Shown here one piece after another: positions 1 to 64,000 of a stretch of DNA of 64,000 nt (the stretch's first letter is position 1; every line of letters starts with the position of its first letter). The notes below the pieces were generated by a model that was not told where the DNA came from, did not search any database, and was given only the letters and a program-made list of their open reading frames with translations. Origin of the DNA: Bacteroides timonensis (GTDB lineage Bacteria; Bacteroidota; Bacteroidia; Bacteroidales; Bacteroidaceae); assembly GCF_000513195.1 (NCBI RefSeq), contig NZ_CBVI010000015.1, positions 1-64,000 of the forward strand, in the 5' to 3' direction. The position numbers and the translations under genes were made by a program.

Positions 1-247
1 TATTTTCGACTTATTATTGATACAAGTAATAAAAATGATTACAGAAATAACAACAATAACTATCGGACCAAAGATTCCTTCCAATTATAAGTATTAACAA
101 AGTGATCACTCCTACCACCAGAAAAACAGCAGCATAAATCAAACCCTCCGAACGCCCTTTCCTCAGGAGTTCCCTACGTTTATTTTCCAAAACTTGCAAT
201 GTGGGGGCCAGCTTCTGCGCCAGAGAGTCAAAATCTACATAATCCAT
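1..247 (-). pseudogene. DUF3137-type membrane protein, N-terminal part, apparently frameshifted
   Basis: The frame starts at 247 (MDYVDFDSLAQKLAPTL), 11 bases after lemA ends, and gives a soluble N-terminus followed by a hydrophobic segment (residues about 36-56). It then runs into an implausible Cys/Tyr/Phe-rich tail and stops at 14. In the neighbouring frame, from about base 80 down to base 1, the DNA reads GIFGPIVIVVISVIIFITCI, a convincing second membrane segment that continues off the window. A one-base shift near 80-90 would join the two into the DUF3137 protein that often follows lemA in Bacteroides. The shift could be a real mutation or a sequencing error. The function is unknown. The DUF3137 call rests on recall of the family and on gene order. 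Confidence 0.55.
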
Positions 248-258
248 TGCCGGCTATT

Positions 259-810
259 TTATGAATTGAACAAGTTCTTTACATCCGGAGTTGCACGTTC
301 TGTTTCCGGAATAGTCAGTACCGCTTTTCTTGTAAATCCAAACATACCTGCCAACAGATTTGTAGGGAAAGTCTGGACGGCATTATTGTAATCGGTTACA
401 GAAGCATTGTAAGTGCGGCGGGCGGCAGCCAACTGTTCTTCCGTTTCATTGAGCGAACGCTGCAATTGCAGGAAATTTTCAGAAGCTTTTAGTTCGGGAT
501 AGTTCTCCGCCACTGCAAAGAATTGAGTACGCACTTTGGAAAACATTTTATCAAAGCCTGCCTTTTCGCTGTCATTAAGAGAAGTATAAGTCTTGTTGCG
601 CATTTCCGTTATTGCAGCAAATGTATCAGCTTCATGCTTGGCATATTGCTGAACGGTTGCAACCAGATTGGGGATCAAATCGAAGCGACGTTTCAACATG
701 ACATCGATAGTGGAAAAAGCATTTTCTATCTGATTTCTCTTTCTCACCAGTGAGTTGTACATCGAAATCAGCACCAAAATAAAAAGTACAATAATAATAG
801 CTACGATCAT
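259..810 (-). CDS. lemA: LemA family membrane-anchored protein
   Basis: 183 residues. There is one N-terminal membrane segment (residues about 2-17, VAIIIVLFILVLISMY) and then the family core SLVRKRNQIENAFSTIDVML and RRFDLIPNLVATV, followed by long helices. This is the usual layout and length for LemA, a helical-bundle protein anchored in the inner membrane whose biochemical role is not settled. The DUF3137 frame follows after 11 bases, so the two form an operon. A good promoter lies at 888-919. I am sure of the family and not of any function. Confidence 0.92.
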   Translation of the reverse strand: MIVAIIIVLFILVLISMYNSLVRKRNQIENAFSTIDVMLKRRFDLIPNLVATVQQYAKHEADTFAAITEMRNKTYTSLNDSEKAGFDKMFSKVRTQFFAVAENYPELKASENFLQLQRSLNETEEQLAAARRTYNASVTDYNNAVQTFPTNLLAGMFGFTRKAVLTIPETERATPDVKNLFNS

Positions 811-887
811 AATTACAGATACAACGACCTCCTTGTGCCGGTTATTTTATGTTAACGAATTCAGAGTTTATTCCTAAAATCAGATAG

Positions 888-919
888 CAAAGATAGAAAT
901 AATCTAAAAACCTCCCAAT
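888..919 (-). promoter_or_regulatory. Bacteroides-type promoter of lemA
   Basis: On the minus strand the -7 box TATCTTTG (895-888) matches the TAnnTTTG consensus exactly. A -33 element ATTG (919-916) lies 20 bases upstream. Transcription would start about 880, leaving a leader of roughly 70 bases before lemA. Confidence 0.7.
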
Positions 920-957
920 AATGCCGTAAGAAAGATACCGAACCCTTTGAGGATTCG

Positions 958-989
958 CTTGTGTATCTGAAAATAAACCTGTAAATTTG
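958..989 (+). promoter_or_regulatory. Bacteroides-type promoter of the tsaB operon
   Basis: CTTG at 958-961, 20 bases of spacer, then TAAATTTG at 982-989, a full match to TAnnTTTG. The predicted start is close to 996, with tsaB beginning at 1014. It probably drives the head of the run of genes from tsaB onward. Confidence 0.7.
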
Positions 990-1013
990 CCACAATTAAA
1001 CTAACAAAAGACT

Positions 1014-1706
1014 ATGTCGTGTATCTTGCATATTGAAACGTCCACCTCAGCATGCTCCGTTGCTGTGAGTGAAGATGGACAAAATGTATTTAACAAAGAA
1101 GACCTGAACGGCCCGTCTCATGCCGCTCTGCTGGGAGTATTTATAGACGAAGCTCTGTCGTTTGCCGACAGTCATGCCATGCCGATTGATGCAGTGGCGG
1201 TGAGTTGCGGACCGGGTTCTTACACCGGACTACGTATCGGTGTATCTATGGCGAAAGGAGTTTGTTACGGACGTAATATTCCGCTGATCGGTCTTCCGAC
1301 ATTGAAGGTGCAATGCGTGCCGGTATTGCTTTATCATGATGAATTGCCCGAAGATGCATTGCTATGCCCGATGATCGATGCACGCCGCATGGAGGTATAT
1401 GCTGCCATCTACGACCGTGCCTTGAAACCTGTGCGCGACATAGCCGCTGACATTGTAGACGAAAACTCTTATACAGAATTTCTGGATCAACATCCCGTCT
1501 ATTTCTTTGGAGACGGAGCAGCCAAGTGCAAAGATAAAATAACTCATCCCAATGTGCACTTCATTGACGATATTCGTCCGCTGGCAAAAATGATGTTCCC
1601 ACTTGCTGAAAAAGCAATAGCCGAAAACGACTTTAAGGATGTAGCTTATTTTGAACCATTCTACCTGAAAGAGTTTGTAGCTTCCCAACCGAAAAAACTT
1701 TTATAA
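1014..1706 (+). CDS. tsaB: tRNA threonylcarbamoyladenosine biosynthesis protein TsaB
   Basis: 230 residues, ASKHA fold. The N-terminus ILHIETSTSACSVAV and the motif SCGPGSYTGLRIGVSMAKG (residues about 64-82) are diagnostic of TsaB. TsaB is the non-catalytic partner of TsaD that, with TsaE, installs t6A at position 37 of ANN-decoding tRNAs. The length is normal for the family. A DUF4290 gene starts 3 bases after its stop, so the two are co-transcribed and probably translationally coupled. Confidence 0.95.
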   Translation: MSCILHIETSTSACSVAVSEDGQNVFNKEDLNGPSHAALLGVFIDEALSFADSHAMPIDAVAVSCGPGSYTGLRIGVSMAKGVCYGRNIPLIGLPTLKVQCVPVLLYHDELPEDALLCPMIDARRMEVYAAIYDRALKPVRDIAADIVDENSYTEFLDQHPVYFFGDGAAKCKDKITHPNVHFIDDIRPLAKMMFPLAEKAIAENDFKDVAYFEPFYLKEFVASQPKKLL

Positions 1707-1709
1707 TAT

Positions 1710-2330
1710 ATGCAATATAACACTCAACAAAAGCGGATGCCTTTGCCGGAATACGGACGCAGCATCCAAAATATGGTTAGCCATGCGTTGACAATCGAAG
1801 ACCGTGCTGAACGCCAACGTTGCGCAAACACCATTATCAACATTATGGGTAATATGTTCCCGCATCTGCGTGATGTACCCGATTTTAAACATAAACTATG
1901 GGATCATCTGGCTATCATGTCCGACTTCAAACTGGACATTGATTACCCTTATGAAATTATCCGCAAAGATAATTTGAATACCCGTCCGGAAATAATTCCC
2001 TATCCCAGTACCAAAATCCGTTACCGCCACTATGGCCGTACACTGGAAGTATTGATAAAGAAAGCAATTGACTTTCCCGAAGGAGATGAAAAGCAGAATC
2101 TGATTGCCTTGATCTGCAACCACATGAAGAAAGACTACATGACTTGGAATAAGGATACGGTAGACGACCGCAAGATTGCAGAAGATCTTAATGAATATTC
2201 GGGTGGCAAATTGCAAATGACGGATGACATCATCAAACTGATGACTGAACGTATTAACCAGAACTACCGTCCGAAAGTAAACAATCAGAATAACCGGAGA
2301 GATAACCGGAATAATAAGAGAAAGTACTAA
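1710..2330 (+). CDS. DUF4290 domain-containing protein
   Basis: 206 residues, soluble, no signal peptide. I recognise it as the Bacteroidetes-restricted DUF4290 family, which commonly lies between tsaB and murA. The body (about 20-175) is helical and ends in a low-complexity basic tail rich in Asn and Arg (NNQNNRRDNRNNKRKY), which suggests nucleic-acid or phospholipid contact. The function is unknown. It starts 3 bases after tsaB and is followed by the dyad-rich spacer before murA. Confidence 0.8.
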   Translation: MQYNTQQKRMPLPEYGRSIQNMVSHALTIEDRAERQRCANTIINIMGNMFPHLRDVPDFKHKLWDHLAIMSDFKLDIDYPYEIIRKDNLNTRPEIIPYPSTKIRYRHYGRTLEVLIKKAIDFPEGDEKQNLIALICNHMKKDYMTWNKDTVDDRKIAEDLNEYSGGKLQMTDDIIKLMTERINQNYRPKVNNQNNRRDNRNNKRKY

Positions 2331-2418
2331 TAGATTTATGATTTCAGATTTATGATTTATAAGCGGCAGATCCGTTCATAAATCATAAATTATAAATCAT
2401 AAGTCATAAATCCCAATT
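2331..2418. repeat. Intergenic simple-repeat dyad (ATTTATGATTT family)
   Basis: Short tandem units of GATTTATGATTT lie on the left (about 2334-2361), and their reverse complements CATAAATCATAAAT lie on the right (about 2377-2410) across a central AGCGGCAGATCCGT. The RNA could fold into a stem of 13 or more pairs just ahead of murA, so it may attenuate or terminate transcription. Similar but not identical dyads occur in other spacers of the window. Confidence 0.6.
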
Positions 2419-2419
2419 T

Positions 2420-3724
2420 ATGGCATCATTCGTAATTGAAGGAGGACACAGATTATCCGGCGAGATCCATCCGCAAGGCGCAAAAAACGAGGTATTGCAG
2501 ATTATCTGCGCCACGCTGTTGACAGCCGAAGAGGTGACCGTACATAACATTCCGGATATACTGGACGTCAACAATCTCATTCAATTGATGCGTGACATGG
2601 GCGTTACGGTATCCAGAAAAGGGCTTGATACGTATTGTTTCAAGGCTGAAAAGCTAAATTTGAGTTATCTGGAAAGTGATGAATTCCTGAAGAAATGTTC
2701 CAGTCTGCGAGGTTCGGTTATGTTAATCGGCCCGATGGTGGCACGCTTCCATAAAGCGATGATATCAAAACCGGGTGGGGACAAGATAGGACGCAGACGT
2801 CTGGATACTCACTTTATCGGTATACAGAACCTGGGTGCAGATTTCTCGTACAACGCAGAACGCGAAGCGTATGAGATTTCAGCTTGCGAACTGAAAGGCA
2901 CCTACATGTTGCTGGACGAAGCTTCGGTAACCGGAACTGCCAACATCGTGATGGCAGCTGTACTGGCCAAAGGAACAACCACAATTTATAATGCTGCCTG
3001 CGAACCGTATCTGCAACAACTTTGCAAGATGCTGAACCGTATGGGCGCCAAGATACAAGGCATTGCCTCTAATCTGTTGACCATTGAAGGAGTGGACGAA
3101 CTACACGGTACCGAACATACGATACTTCCCGATATGATCGAAGTCGGCAGTTTTATCGGTATGGCAGCCATGACGCAAAGTGAGCTCACCATCAAGAATG
3201 TTTCTTATGAAAATCTGGGCATCATCCCTGAAAGTTTCCGCCGTCTGGGCATCAAACTAGAACAACAGGGAGACGATATCTATATTCCTGCACAGGAAAC
3301 GTATCAGATAGAGTCGTTCATAGATGGTTCCATTATGACTATTGCCGATGCTCCCTGGCCGGGACTGACGCCGGACTTGCTGAGTGTAATGCTCGTAGTT
3401 GCCACTCAGGCAAAAGGCAGCGTGCTTATCCATCAGAAGATGTTCGAGAGTCGCCTGTTCTTCGTGGATAAACTGATAGATATGGGAGCACAGATTATTC
3501 TTTGCGATCCTCACCGTGCCGTCGTCATTGGCCATAACCATGCCATGCGTCTGCGAGGCGGGAATATGACTTCACCTGATATTCGTGCCGGTATTGCATT
3601 GCTGATTGCCGCCATGAGTGCGGAAGGAAGCAGTCGTATCCACAACATTGAACAAATAGACCGGGGGTATCAGGATATTGAAAGACGCCTGAATGCTATC
3701 GGAGCAAGAATTACGAGAATATGA
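2420..3724 (+). CDS. murA: UDP-N-acetylglucosamine 1-carboxyvinyltransferase MurA
   Basis: 434 residues, EPSP-synthase fold. It transfers enolpyruvate from PEP to UDP-GlcNAc, the first committed step of peptidoglycan synthesis. Family landmarks are GGHRLSGEIHPQGAKNEVLQ at the N-terminus, RGSVMLIGPMVARF, and RGGNMTSPDIRAGIALLIAA near the C-terminus. The catalytic loop reads PGGDKIGRR: the position occupied by the fosfomycin-reactive Cys115 of the E. coli enzyme is Asp here. Asp at this site supports catalysis but is known to make MurA insensitive to fosfomycin. It lies between DUF4290 and rimM. Confidence 0.95.
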   Translation: MASFVIEGGHRLSGEIHPQGAKNEVLQIICATLLTAEEVTVHNIPDILDVNNLIQLMRDMGVTVSRKGLDTYCFKAEKLNLSYLESDEFLKKCSSLRGSVMLIGPMVARFHKAMISKPGGDKIGRRRLDTHFIGIQNLGADFSYNAEREAYEISACELKGTYMLLDEASVTGTANIVMAAVLAKGTTTIYNAACEPYLQQLCKMLNRMGAKIQGIASNLLTIEGVDELHGTEHTILPDMIEVGSFIGMAAMTQSELTIKNVSYENLGIIPESFRRLGIKLEQQGDDIYIPAQETYQIESFIDGSIMTIADAPWPGLTPDLLSVMLVVATQAKGSVLIHQKMFESRLFFVDKLIDMGAQIILCDPHRAVVIGHNHAMRLRGGNMTSPDIRAGIALLIAAMSAEGSSRIHNIEQIDRGYQDIERRLNAIGARITRI

Positions 3725-3766
3725 TATGGGATGGTAGAAGATGATTAAGAATGGTAGGATGATAAG

Positions 3767-4303
3767 ATGATAAAAAGAGAAGATGTATATAAAATAGGAG
3801 TATTCAACAAACCGCACGGCATTCATGGTGAGTTGTCATTCACATTCACCGATGACATTTTTGACCGGGTGGAAGCTGAATACCTAATCTGCCTGTTGGA
3901 TGGTATTTTTGTACCTTTCTTCCTGGAGGAATACCGTTTCCGCTCCGATTCCACTGCATTGGTAAAGCTGGAAGGAGTAGACACGGCAGAACGTGCACGG
4001 ATGTTCACCAACGTGGAAGTTTATTTTCCTGCCAAACATGCTGAAGATGCCGGACCGGGAGAACTAACCTGGGATTTCTTCGTAGGTTTCCGCGTAGAAG
4101 AAGTTAACCACGGAGACTTGGGAGAAGTGACAGAGGTGGATACTGCAACCATCAACACCTTGTTTGTAGTTGATCATCAGGGAGAAGAGTTACTGATTCC
4201 TGCACAAGAAGAATTCATCCTGAACATTGACCAAAAGCACAAAGTAATCACAATGGATTTACCCGAAGGATTGCTGGCTTTGGATGAAACAGAGGAAGTG
4301 TAA
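3767..4303 (+). CDS. rimM: 16S rRNA processing protein RimM
   Basis: 178 residues. The N-terminal RimM domain ([17 protein letters not shown], about residues 11-27) is followed by a PRC-barrel (about 100-170, with [16 protein letters not shown] and [16 protein letters not shown]). It helps mature the 30S head with ribosomal protein S19. Length and order are typical. The 42-base gap from murA is a simple repeat of GATGATAAGATGATAAA type. Confidence 0.93.
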
Positions 4304-4342
4304 ACAAGTGACTAGTGATAGAGTGATAAGTGATTAGCGCGT

Positions 4343-5203
4343 ATGGTGAAAAAGAAACGACATAAAGCATTCTGGAGTAATATCAAATTCAAATATAAGC
4401 TGACTATCATCAACGAGAATACACTCGAAGAAGTAGTCGGTCTCCGTGTATCCAAGTTAAACGGCATCTCGGTATTACTTTCTGTGCTGACTGTTTTGTT
4501 TCTGGTAGCCTCAGTTATCATTGCTTTCACTCCGTTGCGTAACTACTTGCCGGGATACATGAACAGTGAAATTCGTGCCCAAGTGGTAGAGAATGCTTTA
4601 CGAGTAGATTCACTTCAACAGTTGGTAGATCGCCAGAATTTGTATATAATGAATATACAGGATATTTTCAGTGGAACCATACGGGTAGATACTGTGCACA
4701 ATATGGACTCACTGACTACCGTACGCGAAGACTCGTTGATGGAACGTACACAGCGGGAAGCGGAGTTCCGAAAACAATATGAAGAAACAGAAAAGTATAA
4801 TCTGACAAGCATTACAGCCCGCCCGGACATAGAAGGATTGATATTTTATCGTCCCACGCGAGGGATGATTACAGAAAAATTTGATGCTGACAGAAAACAT
4901 TACGGTACGGATATCGCCGCCAATCCCGGAGAGAGCGTACTTGCTACGCTGGATGGTACAGTTATCTTGAGTACTTATACGGCCGAAACAGGGTATGTGA
5001 TAGAAGTACAACATAATCAAGACTTTATATCTGTATATAAGCATTGCAGTTCCTTATTGAAACGTGAAGGAGACACTGTACAGGCCGGAGAAGCTATTGC
5101 TTTGGTAGGAAACAGCGGACAACTGACAACCGGTCCTCACCTGCACTTTGAGTTATGGCACAAAGGACGGGCGGTGAATCCTGAACAATATATTGTATTT
5201 TAA
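4343..5203 (+). CDS. M23 family metallopeptidase, inner-membrane anchored
   Basis: 286 residues. A basic cytoplasmic N-terminus (MVKKKRHKAFWSNIKFKYK) precedes one membrane segment (about 45-67) and a coiled region to about 160. The C-terminal LytM domain has the Zn ligands HYGTD (H and D of HxxxD) and GPHLHFELW (HxH). It probably cleaves peptidoglycan cross-bridges or activates an amidase in the periplasm. No signal cleavage site is seen, so it is likely a type II membrane protein. It lies 39 bases after rimM and 11 bases before dxr. Confidence 0.88.
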   Translation: MVKKKRHKAFWSNIKFKYKLTIINENTLEEVVGLRVSKLNGISVLLSVLTVLFLVASVIIAFTPLRNYLPGYMNSEIRAQVVENALRVDSLQQLVDRQNLYIMNIQDIFSGTIRVDTVHNMDSLTTVREDSLMERTQREAEFRKQYEETEKYNLTSITARPDIEGLIFYRPTRGMITEKFDADRKHYGTDIAANPGESVLATLDGTVILSTYTAETGYVIEVQHNQDFISVYKHCSSLLKREGDTVQAGEAIALVGNSGQLTTGPHLHFELWHKGRAVNPEQYIVF

Positions 5204-5214
5204 GTGATAGATAA

Positions 5215-6366
5215 ATGAAAAAACAAATTGCTATACTCGGTTCTACCGGCTCCATAGGTACGCAGGCATTACAGGTGATTGAAGAACAATCCGACCAGTA
5301 CGAAGCGTATGTGCTGACCGCCAACAACCGTGTAGAAGAACTCATTGCTCAGGCTCGGAAATTCAAGCCTGAAGCGGTAGTTATAGCCAACGAAACGAAA
5401 TATGCCCAACTGAAAGAAGCCCTCGCCGACCTGCCTATCAAAGTATATGCAGGAACGGATGCTATCTGCCAGATTGTGGAAGACTCGGAAATTGACATCG
5501 TACTGACTGCGATGGTAGGTTATGCCGGACTGAAACCAACCATGAATGCTATTCGTGCCCGTAAACCTATCGCTCTTGCCAACAAGGAGACGCTTGTTGT
5601 GGCAGGTGAGCTGATTAACGATATGGCACGCCTATCCGGTACACCTATATTACCGGTAGATTCCGAACATTCAGCCGTTTTCCAATGTTTAGCGGGAGAA
5701 CTAGGCAATCCAATAGAGAAGGTGATCCTTACGGCATCCGGTGGCCCGTTCCGCAATTGCACAATGGAACAACTGGCTACGGTAACCAAAGCCCAAGCCT
5801 TGAAACATCCTAATTGGGATATGGGAGCGAAGATCACGATTGATTCCGCTTCAATGATGAACAAAGGGTTCGAGGTGATAGAAGCAAAATGGTTATTCGG
5901 TGTACGTCCGGATCAGATTGAAGTGGTAGTACATCCGCAATCTATTATACATTCGATGGTGCAGTTTGAAGACGGTGCAGTAAAGGCACAATTGGGTATG
6001 CCGGATATGCGTCTGCCTATTCAGTATGCATTCTCTTATCCGCAACGCCTGAAGGCTTCATTTCCCCGGTTAGATTTCAAGATGTGCACAAACCTGACAT
6101 TCGAACAACCGGATACCACCCGTTTCCGTAATCTGACTTTGGCTTACGAAGCTTTGCATAAAGGCGGAAATATGCCTTGTATCGTAAATGCAGCCAATGA
6201 AGTGGTAGTTGCCGCTTTCCTGCGGGATGAGATTTCATTCCTCGGCATGAGTGACGTGATAGAGAAAGCAATGTCTATCGTATCATTTGTGGCAAAACCG
6301 GAATATGAAGACTATGTAGCTACGGATGCGATGACACGCCGTATTGCACAAGAACTTATAAAGTGA
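5215..6366 (+). CDS. dxr: 1-deoxy-D-xylulose 5-phosphate reductoisomerase
   Basis: 383 residues. It converts DXP to MEP, the committed step of non-mevalonate isoprenoid synthesis. Visible motifs are the NADPH-binding AILGSTGSIGTQALQV, the metal-binding LPVDSEHSAVFQCL, the substrate loop ASGGPFRNC, and MGAKITIDSASMMNKGFEVI. The length is standard. It sits between the M23 peptidase and rseP, as in many Bacteroidetes. Confidence 0.96.
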   Translation: MKKQIAILGSTGSIGTQALQVIEEQSDQYEAYVLTANNRVEELIAQARKFKPEAVVIANETKYAQLKEALADLPIKVYAGTDAICQIVEDSEIDIVLTAMVGYAGLKPTMNAIRARKPIALANKETLVVAGELINDMARLSGTPILPVDSEHSAVFQCLAGELGNPIEKVILTASGGPFRNCTMEQLATVTKAQALKHPNWDMGAKITIDSASMMNKGFEVIEAKWLFGVRPDQIEVVVHPQSIIHSMVQFEDGAVKAQLGMPDMRLPIQYAFSYPQRLKASFPRLDFKMCTNLTFEQPDTTRFRNLTLAYEALHKGGNMPCIVNAANEVVVAAFLRDEISFLGMSDVIEKAMSIVSFVAKPEYEDYVATDAMTRRIAQELIK

Positions 6367-6434
6367 TAGCGGCATCAATGATAAGCCGCATTTAATATAG
6401 TAAATTGTAAATAGTAAAATAGAAAAATTATTAG

Positions 6435-7769
6435 ATGGAAACATTTTTGATTCGTGCCCTGCAACTCATTATGAGCCTTTCGTTGCTCGTTATCGTTCAT
6501 GAGGGAGGGCACTTCCTCTTCGCCCGTCTTTTCAAGACACGGGTAGAAAAGTTTTGTTTGTTCTTCGACCCTTGGTTTACCCTGTTCAAGTTCAAGCCGA
6601 AAAATAGTGATACGGAATATGGTATTGGTTGGCTACCGTTAGGTGGTTATGTAAAGATAGCAGGTATGATAGATGAGTCTATGGATACCGAACAGATGCA
6701 ACAGCCAATGCAACCGTGGGAGTTCCGGGCCAAACCGGCATGGCAACGGTTGTTAATCATGATAGGTGGTGTATTGTTCAATTTCATATTGGCATTATTC
6801 ATCTATTCTATGATACTTTTTACTTGGGGAGATGAATATGTACCGGTACAAAAAGCCCCGTTGGGTATGGAATTCAACGAAACGGCAAAAGCTATCGGTT
6901 TCCGTGACGGTGACGTACTTATATCTGCTGATGGTGTACCCTTTGAACGTTACGGTGGTGATATGCTGACAAGCGTTGTCGATGCCCGCCAAGTAACAGT
7001 ACGCCGTGATGGGCAAGAGGTATCCGTTTATATTCCTGAGAATTTTATGGAGCGTCTGCTGGCAGACAGTGTACGTTTTGCCTCATTCCGCTATCCATAT
7101 GTTATTGATAGTATTTGTGCCAACCGTCCTGCTGCCCTTGCTGGCCTGCAAGCGGGTGACAGTATTATGCAATTGGATGGAAAGAACATTGCTTATTTCG
7201 ATTTCAAAGAAGAGATGTTACGCCGTCAGAAAGCGGATTCGGCTTCTCATAATATCACATTGACTTATTCACGTGCCGGAGTGATAGATACTATAACTTT
7301 TGCTACAGATTCAATCTATGAGATAGGTGCAGTGGTACGTACGGCAACCAATCAGTTACTGCCGGTTGTAAAGAAAGAATATAGTTTTCTAGCCTCTTTC
7401 CCCGCTGGTGCAGCATTGGGAGTACAAACTCTGAAAGGCTATGTAGGACAGATGAAATATCTCTTCTCTAAAGAAGGCGCCAAGCAATTGGGTGGCTTCG
7501 GAACTATCGGAAGCATCTTCCCTGCTACATGGGATTGGCATCAGTTCTGGTACATGACAGCATTCCTTTCTATTATCCTCGCCTTCATGAATATTTTGCC
7601 TATTCCGGCACTGGATGGCGGACATGTACTATTCCTTATTTATGAAATTGTGGCTCGTCGCAAACCAAGTGATAAATTTATGGAGCGTGCGCAAATGGTG
7701 GGTATGTTCCTGCTATTCGGATTGCTGCTTTGGGCAAACTTTAATGATATTCTACGGTTCCTGTTCTAA
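6435..7769 (+). CDS. rseP: Site-2 metalloprotease RseP
   Basis: 444 residues. The zinc motif VIVHEGGHFLFARLF (HExxH) lies in the first membrane helix. Two PDZ-like regions lie between about 140 and 300 (FRDGDVLISADGVPF; GLQAGDSIMQLDGKNI). The C-terminal motif MNILPIPALDGGHVLF carries the third metal ligand (LDG). It is an intramembrane protease that releases membrane-bound regulators or signal-peptide remnants. It is the last gene of the run that starts with tsaB and ends at a strong two-way terminator. Confidence 0.95.
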   Translation: METFLIRALQLIMSLSLLVIVHEGGHFLFARLFKTRVEKFCLFFDPWFTLFKFKPKNSDTEYGIGWLPLGGYVKIAGMIDESMDTEQMQQPMQPWEFRAKPAWQRLLIMIGGVLFNFILALFIYSMILFTWGDEYVPVQKAPLGMEFNETAKAIGFRDGDVLISADGVPFERYGGDMLTSVVDARQVTVRRDGQEVSVYIPENFMERLLADSVRFASFRYPYVIDSICANRPAALAGLQAGDSIMQLDGKNIAYFDFKEEMLRRQKADSASHNITLTYSRAGVIDTITFATDSIYEIGAVVRTATNQLLPVVKKEYSFLASFPAGAALGVQTLKGYVGQMKYLFSKEGAKQLGGFGTIGSIFPATWDWHQFWYMTAFLSIILAFMNILPIPALDGGHVLFLIYEIVARRKPSDKFMERAQMVGMFLLFGLLLWANFNDILRFLF

Positions 7770-7792
7770 CGCAGGATCTACTTTATAAAAAC

Positions 7793-7871
7793 GATGGTCT
7801 GTTTATGCAAAACGAACTATCTGTTTTAAAACAAATAGACCATCTATTCGGGGTGAGTAGATGGTCTATTT
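7793..7871. terminator. Two-way terminator with an alternative overlapping stem
   Basis: Perfect 14-bp arms at 7833-7846 and 7858-7871 with an 11-base loop, A-rich on one flank and T-rich on the other, lie between convergent rseP and ddh. A third copy of the arm sequence, GATGGTCTGTTT at 7793-7804, can pair with 7833-7844 with one G-U pair. Transcripts from the left could therefore form either of two mutually exclusive hairpins. Confidence 0.85.
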
Positions 7872-7898
7872 ATTATATGAAATATCTATCCTATTTTC

Positions 7899-8798
7899 TT
7901 ACACTAAGTGTCCGATCCACTCTTCACGATCTCCCGGCAAAAGATCAATAACCGGAACCTCTACCATAGTGTAACAACCAGGTTGTTGACGCATGGAAGC
8001 GCGAGCTACACAAACCAATACCTGAGCAGTAAGTGCAGGATTATTAATGCGCATATTGAACTCAAACAATTGATTCTGAGTTTTACCGGAAACACCTTTA
8101 CGAGTGAGGTTTACACCATGTCCCATGTCAAGCAAAGCATCTACGCTGGGAACTAATTTCACATGTGTCTCATCATTCACAAAGTATGGATCTGCTTTGA
8201 TGGCAGCAGACACTTTATCAAACTCATAACCGTCTTTCAATTCGATATAAACCATGCGACGGTGAATACTTGTTCCGGTAGGAATAGTCATGGAAAGAGC
8301 AGCCTTTACACCATCAATAGCTTTTACAGCTACTGTATGTCCCATACTCATTCCCGGACCAAAGTTTGTATAAGTAATTCCTTTCGGAGCAATAGCTTCC
8401 AACAGGGTACGTACGGTAGAGTCGCTTCCCGGATCCCAACCTGCAGAAATAATAGAAACTGCATTATGTTCTTTTGCAGAAGCAGACAGTGTGCGACGCA
8501 AATCTACAATACCGGTATGAATATCGAAGCTGTCAACCGTATTGATGCCAAGTGCAAGGATTTCTTTAGCATATTTCTCTACACTGCGGGTTGGCGTGCA
8601 AAGAATTGCAACATCAACACCTTCCAATTCCTTAATATTCTTTACAACAGGGTATTCACTCAGTTCTGCGGGACGGTTTTCAGCTCCAGTGCGGCGTACT
8701 ACGCCGGCAATTTCAAAGTCGGGAGCCGCTTGCAACGCTTCGAGCACGTATTGCCCGATATTGCCATAGCCAACAATGGCTGCTCTTACTTTTTTCAT
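7899..8798 (-). CDS. ddh: meso-diaminopimelate D-dehydrogenase
   Basis: 299 residues. The N-terminal Rossmann motif RAAIVGYGNIGQYVLEAL binds NADPH. The central SAGWDPGSDSTVRTLLEAI and GPGMSMGHTVAVKAI, and SIHRRMVYIELKDG, fit the Ddh family. It makes meso-DAP directly from tetrahydrodipicolinate for lysine and peptidoglycan, bypassing the acylated intermediates. Length and motifs are normal. It is transcribed alone, divergent from ruvA and convergent with rseP. Confidence 0.94.
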   Translation of the reverse strand: MKKVRAAIVGYGNIGQYVLEALQAAPDFEIAGVVRRTGAENRPAELSEYPVVKNIKELEGVDVAILCTPTRSVEKYAKEILALGINTVDSFDIHTGIVDLRRTLSASAKEHNAVSIISAGWDPGSDSTVRTLLEAIAPKGITYTNFGPGMSMGHTVAVKAIDGVKAALSMTIPTGTSIHRRMVYIELKDGYEFDKVSAAIKADPYFVNDETHVKLVPSVDALLDMGHGVNLTRKGVSGKTQNQLFEFNMRINNPALTAQVLVCVARASMRQQPGCYTMVEVPVIDLLPGDREEWIGHLV

Positions 8799-8840
8799 TC
8801 TTTTATTGAATTTGTTTATCAGTTTTCTATTTTATCGGCA

Positions 8841-8848
8841 CAAAAGTA
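8841..8848 (-). promoter_or_regulatory. Probable -7 box for ddh
   Basis: The minus strand reads TACTTTTG (8848-8841), an exact TAnnTTTG match, 43 bases upstream of ddh. The only upstream TTTG (8875-8872) is 23 bases away, longer than the usual 19-21, so the -33 element is uncertain. The rest of the 251-base divergent spacer (8799-9049) shows no other clear element, and I found no convincing ruvA promoter. Confidence 0.45.
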
Positions 8849-9049
8849 ATCATTTTCATTCAATTTAACCACAAAACGATTCAGTGTTCCACAGAGTTTT
8901 TTCTTTATTAAGACTTCTTTCAAACTTATGTACCTTCAATAACTTACCACTCTAAAACAATTTCCAAAGGAAAAAGTTCCCTGAAACTCTTCTGAGTCTG
9001 TAATGAAGAAACACAATATTCTTCGCGCGCATGCGTTATAGTAAGTATT

Positions 9050-9655
9050 ATGATAGAATACATTAGAGGCGGACTTGCCGAGCTCAGCCCAGCAACCGCA
9101 GTTATCGACTGTAACGGATTGGGATATGCCGTTAATATTTCATTAAATACGTATGCTGCCATCCAAGGCAAAAAAGAGTGTAAACTGTATATCTACGAGG
9201 CTATACGTGAGGATGCATACATCCTTTACGGCTTTGCAGATAAACAAGAGCGTGAATTATTCTTGTTACTGATTTCCGTTTCGGGCATTGGCGGTAATAC
9301 TGCACGAATGATACTTTCAGCACTTTCACCGGCAGAACTGGTGAATGTTATCAGTACTGAAAATGCCAATTTACTGAAGACAGTAAAAGGTATCGGACTA
9401 AAAACAGCTCAACGGGTGATTGTAGATTTGAAAGATAAAATCAAGACAGGTGCTGCAACCGCAGGAAGTTCGATAGGAAGTCTTGGCGGAATGCTATCTG
9501 CAGCTAATACACAGGTGCAGGAAGAAGCTATTGCAGCATTGACTATGTTGGGATTTGCACAGGCACCATCGCAAAAGGTAGTTTTGGCAATATTGAAAGA
9601 AGAGCCGGATGCACCGGTGGAACAGGTTATTAAGTTGGCGTTGAAAAGACTTTAG
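9050..9655 (+). CDS. ruvA: Holliday junction DNA helicase RuvA
   Basis: 201 residues. An N-terminal OB fold ([20 protein letters not shown]), two helix-hairpin-helix motifs ([36 protein letters not shown]) and a C-terminal helical domain III (about 150-201) that binds RuvB. It recognises Holliday junctions and loads RuvB for branch migration. sprA follows 45 bases later, a gene order kept in many Bacteroidetes. Confidence 0.97.
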
Positions 9656-9700
9656 TAAATGATAATTTGTTAGTGATTATCATTCATCAATTAAACACAT

Positions 9701-12700
9701 ATGAAGTCTCCTCGTATACGACATATCATCTGGTTATTGCTGCTGTGGCTCATGCCCGGCAGCTTTGTCGTTATGGGGCAGAATGTAAATGGGGAAAATA
9801 CACAAGAAACGGAAGCGGAAAACATACAAGATACAATAGCTCCGCGATATTCCGTTCGCAAGACCGTACCGGGTACACTAAAAGACCTTTCTCCCCATCC
9901 TGCCGATCTGCAATCACCCATGAACCTGCGAACCGAGGCAGAATATGATGCAAAAACAGACAGATACTACATACGCACAAAATTAGGGAATACCGAAATC
10001 GGTGTACCGATGATACTAACCCCTGAAGAATATCTGGATTGGACGTTGAAACAATCCATGCAATCTTATTACCGCCAAAAGAACGGAGAACAAATCGGCA
10101 AAGGAAAAGAAGCTTTCGACTTTATGGATATGAAGTTCAACCTTGGACCGGCAGAGAAGTTGTTCGGCCCCGGTGGGGTACAAATACGTACACAAGGTAA
10201 TGCAGAACTCAGCTTCGGCATGACATACAAAAACGTAAAAAATCCCTCACTTCCGGAAAGTCAACGCAAAACACTCGGTTTTGACTTTGACGAGAAAATT
10301 AATATCAACGTCAATGGTAAGGTAGGTGACAAGGTGAATATGAACATGAACTACAACACTGATGCTACCTTTGATTTTGACACCAAACGGCTGAAACTGA
10401 AATATGAGGGAAAAGAAGATGAGATCATCAAACTGATTGAAGCCGGTAATGTGAGCATGTCCACCAATAACTCACTAATACGCGGAGCATCCGCACTGTT
10501 CGGCATTCGTACAGACCTGCAATTTGGCAAACTAAAGCTACAGGCTGTTATCAGCCAGCAAGAGAGTGAAGCCAAAACAGTGACAAGCCGCGGTGGTGCA
10601 CAAACCACTACTTTCGACTTCTCCGCAGATAATTACGAAGGAAACCGCCACTTTTTCCTTGCCCATTATTTTCGGGATGTCTATGACAAAAACCTGGCAC
10701 AGCTTCCGAATATCCTTTCGGGAATCACAATTAACAGGATTGAAGTATGGGTAACCAACAAACGAAATAACTATGATAATCCGCGAAACATCGTAGCACT
10801 AACTGATCTTGGAGAAGCCTTTCACATAGGCAACACTACTGCCTGGAGCGGAGTGGGAAACCCGACCAACCCCAGTTCAAACGTCAACGCTCCCGCCAAT
10901 AGTGCCAATAACCTCTATACGGAAATGATAAGCAGTTATGCAGCCGCACGCGATATCAGCCAGGTAAGTAATATCATGAGTACAATCCCCGGATCCGAAC
11001 CCGGCATGGATTACGAAAAAATAGAAAGTGCCCGTCTGCTCACTTCCTCAGAATACACACTGAATAGCAAACTCGGTTATATCTCACTGAAGCAAACCCT
11101 TCAACCGGACGAAGTACTGGCAGTCGCTTTTGAGTACACACTCGGTGGACGAAGTTATCAAGTAGGTGAGTTTTCTTCAGACATTAAGGAAACCGGACAA
11201 AGTTTGTTCGTAAAATTATTGAAGAATACGGCAAATTCCCCGGACGCAGCCTGCTGGGACCTAATGATGAAGAATGTCTACAGTCTCAATGCCTACTCCG
11301 TGCAAAAAGAAAAATTCCAGTTGAACATCACTTACCAAAGCGATACAACAGGTGTATATCTACGCTACATCCCGGAAGGAAAGATTGCCAAAACACCCTT
11401 GTTGCGTGTCATGAACCTCGACCGCCTCAATAGCCAGAACCAAACAGGTGCGGACGGTTTCTTCGACTTTGTCGAAGGCTATACGGTGACAGCATCAGAC
11501 GGGCGTATCTACTTTCCTGTAGTAGAACCTTTCGGTAGCCACCTGCGCAAAACCATCGGAAACGATGCGCTGGCAGACAAATATGTGTTTCAAGAACTTT
11601 ACGACTCCACCCGCACCGTAGCGCAACAAACAGCAGAAAAAAATAAATTCCGGCTAACAGGTGAATACCGTGCTTCCAATGCCAATGAAATACGGTTAGG
11701 AGCTATGAATATTCCACAAGGTTCAGTACGGGTGACGGCAGGAGGTATGACACTGGTAGAAAACTCTGACTATACAGTAGACTACACATTGGGAGTAGTT
11801 ACCATTCTCAACCAAAGCATCATTGATGCCGGTACAGCCATCAGCGTAAATCTGGAGAGCAATACGCTCTACAGTATGCAACGCAAAACGATGATGGGAC
11901 TAAACTTCACCTACGATTTCTCACAGGACTTCTCTTTCGGAGGAAGCATCATGCACCTCAGCGAAAAACCACTGACAAGCAAAGTTGCAATGGGTGACGA
12001 ACCACTCTCCAACACGTTGTGGGGAGTGAATGCTTCATGGAAAAAAGAAAGTCAGTGGCTGACAAACATGCTGGACAAACTACCGTTCGTCACCGCAACC
12101 ACCCCCAGCAGCATCAATCTCGGTGTGGAATTCGCCCATCTCATTCCGGGACATGCCAAAGGACTGCAACAAAACGCTTCGTACATCGACGATTTCGAAA
12201 GTACACAAAATGGTATTGACCTTCGTCAGCCCTCATACTGGATGTTGGCAAGCACCCCCTCTCCCCTCTTTCCCGAAGCAACCCGCAGCAATGATATCAG
12301 TTACGGAAAGAACCGGGCACTGCTGGCGTGGTACCATATTGACGGACTTTTCACCCGCCGTAACTCTTCATTGACACCTACACACATCAAAAACGACCTC
12401 AACCAGCTTAGCAACCACTATGTGCGTGAGGTCTATGAGCAGGAACTGTTTCCAAATAAGGAAACTCCCTACCAGGAATCGGCTTCCATGAACGTACTGA
12501 ACCTAGCCTATTATCCACAGGAACGGGGGCCGTACAATCTGGATACAGACCTGAATTCTGACGGTACTCTGAAAAATCCGGAGAATCGCTGGGGAGGCAT
12601 GATGCGTAAACTGGATACCAGTGATTTCGAAGCGGCGAACATTGAATACATCTCTTTCTGGTTACTGGATCCATTCATCTACGAAAAAGGTAGCATTGAG

Positions 12701-15700
12701 GGAGGAATAACACGAACAGGTTCGGAAAAGGCAACGCAAGCAAATTCTTCCAAAGGTACTCTCTACATAAACCTTGGCGAAGTATCTGAAGACATCCTCA
12801 AAGATGGCAAGAAGTTCTTTGAAAACGGTCTGCCCATTGATGGAGATGCAACAAAGACCGAAGAAACAGTTTGGGGGCGTGTTCCCCGCGATCGTAGTGT
12901 GGTATATGCCTTTGATAATGCAGCCGGCGCACGCCGTAAGCAAGATGTCGGACTGAACGGGCTCTCTACTGAAGACGAACGTACCTTCTCCACTTATCAG
13001 AAATATCTGACAGACATACAAGGCAAAGTGGATGCCTCCACTTACGAGAAATTCTACAACGATCCGGCAGGTGACAATTATCATTATTTCCGTGGCTCGG
13101 ACTATGACCGGGAAGAGCGTAGCATTCTGGAACGCTACAAATACTATAACAATACCGAGGGGAACTCCACCGCCAGTGAAGATTCTCCGGAACGATACGA
13201 TATATCTTCAAAGACCGTACCCGATGTAGAGGATATCAATCAGGACAATACACTGAACGAGACTGAGAAATATTTCCAATACTGTATCAACTTGACACCT
13301 TCCGACCTGAAAGTAGGACAGAATTACATCACGGATAAACGAACTGCCAGCGTCCGCCTGCGCAACGGACAAACGGAAGAAGTGACCTGGTATCAGTTCA
13401 AAGTTCCCGTACGCAGTGGTGAGGCAGTGGGAAGTATCAAAGACTTCAAATCCATCCGCTTCATGCGCATGTTCCTGACCGGATTTGAGAAACCCATCGT
13501 GCTACGTTTTGCCACCTTGGAGTTGGTACGCGGCGAATGGCGCACCTATACCGATGCACTGAATAATACACAACAAGGCGCCTCTACCACCAGCTCTGCT
13601 GCACTAGACGTTTCTGCCGTCAATATCGAAGAAAATGGAGACCGTACTCCGGTGAACTATGTAATGCCTCCGGGTATCTCCCGTGTCATCGATCCGGGAC
13701 AACCACAACTTCGCCAGCAGAACGAGCAAGCCATGAGCCTGAAGCTGGAAAAGTTGGCTCCGGGTGATGCCCGTGCCGTCTACAAGAATACGGGTATGGA
13801 CATGCGGCAATACCGCCGGCTGCAAATGTTTGCTCATGCCGAAGCTCTGCCTGATCTCTCCACAGATCCGCAGAACGGAGAACTTTCCGTATTCATCCGC
13901 CTCGGCTCAGATTACCGCAGCAACTATTATGAATACGAAATCCCCCTCACACTCACTCCGCACGGAGAATACAACGGAAGTACCGTTGCCGGTTGCCTTG
14001 CCGTCTGGCCCAAAGACAACAATCTGGACATTGACCTCAGTGTGCTTACTAATGTCAAGAAAGCCCGTAATCGCCTAAAGAATATCTCGAACAGTGGTGT
14101 CAGCTATGCTAAAGTGTATTCGGAATACGATCCGGATAAACCTTCCAATAAGATAAGCGTGATTGGTAATCCTTCACTGGCAGAGGTCAAGACAATGATG
14201 ATTGGTGTGAGAAACAACTCACGCACCGTCAAATCGGCAGAAATCTGGGTGAACGAACTGCGCCTGACCGAATTCAACGAAGACGGCGGCTGGGCTGCAC
14301 AAGGCAATCTCAACTTACAACTTTCCGATATCGGTAGTATCAACCTGGCCGGCCACGTGGAAACAGCCGGTTTCGGCGGACTGGAACAGAGCGTCAGCGA
14401 GCGTCGGCTGGACGACTATTATCAGTATAGTTTCACCACCACATTCGACTTGGGACGTTTCTTTCCTAAAAAGGCCAAATTGGCCGCTCCTATTTACTTC
14501 TCTTACTCCAAAGAAGCTACTACGCCAAAGTACAATCCCTTGGACAAAGATATGTTGCTGGATGACGCCCTGGATGCCTGTACCACCGATTGGGAACGAG
14601 ACTCGTTGATGAATATCGCCCGTGAAATTACGACCTACCGCAATTTTAGCCTCAGCAATGCACGACTGGGCATTACAAGTAAAAACCCCATGCCTTATGA
14701 TCCGGGGAACTTTACTTTCAGCTATTCCCGTTCCCTCCGCCACAACCAGGGTAGCACCACAACTTACGAAAACGAAACGGACTGGCGCGCTGCAATGACT
14801 TATAATTATGCTCCTGTCTATCGCCCGTGGGAACCTTTCAAAGCTATGGAAAGTAAATCTCCATGGATGCGCTTCGTCAAAGAGCTCAATCTGAACTGGC
14901 TGCCCCAAAGCATCTCGTTCAATACCGACATGACGCGTCACTATTACGAACTTCAACTCCGCGACCTGGAGGCACTGACTGCCGGAAGCAGTACCATCGG
15001 TAGCGGGGATATCAGTATCGAAGGCATCCCCATCTCCGTTGCTAAAGAATTCCTTTGGAACCGTGATTTCGCCCTGCGCTGGGACCTGACAAAGAGCCTG
15101 AAACTGAACTTTACCTCCGCTACCCACGCCGAGATTGAAGAACCTTACGGTGTAGTAAATAAAGACCTTTATCCAGACGAATACTCAGCCTGGAAAGATA
15201 CAGTACGCCGTAGCCTGTTCTCGCTCGGCCGTCCTATTGATTTCCAGCAGACATTCAATGCCACTTACAAACTCCCATTCGACAAGTTCCCCGCTACCGA
15301 CTGGATCAGTGCCGACCTTCGTTTCGCCTCTTCTTACAACTGGGACCGGGGTGTTTCCCTTTCCGATGGCGTAGAAATGGGCAATACTGTCAGCAATCAG
15401 CGCAGCATCGACGTAAACTCGCGTTTCAATCTCGAAGCACTCTATAACAAGGTACCTTATTTAAAGAAAGTAAACCGCCGCTTTTCCGCTTCCTATCGCA
15501 AACCCTCCTCACCCAAAGAACAAAAGCCCCGTCGCTTCGACAAGGAAATACAATTGCGTGCAGACACTACGGTTACCATTCAACACAATATGAACTCCCG
15601 TCGTCCCAAAGTCACCGCTCTCACAGTGGACGGACGTCGTTATCCCGTACGTTATAAAGTTATAAATGCTAATTCACTACGTATTGATACGCAGGACACG

Positions 15701-17173
15701 GCACGCATAAAACTCACTGTAATCCCCGGTCCTAATCCGGAAGATGGTTGGTGGTATAAATTCGGCCAGCATGCCACCCGCATTGCCATGAGCGTACGCA
15801 ATTTCAGCTTTACCTACAAAAATACGTATGCCATGACCCTTCCCGGTTTCCGTCCTGAAGTCGGTGACATGTTCGGCCAGAAGAAACACGGAGGCTTCCT
15901 TGCTCCGGGAATGGACTTTGCATTCGGTTTCACCGGAGACGGCTATATCGACCGTGCCTTGCAAAACGACTGGCTCATCTGCAACGACTCCGTTGTCAGC
16001 CCTGCCAGCAGCAATGCCCTTGAAGATCTTCAATTGCGTATCTCCCTTGAACCGATACGCGACCTCAAAATAGACCTTACCGCCAATCGTACCCGAAACC
16101 GCAGCCGCGAAATACAATATATGTTCGAAGGTATGCCAGATACCCGCAGTGGTAACTTCTCCATGAGTATCATTTCTATCGGTAGTGCTTTCGAACGCCC
16201 CAGCGCCGGCGACGGTTATCATTCCGGCACATTCGAACGTTTCCGCCGCAACCTTGACGTTATCCGTGACCGTGTGGAATCCCAATTCCTCGGTGCACAG
16301 TATCCGCAAGGCAGTGCTCTTGCCGGAAAAATATTCGATCCGGCAAACGGCACAATCAGCAAGCACTCACCGGATGTCATGATCCCTGCCTTCCTCGCCG
16401 CCTATACCGGAAGGAGCGCTCGGAACTCCGCCCTTGACTTCTTCCCCAGCCTGTTCTCCATGATGCCGAACTGGCGTATCACCTACACAGGACTTACCAA
16501 GATAGCCTGGTTCAAAAAGAACTTCCGCAGTGTCAATCTGAATCATGCCTATCGCAGCACCTACAGCGTCGGCAGCTACAACACTTTCCAGAGTTTCATG
16601 AGCTATATGGGTGATATAGGCTTTGTAGAAGATGTGCAATCAGGAAATCCTATCCCTTCATCGCGCTTCGACATCAGCATGGTATCCATTAACGAGCAAT
16701 TCTCCCCCCTTATTGGTATGGATGCCACCCTCAAAAACGGACTTACCGCCAAAGTGGAATATAAAACCAGCCGTATATTAAATCTCAGTATGAGTGCTTG
16801 TCAACTGGTAGAAACCGCTTCCCGCGATTTCGTTATCGGTTTGGGATATAAGATTGTAAACTTCAATTTATTCAGTGGCCGGAATGTAAAAGACAGCAAG
16901 AATCGTGTCAGCCATGACCTTGCTCTCCGTGCAGATATTTCATTCCGCAACCAGTCCGCCCTCTGCCGGGACATCCAGCAAGGTTTTGCACAAGCTACCA
17001 ATGGCAACAAAGCCCTGAAAATATCATGTTCGGCAGACTACACCCTGAGTCGCTTGTTAACCCTGCGCCTCTACTATGACCGCCAGCAGAATACTCCGTT
17101 AGTGTCCTCCAGCTCATATCCGGTAGTCAGTGCCGACTTTGGTTTCAGCATGAAATTCTCTCTCACGCGGTAA
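9701..17173 (+). CDS. sprA: SprA/Sov-type giant outer-membrane protein
   Basis: 2490 residues with a signal peptide (about 1-26, IIWLLLLWLMPGSFVVMGQ). Repeated amphipathic strands run to the end, with many alternating aromatic/polar stretches. There are large SprA-like blocks around residues 190-330 (FGMTYKNVKNPSLPESQRKT; LGFDFDEKININVNGKVGDK) and a C-terminal barrel ending DFGFSMKFSLTR. In Flavobacterium and Porphyromonas this very large beta-barrel is the outer-membrane channel of the type IX secretion system. Length and adjacency to ruvA support the call. Nothing else in this window belongs to that system, so its role in a gut Bacteroides is open. Confidence 0.9.
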   Translation: MKSPRIRHIIWLLLLWLMPGSFVVMGQNVNGENTQETEAENIQDTIAPRYSVRKTVPGTLKDLSPHPADLQSPMNLRTEAEYDAKTDRYYIRTKLGNTEIGVPMILTPEEYLDWTLKQSMQSYYRQKNGEQIGKGKEAFDFMDMKFNLGPAEKLFGPGGVQIRTQGNAELSFGMTYKNVKNPSLPESQRKTLGFDFDEKININVNGKVGDKVNMNMNYNTDATFDFDTKRLKLKYEGKEDEIIKLIEAGNVSMSTNNSLIRGASALFGIRTDLQFGKLKLQAVISQQESEAKTVTSRGGAQTTTFDFSADNYEGNRHFFLAHYFRDVYDKNLAQLPNILSGITINRIEVWVTNKRNNYDNPRNIVALTDLGEAFHIGNTTAWSGVGNPTNPSSNVNAPANSANNLYTEMISSYAAARDISQVSNIMSTIPGSEPGMDYEKIESARLLTSSEYTLNSKLGYISLKQTLQPDEVLAVAFEYTLGGRSYQVGEFSSDIKETGQSLFVKLLKNTANSPDAACWDLMMKNVYSLNAYSVQKEKFQLNITYQSDTTGVYLRYIPEGKIAKTPLLRVMNLDRLNSQNQTGADGFFDFVEGYTVTASDGRIYFPVVEPFGSHLRKTIGNDALADKYVFQELYDSTRTVAQQTAEKNKFRLTGEYRASNANEIRLGAMNIPQGSVRVTAGGMTLVENSDYTVDYTLGVVTILNQSIIDAGTAISVNLESNTLYSMQRKTMMGLNFTYDFSQDFSFGGSIMHLSEKPLTSKVAMGDEPLSNTLWGVNASWKKESQWLTNMLDKLPFVTATTPSSINLGVEFAHLIPGHAKGLQQNASYIDDFESTQNGIDLRQPSYWMLASTPSPLFPEATRSNDISYGKNRALLAWYHIDGLFTRRNSSLTPTHIKNDLNQLSNHYVREVYEQELFPNKETPYQESASMNVLNLAYYPQERGPYNLDTDLNSDGTLKNPENRWGGMMRKLDTSDFEAANIEYISFWLLDPFIYEKGSIEGGITRTGSEKATQANSSKGTLYINLGEVSEDILKDGKKFFENGLPIDGDATKTEETVWGRVPRDRSVVYAFDNAAGARRKQDVGLNGLSTEDERTFSTYQKYLTDIQGKVDASTYEKFYNDPAGDNYHYFRGSDYDREERSILERYKYYNNTEGNSTASEDSPERYDISSKTVPDVEDINQDNTLNETEKYFQYCINLTPSDLKVGQNYITDKRTASVRLRNGQTEEVTWYQFKVPVRSGEAVGSIKDFKSIRFMRMFLTGFEKPIVLRFATLELVRGEWRTYTDALNNTQQGASTTSSAALDVSAVNIEENGDRTPVNYVMPPGISRVIDPGQPQLRQQNEQAMSLKLEKLAPGDARAVYKNTGMDMRQYRRLQMFAHAEALPDLSTDPQNGELSVFIRLGSDYRSNYYEYEIPLTLTPHGEYNGSTVAGCLAVWPKDNNLDIDLSVLTNVKKARNRLKNISNSGVSYAKVYSEYDPDKPSNKISVIGNPSLAEVKTMMIGVRNNSRTVKSAEIWVNELRLTEFNEDGGWAAQGNLNLQLSDIGSINLAGHVETAGFGGLEQSVSERRLDDYYQYSFTTTFDLGRFFPKKAKLAAPIYFSYSKEATTPKYNPLDKDMLLDDALDACTTDWERDSLMNIAREITTYRNFSLSNARLGITSKNPMPYDPGNFTFSYSRSLRHNQGSTTTYENETDWRAAMTYNYAPVYRPWEPFKAMESKSPWMRFVKELNLNWLPQSISFNTDMTRHYYELQLRDLEALTAGSSTIGSGDISIEGIPISVAKEFLWNRDFALRWDLTKSLKLNFTSATHAEIEEPYGVVNKDLYPDEYSAWKDTVRRSLFSLGRPIDFQQTFNATYKLPFDKFPATDWISADLRFASSYNWDRGVSLSDGVEMGNTVSNQRSIDVNSRFNLEALYNKVPYLKKVNRRFSASYRKPSSPKEQKPRRFDKEIQLRADTTVTIQHNMNSRRPKVTALTVDGRRYPVRYKVINANSLRIDTQDTARIKLTVIPGPNPEDGWWYKFGQHATRIAMSVRNFSFTYKNTYAMTLPGFRPEVGDMFGQKKHGGFLAPGMDFAFGFTGDGYIDRALQNDWLICNDSVVSPASSNALEDLQLRISLEPIRDLKIDLTANRTRNRSREIQYMFEGMPDTRSGNFSMSIISIGSAFERPSAGDGYHSGTFERFRRNLDVIRDRVESQFLGAQYPQGSALAGKIFDPANGTISKHSPDVMIPAFLAAYTGRSARNSALDFFPSLFSMMPNWRITYTGLTKIAWFKKNFRSVNLNHAYRSTYSVGSYNTFQSFMSYMGDIGFVEDVQSGNPIPSSRFDISMVSINEQFSPLIGMDATLKNGLTAKVEYKTSRILNLSMSACQLVETASRDFVIGLGYKIVNFNLFSGRNVKDSKNRVSHDLALRADISFRNQSALCRDIQQGFAQATNGNKALKISCSADYTLSRLLTLRLYYDRQQNTPLVSSSSYPVVSADFGFSMKFSLTR

Positions 17174-17212
17174 ATATACTCGACGATTAAGGAGCAATTC
17201 AAGGGAAAGTTT

Positions 17213-17220
17213 TATCTTTG
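17213..17220 (+). promoter_or_regulatory. -7 box upstream of the DUF3843 gene
   Basis: TATCTTTG is an exact -7 consensus 20 bases before the start codon at 17241. No clear TTG is seen 19-21 bases upstream, so the promoter may be weak or need an activator. Confidence 0.45.
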
Positions 17221-17240
17221 TGAGATAAACAACAAGCAAC

Positions 17241-18242
17241 ATGAAACAAGCAAGAATTTATATGAAGCATTGGTTAGGAATTAACGAACGCAGTAAACAA
17301 CTCTCGACCGACACCTGGTATTTGAACTTCGCCAATCAACTGCTATCTTTGATCGATGAATCCCCTTTATACAGTAAAAAGTTTGAAACAGAGAAAGTAG
17401 ATGCCGCCCTTTCATTGGCTATTTATTTGCAAGATGCCATCGCCCAGTCCGGTGGTTGGAAAGAGTTTTCCAATGCCTATTACGGATTGTACAAGTCCTA
17501 TCTTCCTTTCTATACGCTGACCGACGAGTATCTTCCCGACGAAATCAATGTAGAGGATATCTCATTCATTCAGTGGACGCTCCTTTCCCGCTATGCCATC
17601 TTCGAAGAGGACGAAGTTATTATCCAGAATCCTCATGATCCTGACCTGATAGAATTCAGCCAAAAGGTATATAATGTGATGGATACCGCCTTTGAAGAAG
17701 CTCCCATCTGCGACGAGCCGTCTTCTCCCATTTGGGTGATGGGACTTGATTTACTGGAAATGCCATTAGTGCCACTTCCCGAAATCACTCCCGGAATGAC
17801 ACTTAAAAAAGACGTGGAGAACTGCCTGTCATACAGCAAAGGAGAACCGCTACTTTATTTTACCACCTACGATGAATTACACCGTTTCTTTGTGGAAGAA
17901 CTAAAATGGGAAGATAAAAATGAAAGTCTGTTGCCGGAATTAAGAGATGAAAGAAACCTTGTGATCTATGCCAATGCCAAAGGTATGCTGATAGCCTCTA
18001 ATGTTTCTTATTGTTTCTGCGATCCACGCAATCCAACTTATAATACAGAAAAGGCAGCTGCCAAAGGATACAAATTATTCACTTATCCGGGTATCTGCCC
18101 CTTTGATCTCCTGAAGTATGGTATGGCAAAAGGCCTGCTTCCTGATATGCAACTTCCCTTCCCTGGTGGAAAAGAAGTATTGCACGATAATTGGGACTTC
18201 ATTGCACGATACTTCTTGTGTGAGTATTACGAAGGAGAGTGA
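17241..18242 (+). CDS. DUF3843 family protein
   Basis: 333 residues, soluble, acidic, no signal peptide. The opening KQARIYMKHWLGINERSKQL and the pattern around residues 80-120 (YYGLYKSYLPFYTLTDEYLP; DISFIQWTLLSRY) match my memory of DUF3843, a Bacteroides/Prevotella family of unknown function. No catalytic motif is visible. It is a single-gene transcript closed by the dyad at 18250-18312. Family confidence is moderate and no function is proposed. Confidence 0.7.
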   Translation: MKQARIYMKHWLGINERSKQLSTDTWYLNFANQLLSLIDESPLYSKKFETEKVDAALSLAIYLQDAIAQSGGWKEFSNAYYGLYKSYLPFYTLTDEYLPDEINVEDISFIQWTLLSRYAIFEEDEVIIQNPHDPDLIEFSQKVYNVMDTAFEEAPICDEPSSPIWVMGLDLLEMPLVPLPEITPGMTLKKDVENCLSYSKGEPLLYFTTYDELHRFFVEELKWEDKNESLLPELRDERNLVIYANAKGMLIASNVSYCFCDPRNPTYNTEKAAAKGYKLFTYPGICPFDLLKYGMAKGLLPDMQLPFPGGKEVLHDNWDFIARYFLCEYYEGE

Positions 18243-18249
18243 AAATAAG

Positions 18250-18312
18250 TGATTAGTTGTTAGTGATTAATGTTATGTTTACAACTAATCACTTATCACT
18301 AACAACTAATCA
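18250..18312. terminator. Convergent-gene inverted repeat
   Basis: Perfect 18-bp arms TGATTAGTTGTTAGTGAT (18250-18267) and the reverse complement (18295-18312) lie between the convergent DUF3843 and M24 genes. It is likely a two-way terminator, although no long U run follows. The unit is itself a degenerate tandem of GTTAGTGATTA. Confidence 0.7.
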
Positions 18313-18318
18313 TTATTT

Positions 18319-19479
18319 CTACATTTCTATTATCTCTTCCTTGCACAGTGTCAACTTCTCTACCCCGTCTGCCGTCACTACCCATGAGTTTTCAATACCC
18401 AAGGGGCCGACACCCGGCAATACGATTTTGGGTTCGAGGGCAAATACCATACCCGGTTCTAATTCCTGCTTCATACGCGGAGCCAGTACAGGAGCTTCGT
18501 TGATTTCCAAGCCAATGCCATGACCGATAAATTTCGCCTTCTGTCCTACTCCCATAAAGTAATCGGCAAATCCGGCTTTCGTTACGATATCAATAGCTGT
18601 ATTATAGAGATCTTCGCAAACAGCACCCGGTTTTGCCTTTTCAATCACAGCTGCCTGTACATCCAGACATGTTTGATGTGCAGCATAAGCCTTCTCCGGT
18701 AACTTACCGATAGAGAATACTCGACTCATATCACCCATGTATCCATAGAAGTTTCCACCCATATCAACCATAAAACTCTGACCGGGTTGCAACAATGCAC
18801 CGTTTGCACCGATGGGTATAGACGGATCAAGTCCTTCACCACCTAAAGCAAAGTCATAAGGTGCAGGAGCAGTGGCATTATCTCCCGCCAGCAAGCTACC
18901 CATAAATATCTCCATACTCTGACCAAATGTACGGAAAATACCCAGACAACCTTCCAAACGCATCAGGCGTTCTATTTCAATAGACAACTGACGATCTGTC
19001 ATTCCCGGTCGATACACAGAAGGAATCTGTTCATAAGCCTTCGTATGGGCAATACCCGAACGACGGAACATTTCAATTTCAATATTTGTCTTTACACTAC
19101 GCGCCTTACGAATCAGGGGAGTACCATTCACAACAGTAGCTTCAGGAAAGCAGGCTGCCAGACGGGTATACTCCGTATAAGAGAGTTCATCTCCCTCCAA
19201 CATCAATTTCGCAGGCAAGGGTAGACCGCACTCTTTCAATAAATCGGGCAATTGTTCCGGCTTACGGATAGAATGTATATGTTCTCCTTCAATATTATTA
19301 GGACGTTTAATAAATAAGCGTGCCGGAGCATTCAACGGTAAATACAGATAGCCGCTGACAACGCGTCCGTACGTATAAATCAAATTTACATTGCAAGTGA
19401 TAAGAGCGGCATCAATCTCTTGTTGAGCCATCAAGACACGTATCTTATCGCGTCTTAACTTTAGTTCCGGTTGTAACAT
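18319..19479 (-). CDS. M24 family metallopeptidase (Xaa-Pro aminopeptidase-like)
   Basis: 386 residues. A creatinase-type N-terminal domain (about 1-140) precedes the pita-bread catalytic domain. The two-metal ligands are visible: D in FMVDMGGNFYGYMGDMSR (two Asp), H in IGHGIGLEINEAP, and Glu in MVFALEPKI and the final GIENSWVVT strand. It probably removes N-terminal residues before proline in the cytoplasm. It is monocistronic, with its own -7 box at 19509-19516. Confidence 0.9.
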   Translation of the reverse strand: MLQPELKLRRDKIRVLMAQQEIDAALITCNVNLIYTYGRVVSGYLYLPLNAPARLFIKRPNNIEGEHIHSIRKPEQLPDLLKECGLPLPAKLMLEGDELSYTEYTRLAACFPEATVVNGTPLIRKARSVKTNIEIEMFRRSGIAHTKAYEQIPSVYRPGMTDRQLSIEIERLMRLEGCLGIFRTFGQSMEIFMGSLLAGDNATAPAPYDFALGGEGLDPSIPIGANGALLQPGQSFMVDMGGNFYGYMGDMSRVFSIGKLPEKAYAAHQTCLDVQAAVIEKAKPGAVCEDLYNTAIDIVTKAGFADYFMGVGQKAKFIGHGIGLEINEAPVLAPRMKQELEPGMVFALEPKIVLPGVGPLGIENSWVVTADGVEKLTLCKEEIIEM

Positions 19480-19508
19480 CTCTTTGTTATTTAATGATTT
19501 TCCGGGTG

Positions 19509-19516
19509 CAAAGGTA
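19509..19516 (-). promoter_or_regulatory. -7 box of the M24 peptidase gene
   Basis: TACCTTTG on the minus strand (19516-19509) fits TAnnTTTG exactly, 30 bases before the start codon. No clear -33 partner is visible. A simple repeat of GTATTAAGTA units lies just upstream (about 19526-19556). Confidence 0.45.
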
Positions 19517-19689
19517 ATAATTTCAGGTATTAAGTACGAGGTATTAAGTATTAAGTTTGACTGAAAGTGGCGCTGTAGAAGCGAATATACCTAATTGTTG
19601 GTATGCCTATAAAAAAAGTACTGCCCTACACCTTCACAGGCAGGACAGCACAAACCACAAATACAAATACAACTAAACAAAGTTTTCCT

Positions 19690-21027
19690 TTAAATAATTC
19701 CCTGACCCATCATTGCGTGAGCCACCTTCATGAAGCCTGCAATATTGGCTCCCTTCACGTAGTTGATGTAACCGTCAGGTTCTGTCCCATATTTTACGCA
19801 TTGTGCATGAATGCCGTGCATAATAGCGTGCAGTTTCTCGTCCACTTCTGCAGCACACCAACTGAGGTGCATTGCATTCTGTGACATTTCCAATCCGGAA
19901 GTAGCAACACCACCGGCATTGACTGCCTTACCCGGAGCATACATCACCTTATGTTCGATGAACAGGTCGATAGCTTCCGGCGTACAGCCCATATTAGATA
20001 TTTCACCCACACACATCACTTTATTTTCAATCAACTGACGGGCATCATCACCATTCAGTTCATTTTGCGTAGCACAAGGCAATGCAATATCAGCTTTCAC
20101 TTCCCATGGACGCTTGCCGGCAACAAATGTAGAACCGGGGAATTCGTCTGCATACGGAGCCACTATATCATTGCCCGATGAACGGAGTTCAAGCATATAA
20201 TCTATCTTTTCGCCACTGATACCATTCGGATCATAAATATATCCGTCCGGCCCGGAGATAGTAACCACCTTGGCACCCAACTCGGTTGCTTTGGTAGCGG
20301 CACCCCAAGCTACATTTCCAAAACCGGAAACAGCAACGGTCTTACCTTTGATATCAATGCCTTTAGTTTCTAACATCTGGTTCACGAAGTACAATCCACC
20401 GAAACCTGTAGCTTCAGGACGAATCAGAGAACCGCCGAATTCTAAACCCTTTCCGGTAAATGTGCCGGTAAATTCACGGGTTAGCTTCTTATACATACCG
20501 AACATATAGCCCACTTCACGACCGCCTACACCGATATCACCGGCTGGTACATCCATATCCGGACCAAGGTGACGCCACAGCTCCAACATGAATGCCTGAC
20601 AGAAGCGCATGATTTCACCATCGCTCTTACCGCGCGGAGAGAAGTCGGAACCACCTTTACCACCACCCATAGGCAGAGTAGTCAGTGCATTCTTAAACGT
20701 CTGTTCGAAACCTAAGAATTTAAGGATGGAAAGATTTACAGAAGCATGGAAACGAATACCGCCTTTGTACGGGCCAATGGCATTGTTGAATTGCACACGG
20801 TAACCAAGGTTGGTTTGTACATCACCTTTGTCGTCCACCCAAGTAACACGGAACGTAAAGATACGGTCGGGTTCAACCAAGCGTTCTATGATTTTAGCTT
20901 TCTCGAACTCTGGATGCTGGTTATAGATATCTTCGATGGAAAGAAGTACTTCCTTTACGGCTTGAAGATATTCAGACTCGCCGGGATGCTTTGCCTCTAA
21001 AGAGGACATAATTCGTTCGATATTCAT
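19690..21027 (-). CDS. gdhA: NADP-specific glutamate dehydrogenase
   Basis: 445 residues, hexameric class I GDH length. The catalytic region PMGGGKGGSDFSPRGKSD holds the active-site lysines. The nucleotide-binding fold is seen in VAVSGFGNVAWGAATKATEL, followed by SGPDGYIYDPNG. The phosphate-binding pattern suits NADPH. It aminates 2-oxoglutarate and is a main ammonia-assimilation enzyme in Bacteroides. It stands alone, with a -7 box at 21101-21108. Confidence 0.95.
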   Translation of the reverse strand: MNIERIMSSLEAKHPGESEYLQAVKEVLLSIEDIYNQHPEFEKAKIIERLVEPDRIFTFRVTWVDDKGDVQTNLGYRVQFNNAIGPYKGGIRFHASVNLSILKFLGFEQTFKNALTTLPMGGGKGGSDFSPRGKSDGEIMRFCQAFMLELWRHLGPDMDVPAGDIGVGGREVGYMFGMYKKLTREFTGTFTGKGLEFGGSLIRPEATGFGGLYFVNQMLETKGIDIKGKTVAVSGFGNVAWGAATKATELGAKVVTISGPDGYIYDPNGISGEKIDYMLELRSSGNDIVAPYADEFPGSTFVAGKRPWEVKADIALPCATQNELNGDDARQLIENKVMCVGEISNMGCTPEAIDLFIEHKVMYAPGKAVNAGGVATSGLEMSQNAMHLSWCAAEVDEKLHAIMHGIHAQCVKYGTEPDGYINYVKGANIAGFMKVAHAMMGQGII

Positions 21028-21100
21028 AATATTACGTTTTAAAGGTTTATTCCTTCGTGACTTTAAGGCTATTCGAACAAAATGTCAACGAATAACACTG

Positions 21101-21108
21101 CAAATATA
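21101..21108 (-). promoter_or_regulatory. -7 box of gdhA
   Basis: TATATTTG on the minus strand (21108-21101) is an exact TAnnTTTG match about 74 bases before the start codon. No clear -33 TTG lies at the right spacing, consistent with a promoter that may need activation. Confidence 0.45.
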
Positions 21109-21180
21109 GGTATTCTTTTGAATTAACCTACATTTTTCAGCATTATTTTGATTAAATAATGATAAAACGTCAAATAAGTT

Positions 21181-21255
21181 GAGAATTGAGAATTGAGAGT
21201 TACTATGCAGCATGACAGCGCAGCCAACTCTCAACTCTCAATTCTCAACTCTCAA
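21181..21255. repeat. Inverted GAGAATT repeat between two minus-strand genes
   Basis: GAGAATTGAGAATTGAGAG (21181-21199) faces its near-complement around 21226-21255, with AACTCTCAATTCTCAACTC in the core. The RNA would form a long hairpin at the 3' end of the S9 peptidase transcript, so it is a plausible terminator. It shares design, but not sequence, with the other simple-repeat dyads. Confidence 0.65.
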
Positions 21256-21256
21256 C

Positions 21257-23365
21257 TTATTTAAGTTCCATTCCGAGATTATACATGATAAAGGCATAAG
21301 TGTCAGCCTGTTCTTCAAGAACCTTAGTCATAGGTTTGCCTGCACCATGTCCGGCTTTACTTTCGATGCGGATGATAGTGGGATTCGTACCGTCATTACA
21401 TTCTTGCAGGGTAGCGGCAAACTTGAATGAGTGTGCGGGAACTACACGATCGTCATGATCGGCAGTAATCACCATAGTTGCAGGATATTTGGTGCCGGGC
21501 TTCAGGTTGTGCAACGGAGAGTAGCCTTTCAGGTACTCGAACATTTCCTTGCTGTCCTCGCTCGTACCGTAATCGCTTGCCCAGTTCCAACCGATAGTGA
21601 ACTTATGATAGCGGAGCATATCCATTACACCTACCTGCGGAATGGCTACGCGAAACAAATCGGGACGTTGTGTCATACAGGCACCTACCAGCAAACCACC
21701 ATTAGAGCCACCTACGATAGCTATTTTATCTTTGTTAGTATACTTATCATTAATAAGGTATTCGGCAGCTGCGATGAAATCGTCAAATACATTCTGTTTC
21801 TGCATCTTCGTACCGGCTATGTGCCAGTCTTCACCATACTCGCCACCACCACGCAGATTAACCTGCGCATAGATACCTCCATTTTCCAGGAACGGAATAC
21901 GTGATGTAGAGAAACCCGGATTAAGGCTGATATTGAAACCACCGTAACCATAGAGATACACCGGATTCTTACCGTCTTTCTTAAGATCTTTCTTATAAGT
22001 CAGGAACATCGGTATCTTTGTACCGTCCTTGCTGGGGTAGAATACCTGCTCCGTTATAAATTCATCGGAGTTGAAGTCAACCTTCGGAGCACGGAAGAGC
22101 TCATAGGTATTCGCATCCATATCATATTTATACATAGCACCGGGGATGGTGAACGAAGTAAAACCGAAGAAACATTCTTTGTCATCCTTGTCGCCACTGA
22201 AACCTACGGAACCGAGCGAAGGCAACTTAATTTCCTGTACCTCCTTACCGTCCAGGTCATATACATACGCATGATTGGCAGCATCTTTATCATACGTCAG
22301 GAATAACTTCTCACCTATCACACCGACATCCGAAAGTACATTCTCACTTTCCGGAACCAGCTCCGTCCAGTCTTTCAAGGCAGGTTTATTGATATCCGCC
22401 GTCATAAGGCGATATTTCGGCGCATTGTAGTTCGTAAACATATAGATTTTGTCACCGATCACCTCTATAGGAGCATAAGTGTAATCCATATCCGTAGCCA
22501 TTGCAACGAACGGTGCATTCGGTTTACGCAGATCTTTCATATACAAGGCATTGCCACGTCCGTCGCCACTCTCATACAGGAACAGGATGGTTTCATCCTC
22601 ATTCACACTGGCAGTATAGAAACGCTTGGGATATGCCTGATTCTGGTAAACCAGCTTATCCTGCGATTGCGGTGTACCCATCTTATGATAGTAAATCTTA
22701 TGATTCTCGTTCACGTTAGAGAACTCCTTCCCTTTCACCGGAGCATCGTAAGCGCTGTAGTAAAATCCATCGCCCTGCCAGGTAGCTCCTGTAAACTTTG
22801 CCCATTCAATATGATCATCCAGCAACTTGCCGGTTTCGGTATCCATTACATAGATTTCCTGCCAGTCTGAACCACTACGCGCAATGGTATAGCCGGTATA
22901 TTTTCCATTATTCGAAAAATAAATGCCTGTCAAAGCTACCGTACCGTCATCCGAGAGTTTGTTAGGATCAAGGAATACGCGCGGTTCACTGTCCAATGCA
23001 TCCTCCACATACAGTACGCTCTGATTCTGCAAGCCGTCGTTTTTATAGAAATAATACTTACCATGCTTTTTGAATGGCGTACCAATCTTTTCATAATTAG
23101 CCACATCCGTCAACCGCTTCAACAGGGCATCACGGAAGGGAATTTTAGACAAGTAATCGTTTGTCACCTTGTTCTGGGCTTCCACCCATGCGGCAGTTGC
23201 AGCAGAAGTATCATTCTCCAACCACCGATATGGGTCGGGAACTTCTGTTCCAAAATAAACATCTACAGTATCCACCTTCGCGGTTTCAGGATACGTAATC
23301 TTCTGTTGTTGTTGAGCACATGACATCATGATGATACCGATTGCGAATAAAGTTACTTTTTTCAT
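21257..23365 (-). CDS. S9 family prolyl oligopeptidase, secreted lipoprotein
   Basis: 702 residues from the start at 23365. An upstream in-frame ATG exists at 23431, but the 23365 start gives a clean lipoprotein signal, MKKVTLFAIGIIMMSC. Residues about 30-420 form the seven-bladed propeller (TYPETAKVDTVDVYFG; VPDPYRWLENDTSA). The C-terminal alpha/beta hydrolase has Ser in IVGGSNGGLLVGA, Asp in ITADHDDRVVP and His in SKAGHGAGKP. It cleaves short proline-containing peptides in the periplasm or at the outer membrane. Length is standard. Confidence 0.94.
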   Translation of the reverse strand: MKKVTLFAIGIIMMSCAQQQQKITYPETAKVDTVDVYFGTEVPDPYRWLENDTSAATAAWVEAQNKVTNDYLSKIPFRDALLKRLTDVANYEKIGTPFKKHGKYYFYKNDGLQNQSVLYVEDALDSEPRVFLDPNKLSDDGTVALTGIYFSNNGKYTGYTIARSGSDWQEIYVMDTETGKLLDDHIEWAKFTGATWQGDGFYYSAYDAPVKGKEFSNVNENHKIYYHKMGTPQSQDKLVYQNQAYPKRFYTASVNEDETILFLYESGDGRGNALYMKDLRKPNAPFVAMATDMDYTYAPIEVIGDKIYMFTNYNAPKYRLMTADINKPALKDWTELVPESENVLSDVGVIGEKLFLTYDKDAANHAYVYDLDGKEVQEIKLPSLGSVGFSGDKDDKECFFGFTSFTIPGAMYKYDMDANTYELFRAPKVDFNSDEFITEQVFYPSKDGTKIPMFLTYKKDLKKDGKNPVYLYGYGGFNISLNPGFSTSRIPFLENGGIYAQVNLRGGGEYGEDWHIAGTKMQKQNVFDDFIAAAEYLINDKYTNKDKIAIVGGSNGGLLVGACMTQRPDLFRVAIPQVGVMDMLRYHKFTIGWNWASDYGTSEDSKEMFEYLKGYSPLHNLKPGTKYPATMVITADHDDRVVPAHSFKFAATLQECNDGTNPTIIRIESKAGHGAGKPMTKVLEEQADTYAFIMYNLGMELK

Positions 23366-23814
23366 ATTATACATAAATAGGAGATGATTGTTCATTCTTT
23401 TTTGAGAATTGTCGTGAAAACGTCTCACCAAATTCAGGCGTTAAAAATACAAAAACAACCAATAGGAAACAAGGGTTTATCCTATAATTATATTTTAAAT
23501 TGCATTTAATGCAGAGGGAAAGGAAAACCAGTAGCCAAGAAGAAGGGCAAAGTGAATGAAGATAATATTCAGAAAGTAGCGAATCTGCTAAGAGAAAACA
23601 TCCAATATATTACGGAAGAGAAAAGAACGTAGACAAAGGAAGAGGGAATCAAGAAGAAGAGAAGGATACCTTAGTTTAAATATTATCACAAGAAGTCGAG
23701 ATTCTATCATTTTCCTTCTTTTTGATAGTTTTTAAAGGTTTTATGGCAGTTATTAAACCTTCTTTTGCTAAATAATAGCTAACCTTGCATTAGAAACAAA
23801 AGGTTAACATAATC
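23366..23814. other. Gene-free spacer with a possible coding remnant
   Basis: 449 bases between the divergent S9 peptidase and GH9 genes. An AT-rich part (about 23450-23515) is followed by a purine-rich stretch in which the frame 23522-23632 reads KKKGKVNEDNIQKVANLLRE and on to a stop. It has protein-like composition but no start codon, so it may be the tail of a lost gene. TAACCTTG at 23780-23787 resembles a -7 box with one mismatch, but the nearest TTTG is only 12 bases upstream. I therefore do not call a promoter. Confidence 0.4.
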
Positions 23815-26280
23815 ATGAGAAAAAAATCATTCGTATTACTCTTGTTGTTCATCGGCCATTTTTCTCTTTTCAGCCAAAATCTTCTGACGGGGGATGCCCA
23901 ACTGGAAAAGCAAGTTTATGAAACAGGATTGATTCATGCTCCGCTACCTTTGAACACCGCCCGGTCTTTCGAAGAAAAAGCCCTGAAAAAAGAAATCCTG
24001 TCCAGCCAACCGCTTACGGTATCCGGCGGAACGGATGGATGGCTCCACTCCGGACAAGGGGAAATGTCTTTTTCTAAAGAGAAGTCCATATCGGGTAAAG
24101 GAAGCATCCGTCTGTCCTTCCCTACATCTACAGGAGAAAGGGCTACCGGTTCCCCCTCCGACCCCGATTATGCAACCTATGGAAACAGCCGCGTCACCTA
24201 TCACGTCAATGGAAAAAACTGGGAAGGATACAATAGGATTTTCTTCTCCATCTATCCCGACTGTGACGGAGCCCGCGTGGTCAATATGAACCTGACATTT
24301 ACAAACGACAGTTCCACCCCCAAAGCTGGATATAACCCTCCCAGCGGTTCGCATCTCATCAATCTCGTAAACAAGACGTGGAACCATTGTTTCCTCGATA
24401 TAGATGAATATCAACGAGATAAAGTAATGTCAATCAGCTTTGATACGGCCCTGAAAGGGAAAGACCGGACTACGGGTGATTCTGCCGTTTATTATATCGA
24501 TAACCTCCAACTGCAACAAATCAGGAACCCTGAGCAGGTAAGCGGATGGAGTCCAGCAGAGCATACAATTGCTTATTCCACCACAGGATATGAAACAGGT
24601 GACCGGAAAACAGCCATCGTCAACACCGGATTGTGTGGTCAATGGAAACATTTCCAACTGATTAATGCTGCTAACGACCAGGTTGCCTACGAAGGTTCAC
24701 TGGAGCGGCAGCAAACAACTATCGGAGAATTCGGAGTTATCGACTTTACCGATTTCAATCAGCCGGGAGATTATCAACTGAAAGTAGGCGACATCATGAC
24801 GCCCCCGTTCCGGATAGGTGAAAACGTATGGGATAACTCCCTTTGGAGAGTGCTGAACTTCCTGTTTTGCCAACGATGCGGCCATCCCGTTCCCGGCAAA
24901 CACGCCGCCTGTCACACGGATTTATTTTCCCGACATGACGGAAAAAGTATCTCTTACTCGGGCGGATGGCACGATGCAGGCGACTTGTCGCAACAGACAT
25001 TACAAACCGGAGATGTGACTTTCTCCTTATTGGAAGCCTACAACCGCCTCAAAGAAACCAATGCCCCACTGGCTGCACGCTTACTGGAGGAAGCCGAATG
25101 GGGAGTTGAGTTTATCTTGAAGAACCGCTACGGGGATGGTTACCGTGCCAGCAGCATGGGATTACTTATCTGGCAGGATGGCGTTCTAAATACATTGGAT
25201 GATATTCATTCGGTACGTGTTCAGAACATGGCATTCGACAACTTCCTGTATGCAGGCTACGAGGCTTATGCCGCCATGACCATAGATCGGGACCCGATGC
25301 TGCAAGAACATCTGCGGAAAGTGGCGGAAGAGGATTTCTCATTTGCTACAGAGAAGTTCAAAAAAGATGGTTTCGACCAGTTCAAGCAGATGTACGAACA
25401 TAGCTACAATACCTCTCACAGCCAATATATGGCAACCATCTCTTGGTCCGCCAGCATGCTCTACAAACTGACGGGGAAATCCTGCTATGCGGAAACTGCT
25501 GCGGAAGCCATCCGGTACGTACTCGATTGCCAACGCACCGAACCGTTGAAAGACAAAAGTAGGACATGCGGATTCTTCTATCGGGATAAGTCACGGAAAT
25601 CCATCGTGCACTATATCCATCAGTCGCGCGAGCAGGTTTACATGCAAGCCATGACCTTACTCTGCGAAACGCAGAAAGAGCACCCTGATTATCAGAAATG
25701 GTCGAACTCCATACAACTGTACGGAAACTATCTGAAAGGCCTGATGAAATATACCCAACCTTACGGAATGGTTCCGAGCGGAGTATATCATGCGGAGGAA
25801 TATAAAGATTCCGCCAGCTTCTATTCCCTCCATCTTTTTCCACCTGCCAATGCACAGCAACTGTACACGGAACAGATAACGCGGGGAGTCAAGCTCGACA
25901 AAGAACATTATCTGAAACGTTTCCCCGTATGGTTCAGCATCTTCAACGGCAACACAGCCATCCATCTTTCCACCGGAAAATCCGCTGCCATCTGCGGAAA
26001 CTTCCTCAAAGATGAAGAGCTGCTGAACATCGGACGGGAACAACTTTACTGGACCGTCGGGAAGAATCCTTTCGGGCAATCGCTGATATACGGTGAAGGG
26101 TACAATTATCCTCAGATGAACACTTTTTCTTCCGGTGAGATGACCGGCGAAATGCCCGTCGGTATCCGTACGCTGGGCAATGATGACATCCCCTACTGGC
26201 CGCAAACCAACAATGCCTGTTACAAGGAAGTGTGGGTGACCTCGGCCGGAAAATGGTTATCGCTTATCGCTGAGTATTAA
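23815..26280 (+). CDS. Glycoside hydrolase family 9 enzyme, secreted
   Basis: 821 residues. The signal peptide is about 1-22 (SFVLLLLFIGHFSLFSQ). Residues about 60-240 are a carbohydrate-binding-like beta domain. A GH9-type Ig-like domain follows (about 245-345). The (alpha/alpha)6 catalytic domain begins about 350. The GH9 nucleophile/base motif is clear in SGGWHDAGDLSQQTLQTGDV, and a C-terminal acid can be placed in ACYKEVWVTSAGKWLSLIAEY-type sequence (Glu of YKEVW). It probably cleaves a beta-glucan or related glycan. It heads a plus-strand group with the ThuA and beta-helix genes. The substrate cannot be read from the sequence. Confidence 0.88.
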   Translation: MRKKSFVLLLLFIGHFSLFSQNLLTGDAQLEKQVYETGLIHAPLPLNTARSFEEKALKKEILSSQPLTVSGGTDGWLHSGQGEMSFSKEKSISGKGSIRLSFPTSTGERATGSPSDPDYATYGNSRVTYHVNGKNWEGYNRIFFSIYPDCDGARVVNMNLTFTNDSSTPKAGYNPPSGSHLINLVNKTWNHCFLDIDEYQRDKVMSISFDTALKGKDRTTGDSAVYYIDNLQLQQIRNPEQVSGWSPAEHTIAYSTTGYETGDRKTAIVNTGLCGQWKHFQLINAANDQVAYEGSLERQQTTIGEFGVIDFTDFNQPGDYQLKVGDIMTPPFRIGENVWDNSLWRVLNFLFCQRCGHPVPGKHAACHTDLFSRHDGKSISYSGGWHDAGDLSQQTLQTGDVTFSLLEAYNRLKETNAPLAARLLEEAEWGVEFILKNRYGDGYRASSMGLLIWQDGVLNTLDDIHSVRVQNMAFDNFLYAGYEAYAAMTIDRDPMLQEHLRKVAEEDFSFATEKFKKDGFDQFKQMYEHSYNTSHSQYMATISWSASMLYKLTGKSCYAETAAEAIRYVLDCQRTEPLKDKSRTCGFFYRDKSRKSIVHYIHQSREQVYMQAMTLLCETQKEHPDYQKWSNSIQLYGNYLKGLMKYTQPYGMVPSGVYHAEEYKDSASFYSLHLFPPANAQQLYTEQITRGVKLDKEHYLKRFPVWFSIFNGNTAIHLSTGKSAAICGNFLKDEELLNIGREQLYWTVGKNPFGQSLIYGEGYNYPQMNTFSSGEMTGEMPVGIRTLGNDDIPYWPQTNNACYKEVWVTSAGKWLSLIAEY

Positions 26281-26315
26281 GAAAGAAATTATTAATCATA
26301 TAAAATACACATGTT

Positions 26316-27128
26316 ATGAAAACAATCAAATTCTATCTGACTCTATTGTTTACTGTCTGCACATTTCTGGTAAATGCGCAAACACCCCAAGGTTATCCGG
26401 CCAATTATGCCAATGCACCGCGTTTCAAAGCACTGGTTTATTATACGCAACATGCGGAAGAAGCACACTATCAATTCTCCCTGCAGGCAGTAGAGTTTTT
26501 CAAGAAACTGAACTATGGTGACGGCTTTGTACTGGACTTCACCATGGATCTCTCCCCATACACCTACGAAAAGCTGAAAGACTATAGCGTAGTGGTAATG
26601 CTCGACGGTTATCCCAATACAAAAGCCGAACGTGACGCTTTTGAGAAATATATGGAAAACGGAGGAGGCTGGGTAGGCTTCCACGTTGCCGCCTATAATG
26701 ACAAAAACACAAATTGGCCTTGGTTTGTAGATTTTCTTGGTGGCGGGGTTTTCTATTGCAATAACTGGCCCCCTCAACCTGTACTGGTTGAAGTTGACAA
26801 TGAGAATCACCCCGTCACCAAGAATTTACCCGCTTCCTTTGTGGCTCCGTCCAGCGAATGGTATCAGTGGAATCCCAGCCCGAGAGCCAACAAAGACGTA
26901 GAAGTTCTGCTCACTCTCTCTCCCTAGAACTATCCGTTAGGAATCAAAGACGTGGTCAATTTTGGCGACTTCCCTCTTGTATGGACCAATACCAAGTACA
27001 GAATGATATACCTGAACATGGGACATGGCGATGAAGAATTCATCGACGCTACACAAAATCTCTTATTTGTAAATGCTTTCCGTTGGGTGGTTAGTACTGA
27101 TAAGAAAGGAGATCCGTTTAAGAAATAA
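26316..27128 (+). pseudogene. Secreted ThuA-domain protein interrupted by an in-frame TAG
   Basis: The frame opens with a signal peptide (FYLTLLFTVCTFLVNAQ) and a ThuA-like domain (GGGWVGFHVAAYND; VEVDNENHPVTKNL). It then meets TAG at 26925-26927. The same frame stays open for 66 more codons (NYPLGIKDVVNFGDFPLVW; MIYLNMGHGDEEF; LFVNAFRWVVSTD) to TAA at 27126-27128, completing the family's conserved C-terminus. In the related ThuA domain of the gene at 58959 the corresponding place is acidic, so GAG to TAG is a likely change. The intact product would be 270 residues. ThuA domains are class I glutamine amidotransferase-like and associated with sugar metabolism; the role here is unknown. Confidence 0.85.
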
Positions 27129-27234
27129 AAGTCAGCAAATAACCGATACTGAATGAAAAACTCAACATTACAACGTGTAGCGGCCGCGGATGTGTTTATT
27201 AAACTGAAAATATAATCCGAAGATTTACAGAAAT

Positions 27235-29283
27235 ATGAAAATAAATCTACTTCTCAAGATAGTATTCATTGCGGTTTGCCTCCAGTTAACTGGTCTGCAA
27301 ACCAATGCCAAAAACATCGAAGTGCGGAATGGGAATATTATCCTGGATTTCAGCACCATGATTTCACCGCAAGCCTCTGCCGGCAAGTACACCATAAAAA
27401 GAGCTACCGGAAAATTCAGCGAATACAAAGCGATCGGCAGTACCTCTTCAATGACATTTGTCGATAAAAAGCCGAAAGGAAATCCCCATGATTATTACTA
27501 TCAGATTATGGATAGTAAAGGCGAATTGGTGGCTTCTATTTCTATGGATGCCGAGTTATTCGGCGACTATGTATACATATATAGCAATACGGACCGGAAA
27601 GAAGACGTGGGACATGAAATCAATGCCATTCACGACCAGATGTTCGGCAAGGAATTCAGTCCCAACCGTTATGCCCTCTTGTTCAAGGCGGGAGATTACA
27701 AGGAAGCCGGACTGCTGAAAGTCCCGTTCTATGTACATCTGGCAGGGTTGGGCAAAACACCGTTTGACGTGGAAGTTTCCAATATACACACCCCACCCCA
27801 TCTAAGTAACGGAAACGGCACATGTACCTTCTGGCGCTCTACAGAAAACCTGTCCGTCATAGGACCGGAAACCTACGACGAAGAAGAAACTTTCAAATGG
27901 GCCGTATCGCAGGCAGCACCTATTCGTCGTATCTACTCACAGCGCGTTGTACGTAATCAGTGGGAAAACGGATGGGTAAGCGGCGGATTCACCGCAGACT
28001 GCTATTTTGAAGCTGCCGCAGGTTCTAAAAACCAACAACAATGGTACACCCGCAATTCCTTCCTGAATAAAGGACGTGGGGAGTTCGAAGAAATCAAATA
28101 CAACTACTGTTTCCAAGGCGTTGAACTGGGTCCGGAAGTAGATACAAATACCTATCAGAACAACTGGGACAAAGGAGGAAACATCACTTTCATCCCCACC
28201 ACCCCAGTCATACGCGAAAAGCCGTTCTTGTTTATCGGTGACGACGGAAGATACAAAGTATTCCGTCCGGCACTGAAACACGAACACAAAGGAGTCTCCT
28301 ACAGCCGCACTGATATGGGCGAAGGTGAAAGTCTGGATTTATTAAATGAATTCTATGTAGTGAAACCGGATGCCTCGGCCGAATACATGAATAAACAACT
28401 CGCATCGGGCAAACATCTGCTTATAACTCCCGGCATGTACGAGCTTTCAGAACCACTCCACGTCACCCACCCCAACACCATTATATTGGGAATCGGATGG
28501 GCGACTCTGATTCCAGGAGAAAAAAATTCCGATACGGCGATTCTGGTAGAAGATGTAGACGGGGTAACGATTGCCTCTCTGATGTTTGATGCACATTACA
28601 CTTCCAATACCCTGATTCAGGTCGGTACGGAGAAAACATCTCAAAGACATATACAAAATCCGATTCTGCTCACCGACCTGTTCTTCCGGATAGGCGGATT
28701 CCGTCCGGCAAAGGTACATGTAGACCGTGCAGTCGAATTAAACAGTAATGACGTGATTGGCGACCATTTCTGGATATGGAGGGCAGATCATGGTGTTCGC
28801 GGCAGTGTAGGCTGGGAAATCAATACCACCAGAAACGGTCTGATAGTAAACGGCGACTATGTCACCATTTACGGCTTATTCAACGAGCACTTCCAGGAAT
28901 ATCAGACTTACTGGACAGGAGAACATGGACGAACTTACTTCTATCAATGCGAAACGCCCTATGATGCTCCCTCACAGGAATACTATATGAGCGAAAACAG
29001 CACACGTGCCGGATATGCCGCATATAAAGTAGCTGATAACGTGAATACTCATGAAGCTTTTGCCTTCGGCATTTATGATGTGCTACATAACGAAATAATG
29101 ATTGAAAATTCAATAGAAGTGCCCGATAAAGCCGGTATAAGAATGTATCACATGTGCAACAACACCCTTTCGGGAGGAGGTGCCAAAGGTTTCAACTATA
29201 TATTGAACGGAATAGGGAAAAGTACCTATAATACACACCACGATTACAGGGCATATATAGATGAATTCAGAGGAAAACGATAA
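27235..29283 (+). CDS. Secreted beta-helix protein, putative glycan-active enzyme
   Basis: 682 residues. Signal peptide about 1-25 (LLLKIVFIAVCLQLTGLQT). The N-terminal half (30-360) is beta-rich. From about 380 a right-handed helix pattern is visible (LLITPGMYELSEPLHV; NTIILGIGWATLIPGE; VDGVTIASLMFDAHYT; LIVNGDYVTIYGLFNEH). It resembles the GH55/pectate-lyase-like proteins often labelled coagulation factor 5/8 or adenylyl cyclase in databases. It lies 106 bases after the ThuA pseudogene and probably acted with GH9 on one polysaccharide. No catalytic residues are assigned. Confidence 0.6.
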   Translation: MKINLLLKIVFIAVCLQLTGLQTNAKNIEVRNGNIILDFSTMISPQASAGKYTIKRATGKFSEYKAIGSTSSMTFVDKKPKGNPHDYYYQIMDSKGELVASISMDAELFGDYVYIYSNTDRKEDVGHEINAIHDQMFGKEFSPNRYALLFKAGDYKEAGLLKVPFYVHLAGLGKTPFDVEVSNIHTPPHLSNGNGTCTFWRSTENLSVIGPETYDEEETFKWAVSQAAPIRRIYSQRVVRNQWENGWVSGGFTADCYFEAAAGSKNQQQWYTRNSFLNKGRGEFEEIKYNYCFQGVELGPEVDTNTYQNNWDKGGNITFIPTTPVIREKPFLFIGDDGRYKVFRPALKHEHKGVSYSRTDMGEGESLDLLNEFYVVKPDASAEYMNKQLASGKHLLITPGMYELSEPLHVTHPNTIILGIGWATLIPGEKNSDTAILVEDVDGVTIASLMFDAHYTSNTLIQVGTEKTSQRHIQNPILLTDLFFRIGGFRPAKVHVDRAVELNSNDVIGDHFWIWRADHGVRGSVGWEINTTRNGLIVNGDYVTIYGLFNEHFQEYQTYWTGEHGRTYFYQCETPYDAPSQEYYMSENSTRAGYAAYKVADNVNTHEAFAFGIYDVLHNEIMIENSIEVPDKAGIRMYHMCNNTLSGGGAKGFNYILNGIGKSTYNTHHDYRAYIDEFRGKR

Positions 29284-29305
29284 CAGAACAACAAGAATAG
29301 GAGTG

Positions 29306-29663
29306 ATGTTTTCCACGGGCATTGCTGCCAGCATCATCGTGAGGGGCCGTCAGATACGTGGCTGCCACTTCAATGCTGGTGAAGTTGGGCACATGCGAGT
29401 GGGAGTGTCGGTAGGGGTAAGCTGCGCACGTCTACTGTGCAACCAGTATGACATGCGTCTGCTGATACCGGGTGATGATGAGTGTGTGTCGGTGGAGGAA
29501 GTGTTCCGGCTGAGTCGTGAGGGTGACCCGTTGTGTGTGAAGCTGGTAGAGAACGCTGTGGCGGCATGTAGTTATTACCAAGCTCAACCCGAGATTCATT
29601 TGCCTGCTGGGTGCTGGAGCTTTGGCTATCGACGGCATGGAGGAGTTGATGAGCGAGAAATAG
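29306..29663 (+). pseudogene. Remnant of a ROK-family sugar kinase
   Basis: Matches the intact ROK kinase of this window (62703-63644) in pieces. Frame 1 has STGIAASIIV, RQIRGCHFNAGEVGHMRVGV, then jumps over the region that holds the zinc-binding cysteine cluster (about 20 residues lost) to ARLLCNQYDMRLLIPG and GDPLCVKLVENA. After a second deletion of about 55-60 residues it continues in another frame from 29568 with VVITKLNPRFICLLGAGAL to TAG at 29661-29663. The N-terminal ATP-binding part is absent. It cannot encode an active kinase. It lies between the GH9 cluster and the capsule recombinase. Confidence 0.85.
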
Positions 29664-29728
29664 TTTGAACAGATTACTTTCTTTTTTGTCGTACATAGTA
29701 TATATTTCTATAAATTGATAATAAAACT

Positions 29729-30955
29729 ATGGCGACTGTAAAAGTAAAATTCAGAAAATCATCGGTGGAGGGAAAAGCCGGTACTATCTATTACCAGCTA
29801 TGCCACAAGCAAAGCAACAGGCAGATAACCACCCGAATGCGTGTACTTCCCCATTGGTGGGATGCAGAAAAAGAAACATTCATAGCCGAAGCGGACAACA
29901 ATGGGTTGTCGGCCCGCTACCAACCGCAAATAGAGAAAGACTTGCTATGCATCCGTCAGATTCTATGCGAATGGGACGGAGAAGGAAGAGACTACACTTT
30001 AGCGGATGTCATTGACCGCTTTCGTACTTTGAATGAAAACGGAGACACAGTGCTGTCTTGTTTGGCAACCCTGGTCGGTAAGCTTAAAAACGATGACCGG
30101 TGGGGAAATGCCCGCAATCTCCAACGGGCATCGAACAGCTTCTCCGACTTCCTGGGAGGCTTAGACATACCACTCAAGCAGGTAGACGAAAAACTTGTCA
30201 TGGAGTATGAGCAATGGCTCCGGACACGAAAAGTGAGCAAAAACAGCAGTTCTTTTTATATGCGGACTTTGCGCTCTGCTTATAATAAGGTGATAAGCCA
30301 GAATCAAATGGAACAAACATTTCCTTTTCGGAATGTTTATACCGGTGTGGAGCGCACCCGCAAACGTGCCGTACCCGAAGATATCATGGTTCGTTTACAA
30401 AAACTGGACCTGACACATTCTGCTCCGCTTGCCTTTTCTCGCGACATGTTTATTTTCAGTTATTGCACCCGTGGAATGGCTTTTGTAGACATTGCCTATC
30501 TGAAAAAGGAAGATGTAAGTGGAGGAATACTTAGTTATGTCCGCCATAAGACGGGACAACGCCTCACTGTTCGCATAGAGCCTCTTATTGAAGAGATTAT
30601 CGAGCGCTACGAGCCATTTGTTCACAACAGTCCCTACCTTTTTCCAATTATTACGTCCAATGATCCGGAAGAGGCTTTCCGACAATATCAGACGGCGCTG
30701 GGCTATCATAACCGGAAATTGAAGAAACTGGGGAAGTTGACAGGAGAAAATCTACATCTCTCCTCCTATACCGCAAGGCATAGCTGGGCGACGGTTGCAC
30801 GCAAACACAACGTCCCGTTGTCCGTCATAAGTGCAGGTATGGGACACACTTCAGAGAAGACTACGCTCATATACTTGGATTCTGTAGAAAATTCACTGAT
30901 AGACAAGGCTAATGAAGAGATTTTAGAGGCGTTATGTCGTACCGTTTCTAAGTAA
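29729..30955 (+). CDS. Tyrosine site-specific recombinase of the capsule locus
   Basis: 408 residues. An Arm-type N-terminal domain (about 1-90), a SAM-like core-binding domain (about 105-205) and a C-terminal catalytic domain. Likely catalytic residues: Arg in FSYCTRGMAFVDIAYL, Lys in YVRHKTGQRL, His/Arg in SSYTARHSWATVA, His in GMGHTSEKTT and the Tyr nucleophile in LIYLDS. It stands directly upstream of a segment with inverted repeats and of upxY, the usual place for the invertase that flips a capsule promoter. Its last five codons and stop lie inside the left repeat, so inversion leaves its C-terminus unchanged. Confidence 0.9.
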   Translation: MATVKVKFRKSSVEGKAGTIYYQLCHKQSNRQITTRMRVLPHWWDAEKETFIAEADNNGLSARYQPQIEKDLLCIRQILCEWDGEGRDYTLADVIDRFRTLNENGDTVLSCLATLVGKLKNDDRWGNARNLQRASNSFSDFLGGLDIPLKQVDEKLVMEYEQWLRTRKVSKNSSSFYMRTLRSAYNKVISQNQMEQTFPFRNVYTGVERTRKRAVPEDIMVRLQKLDLTHSAPLAFSRDMFIFSYCTRGMAFVDIAYLKKEDVSGGILSYVRHKTGQRLTVRIEPLIEEIIERYEPFVHNSPYLFPIITSNDPEEAFRQYQTALGYHNRKLKKLGKLTGENLHLSSYTARHSWATVARKHNVPLSVISAGMGHTSEKTTLIYLDSVENSLIDKANEEILEALCRTVSK

Positions 30956-30960
30956 GAAAC
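30939..30960 (+). repeat. Left inverted repeat of the invertible promoter segment
   Basis: 22 bases that match the reverse complement of 31258-31279 perfectly. The core GTTTCT-AAGTA-AGAAAC is a dyad of two 6-base arms around a 5-base centre, the typical design of a tyrosine-recombinase crossover site. It spans the recombinase stop codon. Confidence 0.9.
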
Positions 30961-30975
30961 CTTAAAATTACGGCG

Positions 30976-31007
30976 CAAAGATATAACAAATAAAAGAATA
31001 AAACAAC
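30976..31007 (-). promoter_or_regulatory. Capsule promoter, currently facing away from the operon
   Basis: The minus strand reads GTTG (31007-31004), 20 bases, then TATCTTTG (30983-30976), a full -7 match with a good -33. In this orientation it would make antisense RNA into the 3' end of the recombinase gene. Confidence 0.8.
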
Positions 31008-31200
31008 ATAATACTATAAATATTTGTTTATATTTTACTCTCAAAAAAAATATAAAATATTGATTTTTAAGACAATAAACAATTGCTTATACAAAAAAGA
31101 AATGAATAGATATTTAAAACAGATGCTAATATAGAACTCGATAGATATATTCTAAAAAAATTATCCATACATCGTACCGAATCTACAAAACCTATAAAAA

Positions 31201-31227
31201 TAGGATAAAAAGAGACTCTTTATCCTA
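31201..31227. terminator. Hairpin inside the invertible segment
   Basis: TAGGATAAA (31201-31209) and TTTATCCTA (31219-31227) form a perfect 9-bp stem with a 9-base loop. In the present orientation it could stop transcripts leaking from the recombinase gene. After inversion it would lie upstream of the promoter and not affect the operon. Confidence 0.5.
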
Positions 31228-31257
31228 CAGGACTTCAATGCCTTAAAACGTTGTGCC

Positions 31258-31279
31258 GTTTCTTACTTAGAAACGGTAC
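31258..31279 (-). repeat. Right inverted repeat of the invertible promoter segment
   Basis: Perfect reverse complement of 30939-30960 (22 of 22 bases), with the core GTTTCT-TACTT-AGAAAC. The opposite centre sequence sets the sites in inverted orientation, so recombination would flip the DNA between them rather than delete it. Confidence 0.9.
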
Positions 31280-31299
31280 AATTACAGGGTTACGGATAC

Positions 31300-31320
31300 C
31301 TTCTCCTGGGTCAGGAGAAG
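31300..31320 (+). promoter_or_regulatory. Leader hairpin upstream of upxY
   Basis: CTTCTCCT (31300-31307) and AGGAGAAG (31313-31320) form a perfect 8-bp stem with loop GGGTC. It lies in the 5' leader shared by the operon, about 140 bases before upxY. There is no U run, so a pause or antiterminator-loading site is more likely than an intrinsic terminator. UpxY proteins act on the leaders of their own operons. Confidence 0.55.
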
Positions 31321-31459
31321 TCCCGAGTTCCAAAAATCGACATACAAAACGAAGAATTGGATTAACCTTGCTTGCTGCGCATCAGAGTTGTTTTAAAGAT
31401 CAAAAATACTCAGATACGCAGGAATGGAAGGAACATCTTTTAGGTGAGATACGACAAAT

Positions 31460-31996
31460 ATGGAAGAGGCATCTTCAATAATGCATTGGTATGCATTCAA
31501 AGTCTTTTACAACAAAGTATTTGAGATAGAAGACACGCTGAATAAAGACAAAATCGAGAGCTATATTCCTTGTGAAACAATCCTTATGGAGCGTGGCGGA
31601 GTGAAAAAACACATGCGTAAGCCGATCATTTCCTCCCTTATGTTCTTCCATTCCACAGAGCAACAAGCATTGGCCTTACAGCAGAAGCTGGCAGACCGAG
31701 TTCTACTATATACCCGTCTTGTCAATTGGCAAAAGCTGCCGATAGCTATTCCCGAACGGGAAATGAAAATTTTCATGCTTGTCACTTCCTCCGGAGAGAA
31801 AGGGCTGGACTATTTCGGCGACGTCCCCATGAAGTACAGCACCGGTGAACGGGTGCTTGTTACGGACGGTCCATTCAAGGGAGCAGAAGGCTGTATACAC
31901 CGCATCAAAGGAAATCGTCGCCTGATAGTGGCAATACAAGGTGTGTGTGCGGTGGCAACCGCCTATATTCCCCAATGCTTTCTCAGGAAGATATAA
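31460..31996 (+). CDS. UpxY family transcription antiterminator
   Basis: 178 residues, NusG-like. The N-terminal NGN domain (MHWYAFKVFYNKVFEIED; RKPIISSLMFFHS) and the C-terminal KOW motif (GERVLVTDGPFKGAEGCIH) are clear. UpxY lets RNA polymerase read through early termination in the long capsule operon it heads. ATG at 31481 is an equally good start. It lies downstream of the invertible promoter. No UpxZ gene, the usual trans-acting inhibitor partner, follows; the next gene is the WecA-like transferase. Confidence 0.92.
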   Translation: MEEASSIMHWYAFKVFYNKVFEIEDTLNKDKIESYIPCETILMERGGVKKHMRKPIISSLMFFHSTEQQALALQQKLADRVLLYTRLVNWQKLPIAIPEREMKIFMLVTSSGEKGLDYFGDVPMKYSTGERVLVTDGPFKGAEGCIHRIKGNRRLIVAIQGVCAVATAYIPQCFLRKI

Positions 31997-32041
31997 ATCA
32001 ATACATTTAAACAAGCTCTCACCTAATCAAACCCTTCAGAA

Positions 32042-33145
32042 ATGACAACCTGCTATTTTGAAACTTTGGCGGCATTCGCCGTCAGCTGCCTGCTCAGTGC
32101 AATGATTATTCCCAAGATATCGCTGATAGCTTTCAGGCGGCGACTTTTCGATCCGTTGGATGACCGAAAATTGCATACTACACACATTCCCCGTCTGGGG
32201 GGAGTCGCCTTTTTTCCGTGCATCGCTGTAGCCATTTCGCTCGTCATCGCCTGCCATAATCTTTGCACGGACAGCAACTTGCTCTGTTGGGAACAGTCCA
32301 CCTGCCTGCTTACCCTGTTCAGCAGCCTCTTCATCCTTTACCTGATGGGAATGAAAGACGATCTGATAGGCATGCGCTACCGCGCTAAGTTTGTCATCCA
32401 AACACTTTGCAGCCTTTTATTGGTGGTCTCCGGCTTTTGTTTCGACAATCTCTACGGATTGTTTGGCATACACGAGTTACCCCATTACGTAGGCATACTG
32501 TTCACAGTCTTTATCATTGTCTATATAATGAATGCGATTAATCTTATAGACGGCATCGATGGCCTGGCTTCCGGATTGAGCATGATAGCCTTCTTCGCAT
32601 TCGGTTCCATGTTCGTCTGTCTGTACCAGTGGTTATATGCCTTTATCTCCTTTGCGGCTTTGGGGACACTGATACCGTTCTTCTATTATAATATGTTCGG
32701 GCAGCCTCGTCGCGGTCGGAAAGTGTTCATGGGAGATACCGGCTCATTGACTATCGGTCTGTTGCTGGCTGTAATGGCCATTCATCTCAGCATGTCCGAT
32801 CCCGCCAAGGAAGAACTCTTTCCCGGTGCTATTGTGACGGCTTTCTCCTTCCTGCTGGTGCCGATGCTGGACGTAGTTCGGGTAGTGCTTCACCGCCTGC
32901 GCAACCATCAACCTCCGTTTCTCCCCGACAAAAATCATATCCACCATAAATTCATCGCCCTGGGCATGTCTCAACATCAGGCACTCTGCTTCATCCTGAG
33001 TATCGCCTGGCTTTTTATTATTGCCAATACACTCTTAGCCTCTTACCTGTCCGTCACCGTACTGTTCCTGCTGGACGTAGCGGTATGGACAGCGATGCAC
33101 TTCTACATCACAGCAAAAATTACAAAAAAACACCCAAGAAATTAA
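32042..33145 (+). CDS. Undecaprenyl-phosphate sugar-1-phosphate transferase (WecA/MraY family)
   Basis: 367 residues with about ten membrane helices. Diagnostic motifs are NAINLIDGIDGLASGLSM (active-site Asp), KVFMGDTGSLTIGLLLA and the histidine-rich cytoplasmic loop PDKNHIHHKFIALGMS. It moves a HexNAc-1-phosphate (GlcNAc-1-P or similar) to undecaprenyl phosphate, the first step of repeat-unit assembly. It is the first biosynthetic gene after upxY, 45 bases downstream. Confidence 0.92.
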   Translation: MTTCYFETLAAFAVSCLLSAMIIPKISLIAFRRRLFDPLDDRKLHTTHIPRLGGVAFFPCIAVAISLVIACHNLCTDSNLLCWEQSTCLLTLFSSLFILYLMGMKDDLIGMRYRAKFVIQTLCSLLLVVSGFCFDNLYGLFGIHELPHYVGILFTVFIIVYIMNAINLIDGIDGLASGLSMIAFFAFGSMFVCLYQWLYAFISFAALGTLIPFFYYNMFGQPRRGRKVFMGDTGSLTIGLLLAVMAIHLSMSDPAKEELFPGAIVTAFSFLLVPMLDVVRVVLHRLRNHQPPFLPDKNHIHHKFIALGMSQHQALCFILSIAWLFIIANTLLASYLSVTVLFLLDVAVWTAMHFYITAKITKKHPRN

Positions 33146-33180
33146 TACTTCATATTTCTATTTTATATTAAAATTAAAAC

Positions 33181-33975
33181 ATGAAAAATCATCTTTTATA
33201 CTTGCTATTGTCGTTGGTATTGCTCTCATCGTGCAACACATCGAAAGAGATAATCTATTTTCAGGACGTGGAGGTAAACAGCCCCGAAGCGGTAACCCCA
33301 CCCCAGGACATCACCGTTCAACCCAAGGATCAGATATCCATCGTAGTGTCGAGCAAGGACCCCGAACTGGCGGCTTTGTTCAACCTAACCCGCGTGCAGC
33401 AGAGAGTTGGCTCCACAGGACTGAACAACAGTAACAACAACGGAGAAATTTCCGGATATACGCTTGACGACAAAGGCGCCATCGACTTTCCCGTATTGGG
33501 AAGCCTCACCATAGCGGGTATGACCCGGAGCCAGATTGCCGCATTGGTAAAACAAAGACTGAAGGAAGAGAACCTGGTAAACGACCCGGTGGTCACCGTG
33601 GAGTTTATGAACCTCAGCTTCTCCGTCCTGGGCGAAGTGAAGACTCCCGGGAAATACAGTATCTCGAAAGACTATATAACCTTGCTGGAAGCTATCAGCA
33701 TGGCCGGTGACCTTACCATCTACGGCAAGCGGGATGCCATCTTCGTGATCCGTGAAGAAAAAGGAGAACGGGTGACGCACTGGGTGGATCTCCGTTCCTG
33801 CGATTTATTCAAATCTCCCGTTTATTACCTGAAACAAAACGACGTGGTGTATGTGCAGCCCAACAAGGTACGCGCCGGACAATCCACACTGAATGAAAAC
33901 AGCGTGAAGAGCGTAGGATTATGGATTAGCATAGGATCATTCCTCACCTCTCTGGGTGTATTACTGTTTAAATAA
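33181..33975 (+). CDS. Polysaccharide export lipoprotein (Wza family)
   Basis: 264 residues. Lipoprotein signal YLLLSLVLLSSC with Cys at about 19. A Poly_export domain follows (about 40-130; PPQDITVQPKDQISIVVSSK), then a SLBB domain (about 140-220; SFSVLGEVKTPGKYSISKDY). The C-terminal helix LWISIGSFLTSLGVLLF would form the outer-membrane pore. It forms the capsule exit channel and works with the Wzc-like kinase whose gene begins 12 bases later. Confidence 0.93.
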   Translation: MKNHLLYLLLSLVLLSSCNTSKEIIYFQDVEVNSPEAVTPPQDITVQPKDQISIVVSSKDPELAALFNLTRVQQRVGSTGLNNSNNNGEISGYTLDDKGAIDFPVLGSLTIAGMTRSQIAALVKQRLKEENLVNDPVVTVEFMNLSFSVLGEVKTPGKYSISKDYITLLEAISMAGDLTIYGKRDAIFVIREEKGERVTHWVDLRSCDLFKSPVYYLKQNDVVYVQPNKVRAGQSTLNENSVKSVGLWISIGSFLTSLGVLLFK

Positions 33976-33987
33976 TTACTTATTGTT

Positions 33988-36375
33988 ATGATTGAAAAGA
34001 AAACACTTGCCGGCAAACCCACTGATGATTTTATACGGATACAGGATCTGTGGAGCATGTTTGTTCCCAAGTGGTACTGGTTCGCTATCTCCCTATTCAT
34101 TACCCTGACTATAGCGGTGTTGTACCTGCTGAGTACTCCTCCTATTTACACCCGTACCGCTGCCATTCTCGTCAAGGACAACTCGAAAAGCAGTTCTTCT
34201 ACCGGCGTGACGAGCGATTTTTCCGATTTGGGTATCTTCAAGTCCAATACCAACATCAACAACGAGTTGCTGACATTAAAATCGCCCACACTGATGACGG
34301 AGGTGGTCAACCGGTTGGGATTGAATGAAACCTTCACCATCCGCAAAGGATTAAAGAACGTAGATTTGTACAAGGTATCCCCTGTCACCATTACCTTCTG
34401 CGACAAGGTAGAAACTCCATTAAGCTTCAACATCAAGTTCCTTTCAAAAGAAGCGTTTGCCATTTCCGAACTTGAAATATCGGGAGAAGACACAGGGGAA
34501 ACACTCTCCGCCCAAATGGGCGACTCCATACAGACCCCTGCCGGAATCATGATCATATCCCCTACACAAGAGTTTACCGACGCTTTTATAGGCACATCTA
34601 TCCGGTACGTCCGGGGAAGCGTGCGCGCTGCCGTCGATACCTATGCAAATGCATTGGTCGCTGAATTGGGTAACGAAGATGCCACTATCATCAACCTCAG
34701 CATCAATGACACTTCCATCCGGAAAGCGGAAGACATCCTGAATACCCTGATCGAGGTTTATAATGAGAACTGGATTCGGGACAAAAACCAGATTGCCGTC
34801 AGCACCTCGCAGTTCATTAGCGACCGCCTGGGCGTGATAGAGAGCGAATTGGGCCATGTAGACGAAAATATCTCCAGCTACAAAAGCGAGCACTTGCTAC
34901 CCGACGTACAGGCGGCATCCAGTCTCTACATGGCGCAGTCCGCTGAGAACAAGAAAGAACTGTCAACGCTGAACAACCAGCTCTCCACCGCCCAATATAT
35001 CCGCAGAGAACTGAACACAAAACAGTTGGACCAAACGCTGTCCGCCAATTCAGGCATCGTCAGCGCCAATATAGAAACGCAGATCAGTGAATATAACAAT
35101 CTGGTGCTGGATCGCAACCGATTGATAGCCAACAGTAGCGAAAAAAATCCGTTGGTAAAAAACATGGCCAGTTCCCTACAGAGTATGCAACGAACCATCA
35201 TCCAGTCGGTCGATAATCTGATTGTTTCACTGAATACCCAAATACGTAGTCTCCGCCGTCAGGAAGAGGCTACCACTAACCGGCTGGCATCCAACCCGAA
35301 CCAGGCAAAGTATTTACTGTCAGTAGAACGCCAGCAGAAAGTAAAGGAAGAACTTTATCTCTATCTGCTACAAAAGCGTGAAGAAAACGAACTCTCACAA
35401 GCATTTACCGCCTACAACACCCGCCTGATTACCGCTCCGCGCGGCAGTATGTTTCCTACCGCTCCCCGCAAGATGAATATCCTGTTGGTGGCATTTGCCG
35501 TAGGATTACTGGTTCCGGCAGTAGGCATCTTCATGAAGGAGAACATGAATACCAAAGTACGCGGTCGGAAGGATCTGGAAAATCTGAGCATCCCATTCAT
35601 AGGCGAGATTCCCCAATACTCCGGCACAAAGAAAAAATGGTGGGAATTCAAGCACCGGAAGCGGCAGGACATGAAAACCATAGTGGTGAATGAGGGCAAT
35701 CGCAACATCATCAACGAGGCATTCCGTGTGTTACGTTCCAACATGGATTTCATGGCAAACAAAGACAACAACCAACATGTTTTCGTATTGACCTCATTCA
35801 ATCCCGGCAGTGGAAAAAGTTTCCTGGCCATAAACATCGCCATAAGCTTCGCTATCAAAAAGAAGAAAATCCTAGTCATTGACGGAGACCTCCGGCACAG
35901 AACCGTCTCTTCTTATGTTGATTCTCCGAACAAGGGATTAAGCGACTACCTGAACAATCAGATTGAAGACTGGAAGGAAATCATAGTTTCCTACAAGGGA
36001 TACACGAACCTGCACATCCTGCCCATCGGAACAGTACCTCCCAATCCAACGGAACTACTGGAAGACAGCAAGTTGGCTATGCTGATAGAGGCATTAAGAC
36101 CGGAATATGATTATATCTTCATAGACTGTCCTCCTGTTGACATCGTAGCCGACGCACAAATTATTGAAAAATGGGCGGATCGCACCATTTTCGTAGTCCG
36201 CTCCGGCTTGCTGGACCGGTCCATGCTTTCCGAACTGGAAAATATGTATACCGGAAAACGATTTAAAAACCTCTCCATGATACTGAACGGAACTGAAAGT
36301 ATCGGAGGACGTTACGGCTATCGCTACAGATACCATTACGGTTATGCTTCCTATTATGGCAGTAAAGATAAATAA
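33988..36375 (+). CDS. Wzc-type polysaccharide co-polymerase and tyrosine autokinase
   Basis: 795 residues. Two membrane helices (about 34-52 and 500-520) bracket a periplasmic Wzz domain with long coiled coils. The cytoplasmic BY-kinase has Walker A FNPGSGKSFLAINIAI, Walker A' ILVIDGDLRHRT and Walker B YDYIFIDCPPVD. It ends in a tyrosine cluster RYGYRYRYHYGYASYYG, the autophosphorylation tail. Cycling of this tail controls chain length and export. The predicted phosphatase gene follows 5 bases later. Confidence 0.94.
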   Translation: MIEKKTLAGKPTDDFIRIQDLWSMFVPKWYWFAISLFITLTIAVLYLLSTPPIYTRTAAILVKDNSKSSSSTGVTSDFSDLGIFKSNTNINNELLTLKSPTLMTEVVNRLGLNETFTIRKGLKNVDLYKVSPVTITFCDKVETPLSFNIKFLSKEAFAISELEISGEDTGETLSAQMGDSIQTPAGIMIISPTQEFTDAFIGTSIRYVRGSVRAAVDTYANALVAELGNEDATIINLSINDTSIRKAEDILNTLIEVYNENWIRDKNQIAVSTSQFISDRLGVIESELGHVDENISSYKSEHLLPDVQAASSLYMAQSAENKKELSTLNNQLSTAQYIRRELNTKQLDQTLSANSGIVSANIETQISEYNNLVLDRNRLIANSSEKNPLVKNMASSLQSMQRTIIQSVDNLIVSLNTQIRSLRRQEEATTNRLASNPNQAKYLLSVERQQKVKEELYLYLLQKREENELSQAFTAYNTRLITAPRGSMFPTAPRKMNILLVAFAVGLLVPAVGIFMKENMNTKVRGRKDLENLSIPFIGEIPQYSGTKKKWWEFKHRKRQDMKTIVVNEGNRNIINEAFRVLRSNMDFMANKDNNQHVFVLTSFNPGSGKSFLAINIAISFAIKKKKILVIDGDLRHRTVSSYVDSPNKGLSDYLNNQIEDWKEIIVSYKGYTNLHILPIGTVPPNPTELLEDSKLAMLIEALRPEYDYIFIDCPPVDIVADAQIIEKWADRTIFVVRSGLLDRSMLSELENMYTGKRFKNLSMILNGTESIGGRYGYRYRYHYGYASYYGSKDK

Positions 36376-36380
36376 AACTC

Positions 36381-37130
36381 ATGTGGCCATTTTCTAAATC
36401 CCAGCCCGTCGCGGCAAGCGGCATCCTTTGCGAAATGAACGACTACCACTCCCACATATTGCCCGGGGTGGACGATGGCGTGAAGACAATGAACGAGTCA
36501 CTTCAGATTCTTGCGGAGATGAAACACCAAGGAGTCCGCAAAGTGTGGTTTACTCCCCATATCATGGAAGATATACCCAATACCAATGCCGGGCTGAGAG
36601 AACGATTTCAAGAATTGAAAGAAAAATTCCGGAAGCCGGAAGATACCTATCTCGGCACGGTGGAACTGAATCTGGCCGCTGAATACATGATGGACAGCCT
36701 CTTCGCGGAGCGTCTTGAGGCCGACGACCTGCTTCCGATCTACGAAGGCGGTTGCCGGTATCTGCTGGTTGAAACCACCGGTTTCACTCCGCCGATGAAC
36801 CTGCTGCCTGTCCTGAAACGCATTCAGACGAAGGGCTACCGGCCTTTACTGGCACACCCCGAACGCTATCTGTATATGGGTACGTCCTACTACTGTATGT
36901 TGAAGCAAGAACAGGTTGCTTTCCAGTTGAACCTTCCGTCACTGACGGGAGCATACGGCACGTATATACAAAAAAAGGCCGTATCCCTGCTGAAAGCAGG
37001 GATGTACGACCTGACAGGAACCGATATGCATTCTTCAAAACATTTCAAAGAATGGCTCGGAACACGGATTGACAGTCGAGACAGGGACATGCTTTGGGCA
37101 CACTTCCCGGCATGTCGCGATGGCCTCTGA
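36381..37130 (+). CDS. CpsB/CapC-type tyrosine phosphatase (PHP domain)
   Basis: 249 residues. The PHP metal site is seen in NDYHSHILPGVDDGVKTMNE, VWFTPHIMED, LLAHPERYLYM and LTGTDMHSS. It probably dephosphorylates the Wzc-like tail. Length is normal. Its last 86 bases overlap, antisense, the 3' end of the amidase gene, an unusually deep convergent overlap. After LTGTDMHSS the C-terminal 25 or so residues look less conserved, so the overlap may have reshaped the tail. Confidence 0.9.
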   Translation: MWPFSKSQPVAASGILCEMNDYHSHILPGVDDGVKTMNESLQILAEMKHQGVRKVWFTPHIMEDIPNTNAGLRERFQELKEKFRKPEDTYLGTVELNLAAEYMMDSLFAERLEADDLLPIYEGGCRYLLVETTGFTPPMNLLPVLKRIQTKGYRPLLAHPERYLYMGTSYYCMLKQEQVAFQLNLPSLTGAYGTYIQKKAVSLLKAGMYDLTGTDMHSSKHFKEWLGTRIDSRDRDMLWAHFPACRDGL

Positions 37131-37563
37131 GCTGCGCCTTCGGGAAGAGTTTCAGCAACTTTGTCAGAAGCTGTTCCAAGTGCTCGAACTGCTCCGGGGT
37201 AAGCGTGTCAGCGGGATGTCCTTCCGAGTCCAGTCCGCCTTCATAGCATACACCGATGGAGCACCGGTTGAAGGGACGGCAGTGGGCACCCACTTCGAGC
37301 AACCGGCGGTGTCGGCTGACGGTGCCGTCACGACGGACATAAAAGTGATAACCGATAGTACGAAACCCACGGGCACGATGGTCGCGCAAGAGTCGCTCCA
37401 CGGAATAGTCGCAGTTACAACGGGTAGCGGAACAATGCAGAATGATGTAGCGTACCGAATCGGTAGAATCCATCATCAGCCCGCTCTCCACCCCGGTGAG
37501 GAGTTCGCGCTCGTTAAGCACTTCATCCCCGCCTACGGTCATGGGAAATGTTTCCTGTATCAT
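37045..37563 (-). CDS. N-acetylmuramoyl-L-alanine amidase, T7-lysozyme type
   Basis: 172 residues from the ATG at 37563, which overlaps the TGA of the smalltalk gene as ATGA and suggests coupled translation; internal Met starts are possible. Zinc ligands are His in YIILHCSAT, His in LRGHRDMPGS and Cys in PKACPCLD, and the KACP motif carries the catalytic Lys of T7 lysozyme. No signal peptide is visible. It cleaves the MurNAc-L-Ala bond. The family recurs beside smalltalk and HU-like genes at Bacteroides capsule loci, with no proven role. Confidence 0.9.
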   Translation of the reverse strand: MIQETFPMTVGGDEVLNERELLTGVESGLMMDSTDSVRYIILHCSATRCNCDYSVERLLRDHRARGFRTIGYHFYVRRDGTVSRHRRLLEVGAHCRPFNRCSIGVCYEGGLDSEGHPADTLTPEQFEHLEQLLTKLLKLFPKAQLRGHRDMPGSVPKACPCLDCQSVFRAIL

Positions 37564-37694
37564 GGCAGTATACATTCTACGATGGTTGAACAACTGGTCA
37601 CGCCCAGTGCCGTGAGAGCTGCGATGGCTGCCTGAATGATGGCATTGAGCAGGGATACCCAGGTGATTTTATTCTTTTTTACAGAGTCAGACAT
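37560..37694 (-). CDS. Smalltalk family small protein
   Basis: 44 residues (starts MSDSVKKNKITWVSLLNAII, ends VECILP). A short basic N-terminus is followed by a hydrophobic helix (about 11-34) and then TSCSTI. I recognise it as the Bacteroidales smalltalk protein, nearly always found just upstream of a capsule-locus amidase. Its stop overlaps the amidase start (ATGA). One membrane span beside an endolysin-like enzyme resembles a holin-endolysin pair, but this is an inference. The function is unknown. Confidence 0.85.
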   Translation of the reverse strand: MSDSVKKNKITWVSLLNAIIQAAIAALTALGVTSCSTIVECILP

Positions 37695-37751
37695 GTGAAT
37701 TATGAATTACAAATTACGAATTTTTAATCTCCAACGCTTCCGGCGTTAGAT

Positions 37752-38255
37752 TCACCCCAGCGGGTTTTCATCCAATCCTCCACCTCCGGGATTGTCGCTT
37801 CCGCCTTCATCATCCACGTCACCCGGGTCGGAGGAATTCACCTGCTTGATGACGTTTCCTTCCTTGTCGTAGCAGGTAATGTTGATGGAGGCTCCCTTCA
37901 GTTCCTGCTTGATGGTGGTACTGGGGGTGAAGATAACCTTGCGGGTGGTGATGAGTCCCGAACTCACATCCTCCACTTTGGCCACCGCCGCGGCTTGCAG
38001 GCCGAAGCGCATGGTACCCAGTCCGGGCACAGCGACAGAGTGCCCCTCGGTGGCCCATGCCTTGATGACTTCGCCAATAGCTTGCCAGGAGGCGTTAAGG
38101 GTTCCCTTCGGAATCCCCGACCGGATGGAGGCTTCGGATACTACTTTTTCCTGCTTCAGCGTGCTGTAGATTTCAGCCTGCATGATGAAGCGATATTCCC
38201 CCTTTGAGGGGCCTACCGCCAGTTTGGTCTGACGGGCTTTTACTTTGATTCCCAT
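37752..38255 (-). CDS. HU-like (HU-HIG) DNA-binding protein
   Basis: 167 residues. A variant HU fold: N-terminal strands (KVKARQTKLAVGPSKGEYRF), helices about 30-70 (VSEASIRSGIPKGTLNASWQ), the beta-arm region around 75-110 (VAVPGLGTMRFGLQAAA), and an acidic Gly/Asp-rich tail (GDVDDEGGSDNPGGGG). The tail is longer than in classical HU (about 90 residues). It probably bends or coats DNA in this module. A strong inverted repeat lies 35 bases upstream of its start. Confidence 0.87.
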   Translation of the reverse strand: MGIKVKARQTKLAVGPSKGEYRFIMQAEIYSTLKQEKVVSEASIRSGIPKGTLNASWQAIGEVIKAWATEGHSVAVPGLGTMRFGLQAAAVAKVEDVSSGLITTRKVIFTPSTTIKQELKGASINITCYDKEGNVIKQVNSSDPGDVDDEGGSDNPGGGGLDENPLG

Positions 38256-38289
38256 AATCTCAATAAAATTTAGTTAATAATGATGAGTG

Positions 38290-38317
38290 GTAAAGTAGTA
38301 TGTACGTACTACTTTAC
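38290..38317. repeat. Inverted repeat upstream of the HU-like gene
   Basis: GTAAAGTAGTA (38290-38300) and TACTACTTTAC (38307-38317) are perfect 11-bp arms around TGTACG. It may be an operator for the HU-like protein, or a terminator for DUF4248, whose stop is 81 bases upstream in transcription order. Confidence 0.65.
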
Positions 38318-38397
38318 TAACTCAAGAAGCTGTGGGCAAAGATATGACAGGGTGAAACCCGGCTTATGGGTTTCGGTGGGTTTTGCAAGTTTCCTCT

Positions 38398-38592
38398 TTA
38401 CGGGTCGCCCAGGTGGCGTACAATTAGTGACACTTGCCGGGAGGTGAGCAACTTCTGCGAGCGATGGTAGCCAGCGGCTTCCAGCTCCTCCATCAGGAGA
38501 GGACAGCCGTGAATCCAGCGCATCAGACGGTTAGTAGCCACCGCAGGTATTGAATCGGGAAAATACAGCAGAGCCAATTCACTCTTCTTCAT
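38398..38592 (-). CDS. DUF4248 family small protein
   Basis: 64 residues from the ATG at 38592, which gives the usual family start (MKKSELALLYFPDS). An upstream ATG at 38613 would add seven residues. It ends RSQKLLTSRQVSLIVRHLGDP-like, matching my recall of DUF4248. It is helical and basic, possibly helix-turn-helix. It lies between the HU-like and DUF3987 genes in the same antisense module. The function is unknown. Confidence 0.75.
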   Translation of the reverse strand: MKKSELALLYFPDSIPAVATNRLMRWIHGCPLLMEELEAAGYHRSQKLLTSRQVSLIVRHLGDP

Positions 38593-38683
38593 GGAAATGG
38601 GATGGAAAAACATTGTAAGAAAATTAAAAATTAAAATTGAAAAAAGAAGGTCCGCAGGGTGCTCTATTTGGAACTTTTTTTTC

Positions 38684-38722
38684 CCTAACTGGAGAAAAAT
38701 ATTTTCCTAACTGGAGAAAAAA
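38684..38722. repeat. Tandem direct repeat CCTAACTGGAGAAAAA
   Basis: Two 16-base copies (38684-38699 and 38706-38721), 22 bases apart, lie in the 236-base spacer between DUF4248 and DUF3987 (38614-38849). The spacer also holds the AACTTGCA repeats at 38741-38785 and an alternating purine-pyrimidine ACACACGTATGCATATACAC stretch near 38803-38826. Confidence 0.75.
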
Positions 38723-38740
38723 CGGGCTTGTGAAACTAGT

Positions 38741-38785
38741 GCAAGTTTGCAAACTTACAAAACTTGCAAACTTGCAAAACTTGCA
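38741..38785 (+). repeat. Iteron-like AAACTTGCA repeats
   Basis: Four AAACTTGCA-like units, about 8-9 bases apart, follow the 14-bp perfect palindrome AAGTTTGCAAACTT (38743-38756). A very similar run, inverted, lies inside the DUF3987 gene at about 40346-40372. Phased short repeats beside primase/helicase genes recall replication-origin iterons. No function is shown. Confidence 0.6.
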
Positions 38786-38849
38786 GGGCCTCCTTGCCCC
38801 CCCACACACGTATGCATATACACACGCATGCGAGGGCGGCTCCGGGCAC

Positions 38850-40658
38850 TCACTTAAATTTGTACTCTCCACGGCAGGCGTGACCCAGCCGGCCTTTGTC
38901 TGCCATGCGTTTCAGCATGGAGTCTATCGTGCCGGGAGCCATTCCACACCGTTCGCCCTCCAGCAGGGCCTGAGCACGGGTGAAGCTGAGAGGAAGCCTG
39001 TCAAAGAACGACTCCTGCGACGCTTTCGGCTGCGACACGACATCCGCGGACGGAAGGAACGAAAGTATATGGCACGAATGAAAGTACAGAGGTTCCGCAA
39101 GTGCGAGCGCCGCATGGAAATCATCATCACTTACGCTGAGCTCAAACCGCGGCACCACTCCGTCCTGCACGTTCTCTTGTGGAATATGGGGTGCGGGAGA
39201 CAATCCCGGACATGACATCAGCATCCGCACGATGTTGTCCGGCACCATTTCGGCCTCCGTCAGCAAGGCATCGAGCGAACGCAGCAACGCCACGACGCTG
39301 ATGATTCGACAGATATTGATGGCAATGCGCACCACAGCGCTTCGCATGGAGTCGCCATGAACCGCGCCCGCACGGCCGAACACGCACGAAAGGTGAGCGT
39401 TGAACTCCTCCTTCTGCCTCCCGGTGAGCTTCAGGCTTATGCCGCTAACGGCTGCCTTCAGTGCATCGAGCCACAGTTTCCAACGCTCGCCCCAGGCGGT
39501 GAACATGCGGTCGTAGTCCGTTTCGGAGTGACCGAACTGATCCATCCACTCATCTACGGCAGGCATGTAGTAGAACACCTGGCGCGAGAAGAGCCCGTTC
39601 TCTACCGATGGAATAAGCGGCTTTACCTGCGCGGGGGTTCCGCTGAGCAGTACACTGAGGTATGATTTGGGGCATTCACGATATTCATGATTGGTGCGGC
39701 GATTGTAGGCCAGCCTCTCATGGTCAAAGCTTTTGCGGAGCGTGTCGCTCCAATGGCCGTAGTCGGCGCCTATGGCCGCGCTCACGGTGTCAGCCTCGGT
39801 TTCGCATATCAGCCCGGCACCTTCGGCATCCATCAGGTTTTCCATCATACCTGCTCCGGAATTGTCTCCCGCAATGAGAAACATCTTCATGAGAGGTGGT
39901 TCGGGTTCAGGGATGTTAGCCTTCTCCTTGCCCATCGCGTCCCATTTCGCTTTTTCCAAGCGATAGGCTTTCGTCTTTGTGTAGTAGGCTTGCATCAGCG
40001 AGTCGTGCATAGGCTCTACCAAGCGGCGTACCCACGTCAGCGCTCCTTTTCCGGAAGCGGCGGGGGCAATGACAAAAGTTTGCAGGCACGGATATTTGCT
40101 TTTTCGCCCGTAGGTGAAGCTCAACAGCCTGTTAATGGAAGCACCGAATACGGTCACCGCTCCCAGCAGCAGGATGTCCCTTTGTGCGGACGTATCTCCA
40201 CAGTCTATGACCTGTTGGAGGAATCCGGGCCACCGGTAGTCCGGAAAACAAGGCAGAGAGACGAATATGGGTTCAGCGGACAGCTTCTTCGTTTGTTCCG
40301 TTTGCTTCTGCTCACGCACGCACGTGTGTGTGGGGGCGAGGGGAGCCTGCAAGTTTTGCAAGTTTGCAAGTTTCTTGTCGAGGCGCACCCCTGCCAGTTG
40401 CGCCAGATGCAATACTGTTCCCAGGGAATTACCTCCCCGTCCGTGCTGCAAGGCATGGCTGTAGAGCTTGTCCGCTTCATCCTGCCGGTACTTGTCGGAC
40501 AAGCGGCAAAGGCGGTGGAAAAAGCCGCGTCCCGCTTCACCGCAACTGTTGCCCACGGCAAAGGCCAATGGCATGTATTCCTGATAAGTGGGGGCAAGAT
40601 TGACTCCTGCCTGTTCTACGGCAATGGTCAGTTGTTCTATTATGTCAAGATCGTTCAT
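38850..40658 (-). CDS. PriCT-2/DUF3987 ATPase (primase-helicase partner)
   Basis: 602 residues. The N-terminal PriCT-2-like domain (about 1-95; YQEYMPLAFAVGNSCGEAGR, RLSDKYRQDEADKLYSHAL) is followed by a linker rich in KLANLQNLQAPLAP and then a DUF3987 domain. The P-loop is VIAPAASGKGALTWVRRL (about 190-207), and an acidic patch lies in LICETEADTVSAAIGADYG. It resembles the helicase half of mobile-element primase-helicases. The primase half is probably the next gene upstream (40739-41299). The linker DNA carries the same repeat as the 3' spacer, in inverted orientation. Confidence 0.82.
   Translation of the reverse strand: MNDLDIIEQLTIAVEQAGVNLAPTYQEYMPLAFAVGNSCGEAGRGFFHRLCRLSDKYRQDEADKLYSHALQHGRGGNSLGTVLHLAQLAGVRLDKKLANLQNLQAPLAPTHTCVREQKQTEQTKKLSAEPIFVSLPCFPDYRWPGFLQQVIDCGDTSAQRDILLLGAVTVFGASINRLLSFTYGRKSKYPCLQTFVIAPAASGKGALTWVRRLVEPMHDSLMQAYYTKTKAYRLEKAKWDAMGKEKANIPEPEPPLMKMFLIAGDNSGAGMMENLMDAEGAGLICETEADTVSAAIGADYGHWSDTLRKSFDHERLAYNRRTNHEYRECPKSYLSVLLSGTPAQVKPLIPSVENGLFSRQVFYYMPAVDEWMDQFGHSETDYDRMFTAWGERWKLWLDALKAAVSGISLKLTGRQKEEFNAHLSCVFGRAGAVHGDSMRSAVVRIAINICRIISVVALLRSLDALLTEAEMVPDNIVRMLMSCPGLSPAPHIPQENVQDGVVPRFELSVSDDDFHAALALAEPLYFHSCHILSFLPSADVVSQPKASQESFFDRLPLSFTRAQALLEGERCGMAPGTIDSMLKRMADKGRLGHACRGEYKFK
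40346..40372 (-). repeat. Inverted copy of the AACTTGCA repeat inside the DUF3987 gene
   Basis: The minus strand reads AAACTTGCAAACTTGCAAAA and on into a CTTGCAGG-CTCC-GCCCCC-ACACAC tract (about 40313-40345). This closely follows 38760-38815 on the plus strand. The two copies are about 1.5 kb apart, facing each other, and enclose most of the DUF3987 domain. Confidence 0.7.
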
Positions 40659-40738
40659 GAAAACATTTATGATTTATGATTTATGGGCTGAGGGAACTTT
40701 AGTAATACTAATTTGTAATTCGTAATTTGTAATTCGCC
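40659..40738. repeat. Simple-repeat spacer between DUF3987 and the primase gene
   Basis: Tandem ATTTATGATTT units (about 40670-40685) are followed by TTTGTAATTCGTAATTTGTA units (40710-40735). The first type also occurs in the murA spacer, and TAATTCGTAATTTG-like words recur near 37700-37722. Confidence 0.55.
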
Positions 40739-41299
40739 CTAAATTTTGCACTTCGCTTCTTCATCGTATGCCAGGAAACACGCTCTCGACATATCAGCGT
40801 TGGCGGTATCGGCTTTCAAGCCGTGCTTCCATTCCAGATAGTCCCAGGCGGTGTGCACCGCATTGTCAAACGACTGTTCAAGCGTATCCGTAAGATTCAG
40901 TCGGTAGGGTACAAAGAGTTTCACTCCTTTAGCACCGGGGCTTACGAAGACAAGGTCGGGTTGCAGCACTTCGTCGGCAAAGAGGCAGTCACGCCACATT
41001 GCAGCTTCTTCGGTAGAAGCAAGATGATCGATATCTATCACGAATAGTCCGGAGGGTACCATGATACACTGCTCCCGACAGTACGAAAAGATTCCGGCAG
41101 GCGTGACGTAAGGCAATAACGTCTGCTTTTTTCCACGGAATGCCTTATCATTTTCCATATCGGCCCTTACTCTTTTTGTCAGTTCCTTCAGACAGGAATC
41201 GGAAGAGATATAGGCATGAAGTCCTGCTACGCCGCACACCCCCGCAGGTATCTTGTTGGTGATGGGAGCGTTGAAAAAAGACATGATATATTCTTTCAT
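40739..41299 (-). CDS. BT4734/BF3469-type primase (VirE N-terminal domain family)
   Basis: 186 residues. The archaeo-eukaryotic primase pattern is visible: the catalytic acid pair in GLFVIDIDHL (DxD) and a glycine-rich substrate motif in VFVSPGAKGVKLFVPY, followed by ADMSRACFLAYD. Such stand-alone domains are usually paired with DUF3987, as here (81-base gap). It probably makes primers for an element-encoded replication event. It is the first gene of the antisense module and has a -7 box upstream. Confidence 0.83.
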   Translation of the reverse strand: MKEYIMSFFNAPITNKIPAGVCGVAGLHAYISSDSCLKELTKRVRADMENDKAFRGKKQTLLPYVTPAGIFSYCREQCIMVPSGLFVIDIDHLASTEEAAMWRDCLFADEVLQPDLVFVSPGAKGVKLFVPYRLNLTDTLEQSFDNAVHTAWDYLEWKHGLKADTANADMSRACFLAYDEEAKCKI

Positions 41300-41355
41300 G
41301 GCATTGATTCTGATTTAATTAAAACTATACTTTATATTTATTCGATTTATATCAA

Positions 41356-41363
41356 CAAAGATA
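41356..41363 (-). promoter_or_regulatory. -7 box for the antisense module
   Basis: TATCTTTG on the minus strand (41363-41356), an exact consensus 57 bases before the primase gene. Upstream at the right spacing is TTCG, a poor -33. It would drive primase, DUF3987, DUF4248, HU, smalltalk and amidase against the capsule operon. Confidence 0.5.
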
Positions 41364-41474
41364 GAGAGCATTTTCTATTTGAACGAATTCCGGTGCAGTC
41401 GTTTACAAAGCATTTATACGCATTGAATGTTCATTGATAGTTTATTGAAGACAATTGACAATTACTGCACGAAT

Positions 41475-41482
41475 TAATTTTG
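41475..41482 (+). promoter_or_regulatory. -7 box for the divergent gene at 41502
   Basis: TAATTTTG fits TAnnTTTG exactly, 20 bases before the start. No -33 lies at the normal distance. Together with 41356-41363 it makes the 202-base spacer a two-way regulatory region. Confidence 0.4.
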
Positions 41483-41501
41483 ATTGAGTATATAGAAAAA
41501 A

Positions 41502-41951
41502 ATGGAGAGAGAAAATATAAATATGAACGGCAAACCGGAAATAGAGATAAAAATATTCGGCGGTACGAACATGATAGTCCCCACGGGAACTACCGCCGTT
41601 CAGAACTTTTACGGCGATCAGTTTGCCGAGGTCGCCATCCGTCCCGAAGCAACCGAGGGCATTGAAAGTCTGAGCGATGCCGAGTGCCACCTCTTCACCT
41701 ACGTGCCCGATGTGAAAAAGGTGCGTGAGTATACCCGGCTTCTGGGCGAATGCATCACCGCCCACGATCTGGCCGGCGTGGTAAGCATCATGCTCGACGA
41801 ACCCCGTGTGAATAAGGATACGGTGGTGAAAGCCGTTTTCATCGAGGTTCTTCTTCCTTTCGCCTCCCGACTGACGTCGGGGGCAAAGGTGGATAATGTG
41901 AGGCAACAGATCAATAATATGCTGATGACGAGAGGGAGAGGAGGAAAATGA
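41502..41951 (+). CDS. Uncharacterised protein divergent from the primase module
   Basis: 149 residues, not recognised. Start uncertain: ATG at 41502, or 41523 giving MNGKPEIEIKIFGGTNMIVP. The N-terminus is beta-rich with GTTAVQNFYGDQFAEVAI, followed by a helical part (SDAECHLFTYVPDVKKVREY; ITAHDLAGVVSIMLDEPRVN). No signal peptide or membrane segment. It lies between the module and rfbC. Base composition is closer to the module than to the AT-rich glycosyltransferase genes, so it probably belongs with the module. Confidence 0.6.
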   Translation: MERENINMNGKPEIEIKIFGGTNMIVPTGTTAVQNFYGDQFAEVAIRPEATEGIESLSDAECHLFTYVPDVKKVREYTRLLGECITAHDLAGVVSIMLDEPRVNKDTVVKAVFIEVLLPFASRLTSGAKVDNVRQQINNMLMTRGRGGK

Positions 41952-42057
41952 GGGCGGATAATGTCATCCGCCATTCATGAGCATCAGGATTTTCAATCCG
42001 AAGGTTTCTATACCCCGTTATATCTTTAAATATTAAACCTTTCATCTTTTAAAAACA

Positions 42058-42630
42058 GTGTTTATACAAAAGACAAACGTAGAGGGTTTGGCCATCATTA
42101 AGCCACGCCTTCTCAAAGACGCACGCGGTTACTTCTTCGAGTCTTTCTCCCAACGGGAATTCGAAGAGAAAGTGCGCAAGGTGAATTTCGTGCAGGACAA
42201 TGAGAGTATGTCATCTTACGGAGTGATGCGTGGACTTCATTTTCAGAAGCCGCCTTTTGCACAAAGTAAACTGGTGCGTTGCGTAAAAGGCAGCGTGCTT
42301 GATGTGGCGGTAGACATTCGTAAAGGTTCGCCTACATACGGTGAATATGTAGCCATAGAACTGTCGGAAGACAATCATCTTCAGTTCTTTATTCCCAGAG
42401 GTTTTGCACACGGTTTTGCCGTACTGAGCGAGGTGGCTGTATTTCAATACAAATGTGATAACTATTATGCTCCGCAAGCTGACGGTGGAATCAGTATCTT
42501 GGATGAAGGTATAGGGATAGACTGGAAAATACCGGTTGATAAAGCGATACTTAGCGAGAAAGACATGAAGCATCCGTTGCTGATGGATTTTGAGAGTCCG
42601 TTTGAGTATGGGGTGGGGCTTTATGAGTGA
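42058..42630 (+). CDS. rfbC: dTDP-4-dehydrorhamnose 3,5-epimerase
   Basis: 190 residues with a GTG start at 42058. Cupin fold with the RmlC motifs DARGYFFESFSQREFEE, VMRGLHFQKPPFAQSKLVRC (catalytic His), LDVAVDIRKGSPTYGE and FIPRGFAHGFAVLSE. It epimerises dTDP-4-keto-6-deoxyglucose at C3 and C5 on the way to dTDP-L-rhamnose. No rfbA, rfbB or rfbD is in this window, so it depends on copies elsewhere. It probably supplies L-rhamnose for the capsule. Confidence 0.93.
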   Translation: MFIQKTNVEGLAIIKPRLLKDARGYFFESFSQREFEEKVRKVNFVQDNESMSSYGVMRGLHFQKPPFAQSKLVRCVKGSVLDVAVDIRKGSPTYGEYVAIELSEDNHLQFFIPRGFAHGFAVLSEVAVFQYKCDNYYAPQADGGISILDEGIGIDWKIPVDKAILSEKDMKHPLLMDFESPFEYGVGLYE

Positions 42631-42672
42631 TGAATGTGGTTACAACAGGTTTCCACGAATAATTAAAATACA

Positions 42673-42765
42673 ATGGAGCAAAACAGGAACTCCGCATTAG
42701 ACATTGCAAAGGCTATTTGTATCGCTTCATCTATATATTCCACATACCTTGCTTTTTCCTTATAA
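42673..42765 (+). pseudogene. Remnant of an acyltransferase-3 gene
   Basis: 30 codons: MEQNRNSALDIAKAICIAS then a foreign tail to TAA. The opening matches the usual N-terminus of acyltransferase family 3 membrane proteins in capsule loci (NxxLDIAKAICI). The rest of the gene is gone. It lies in the 273-base spacer between rfbC and the flippase. The rest of that spacer is AT-rich and shows nothing else. Confidence 0.6.
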
Positions 42766-42903
42766 GTGATTATTAAATCCCTTAGATAGAATATTAAAAT
42801 AATCTCTTAGTTCATTTATAGTTCTTCAAATCTTACTAAATGCGAAGCGGTAATAGCTTTGAATTTATAAAATTTAGATATGACACAAATTGAAAAATAA
42901 TAT

Positions 42904-44445
42904 ATGACTTCTACCAATAATAAGCGAATAGCGAAAAACACCATATATCTTTACATAAGAACAATTATAACATTATTGATATCACTGTATACTTCACGAA
43001 TTTTTTTAGAAGTTTTAGGAGTTATAGATTTAGGTATATATAATGTTGTAGGAGGTATTGTAGTTATGCTATCATTTTTAAATACAATGATGGCAGCTGG
43101 TACACAACGTTTCTTATCCTATGAGTTAGGAGGGAATAATGATCCCAAACAATTGAAAAAGCTATTTTCGATACTTTTTTTTATCCATGTTTTGGTCGCC
43201 ATAGTTTTGTTCATTCTGGCTGAAACAATAGGATTATGGCTTTTCTATAATAAACTTATTATTCCACAAGAAAGACTTACTGCTGCAATGTGGGTATTTC
43301 AATTTTCTGTTTTATCTGCTATAGTCACAATAACTCAAGTCCCTTATAATGCCTCTATAATTGCCCATGAGAAGATGAATGTCTTTGCTTATATTACAAT
43401 AGTCCAAACTTTTGCAAAACTACTTGTTGTATATGCAATAATGTTGATAGATTATGATAAACTAAAGCTTATTGCTATTCTTAATTTCTCAATCATACTC
43501 ACTACAACATTTGTTTATCGCTCATATTGTGAAAGAAAATTCCAAGAGTGCATATTGAAATTTCATTGGGATACATCATTGTTTAAATCATTAATCAGCT
43601 ATTCAAGTTGGAATTTGTTCGGTGCTTTTTCAAATGTTGTAGCCGATCAAGGAATCAATGTATTATCTAACTTATTCTTTGGACCAACGGTAAATGCTTC
43701 TCGTGCCATATCGTTTCAGATTAAATCTGCACTAACTTCATTTGTTTCTAATTTTCAAACAGCAGTCAATCCTCAAATAATAAAGTCATATGCAAGTAAA
43801 GATTACGAATACATGAAAACACTTATTATGGGAACGGCGAAATACTCATTTTTATTACTATTATTCTTTGCTTTTCCTATAATATTAGAAACAAAATATA
43901 TATTAAAATTATGGTTAGGTACTATACCTGAATATTCTGTTACCTTTTGCAAATTAATATTAATTAGCGCCTGCATAGATTGCCTATCTGGTCCTTTGGT
44001 AACAGCAGTACAAGCAACCGGCAGAATAAAAATTTATCAAATAACTGTTGGAGTAGTACTAATGCTAACATTTCCTATTTCCTATGTAATATTGTTATTA
44101 ATACAAGTTCCCGAAAGTCCTTTTTATGTAAGCATATTTATTTCATTTTTATTGATAGTAATAAGAATCGTATTATTAGAAAGAGTCATAAGACTATCAT
44201 TACTTACATGCTATAAGCAAATTGGCAGCCGTTTGTTACTTGTATTGATTCCACCTTTACTATGTTCAATGGCTGTTTTTCTTCTGATAGATGAAGGTTT
44301 TAATCGTTTTTTGGTAAATATATTCGTTTCAGCAATTAGCATACTGCCCTCAGCGTATTTCATCGGATTAACTAAAATTGAGAGAAAATGTATCAAAGAT
44401 TATGTGGTTAAGAAACTGGTTAATAAAAAGAAAACAAAAGTATAA
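42904..44445 (+). CDS. Oligosaccharide flippase (Wzx family)
   Basis: 513 residues with 12-14 predicted membrane helices. The family opening RIAKNTIYLYIRTIITLLIS and LGVIDLGIYNVVGGIVVMLS is typical of capsule flippases. It moves the lipid-linked repeat unit across the inner membrane for Wzy. The gene is strongly AT-rich, unlike the flanking export genes, as are most genes up to 55726. The next gene starts inside its 3' end. Confidence 0.9.
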   Translation: MTSTNNKRIAKNTIYLYIRTIITLLISLYTSRIFLEVLGVIDLGIYNVVGGIVVMLSFLNTMMAAGTQRFLSYELGGNNDPKQLKKLFSILFFIHVLVAIVLFILAETIGLWLFYNKLIIPQERLTAAMWVFQFSVLSAIVTITQVPYNASIIAHEKMNVFAYITIVQTFAKLLVVYAIMLIDYDKLKLIAILNFSIILTTTFVYRSYCERKFQECILKFHWDTSLFKSLISYSSWNLFGAFSNVVADQGINVLSNLFFGPTVNASRAISFQIKSALTSFVSNFQTAVNPQIIKSYASKDYEYMKTLIMGTAKYSFLLLLFFAFPIILETKYILKLWLGTIPEYSVTFCKLILISACIDCLSGPLVTAVQATGRIKIYQITVGVVLMLTFPISYVILLLIQVPESPFYVSIFISFLLIVIRIVLLERVIRLSLLTCYKQIGSRLLLVLIPPLLCSMAVFLLIDEGFNRFLVNIFVSAISILPSAYFIGLTKIERKCIKDYVVKKLVNKKKTKV

Positions 44446-44959
44446 TGATTTATGCTTTATCAAACAATTAAAAGATAAAAATATATATCTAATTTATCCA
44501 TTTGTTATCTCAAAACGAGAAAATTTAGTAATATCAGATAATGTTTATATCGGACCAAACGCATGGATAATACTTAGAGCAAATGGAAAACTACGTATTG
44601 ATGAAGGGTGCATTATTGGACCAAGATTAAAATGCCTTGTTGCCAATCACAATTATGAAGATAATATGTTACCGTATTCCTCAGAATATATAGTTAAAGA
44701 TATATGGATAGAAAAAAATGTATGGATTGGAACTGATGTGACAATTTTACCTGGAGTCCATATAGGTGAGGGCGCAATTATTGGTGCTTGCGCTGTTGTT
44801 ACAAATAATATTCCCCCTTGCGCTATAGCCGCCGGAAATCCTTGTCAAGTAATCAAATATCGAGACAAACAAAAATACTTAGAGTGTAAGGATAGTGGGA
44901 AAATATATATGAAAACAAAAAACAGTGGTCATTCCTATAAACATATTATCAAATATTAG
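44402..44959 (+). CDS. Hexapeptide-repeat acyltransferase
   Basis: 185 residues from ATG 44402, overlapping the flippase by 44 bases (a TTG at 44378 is possible). The left-handed beta-helix pattern is seen in ISDNVYIGPNAWIILRANG, LRIDEGCIIGPRLKCLVANH, WIEKNVWIGTDVTILPGVHI and GAIIGACAVVTNNIPPCAIA. The ending GNPCQVIKYRD is typical of O-acetyltransferases of the maltose/serine type. It probably O-acetylates a capsule sugar. Confidence 0.87.
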   Translation: MWLRNWLIKRKQKYNDLCFIKQLKDKNIYLIYPFVISKRENLVISDNVYIGPNAWIILRANGKLRIDEGCIIGPRLKCLVANHNYEDNMLPYSSEYIVKDIWIEKNVWIGTDVTILPGVHIGEGAIIGACAVVTNNIPPCAIAAGNPCQVIKYRDKQKYLECKDSGKIYMKTKNSGHSYKHIIKY

Positions 44960-44961
44960 AT

Positions 44962-46092
44962 ATGAAAAATATCCTTGTAACGGCATACACTTCTTTTAAT
45001 GTAGGTGATGATTTATTTCTCAAAATTTTATTTGAAAGATACCCTGATCATCAATTTATATTATTCACTTCTGAAACTCGATACATTTCACATTTGAAGC
45101 AATATAAAAATGTAAAAGTAGAATATTTTTCCAAATATGAAAATCTTTTTTTTAGAATTGCTAAAAAAGAAATTTCAGCACAATGTAAGTTATTGGCATT
45201 TATTTATAAAATATTAATTAAACGGAAATATGGAAATAAATGTGATGCATACTTAGAAATAGGTGGATCTATTTTCATACAAAAGAATAAAAAGTTGTCC
45301 TTTAAAGAGTATAAAAACAAATATATAGTTTCTATATTTAAACATAAACCATTATTTATTATTGGTGCTAATTGGGGACCATACAAAACACAAGAATTTA
45401 AAGATTTCTACACAAATTGGTTTAACAACTTTACAGATATTTGTTTTAGAGACAAAACATCATACAATCTCTTTTCAAATCTACTCAACGTACGGAACGA
45501 ATGCGATATTGTATTTCAATTAAATCTGCCTAAAGTACAAAAGGAAAGGGAAAGCATAGGATTCTCCGTCATTAACTTAACAGGAAGGAATGACTTGTCC
45601 AAATATGAACCGATTTATATTAAAACTATCAGTTCTTTGATTTCCACATCACTTTTTCGAGGTAAGAGTGTGTATTTGATTTCATTCTGCCGTTCTGAAG
45701 GGGATGAATTAATGATAGAAAAAATTAAATCTTGTTTGTCTAATTATGATAAGAGTAGAATAAGCACCTTACTATACAAGGGTGATTTAGAATCATTTTT
45801 AATTGAATACACTCGTATAGAATCAATTGTTGCAACTCGTTTTCACGCAATGATTTTAAGCTTAATTTCGAAACAAAAACTATTCCCTTTGATCTATAGT
45901 CAAAAGATGTTTAATGTAATTCAAGATATACAATTTAAGGGATACTATTGCCAGATTAAAGAACTTAGTCAAAATTCATCAGATGATATATTTAACCAAA
46001 TAGAAGAAAACAAAGTCTTTTTATTAAACAATGAAAAAAAATCTGCAGAAAAACAATTTTTAAACTTAGATAAGTTTCTAAATCATGGCTGA
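44962..46092 (+). CDS. Polysaccharide pyruvyl transferase family protein
   Basis: 376 residues. N-terminal VTAYTSFNVGDDLFLKILFE is the usual NxGDD opening of this family. LFIIGANWGPYKTQEFKDFY lies mid-protein, and the C-terminal VATRFHAMILSLISKQKLFP carries the conserved RxH. It probably adds a ketal pyruvate from PEP to a capsule sugar, making the polymer acidic. Very AT-rich. The next gene starts 8 bases before its end. Confidence 0.82.
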   Translation: MKNILVTAYTSFNVGDDLFLKILFERYPDHQFILFTSETRYISHLKQYKNVKVEYFSKYENLFFRIAKKEISAQCKLLAFIYKILIKRKYGNKCDAYLEIGGSIFIQKNKKLSFKEYKNKYIVSIFKHKPLFIIGANWGPYKTQEFKDFYTNWFNNFTDICFRDKTSYNLFSNLLNVRNECDIVFQLNLPKVQKERESIGFSVINLTGRNDLSKYEPIYIKTISSLISTSLFRGKSVYLISFCRSEGDELMIEKIKSCLSNYDKSRISTLLYKGDLESFLIEYTRIESIVATRFHAMILSLISKQKLFPLIYSQKMFNVIQDIQFKGYYCQIKELSQNSSDDIFNQIEENKVFLLNNEKKSAEKQFLNLDKFLNHG

Positions 46093-47059
46093 TAATAACA
46101 TACAAATATCAATAGTAGTACCTGTATATAATAAGGCGAAGTACCTGTCTAAATGTATTGATAGTATAATCAATCAAGTCTGCAAATACTTTGAGATAGT
46201 CCTTGTTGATGATGGTAGTACGGACAATTCAGGTAAAATTTGCGATGCATATTCAGATAAACATCCGAATATCAAGGTTTTTCATAAAGAAAATAACGGG
46301 GTAAGTGCAGCAAGAAACTATGGAATTGAAAGAGCGACCTATGATTACATAGCCTTTCTAGATTCAGATGATTATTGGGATCAAGGTTTCCTGTCAGAAA
46401 TAGTGATGCTCATCTCTAAGTATCCAGATTGCGGTATGTTCTCTACTGGTTTTTATTATGTACGTAAAGATAAAACCATAAGTAACGATAACACCCTGAT
46501 CGGTGATTGTATAGTTGACAACTATTTTAAATATTCACTGGAACACACATTTGTCAACTCTTCAAACGTTGCTATAAAAAGGGAGATTCTCAAACAAATC
46601 GGCATGTTTCCAGTAGGAATGATAGATGCTGAAGATCTTTATACTTGGGCAAAAGTTGCATCAGTTTGTAAGTGTGCATATAGTAATAAAAAACTATCTT
46701 ATTACAATTTAGTTTCAGAGGGTTGGCGTATGCGCAAAAACAGAAAGGATATTGACGGATATTCATTCACACAACTTATAGATAAAGACCCTTACAAGAA
46801 AAAATATCTATCATTGCTTGCATATAGAAAATCCATTTATTATTTAATAAATGGATTTAGGAGTGAAGCCGACAAACAAATAGCCCCTTTCCTAAAAGGA
46901 AACATATTTAATTCTAATATGATTAGATATCGCATATTTAGGCTATTCCCTCAAAGATATATCTATACCGTTGTTCAAATAGATGTCTCCATTACTAGAC
47001 GTATTAAGAGATTAAAAGATCTATTCACCCACCCAGAAAAAAATAATTATGGTACCTAA
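46085..47059 (+). CDS. Glycosyltransferase family 2
   Basis: 324 residues. GT-A fold with SIVVPVYNKAKYLSKCIDSI, the nucleotide-binding IVLVDDGSTDNSGKICDAY, SAARNYGIERATYDYIAFLD and the DxD at LDSDDYWD. The acceptor side is in the second half (AEDLYTWAKVASV). It adds one sugar to the lipid-linked repeat, with unknown specificity. It starts inside the previous gene and overlaps neuB by 11 bases. Confidence 0.9.
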   Translation: MADNNIQISIVVPVYNKAKYLSKCIDSIINQVCKYFEIVLVDDGSTDNSGKICDAYSDKHPNIKVFHKENNGVSAARNYGIERATYDYIAFLDSDDYWDQGFLSEIVMLISKYPDCGMFSTGFYYVRKDKTISNDNTLIGDCIVDNYFKYSLEHTFVNSSNVAIKREILKQIGMFPVGMIDAEDLYTWAKVASVCKCAYSNKKLSYYNLVSEGWRMRKNRKDIDGYSFTQLIDKDPYKKKYLSLLAYRKSIYYLINGFRSEADKQIAPFLKGNIFNSNMIRYRIFRLFPQRYIYTVVQIDVSITRRIKRLKDLFTHPEKNNYGT

Positions 47060-47918
47060 AATTATTGCTGAGATTGGCTGTAATCACAAGGGTGATATGG
47101 CAATCGCAAAAGAATTGATAATGACTGCTGCTACCTATTGCAAAATTGACGTGGTCAAGTTCCAGAAACGTTGTAACAAAGAATTACTAACTCCTAAAGA
47201 ATATAACACCCCGCATCCCCATCCCGAGAATTCATACGGAGTAACATACGGTGAACATCGGGAATTCCTAGAGTTTACACTTGATCAACATCGTCAATTA
47301 CAGGAATGGTGTAATGAATTTGGAGTGGAGTATTCCACTTCTGTATGGGATTTGACTTCGGCAAAGGAGATAACATCCCTTAATCCGAAGCTTATTAAAA
47401 TCCCATCTGCATGTAACCTTAACAAACCGTTATTACAATATCTATGTGATAATTTTGGTGGTGAGATGCACCTTTCCTTCGGGATGACAACAAAGGAAGA
47501 GGAAGAAGATATTGTAAAACTCTTCGAAAACAATGGAAGGGCCAAAGACGTGGTTCTTTATAACTGTACAAGTGGTTATCCTGTGCCATTCGACGATATT
47601 TGTCTTCTTGAGTTGACACGCATGCGCAAAGAATACGCAGACAGAGTGAAAGCCATAGGCTTTTCCGGTCATCATCTCGGTATAGCTGTAGATAGTGCCG
47701 CAGTTGCCCTTGGCGCAGAATGGATAGAACGTCACTATACACTGGACCGCACTTGGAAAGGCACAGACCATGCTGCCAGTCTTGAACCTGACGGTGTTCG
47801 TAAGCTTGCACGAGATTGCCGTGCTGTGGCCAAATCTTTGACGTATAAACAAAAAGATGTGCTTGACATCGAGATGGTACAGCGTAATAAGTTGAAGAAA
47901 AATCAAATAAAGTGGTGA
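47049..47918 (+). CDS. NeuB-type nonulosonate synthase without SAF domain
   Basis: 289 residues. TIM barrel with PKIIAEIGCNHKGDMAIAKE, DVVKFQKRCN, LIKIPSACNLNKPLLQYL and GFSGHHLGIAVDSAAVALGA, then IERHYTLDRTWKGTDHAASL. It condenses PEP with a six-carbon sugar (ManNAc, mannose or a 6-phosphate) to a nine-carbon keto acid. It ends at about 290, so the C-terminal antifreeze-like SAF domain of typical NeuB (about 340-350 residues) is missing. Its stop overlaps the start of the NeuA-HAD fusion. Confidence 0.88.
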   Translation: MVPKIIAEIGCNHKGDMAIAKELIMTAATYCKIDVVKFQKRCNKELLTPKEYNTPHPHPENSYGVTYGEHREFLEFTLDQHRQLQEWCNEFGVEYSTSVWDLTSAKEITSLNPKLIKIPSACNLNKPLLQYLCDNFGGEMHLSFGMTTKEEEEDIVKLFENNGRAKDVVLYNCTSGYPVPFDDICLLELTRMRKEYADRVKAIGFSGHHLGIAVDSAAVALGAEWIERHYTLDRTWKGTDHAASLEPDGVRKLARDCRAVAKSLTYKQKDVLDIEMVQRNKLKKNQIKW

Positions 47919-49090
47919 TGAAAACAATCGCATTTATACCTGTTAGAGGAGGAAGTAAATCTATTCCTCTCAAAAACATCAAATTACTTTGTGGTAAACC
48001 ACTTGTTTGCTGGAGCATTGAGGCTTTGGAAAATTGTCCAAAGGTGGACGAGATTGTCATCGCAACAGACTCTGATGAAATTTGGAGTACAGTAGAGTCG
48101 TACAACTATAAAAAAGTTACACTCTATCGCCGTTCTGCAGAGAACGCTTGTGATACGGCAAGTACTGAAAGCGTCATATTAGAGTATATTTACAATGTTA
48201 AGATGGAAAACGATACTATTTTTATGCTAGTACAAGCCACTTCTCCCTTAACCGGGGCCACACATTTTACGGAAGCATTGAGAATATATTCTAAAAACAA
48301 GTATGACAGTATTATCACTTGTGTACGCAATTATCGTTTCTTTTGGAACGAAGACGGAACATCTATAAACTATGATTATATGAACCGTCCTCGTAGACAG
48401 AACTTCAAAGGAATATTGATGGAAAATGGAGCATTCTATATCAATACAGTTAAAAACATTCTTAATAATGGCAACCGATTGAGCGGCAATATAGGAATTT
48501 ACGAAATGCCTGAATACACTGCAACGGAAATTGACGAACCTGATGATTGGATTATTCTTGAAAACATGATGCGAAGACATGTCCTCTCCCATCAATTGCC
48601 TACCTCCAAACCGCAGATAAAACTTTTTCTCTCTGATATTGATGGTGTTCTTACAGATGGAGGGATGTATTATAGTGAAAGTAGCGATGAACTAAAGAAG
48701 TTCAATACACGTGATGGAATGGGATTTCAACTACTTCGCGAAAAAGGTATAAAAACAGGGATCATTACATCTGAAGATACTATTATCGTAAAAAACAGGG
48801 CTAAGAAACTAAAAATAGACTACCTATATCAAAGTAAAAGAAATGGAGGTAAATTAGCTGCTGCATTGGATATCTGCGAAAAAGAGAATATTTCAATAAA
48901 TGAAGTTGCTTATATTGGAGACGATATAAACTGTCTCGAACTTTTATCCGCCGTTGGGCTCTCAGCTTGCCCATTAGATGCAATGAAATCAGTCAAAGAA
49001 ATAGATGGTATATATATCACCAAGGCAAAAGGAGGGGAAGGTTGTGTGAGAGAATTCATCGAAAATGTAATACTTGGTAATAATGATTGA
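47918..49090 (+). CDS. NeuA-HAD fusion: CMP-nonulosonate synthetase plus C0-type phosphatase
   Basis: 390 residues from the ATG at 47918, which overlaps the neuB stop (TGATG). Residues 1-225 are a cytidylyltransferase (FIPVRGGSKSIPLKNIKLL; VQATSPLTGA). Residues about 230-390 are a KdsC-like HAD (LFLSDIDGVLTDGGMYYSES; KFNTRDGMGFQLLREKGIKT; VAYIGDDINCLELLSAVGLS). The HAD half should remove a 9-phosphate from the NeuB product and the NeuA half activate it with CTP. The fusion suggests a phosphorylated intermediate, as in KDN-9-phosphate metabolism of B. thetaiotaomicron. Confidence 0.88.
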   Translation: MKTIAFIPVRGGSKSIPLKNIKLLCGKPLVCWSIEALENCPKVDEIVIATDSDEIWSTVESYNYKKVTLYRRSAENACDTASTESVILEYIYNVKMENDTIFMLVQATSPLTGATHFTEALRIYSKNKYDSIITCVRNYRFFWNEDGTSINYDYMNRPRRQNFKGILMENGAFYINTVKNILNNGNRLSGNIGIYEMPEYTATEIDEPDDWIILENMMRRHVLSHQLPTSKPQIKLFLSDIDGVLTDGGMYYSESSDELKKFNTRDGMGFQLLREKGIKTGIITSEDTIIVKNRAKKLKIDYLYQSKRNGGKLAAALDICEKENISINEVAYIGDDINCLELLSAVGLSACPLDAMKSVKEIDGIYITKAKGGEGCVREFIENVILGNND

Positions 49091-50249
49091 ACGTTTAAAG
49101 TACGAGGAACTTTCGGAGTTCATACAAAAGAATAATATTAACTTTGTGGCCTCTGCAGTCACCCCGTGGCATGCAAGTGGAGTTGATGTATCCATCAAGT
49201 CTCTTGAAGATAAAGGAGTCGTTATCAACGGGTTAGTCTTGATTGAGATTGCTTCATTAGATAGTATGCCGATAATAAACAACACTCATTTTCAGAATAA
49301 ATTATGTAAATATTATTATCTAGACTACCCTCTTTTCACAACATCACATATAGTAAAAAATATATGTACAAATATTTATTCTGCACTAACGGTAGAGAAA
49401 AAAGCATGCTTAGATAATGCCATTTATATCTGTTCTCCATGGTCGATTAATATCAATGTGTACTCCGCAATTTGTCGGAAGATAAAAAATAAAAAGTTTC
49501 ATTTCATGCTCTATGAAGAGGGATTAGCCACATATTTTCAATGTAACAAATTTTCATATTTTAAATTTTCAAAAAATCATAATAGGCCTAATTATATTCT
49601 AAAAGAACTATTATCCTATGGAGTCAAAGCAATCAATAATTGGGTCTATACTATATTCACAAAAGGATTGTATTACTCCAATTACAACTTATTTTACGAG
49701 GGTGACCAGTTGCGTCCCAACTCCGTTGCTATAGAGTATTACAAAAAAATCTTACATTCAAAAATTACAGATTTATATAATGAAGCGTATAATATTGAGC
49801 CATTAAGGGAATCTGTAATTATCTGTACCCAAGCATATAAGCGTGATAAAATCTATAAAAATACAGATATATCGACCTTAAAGCAACTCATCGACAGCCT
49901 AAATGCCAAAGGTTTTAAGGTGATACTGAAACCACACCCTTACGAAAAAGATGCAGCTACATATTATAGCCATTTGAATTGTGAAATATTCACCAATAAT
50001 AATATTTCGTTTGAGTACATTGTTACGTATTTAAAGGGAGACATAAAAGCATTAATTAGCTTCTCATCTACAGTATTAGTAACAGCAAAACTATTCTATA
50101 ATGTCAACGCGATAGCATTAACCAATATTGTAGAGATAGAGAACTACGGCCAATATATACAAGGGGAACTAATGTCATTTAGAGATACTTTCTCGTGGTT
50201 AGTACCATCACCTTCAAGTATTAAGGAGTTAATCAATATCATAAAATAA
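49083..50249 (+). CDS. Candidate sialyltransferase / nonulosonate transferase
   Basis: 388 residues from ATG 49083, 8 bases inside the NeuA-HAD gene. Weak overall resemblance, but it shows the bacterial sialyltransferase motifs: an acidic pair plus Gly in FMLYEEGLATYF (D/E-D/E-G) and the His-Pro motif in VILKPHPYEKDA. A Ser-rich motif follows (ALISFSSTVLVTAKLF). These occur in GT52, GT38 and related GT-B sialyltransferases. Position right after neuB and neuA-HAD supports transfer of the activated nine-carbon sugar. Confidence 0.65.
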   Translation: MIERLKYEELSEFIQKNNINFVASAVTPWHASGVDVSIKSLEDKGVVINGLVLIEIASLDSMPIINNTHFQNKLCKYYYLDYPLFTTSHIVKNICTNIYSALTVEKKACLDNAIYICSPWSININVYSAICRKIKNKKFHFMLYEEGLATYFQCNKFSYFKFSKNHNRPNYILKELLSYGVKAINNWVYTIFTKGLYYSNYNLFYEGDQLRPNSVAIEYYKKILHSKITDLYNEAYNIEPLRESVIICTQAYKRDKIYKNTDISTLKQLIDSLNAKGFKVILKPHPYEKDAATYYSHLNCEIFTNNNISFEYIVTYLKGDIKALISFSSTVLVTAKLFYNVNAIALTNIVEIENYGQYIQGELMSFRDTFSWLVPSPSSIKELINIIK

Positions 50250-50322
50250 GGCTACATTCTAAAATATCCATATCTTAGGGATACAACAGATAGCCAAATG
50301 ATTTTTCATTAAATATAAAAAC

Positions 50323-51429
50323 ATGATAAAAAATATTACTTTTTTATTTCCAGGATATAGTAACAAACCTATTGGAGGATACAAGATTGTTTATGAATAC
50401 ACTAATAGGCTGATCGCAGATGGTTATGTGGTCAATATTGTTTTCCCAATACGGCTTTTATGGTATAGTTATGGTTTTTTGCATAAAACTAGGTTGATTA
50501 TTCTTTTCTTGATATCCAAAGTTTATAAATGTTGTGGCATTGGTAAATGGTTTGATCTAGATAGTAGGGCAAAATTAAAATTAACTTGGAACTTATCTGA
50601 ACTGGAAGTTCCCATAAGCGATATATATATTGCCACTTCAATAGAAACAGCTATGGAGTTGGCCAAATTCAACAATATAAATAGCAACAATAAATTTTAT
50701 TTTATACAAGGATTTGAAAACTGGGGTAAGTTTAACGAGGATAAGGTTTTTCAAAGCTATCGTCTACCTATGAAAAAGATAGTTATTTCGGAAAATTTGC
50801 TCGATATTGTCAAAAGTGCTGGAGGTATAGCAGAGTTAATTCATAATGGTTTTGATAGTAATAAATTCTACATCTCACTACCAATTAAGGAGAAAAATAA
50901 ACATAGTGTAACTATGCTATATCATACATCATTATTAAAAGGTTGTAAGGATGGAATAGATGCACTCAATATTGTCAAGAAGCAATTTCCCCAACTGAAA
51001 GCAATCTTCTTTGGTAAAGATTCACCAAGTGAGAATCTACCACCCTGGATAATATTTTACAAAAATCCATCTCCCCAAAAACTTAATGAGATATATAATA
51101 ACTCTGCGATATATATAGGTACTAGCCACTCGGAGGGAATGAGCTTAGTTATTGGTGAAGCTATGTTGTGCGGAGCTGCAATTGCATGTACTGATATCGG
51201 AGGATATAAAACATTGGCTAAGAATATGGAAACGGCACTATTATCTCCCATTAAGGATCCGCAAAAACTCGCAGTTAATATAATAAAACTCATAGAAGAC
51301 GACGAATTGAGATTTAATTTGGCAACAAATGGAAATATTTATATGAAAAACTTCTCTTGGGATATAGCTTATAATAAAATGAAACATATTCTTTTATCAG
51401 ATTCGTGCAATAATGGGGAAGGTAGATAA
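50323..51429 (+). CDS. Glycosyltransferase family 4
   Basis: 368 residues. GT-B opening ITFLFPGYSNKPIGGYKIVY and C-terminal donor site YIGTSHSEGMSLVIGEAMLC (EX7E pattern), then GAAIACTDIGGYKTL. It adds one sugar to the repeat unit from a nucleotide donor at the cytoplasmic face. AT-rich. A 73-base gap from the previous gene is the largest in this part of the operon. The next gene starts 17 bases before its end. Confidence 0.87.
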   Translation: MIKNITFLFPGYSNKPIGGYKIVYEYTNRLIADGYVVNIVFPIRLLWYSYGFLHKTRLIILFLISKVYKCCGIGKWFDLDSRAKLKLTWNLSELEVPISDIYIATSIETAMELAKFNNINSNNKFYFIQGFENWGKFNEDKVFQSYRLPMKKIVISENLLDIVKSAGGIAELIHNGFDSNKFYISLPIKEKNKHSVTMLYHTSLLKGCKDGIDALNIVKKQFPQLKAIFFGKDSPSENLPPWIIFYKNPSPQKLNEIYNNSAIYIGTSHSEGMSLVIGEAMLCGAAIACTDIGGYKTLAKNMETALLSPIKDPQKLAVNIIKLIEDDELRFNLATNGNIYMKNFSWDIAYNKMKHILLSDSCNNGEGR

Positions 51430-52303
51430 TAAGATAGGTATTGTCATCTTAAATTACAACACCTACGAAGATACAATAAGATTGGTTCGAGAGTTGCAAG
51501 ATCAAACTATTGCAGCTCATCAAAAGGTTGTAATAGTTGATAATTGCTCTCCTAATGCCTCATTCAAAAATCTAAAACCGTTAGAGAATGAGTTTCCCAA
51601 TGTAGTTGTTTTGCAAACAGATGAAAATTTAGGTTATGCCAAAGGCAATAACTTTGGTTTGAACTATTTAGAAGAAAATATTAAGCCTCATTATATAGCA
51701 ATTCTTAATAATGATATAATACTAAATGATAATTGCTTTGAAATATTAGTTAAACATTATACAGAACTCAACAATCCTGCCATCATAGCACCTTTGATGA
51801 AAACTCCTGATGGGAAAATACGATTACCTAATCGTTTGAATAATTTTGCAGAAGATTGTTTGTCTATGTTCATCTGCCTAAATAAATTTTATAAAGGCAA
51901 TAAATATTCTGAAATTGTTGGTGAAGGTAATAGAGCCATGCAAGTAGACCTCATACCAGGTAGCTTTATGTTTTCCTCGGCAGATGTCTTCAAATCAATT
52001 GGATATTTTAATCCTGGAACATTTTTATATGGAGAAGAAGCTTTTATTGCTTATAAAGTAAAAGAAGCAAATTTAAATAATTATATTCTTTTAGACATTG
52101 ACTATATTCATGCTCACAGGTCACCTACCATAAGTAATTCGTACAATACTGCTAGTAAGTACAAATTACTTTTTGATAGTATGCTACTTTATACTAAGTT
52201 ATATAGAAAACATACTATATTCAAATGTGTATGTTTTTATTTCATAAAGCCTTTTTGTTTACTAGAAAAATACATATATGATTTTTTTTGCAAGATTAAG
52301 TAA
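51413..52303 (+). CDS. Glycosyltransferase family 2 (rhamnosyltransferase-like)
   Basis: 296 residues. GIVILNYNTYEDTIRLVREL, VVIVDNCSPNASFK, VVLQTDENLGYAKGNNFGLN and the metal site AILNNDIILNDNCFEIL place it in GT2, near the rhamnosyltransferase (WbbL-like) branch. That branch fits with rfbC in the same locus, but donor specificity cannot be proven here. Overlaps the preceding GT4 gene by 17 bases and the polymerase gene by 26. Confidence 0.87.
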   Translation: MGKVDNKIGIVILNYNTYEDTIRLVRELQDQTIAAHQKVVIVDNCSPNASFKNLKPLENEFPNVVVLQTDENLGYAKGNNFGLNYLEENIKPHYIAILNNDIILNDNCFEILVKHYTELNNPAIIAPLMKTPDGKIRLPNRLNNFAEDCLSMFICLNKFYKGNKYSEIVGEGNRAMQVDLIPGSFMFSSADVFKSIGYFNPGTFLYGEEAFIAYKVKEANLNNYILLDIDYIHAHRSPTISNSYNTASKYKLLFDSMLLYTKLYRKHTIFKCVCFYFIKPFCLLEKYIYDFFCKIK

Positions 52304-53528
52304 CTCATTTGCGACAAAAGCTATACTAATAATAATATCTATTTCAATATCCTATCTACTTGGAGGAGAAAACAGAAACTTATTATTAATCGGAATGATG
52401 TCGTTATCACCTATTACAATTATAAGATATCCATATATATACAAAATAGATATAATACTTATACTATTACTAACAACCATGATAATCTCCTCAGTGGTCT
52501 TTAACCCAATTTCATTAAGATGGAGTACAATCTTATATTCTATAATGTTTTGCTTAACCTTCATGGGATATGTTCGTGTTTTAAGTAAAAGTTTACTTGA
52601 AATATTGGATTATTTAAAAGTAATCAAGTTCTTAATATATGCCTACTGTATTGTATTAATAATTCAACAATACTGTGTCCTCTTTCATCTACCCATACTT
52701 AATGTTTCTAATTATAATATTTTTAATCCTTGGAAACTTAACACTTTAAGTCCCGAGCCTTCTCATAGTGCTGTTTATCTAGGCATATTAATGTATTGTT
52801 ATTTAACAATTAAAGAATATATTTTTAAAAGGAAGTATAACTTACAATATGATTTTCGTAATGACTGGTGGATATGGGGATGTTTCTTATGGTCTATGAT
52901 AACAATGATAAGTGGAACTGCAATATTATATCTTAGTATAATCTGTCTAAAACTATGCAACAAGAAATATATTGCTATTATCCTATTATCAGCATTTATT
53001 GTATCTCCTTTATTACTAAATTCTAATTTCAAGCCGTTAAAACGCACAGCGTCTACAATAAAGGGTACTTTAACGTTAAATGAAAAAGAAATAATAAAAG
53101 CAGATTTAAGTGCTGCCTTTCGAATAGTTCCAAGCGTAATAGCAATAAAGAATGCAGATATAACAAATGCTAAAACTTGGACTGGAAAAGGTATTGATTA
53201 TATGAAAAATGATCTTATAAATCAAATGCCGGCGGTTAATAAAAACACAAAGTCTATTTCAACAGCATTCACATTAGGAGTGGACTATGGAATATTATTT
53301 TTTCTAATTTGGAGTATTTTTACATTTCTTGTATGTACAGAACGTACAGCTCCAATAAGCTACATATTATGGCTTTTTAGTGTTATGCTAAATGGTATTA
53401 ATGTGCAATTAGTCTGGTTTGCTATCATATTTCTATATACTAATAAATATTTTACCGCAAATGATTATAAAAATTATGCTTGTTTTCGGGACACGTCCGG
53501 AAGCTATCAAGATGGCGCCTCTTGTTAA
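52278..53528 (+). CDS. Wzy-type O-antigen/capsule polymerase
   Basis: 416 residues with about ten or more hydrophobic helices and a large loop around residues 250-320. The motif NTLSPEPSHSAVYLGILMY is typical of Wzy-like polymerases. No sequence signature beyond topology and operon context is needed for the usual call. It links repeat units in the periplasm. The very AT-rich 3' end overlaps wecB by 68 bases, and a run of eight T lies right at the start (52281-52288). Confidence 0.85.
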   Translation: MIFFARLSNSFATKAILIIISISISYLLGGENRNLLLIGMMSLSPITIIRYPYIYKIDIILILLLTTMIISSVVFNPISLRWSTILYSIMFCLTFMGYVRVLSKSLLEILDYLKVIKFLIYAYCIVLIIQQYCVLFHLPILNVSNYNIFNPWKLNTLSPEPSHSAVYLGILMYCYLTIKEYIFKRKYNLQYDFRNDWWIWGCFLWSMITMISGTAILYLSIICLKLCNKKYIAIILLSAFIVSPLLLNSNFKPLKRTASTIKGTLTLNEKEIIKADLSAAFRIVPSVIAIKNADITNAKTWTGKGIDYMKNDLINQMPAVNKNTKSISTAFTLGVDYGILFFLIWSIFTFLVCTERTAPISYILWLFSVMLNGINVQLVWFAIIFLYTNKYFTANDYKNYACFRDTSGSYQDGASC

Positions 53529-54645
53529 GGAATTTCAAAAGCAATCTAAGAAATTTGAAACAATAGTCTGTGTCACAGGACAACATCGTGAAATGTTGGA
53601 TCAAGTTTTGGATATTTTTGATATCATACCAAATTTTGATTTGAATATCATGAAACAAGGGCAGGATTTATATGATGTAACATCCAGAGTCTTGACCGGT
53701 ATGCGAGATGTACTAAAGACTGCACAACCAGACTTAGTATTTGTTCATGGTGACACAACCACTTCAATGGCAACAGCTCTTGCCGCTTTTTATCAACAAA
53801 TTCCCGTAGGGCACATTGAAGCAGGGTTAAGAACACATAATGTATATAGCCCGTGGCCTGAAGAAATGAATCGACAGATTACGGGACGTATTGCCACTTA
53901 TCATTTCTCGCCTACTATGTTGAGCAAACAAAACTTATTGGATGAAGGAGTAAAAGCAGCTCGGATTGTTGTAACAGGAAATACTGTTATAGATGCACTG
54001 CACATGGTAGTAAAGAAAATAAAAGACAGTAAAACATTACAATTAAAATTAGCAAAAGTGATTAACCAGGTAGGTTACAATACTACACGACTTGAAAATG
54101 GACGAAAATTAATTCTTATCACAGGACATCGGCGTGAAAACTTTGGTAATGGTTTTATCAGTATGTGCATAGCCATAAAGGATTTGACAAAGAAATATCC
54201 AAATGTAGACTTTGTGTATCCCATGCATCTAAATCCCAATGTGCGTAAACCTATACATGAAGTGTTCGGAAAAGATTTGAGTAATCTTGGTAATATGTTT
54301 TTCATTGAGCCACTCGAATATGTCTCATTCGTATATCTTATGGAAAAATCAACCCTTGTTCTTACTGATAGTGGCGGCATACAGGAAGAGGCTCCGGGAT
54401 TAGGTAAGCCCGTACTTGTGATGAGAGATACGACAGAACGTCCAGAAGCTGTAACAGCTGGAACCGTAAAATTGGTAGGCACTGATTACAACGAAATAAT
54501 AAAGGAAGTATCTGCTTTATTGGACAATGATGTTCACTACAAGAAGATGAGTATGGCGATCAATCCTTATGGGGACGGACAAGCTTGTGCCAGAATTGTA
54601 ACTTTTTTAAATCAAAAAAATGAAAGTATTATTCCAGTCTCGTAA
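53461..54645 (+). CDS. wecB: UDP-N-acetylglucosamine 2-epimerase (non-hydrolysing)
   Basis: 394 residues from ATG 53461 (upstream in-frame starts would lie deeper inside the polymerase gene). Motifs: IMLVFGTRPEAIKMAPLVKE, GHIEAGLRTHNVYSPWPEEM, ITGHRRENFGNGF and LTDSGGIQEEAPGLGKPVLV with RDTTERPEAV. It interconverts UDP-GlcNAc and UDP-ManNAc. In this locus it could provide a ManNAc donor for the chain, or feed nonulosonate synthesis indirectly. The gene is less AT-rich than its neighbours. Confidence 0.94.
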   Translation: MIIKIMLVFGTRPEAIKMAPLVKEFQKQSKKFETIVCVTGQHREMLDQVLDIFDIIPNFDLNIMKQGQDLYDVTSRVLTGMRDVLKTAQPDLVFVHGDTTTSMATALAAFYQQIPVGHIEAGLRTHNVYSPWPEEMNRQITGRIATYHFSPTMLSKQNLLDEGVKAARIVVTGNTVIDALHMVVKKIKDSKTLQLKLAKVINQVGYNTTRLENGRKLILITGHRRENFGNGFISMCIAIKDLTKKYPNVDFVYPMHLNPNVRKPIHEVFGKDLSNLGNMFFIEPLEYVSFVYLMEKSTLVLTDSGGIQEEAPGLGKPVLVMRDTTERPEAVTAGTVKLVGTDYNEIIKEVSALLDNDVHYKKMSMAINPYGDGQACARIVTFLNQKNESIIPVS

Positions 54646-55726
54646 GACCCTTTATAGTGTTCCTGGTGGTGACACTACACAGATATTGAAAACCAAAGAA
54701 TATTTAGAAAAATTAGGTGTAAAAGTTGAAGTGTCTTTGGATTTAACTCCCGACTTATCTGATTATGATATCGTACATGTCTTTAATCTAATGCGTCCAC
54801 AGGAATTATACCTACAAGTGAAAAATGCAAAGAAACAGGGAAAAAAAGTTGCGCTCTCTACGATATATGGACCGTATGAAGAATACGAGAAAAAAGCGCG
54901 TGGCGGTATATTACAGTTATTGAACAATTTGCTTTCTATTACTCAAATAGAGTATTTAAAGGTCATAGCAAGAGCTATTCTGAATTTTGAGTTTAACAAG
55001 GGAACAGCTATTTATTTACTAAATGGCCATAAAAGACTGCAAAAGAAAATCATAAAAATGATTGATGTGTTTTTGCCTAACTCTGATTCGGAAATGCTGC
55101 GAGTGGTTAATGATTTCAATTTAAAAGAGTACAACTATGTGTCAGTAGCTAATGCAGTAGACGTGAATAAGTTTAATTACGATAAGATTCAAGTATCTCC
55201 TGAACTTGAAAAATATAGAGATTGTGTACTTTGTGTTTCTCGTATCGAAGGAAGAAAGAATCAGTTGAACATTATCCGAGCTTGTAAAGAACTCCCTTAT
55301 AAATTCATTTTTATTGGTAAAGCTGGAGCTAACTTTAAAAAGTACTTTGAAAAATGTAAAAAAGAGGCAAACGAAAATACTTTTTTTTGGGGGCAAATAG
55401 AGCATGAAAAGTTACCTCAATTTTACAAGTTGGCCAAGGTTCATATTTTAGCTTCGTGGATGGAAACACCAGGGTTATCTTCTTTGGAAGCTGGTATTAT
55501 GCACACTAACGTGGTTGTAACAAAAAAAGGAGATACAGAAGATTACTTTAAAGATTTTGCATTCTATTGTGAACCGAATGATTTGTCTTCTATTAAAAAC
55601 GCTGTAGAAGCTGCTTATAAATCTCCTTTTGATAAAAAACTTCAGGACAGAATTAAAAATAAATACAAGTGGGAAAATACAGCAAGACAAACATTGGAAG
55701 GATATAATTCTACGATATCGATATAA
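54620..55726 (+). CDS. Glycosyltransferase family 4
   Basis: 368 residues. Opening VLFQSRKTLYSVPGGDTTQI, Rossmann-like second domain (DCVLCVSRIEGRKNQLNIIR), and donor-site glutamates in ILASWMETPGLSSLEAGIMH. It overlaps wecB by 26 bases, the last of the chain of overlapping genes. It adds one sugar to the repeat unit, with unknown specificity. It ends the AT-rich block that began with the flippase. Confidence 0.88.
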   Translation: MKVLFQSRKTLYSVPGGDTTQILKTKEYLEKLGVKVEVSLDLTPDLSDYDIVHVFNLMRPQELYLQVKNAKKQGKKVALSTIYGPYEEYEKKARGGILQLLNNLLSITQIEYLKVIARAILNFEFNKGTAIYLLNGHKRLQKKIIKMIDVFLPNSDSEMLRVVNDFNLKEYNYVSVANAVDVNKFNYDKIQVSPELEKYRDCVLCVSRIEGRKNQLNIIRACKELPYKFIFIGKAGANFKKYFEKCKKEANENTFFWGQIEHEKLPQFYKLAKVHILASWMETPGLSSLEAGIMHTNVVVTKKGDTEDYFKDFAFYCEPNDLSSIKNAVEAAYKSPFDKKLQDRIKNKYKWENTARQTLEGYNSTISI

Positions 55727-55963
55727 GGACTTGTTATCGAAGCTGACAACCATTTAACCGGAACTATAAATCTTATTTCAGAACTTTATTGGATTAAGGC
55801 GGATTATCATATCCATCTTTTCTCCGGAGAAGAACGAATAGAAGGATAACACAATGCTCACTTTCAATTTTAAGTGAGATTTGGAGAGGTTTAAGCCTAT
55901 ATTAATAAGACGCGCAATCATACTCCAACTATTCTTCAAGATTATTCATTATACGGCAATCTC

Positions 55964-56046
55964 GATTTGGATTTTCTGGACTTATCACTTGTTTTTGATT
56001 TGGATTTTCTGGACTTGTTCATCCATTTCGGGTTGGATTTTCCGGA
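55964..56046 (+). repeat. Three phased TTGGATTTTCYGGA repeats
   Basis: The first two copies share 20 identical bases (55964-55983 and 55997-56016). The 14-base core begins at 55967, 56000 and 56033, exactly 33 bases apart. The third copy (C for T at the Y) overlaps the -33 element of the promoter. Equal spacing of about three helical turns suggests sites for one cooperative DNA-binding protein. Confidence 0.75.
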
Positions 56047-56062
56047 ATATAGTGTATCTTTG
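56032..56062 (+). promoter_or_regulatory. Bacteroides-type promoter of the AAA+ gene
   Basis: GTTG (56032-56035), 19 bases, TATCTTTG (56055-56062), an exact -7 match. Start predicted near 56069, 20 bases before the start codon. The -33 element lies within the third phased repeat, so binding there would compete with RNA polymerase. Confidence 0.75.
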
Positions 56063-56088
56063 TACTGAAACTGAAAGGAATAAATCGT

Positions 56089-57417
56089 ATGGCACAATAT
56101 TTTAAGAGACATATAGATGCATATCTAGAAGAATGGAAAGATAGTCCGAACAGGAAACCTTTATTGGTGAGAGGAGCCAGGCAGGTAGGAAAATCATCTG
56201 CTATACGGCATTTGGGAGAGCACTTTAAATATTTTGTTGAGATCAACCTTGAACGCCAGAAGAATATAAAGCCACTGTTCGGAGAGAATCTGGATGTGAG
56301 AAAATTGTGCAGCCAACTTAGCGCCATTTATAACACGCCGATTATTCCCGGAGAAACCCTACTGTTTATAGATGAAATACAGGAATCGCAACGCGCCATA
56401 TCATCACTGCGCTATTTCTATGAAGATTATCCCGAACTGCACGTTACGGCAGCCGGTTCTCTGCTGGAATTTACGTTGAACGAATTGCCGTCATTCGGCG
56501 TAGGAAGGATACGTTCCATGTATATGTACCCCTTCTCTTTTGACGAATTTCTGGAAGCTCAAGGGCTTGGTTTGCAAACTGATTATAAACAGAATGAAGC
56601 AGACTGCGAACATCCGCTTCCTGCACCTCTACATCAGGAAATGATATCTCAACTGCGCTCTTACTATTTGGTGGGCGGTATGCCCGAAGCTGTGAGAATA
56701 TGGGTGGAAACTGCCGATTATAATGAATGTTTCGTTGTACATAATGATATATTAGACACCTATCAGGATGATTTCAAGAAATATAAGACGAGGATTTCAC
56801 CTTTACTGCTTTCGCAAACATTAAAGTCGGTAGCTCTGCAAGCCGGACAGAAGTTTGTCTATGCACGGGTGAGCGATGGTATTGACGGAACAGCAGTAAA
56901 AGAAGCACTATCTTTGCTGTCACTCGCCGGGCTGGTTACTCCTGTGACGCATACCGCTGCCAATGGCATCCCATTAGGAGCAGAAATCAATGAGAAATTC
57001 AGAAAATTCCTCTTCCTGGACGTCGGGCTTATGCAGTCTTTATTAGGTATTCAACCTATGGATATTCTCATTACCAATGAGACTGATTTTGTAAACAAAG
57101 GAGGAATGTCGGAGGTTTTTGCCGGATTGGAGTTGATGAAGTATGCCAGTTATCTAAAGAAAGCCGACTTGTATTATTGGCAACGCACAGAACGGAATGC
57201 ACAAGCTGAAGTAGATTATGTAATCAGCATAAAGGGCAAGATATATCCCATAGAGGTAAAAGCCAATAATTCTGGCAGTATGCAAAGCATGTATAAGTTC
57301 ATGGAATTAAAAGGTTCCGATTATGGGATAAGAACAAGTCTTGAACCCTTCTCTTCTTACGAAAAAGTAAAAGTAGTGCCCCTGTATGCACTATCAAACA
57401 AAGTGTTGCAAGAATAA
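56089..57417 (+). CDS. AAA+ ATPase with DUF4143 domain
   Basis: 442 residues. Walker A VRGARQVGKSSAIRHLG (about 26-42), Walker B TLLFIDEIQES, sensor VTAAGSLLEFTL. The C-terminal DUF4143 domain (about 200-440) ends in a restriction-like fold with YYWQRTERNAQAEVDYVI and IYPIEVKANNSG, the acid and lysine pattern of a PD-(D/E)XK nuclease-like site. Family members are common, mobile and poorly understood; defence or toxin-control roles have been suggested. It interrupts the capsule gene order and has its own promoter. Confidence 0.9.
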   Translation: MAQYFKRHIDAYLEEWKDSPNRKPLLVRGARQVGKSSAIRHLGEHFKYFVEINLERQKNIKPLFGENLDVRKLCSQLSAIYNTPIIPGETLLFIDEIQESQRAISSLRYFYEDYPELHVTAAGSLLEFTLNELPSFGVGRIRSMYMYPFSFDEFLEAQGLGLQTDYKQNEADCEHPLPAPLHQEMISQLRSYYLVGGMPEAVRIWVETADYNECFVVHNDILDTYQDDFKKYKTRISPLLLSQTLKSVALQAGQKFVYARVSDGIDGTAVKEALSLLSLAGLVTPVTHTAANGIPLGAEINEKFRKFLFLDVGLMQSLLGIQPMDILITNETDFVNKGGMSEVFAGLELMKYASYLKKADLYYWQRTERNAQAEVDYVISIKGKIYPIEVKANNSGSMQSMYKFMELKGSDYGIRTSLEPFSSYEKVKVVPLYALSNKVLQE

Positions 57418-57450
57418 ACAAAACCGAAACAGAAACTTAGCACAAGATTT

Positions 57451-57576
57451 ATGACTCTGCTCAACGAATATTTCCGCACTAAAACTCTCAGCTACGGTGT
57501 GGAGCGGATGGAACTTTTTGGTTCTGTTTCTCGTAACGAACAAAATAACGAAAGCGATATATTAGTTTTTGTTTAA
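57451..57576 (+). pseudogene. Stub of a minimal nucleotidyltransferase (MNT) gene
   Basis: 41 codons: MTLLNEYFRTKTLSYGVERM then ELFGSVSRNEQNNESDILVF. The GSxxR...SD motif of the MNT family is present, but the second catalytic Asp (SDxD) is replaced by Leu and the frame ends at once, so the domain is incomplete. It is probably a remnant of an MntA-type antitoxin-like gene. It follows the AAA+ gene by 33 bases. Confidence 0.7.
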
Positions 57577-57637
57577 ATCTTCCTCCTATACTCTTTTAAT
57601 AGCTTGCTCAAAAAGATTCTGCAAGCAAAAATAATAG

Positions 57638-57682
57638 CAGCTTACGATTTGCGCAAGAACTTCCTGCGTAATTCGTAAGCTG
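57638..57682. terminator. Long hairpin before the last capsule glycosyltransferase
   Basis: CAGCTTACGA (57638-57647) pairs with TCGTAAGCTG (57673-57682), and inside it TTGCGCA pairs with TGCGTAA with one G-U, around a short loop. About 17 pairs in total. It lies 32 bases upstream of the start at 57714. It could end the AAA+ transcript or control entry into the glycosyltransferase gene. The remainder of the 57577-57713 spacer shows nothing else. Confidence 0.6.
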
Positions 57683-57713
57683 TCCAACAAAAGCATCTAA
57701 TCTTTTTATATTT

Positions 57714-58796
57714 ATGAAACAAGTAGCTATCGTAGGCATCCAAGGTGTGCCTGCAAAATATGGCGGCTTTGAGACTTTAGTGGAGAACATTATCGGTGAT
57801 AACTGTTGCTCCGAAGTCCGTTATACCGTTTTTTGTAGTGGCAAGGATTATGCCACACGCATGAAAACCTACAAGGGAGCACAACTGAAGTATATCCCGC
57901 TATTCCATGCCAATGGAATGCAAAGTACTCCTTATGATATCCTGTCGATGCTTAGATGTTTGCGAGGTTATGATACTGTAATCATATTAGGTGTGTCAGG
58001 CTGTATTTTTTTGCCCGTCTTCAGACTGTTGTATCGGAAGCAATTAATAGTGAACATTGACGGGTTGGAACACCGGAGAGCCAAATGGGGTAAGTTTGCC
58101 AGATGGTTTCTGCGAACAAGTGAAGCGATGGCCGTACGCTATGCTGACGTAATCATAGCCGATAATAAAGGAATACAGGACTACGTATGGAATACGTATC
58201 ATAAGAAAGCCGAATTAGTAGCCTATGGAGGAGATCATGCACAAAGAAATGTCACCGAAGAAAAACAGAACGAGATTCTAAGGCAATACGGAATCGCTCC
58301 CGGAAACTATGCCGTCAGCGTATGCCGTATTGAGCCGGAAAACAACTGTCATCTGATCCTGAAAGCCTTTGCTACTTCTGGAAAGAATCTGGTGTTTGTG
58401 GGAAATTGGGAACGGAGCGAATACAGCCGACGACTCAAAGAAGAATATTGCGGTCGAAAAAATATACAGATGGTAGATTCTGTGTATGACCTCGATATAC
58501 TCTATGCACTGCGCAACCAATGCAGGTGCTATATCCACGGACATAGTGCAGGCGGCACAAATCCTTCGTTAGTGGAAGCTATGTTTTTCGGCAAACCGAT
58601 TTTAGCTTACGACGTGATTTATAATCGCGAGACAACAGAAAACGAAGCTCATTACTTCAAAACAAGTGAAGAACTGGTAGAATTGCTACATGACAGCCCC
58701 GAGGGTGGATACAAGATGCGGGAGATTGCAAGGCAACATTATACCTGGGCTTTTATAGCTCAACAATATAAAGCATTACTTTCATCCCACAAATAA
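57714..58796 (+). CDS. DUF1972/GT4 glycosyltransferase (rhamnosyltransferase-like)
   Basis: 360 residues. Opening QVAIVGIQGVPAKYGGFETL is diagnostic of the DUF1972 domain. The GT4 domain follows (GNYAVSVCRIEPENNCHLIL; YIHGHSAGGTNPSLVEAMFF, donor-site Glu). Relatives link rhamnose or glucose near the start of repeat units and often end Bacteroides capsule operons. It is less AT-rich than the core glycosyltransferases. A terminator follows at 58876-58923. Confidence 0.88.
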   Translation: MKQVAIVGIQGVPAKYGGFETLVENIIGDNCCSEVRYTVFCSGKDYATRMKTYKGAQLKYIPLFHANGMQSTPYDILSMLRCLRGYDTVIILGVSGCIFLPVFRLLYRKQLIVNIDGLEHRRAKWGKFARWFLRTSEAMAVRYADVIIADNKGIQDYVWNTYHKKAELVAYGGDHAQRNVTEEKQNEILRQYGIAPGNYAVSVCRIEPENNCHLILKAFATSGKNLVFVGNWERSEYSRRLKEEYCGRKNIQMVDSVYDLDILYALRNQCRCYIHGHSAGGTNPSLVEAMFFGKPILAYDVIYNRETTENEAHYFKTSEELVELLHDSPEGGYKMREIARQHYTWAFIAQQYKALLSSHK

Positions 58797-58875
58797 CTAA
58801 CCATCTTCACAAAAGAAAATTCATCAGTAAAATATTTTATAAGCTATCCGTACTTATCTTATTATTTATAGCGGC

Positions 58876-58923
58876 AAAGTGCCGAAAACAATCACCCTAC
58901 CTGGCGATTGTTTCCGGCACTTT
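58876..58923. terminator. Two-way terminator at the end of the capsule locus
   Basis: AAAGTGCCGAAAACAATC (58876-58893) and its complement (58906-58923) form an 18-bp stem with one mismatch and a 12-base loop, flanked by A- and T-rich ends. It lies between the convergent glycosyltransferase and GH18 genes. Confidence 0.88.
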
Positions 58924-58958
58924 CTTTATAGAAGAGTCATAGGAAGGAAAAACATTCA

Positions 58959-60680
58959 TCATTTTCCCAACGTCCAGTGAATAGCATTCCTGAACATCTT
59001 CGTGAAGTCTTCCGTCTCATACAACCTCTTGCTATGCCCTATCTGGAAATAAACGTTGCGTGCCTTTTTGCCTTCGTTCACCCATACCACAGGATGGTCG
59101 CCCATCTTGATGTCCGAAGCAGGCGTATAGGTAGCCTCATCAACACTGGCTAACACATGCACATTCGGACGTGGACTCTTGTCATAAGTGTACCACTCAT
59201 CATCAGGCACCACGAAAGAAGCCTGCACTCCCTTCATCACCGGGTGTTTCTTATCCTCCACAAGCACCATACCATCAGCAAGCGGCGCTATATAATTCTG
59301 GAAACGTACACCACCCATAAAATCAGAGAACCATTGCCACAATGGAAAACCGTCAAACTCACCCAACAAAGTGGCATGATGGAAACCGATCCAACCACCT
59401 TTACCTTCCTCTATATATTTAACGAAAGCATCTTCCGCCTCTTTCGGCCATGTATAAGGAGGATAATCCAACTGGATAATCAGGTTGAACTGAGACAGAT
59501 AAGTCTCCGTAATAGATTTGGCATTGTTTATCTCGGTAATGCTGAAATTCATCTTTCCACTTTCATCGGTCAGCCACTTCAGACCCGCATCCGTAAATCC
59601 GCCATGCTGACCACCTCTTTCCGTCAATACCAGCACCTTAGTTCTGTGCTTCTTACCAAGCAGATTCTCTGCCACCGTACGACGTAAATCTCCTTGCTCA
59701 TTATCACCACTATAGTCCCAATACATACCGCCCAATAAATCTCTATCCAAGATATATTGGCACTTGATTGCCAGTGAACGGGCATTTTCAAAGCCGAATA
59801 CCAGCGTATCATTCTTATTAACCAGATAAGGAACCTGTGCAACCGTATCCCACTTTTCAGTATAATCACCACTGGTGCTTCCTACTTTATTAAAATCCTG
59901 AAAACTGGGATAGCCATCTCCACCACGGCCATAAAAAGGCATCCCCATCACCAGCATGGAAGGGGGTACACCGGCTTTCAGATGCGCAGTAACAGCCTCA
60001 TCCGACGTAATGCCTCCGCTGTTTGCAGACCGATAAAGTGCCGAATGGTGTTTCGGGGCAGAGGCCATGTCATAAGCCATGATATTCACAAAGTTAATAA
60101 AAGGAAGAATAGCTTTGAAGTCGATATACTTCGCTGAAGCCACAGTGGCAAGTGTCAATTCCTTCTGATCACCTATCGCTGCCCTGATATCTTTCATCAG
60201 AAGTGTAAAGTTCTCCGTGTCATCGGGTGAAGCTGAAATGTTCGCCATGGAACTCGTGGGATATTCCCAATCGATATCGATGCCATCCAGATCAAATTCC
60301 TTCACTACCCGGTCACAATCCTTAGCAAATGCCCGGCGATATTCATCATTGGCAGCCATTTCACTGAAACGTCCACTCCCCCATCCGCCGACAGACAGAA
60401 GTACTTTCAATTCAGGATTTAGCTTCTTCAGGTCCACAATCTGTTTCAAGCGTTCTTCATTGTCAATCCTGACGCCATCAAAACTTTCGTTTACATGACC
60501 GAAAGCATAATTAATATGCGTCATGTACTGGGGTTCCGGCATGATGTCACTCCAAGAAGTTACATACGCCACAATCACTTTGGAACTCAAGGGGTTCGCT
60601 GTGCTTTCCCCCGACTTGGTGGTGCTGCATGAAGCCAATATGGCTAAAGCAGCCGCCATCATCATTCTAATCTTCTTCAT
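58959..60680 (-). CDS. GH18 chitinase-like lipoprotein with C-terminal ThuA domain
   Basis: 573 residues. Lipoprotein signal MMMAAALAILASC. GH18 domain about 30-330 with the catalytic FDLDGIDIDWEYP (DxxDxDxE) and supporting FINFVNIMAYDMAS and GGMYWDYSGDNEQGDL. ThuA-like domain about 345-573 (GGWIGFHHATLLGEFDG; VYFQIGHSKRLYETEDF). It likely cleaves GlcNAc-containing glycans at the cell surface; the ThuA part has no settled role. It is the last gene of the minus-strand amino-sugar operon. The ThuA pseudogene at 26316 is related to its C-terminal half. Confidence 0.9.
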   Translation of the reverse strand: MKKIRMMMAAALAILASCSTTKSGESTANPLSSKVIVAYVTSWSDIMPEPQYMTHINYAFGHVNESFDGVRIDNEERLKQIVDLKKLNPELKVLLSVGGWGSGRFSEMAANDEYRRAFAKDCDRVVKEFDLDGIDIDWEYPTSSMANISASPDDTENFTLLMKDIRAAIGDQKELTLATVASAKYIDFKAILPFINFVNIMAYDMASAPKHHSALYRSANSGGITSDEAVTAHLKAGVPPSMLVMGMPFYGRGGDGYPSFQDFNKVGSTSGDYTEKWDTVAQVPYLVNKNDTLVFGFENARSLAIKCQYILDRDLLGGMYWDYSGDNEQGDLRRTVAENLLGKKHRTKVLVLTERGGQHGGFTDAGLKWLTDESGKMNFSITEINNAKSITETYLSQFNLIIQLDYPPYTWPKEAEDAFVKYIEEGKGGWIGFHHATLLGEFDGFPLWQWFSDFMGGVRFQNYIAPLADGMVLVEDKKHPVMKGVQASFVVPDDEWYTYDKSPRPNVHVLASVDEATYTPASDIKMGDHPVVWVNEGKKARNVYFQIGHSKRLYETEDFTKMFRNAIHWTLGK

Positions 60681-60691
60681 AAGTATTATAA

Positions 60692-61951
60692 TTAATCAGC
60701 TGTTTGACGAATACGTGAACCTATCAATGCGTAATAGAGCATGAATATCTCGCCCAAAAGTACAATAAACCAAGACCATCTCCAACTTCCGAGCACATCA
60801 GCCAGTATTCCCTGCAACAAAGGCAGGATGGCCCCCCCCACTACACCTATCATAAACACCCCGGAAGCCACAGATGTATATTTACCCAAATGGGCTACGG
60901 ACAGGGTAAAGATGGCTCCCCACATAATAGAATGGAACAATCCGACTGCCGTCAGCAACCACGGATTATTCAGAAGGATAGCCAGCAAGGCAAGTGCTCC
61001 TGCCGAAACCGTAGTTACGACCAACTGCACACGAGGAGAAATCTTACTCAAAGAGCTTCCTACCAACCGTCCCACGAGCATCCCACCCCAATATAGTGTA
61101 GCCATTAATGCCGGAGATGCATAATTCATTTCAATGGCATACAGATTGATATTGGCACCTATACAGACTTCCACGCCCACATAACAGAATATAGCACAGA
61201 CTCCTAAAGTGAGATGCCGGAACGACCAGATACTCTTTTCCAGCTTCTCACCTTTCTCTATCCGGGTTCCCTTTATATCCGGCAAAGATAGTTTCATTAA
61301 CAGGAAAACAATCAAAGAAATCACCACTATCAGCACCAGGAACGGAATCATTAACTGATCTATCCGGATATCTTCCATTGCCAAGCCACCAAAAACAACA
61401 CCCGTAACAAAATAAGGAGCCAAAGTGGTTCCTACAGAATTGGCAGAGCCACCAATGGCAAGACGTTGAATGGCTTGTGTACCTTTCACATGGCAAGCCG
61501 TGAGATAAGGATTGATAACCACCTGCAAGATGGTAGCAGAAGCTCCCACCACAAAAGACCCCAAAAGGAAAATAAAGAAACCACCGGGAATAACATTTCC
61601 TCCAACATGCCAGTTGGCTTCCGGAAAGAAAACCGTAAAATAAGAGGAAGCGAAAAATAATCCCAAACCAACCACCATTACCAACAGTCCGCGCATCAGC
61701 GTACCTTTATAGCCATATTTACTAATCCAGGACGACCCTACCCGACCACAGACCGGATAAGCCAGGAACCAAGAGAAGGTAATCAATGTGGCGAATGTGT
61801 TTTTCAGGCCACCCACTTCGGCAAGGAATGTTTCTTTCAGCGGTCCCTGGAACTGAGTATTGGCAGTTGTGAGGAAACCTACAATGAAGAACAGGAATAC
61901 CATTGTGATAAATGGTCCCATATAGTTCACTTGTTTTTCTTGTTGTGTCAT
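60692..61951 (-). CDS. MFS sugar transporter (glucose/galactose/GlcNAc type)
   Basis: 419 residues from ATG 61951 (MTQQEKQVNYMGPFITMVFL), which fits the family better than the longer upstream frame. Twelve hydrophobic helices. FLFFIVGFLTTANTQFQGPL and the C-terminal GVVGGAILPLLQGILADVLG suit the FHS/NagP group. It probably imports GlcNAc or a related amino sugar across the inner membrane. It starts 4 bases after nagB and ends 11 bases before the GH18 gene. Confidence 0.9.
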   Translation of the reverse strand: MTQQEKQVNYMGPFITMVFLFFIVGFLTTANTQFQGPLKETFLAEVGGLKNTFATLITFSWFLAYPVCGRVGSSWISKYGYKGTLMRGLLVMVVGLGLFFASSYFTVFFPEANWHVGGNVIPGGFFIFLLGSFVVGASATILQVVINPYLTACHVKGTQAIQRLAIGGSANSVGTTLAPYFVTGVVFGGLAMEDIRIDQLMIPFLVLIVVISLIVFLLMKLSLPDIKGTRIEKGEKLEKSIWSFRHLTLGVCAIFCYVGVEVCIGANINLYAIEMNYASPALMATLYWGGMLVGRLVGSSLSKISPRVQLVVTTVSAGALALLAILLNNPWLLTAVGLFHSIMWGAIFTLSVAHLGKYTSVASGVFMIGVVGGAILPLLQGILADVLGSWRWSWFIVLLGEIFMLYYALIGSRIRQTAD

Positions 61952-61955
61952 AGTA

Positions 61956-62666
61956 TCATGTATTAAATAAAAGAAATTCGCAATTCGGGTGAAGCTGAAG
62001 TACCGATGCAGGAACTTCCGGCGTAACGGGCCCCTCCAGCATTTTCCTGACAATATCCGCCTTGTTCGCACCTTTGGCAACCAATACGATTTTGCGGGCC
62101 TGCATGATATTCCGGATTCCCAAGGTAGCACCACCCAGTTCTTTCTCCGGCGGTGTATTCGTTTCCCGTCGGATACGTTCTTCCAGTTCAGTATTCATTT
62201 GAGTCACCCATGTTTCTCCACCTAAGGGAGAACCAGGTTGGTTAAAACCCAAATGGCCATTCTCACCCAATCCCAAAATCAATAGGTCAATGCCTCCACG
62301 GCTCTCTATTTCTTGCTGGAAGAGCTTGCAGGCTTTGTCAAAATCATCAGAGACTGTAGGTAGCATCAGGAAGTTGTCTTCTTGGATGCCCAGCGTATCG
62401 ATCAGTTCTGTCTTCAGCATTGTGTAACATGCACCTGCATACTCACGGGGTACATTAGTCACCTCGTCCAGTCCGAAGAATGTAACAGAAGAAACATCAA
62501 AAGGATATCGGGAATAGATTTCTCCAACCAGGCGATGCAGGTTGCCGGTAGTACGCCCTGTAGAAAGTCCGATAACACTTTCCGGCTTATTCAGAATTTC
62601 ACCAATAATGCGCCATGCAGCGATACAATCAAATTCTTTTTCACTCTTTGCTATAGTTATTTTCAT
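61956..62666 (-). CDS. nagB: Glucosamine-6-phosphate deaminase
   Basis: 236 residues. NagB fold with VIGLSTGRTTGNLHRLVGEI, FFGLDEVTNVPREYAGAC, LLILGLGENGHLGFNQPGSP (active-site Asp/Glu/His region) and AKGANKADIVRKMLEGPVTP. It converts GlcN-6-P to Fru-6-P and ammonia. Slightly shorter than the commonest NagB. It follows the ROK gene by 36 bases and is followed closely by the transporter. Confidence 0.9.
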   Translation of the reverse strand: MKITIAKSEKEFDCIAAWRIIGEILNKPESVIGLSTGRTTGNLHRLVGEIYSRYPFDVSSVTFFGLDEVTNVPREYAGACYTMLKTELIDTLGIQEDNFLMLPTVSDDFDKACKLFQQEIESRGGIDLLILGLGENGHLGFNQPGSPLGGETWVTQMNTELEERIRRETNTPPEKELGGATLGIRNIMQARKIVLVAKGANKADIVRKMLEGPVTPEVPASVLQLHPNCEFLLFNT

Positions 62667-62702
62667 GAGTCCACTTTCTTATCACTAATCATTAATCATT
62701 AT

Positions 62703-63644
62703 TTACATATTCATCGCCACCGCGCCTGCACCCAGCAAACCTATAAAACCCGGGTTCAGTTTAGTGATTACCACGCCATTGGTTACAAAGCGCATCGTAG
62801 TAGGATGAAGTTTCTCCAGTATTTTCTCATGAATATATCCGCCGGACACAATGCCGCCACCCAATACCACCGTATCAGGATCAGTAACCCGTACCAGATT
62901 CATGATAAGATTTGCCAAAGCTTCCGAGGCATTTTCAACCAGAGCCACACACAAAGGATCTCCTTTCTGGCTTAGCGCAAAGACTTCGCTGATCAGTACC
63001 CGTTCTCCCTTTTCTGCCGGGATATGCAGATTGGTTTCATATCGGTTGCGAAGAAGACGGGCGCAATTATCAAAACCGATACCGGCAGCAATGGCCTCCA
63101 CACAATCCATTCTTCCGCAACCACACTTAATGCCAAGATTCACTCCCACACGCACGTGCCCTACCTCACCCGCATTGAAGTGACTGCCACGTATCTGCCT
63201 GCCATTGATAACCGTACCGACGGCAATACCTGTACCTACATTAATATAAATAAAGTTCTTGGATATTTGTCCGAATCCCCAGACACGTTCAGCGCGAGTG
63301 GCACTTTTCACATCATTATCTATATGGCAGGGGATACCATAAATATCCGACAATTCCTTTGCCAGCGCTATCGGTTGCGTCCGACTCGGATCAATCTGTA
63401 ACCAAATGCCCTGATTAGGATCTACACGCCCTATCAGCCCGACTCCCATACCGACAGGTTTCTGGTCACACCAACCCACCGTACGGATATAATCATCGAG
63501 TGACGACTTTATGATTTCCGAAGCTGCTTGCTGGTTAAAATATCCGGAGTCATATTTCTTATACCTTAAAATATTACCATGGCTGTCCACCTCACCAATC
63601 AGTAGCTTGGTTCCACCCAAATCAAGACCTAAATAAGTTTCCAT
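62703..63644 (-). CDS. ROK family sugar kinase
   Basis: 313 residues. ATP site LGLDLGGTKLLIGEVDSHG; active region CHIDNDVKSATRAERVWGFG (catalytic Asp); ROK signature GSHFNAGEVGHVRVGVN with the zinc His; zinc cysteines in KCGCGRMDCVEAIAAGIG; C-terminus TKLNPGFIGLLGAGAVAMNM. It probably phosphorylates GlcNAc, glucosamine or ManNAc for NagB. First gene of the operon. A decayed relative lies at 29306-29663. Confidence 0.92.
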   Translation of the reverse strand: METYLGLDLGGTKLLIGEVDSHGNILRYKKYDSGYFNQQAASEIIKSSLDDYIRTVGWCDQKPVGMGVGLIGRVDPNQGIWLQIDPSRTQPIALAKELSDIYGIPCHIDNDVKSATRAERVWGFGQISKNFIYINVGTGIAVGTVINGRQIRGSHFNAGEVGHVRVGVNLGIKCGCGRMDCVEAIAAGIGFDNCARLLRNRYETNLHIPAEKGERVLISEVFALSQKGDPLCVALVENASEALANLIMNLVRVTDPDTVVLGGGIVSGGYIHEKILEKLHPTTMRFVTNGVVITKLNPGFIGLLGAGAVAMNM

Positions 63645-63772
63645 TCTTTATTGTGTTTTTAATATTGTTTACTGTCCACAATATTACGCACTATCAGGAA
63701 AACGGGAGTTGATTATCTAACAAAAAAGGTTTGATACCTGTCCGTGGTGGTTAAAAAGCTATCCTTAATACT

Positions 63773-64000
63773 TTAAATCTTGCTGGGACTCGTACCAAAC
63801 TGCTTTTTAAAGCAAGTACTGAAGTATTTTGAATCAGAAAATCCAACCATGGAAGATACTTCACCAATCGAAAATCTTCGGGAAGCCAGAAGTTCTTTCG
63901 CCTTATTCAGACGGACAATACGGATAAAATCATTAGGTCCTTGCCCGGTCAAGGTCTTGATCTTATTATAAACGGAAGTACGGCTCATGCCCAACATACG
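63773..64000 (-). CDS. C-terminus of an AraC-type regulator, probably a hybrid two-component system
   Basis: Partial; continues beyond 64000. The visible 75 or so residues are an AraC helix-turn-helix end: LGMSRTSVYNKIKTLTGQGP, NDFIRIVRLNKAKELLASRR, VGFSDSKYFSTCFKKQFGTS. This wording is typical of the C-terminus of Bacteroides hybrid two-component sensors that control glycan-use loci. It is upstream of the ROK/nagB/transporter/GH18 operon in the same direction, so it may be its regulator. The spacer 63645-63772 shows no clear promoter. Confidence 0.8.
   Translation of the reverse strand, partial: RMLGMSRTSVYNKIKTLTGQGPNDFIRIVRLNKAKELLASRRFSIGEVSSMVGFSDSKYFSTCFKKQFGTSPSKI

Follow-up and report, generated by a model that had tools for sequence, protein, structure and literature searches.

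A probable phase-variable capsule promoter of Bacteroides timonensis and a covarying leader RNA that may serve its UpxY antiterminator

The DNA examined here, a 64,000-nucleotide stretch of a Bacteroides timonensis contig (hereafter the window), carries ahead of a capsule operon an element that is very probably a phase-variable promoter, judging from its own layout and that of its relatives. A 408-residue recombinase would act at two palindromic sites and invert the segment between them. In the window the capsule is read as OFF because the promoter is aimed away from upxY and towards the recombinase gene, whose 3' end it would transcribe; once flipped, its transcript would cross the right repeat and a structured 114-nt leader before reaching upxY and the capsule genes. 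This subfamily of UpxY, or a transcription complex carrying UpxY, may then recognise the folded leader, and UpxY would keep the polymerase going across no fewer than the first five genes. In such a scheme, DNA inversion would open the promoter and the RNA-UpxY pair would sustain transcription. The inversion half is supported by relatives in which the segment is inverted, and the RNA half is suggested by covariation and by the pairing of the leader with one group of UpxY proteins. The parts of the switch are the following.

29729-30955, plus strand: tyrosine recombinase gene, 408 aa, with its stop codon inside the left repeat
30939-30960, plus strand: left inverted repeat, core site GTTTCT-AAGTA-AGAAAC at 30944-30960
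30961-31257: invertible segment of 297 bases, in OFF orientation in the window
30976-30983, minus strand: predicted -7 box TATCTTTG, directed towards the recombinase gene (OFF)
31004-31007, minus strand: -33-like box GTTG, 20 bases from the -7 box
31200-31228, minus strand: terminator-like hairpin of 13 bp with only 3 G-C pairs and a T-rich tail
31258-31279, minus strand: right inverted repeat, core site at 31258-31274

The original prediction described perfect 22-nt repeats around 297 bases, with a site core made of GTTTCT, a 5-base centre and AGAAAC. Both features are indeed present: the arms are 22 nt each, 100% complementary and 297 nt apart, and each holds one copy of GTTTCT-N5-AGAAAC, a pattern found in only these 2 places in the 7.0-Mb assembly. 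There is no other perfect inverted repeat of at least 14 nt with a gap of 60-1000 nt in the 64-kb window, and among 200 Markov-1 resamples of 29401-33400 chance repeats reached at least 14 nt in 2 and at least 16 nt in none. The exact 18-mer site has no match in IMG/VR. Just outside the core, the left arm reads GTACC in the window and GTAAC or GTGAC in five relatives, so that identity over the full 22-nt arm is peculiar to the window genome. Since each arm is palindromic and the right arm folds as RNA, the repeats could be imagined as an RNA hairpin or terminator only, unrelated to DNA inversion. We consider this barely credible, given that near-identical relatives are inverted with ends at the repeats and that a T-run is absent after either arm.

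Promoters of Bacteroides typically combine a -7 element TAnnTTTG with a TTG-like -33 element. Between 30000 and 32100, the box at 30976-30983 is the sole TAnnTTTG preceded by a TTG 18-22 nt upstream, a combination that occurs 12 times in the whole window on both strands. This sole Bacteroides-type box found inside the repeats lies on the minus strand, in agreement with the earlier claim of one promoter aimed away from upxY. No plus-strand TAnnTTTG occurs within 30939-31460, and a second minus-strand copy, devoid of TTG, lies at 31401 in the leader. A sigma-70 scan was uninformative (4 found versus 5.3 expected). An in-silico inversion of 341 bp reproduced two further expectations: the -7 box lands at 31235-31242, and the recombinase, whose stop codon sits in the left repeat, keeps an identical protein sequence. 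This recombinase displays Phage_integrase (36.3 bits) and Phage_int_SAM_5 (58.3 bits) domains, both above the Pfam cut-off, together with an N-terminal arm-type DNA-binding domain that falls just below it; in the NCBIfam scan no family exceeded its cut-off. Among more distant recombinases from Muribaculaceae, Bacteroidales and Alistipes, four (L024, L029, L031 and L034) have three copies of the site behind them, of which two share a direction (5 and ~89-105 nt after the stop codon) and one is inverted (~317-341), a layout in which more than one flip product is possible.

The whole element is present in 6 of 158 genus genomes, the window genome counted, and its carriers include Bacteroides cellulosilyticus DSM 14838, B. 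oleiciplenus YIT 12058 and B. stercorirosoris DSM 26884. Comparing genomes for a flipped segment, the check proposed with the original prediction, gave a split answer. At the window locus no inverted copy was found (0 of 6 species ON); at a sister locus it was. This sister locus of the same layout, recovered from four genomes (G153, G154, G152 and G048) by a DNA search with the window element, has a recombinase 56-58% identical to that of the window, likewise with its stop codon inside the repeat, and a homologous upxY with its leader; DNA similarity between the window and sister subfamilies extends through the upxY leader. The locus is OFF in G153 and ON in G154: the flanks match at 99.97% over 3435 bp and 99.2% over 3427 bp, and the segment gives a reverse match only (98.8% over 336 bp). 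This is a real inversion. A further version of the same layout, in G037, is also ON. Besides orientation, the sister segment differs in the length of a G/C homopolymer, which is 10 bases in G154 (L151) and 9 bases in G153 (L150), G152 and G048, possibly a second, slippage-type variation.

With the window locus OFF in all six species, switching might have been lost in this genome family, leaving a frozen relic whose capsule is silent or driven by read-through. The recombinase frame is moreover broken near its start in B. cellulosilyticus DSM 14838 (G006, L002), where the break may be genuine or an assembly artefact. Such a loss nevertheless seems very improbable to us. In all six species the 17-nt core is intact and identical at both sites, despite divergence of the intervening segment; five of the six (the window included) have an uninterrupted, full-length recombinase frame; and the same layout is seen ON in G154 and G037.

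A second inversion was found in a wider class of elements, defined here by GTTWC sites in pairs, a CGG within the segment and a spacing below that of the window element. This pattern occurs in at least 28 of 158 genus genomes. Among the matches listed, 30 such loci were examined, of which 21 have a UpxY hit (weak and short at L117) and nine have none; the 21 UpxY-linked loci, again among the matches listed, split into 17 OFF and 4 ON. One class locus stands in opposite orientations in G008 and G014, its segment being 97.0% identical over 304 bp and its flanks 94.8% and 93.7%. The proposal of a phase-variable capsule promoter is therefore supported mainly via relatives, by this flip and by that between G153 and G154. 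The class recombinases (30 loci among the matches listed) measure 313-341 residues from stop to stop and align with that of the window only from about residue 100. With its GTTTC/GAAAC arms and without the class-defining GTTAC/GTAAC arms, the window element is, on the evidence of its sites, a variant of this kind rather than a member of the GTTAC-site class.

The class sites match the repeats published for capsule invertons of B. xylanisolvens and B. thetaiotaomicron, as given in the accessible text of that report (PMC12118408). According to the same text, these invertons consist of palindromic 19-20-bp repeats with an adjacent tyrosine-type invertase, placed before upxY, and in B. xylanisolvens the repeats GTTACTTCTTAGGTAACGGA surround a 290-bp region (PMC12118408). 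As far as this description goes, the published invertons and the window element share 5-7-5 sites and a -7 box ~15-17 bases inside the left site. They differ in the arms (GTTAC/GTAAC versus GTTTC/GAAAC) and in the position of the common CGG flank, which is inside the segment in the published type and outside in the window (PMC12118408). In addition, the window recombinase is longer than the GTTAC-class enzymes, bears an arm domain at its N-terminus and has its stop codon in the repeat. The inversion switch itself is of an already published kind. With respect to the published capsule invertons, what is new by sequence comparison is the other site arms, the longer recombinase ending in its own site and the lack of UpxZ.

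Other capsule loci of the same genome rely on another system. The genome holds 13 UpxY rows, ten of them above the cut-off (the window and nine others), and seven of the nine others have Mpi-type repeats GTTCGTTTAA, only C125 being ON. These repeats are absent from the window locus, the seven pairs lying elsewhere in the genome. Mpi-type invertons were described in B. fragilis and as PVR7-12 in B. intestinalis, with GTTCGTTTAA repeats, segments of 183-186 bp and a serine recombinase acting on many sites (PMC8375218, accessible part). Both the Mpi-type and the window arrangements place an invertible promoter ahead of a capsule operon. The two remaining loci are C86, with a variant repeat and OFF, and C116 (38953-39450, L111), with a single Mpi-like site and an ON-facing promoter. 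Since a simple pattern search revealed no partner site in the 8.4 kb fetched upstream, C116 is perhaps a locked-ON capsule. Overall, one of the nine switchable promoters of this genome is ON, which fits the production of one capsule at a time. A single genome would hold two unrelated capsule inversion systems, one using Mpi-type sites and the other the private site of the window.

An excess of OFF loci is also found where the leader RNA described below is present. A repeat pair accompanies 15 of the leader-linked loci; 12 of these are OFF, 2 are ON and G168 has motifs both ways. The two-sided binomial value for 12 of 14 (0.013) is too favourable, several loci being near-copies. For these orientation counts, 18 distant loci that had been checked for repeats and upxY were excluded. 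This bias, seen at 12 of the 14 orientable leader-linked loci and at the UpxY-linked GTTAC-class loci listed, raises the idea that the OFF state is stabilised by design, with an antisense RNA running across the recombinase gene in OFF and a terminator standing behind this gene only in ON, and with flip rates that differ accordingly. An antisense brake would be favoured by the layout, since in OFF the promoter is directed at the 3' end of the recombinase gene and no minus-strand terminator is listed between the two, the next one being inside the gene at 29835-29818. As to the terminator, a 12-13 bp version of the segment hairpin is present in all six members of the window locus. In the flipped segment it would face right, behind the recombinase gene, a placement predicted to insulate the capsule genes from the recombinase transcript only in ON. 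However, this hairpin contains just 2-3 G-C pairs, and as a general feature it was rejected, being found in 6 of 6 members of the window locus family and in none of the five sister segments tested. An OFF excess is also expected if cells make one capsule at a time, and near-copies among the loci inflate it. We hold a built-in stabilisation of OFF to be unlikely.

Downstream of the switch, the window encodes a recognisable capsule locus.

31460-31996, plus strand: upxY, NusG-paralogue antiterminator (NCBIfam NF033644, 141.8 bits for a cut-off of 100)
32042-33145, plus strand: WecA-like sugar-phosphate transferase (Glycos_transf_4)
33181-33975, plus strand: Wza-like polysaccharide export protein
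33988-36375, plus strand: Wzc-like chain-length determinant / tyrosine autokinase
36381-37130, plus strand: CpsB/CapC phosphatase, the last co-directional gene before three opposite-strand genes
42058-58796, plus strand: glycan genes

The glycan genes include glycosyltransferases, a pyruvyl transferase and a cytidylyltransferase (42.9-58.8 kb), as well as a MatE-like protein just below its cut-off. Three minus-strand genes (37755-41299) with HU-HIG, DUF3987/PriCT_2 and BT4734-like_N domains stand between them and the first five genes, so that a single long transcript is not evident. The plus strand restarts after 41299 with one open reading frame, followed by a dTDP-sugar epimerase. All five relatives have a match to the HU-type gene, and four of the five to the DUF3987/PriCT_2 and BT4734-like_N genes, all three being open where matched. 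In contrast to four other UpxY loci of this genome (all four of those tested among the nine), where upxZ comes next after upxY, the window has no upxZ directly 3' of upxY, the next gene being that of the Glycos_transf_4 protein. The window is matched up to ~42.6 kb in four of five relatives and up to 38.3 kb in G006; past these limits, the 20 kb fetched per relative gave no match longer than 150 bp. From this comparison, the control head appears as a part that is kept among relatives while the sugar genes change.

Between the switch and upxY, the transcript started from the flipped promoter would contain a conserved structured RNA.

31275-31388, plus strand: conserved structured leader RNA of 114 nt with four helices
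31285-31292/31363-31370: leader helix P1
31293-31295/31323-31325: leader helix P2
31300-31307/31314-31320: leader helix P3
31329-31333/31357-31361: leader helix P4

The structure was derived from eight of the aligned rows. In a model-fitted alignment of 12 distinct rows, 14 of the 23 pairs display both-sided changes and 97.5% of the cells are paired; a plain MAFFT alignment of 11 rows gives the same 14 of 23 pairs with 97.2% of the cells paired. Cells paired, double-changed pairs and covariation score each exceeded the values of all 500 shuffles, and the number of double-changed pairs never went beyond 5 in slid controls. Further pair types were no more numerous than in the shuffles in either alignment. 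Taken by itself, the 114-nt element folds with unexceptional energy in three of the four leaders (z of -1.6, -3.9, -1.3 and -0.6), and the longer window leader (31250-31470) reaches a z of -4.5. No Rfam 15 family matched 29500-33500 at its gathering score. The two candidates below that score, U6atac (E 0.027) and fungal SRP (E 1.6), belong to eukaryotic families and were taken as chance.

A covariance model built on this fold gave 12 places spread over 11 of the 158 genus genomes, and a second model gave 8 places in 7 of 349 family genomes (3 of 30 genera), both runs with stricter filters by which some weak matches were lost. Together they give 17 distinct places, all of them with UpxY next to the RNA and 15 with a repeat pair upstream. 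At the two others, in G016 (L163) and G289 (L177), no inverton or recombinase was found; G016 shows an ON-facing TATCTTTG upstream of its leader RNA. The pairing with UpxY is specific to one group. Searched against the 349 family genomes, the window UpxY retrieves eight rows of at least 190 bits (52-100% identity), the other UpxY rows among the matches listed scoring at most 105.8 bits, and these eight are the same eight places as in the RNA search (the two 349-genome samples were taken as identical, their handles agreeing). Tree building with 54 UpxY rows placed all 17 leader-linked sequences in one group with a support of 99/98, five of the 17 having long branches that raised a program warning. 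Conversely, the leader RNA has no match in 57 other loci, which include nine own-genome UpxY loci and 30 of the GTTAC class (21 of these 30 being UpxY-linked), and its presence at the window locus is one more difference from the GTTAC-class loci, in which none was found.

These observations lead us to propose, tentatively and with slightly less than even confidence, that the folded leader recruits this UpxY subfamily, making the locus a phase-variable capsule with a DNA-flip gate and an RNA-guided antiterminator gate in series. UpxY is described as preventing premature termination in the untranslated leader in the accessible portions of two reports (PMC7315117, PMC7819879). The recruitment of NusG paralogues encoded in their target operons was presented as unknown as of 2020 in the part of a third that was available, which also mentions two B. 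fragilis UpxYs without UpxZ (PMC7593976). An intrinsic terminator was sought in the window's own leader and was not found. In G390 (L175), a perfect 8-9 bp hairpin with a T-run lies between the leader RNA and upxY, and would be a candidate antitermination target on the basis of its sequence and position; terminator-like hairpins after the leader element in G016, G037, G168 and G289 are weaker.

The same hairpins may be read differently. The switch could be real and the leader RNA, although inherited with the adjacent upxY, independent of UpxY, working by attenuation, through mRNA stability or by sensing a ligand. This would suit an RNA that lies in cis within a long 5' leader folding well as a whole, the ability of UpxYs of other groups to manage without the element and the attenuator-like location, just 3' of the element, of the G390 hairpin and its weaker counterparts. 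The RNA and UpxY may co-travel merely through adjacency. On the other hand, the leader RNA is kept in G016 and G289 where no inverton was found, it goes with one UpxY group, and no Rfam family matched it. Independence from UpxY is a plausible alternative, which we hold to be less likely than not. UpxY contact with the upstream DNA duplex has also been reported, in the accessible text of PMC12691694, and is possibly another recruitment route.

Recruitment by the leader would have a counterpart in LoaP, whose binding to a single UNCG-type leader hairpin, dfn, has been demonstrated (PMC12691694, accessible text). LoaP and the window UpxY have in common that they are NusG paralogues, serve a long biosynthetic operon and are associated with a conserved RNA structure in the leader. 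They differ in that the LoaP RNA described there is a single hairpin, whereas the leader of the window is a four-helix fold in Bacteroidota, known from covariation and co-occurrence. No paper describing a UpxY leader RNA was found in the literature searched, a search in which most subscription papers were outside scope.

To conclude, capsule switching shapes the encounters of gut Bacteroides with phages, and the locus presented here would add to it a second level of control downstream of promoter inversion. The covarying leader, paired with one UpxY group, offers a defined and testable recognition element. If its recruiting role is true, it would constitute a new RNA family and would make this UpxY subfamily a second RNA-recognising NusG paralogue beside LoaP.
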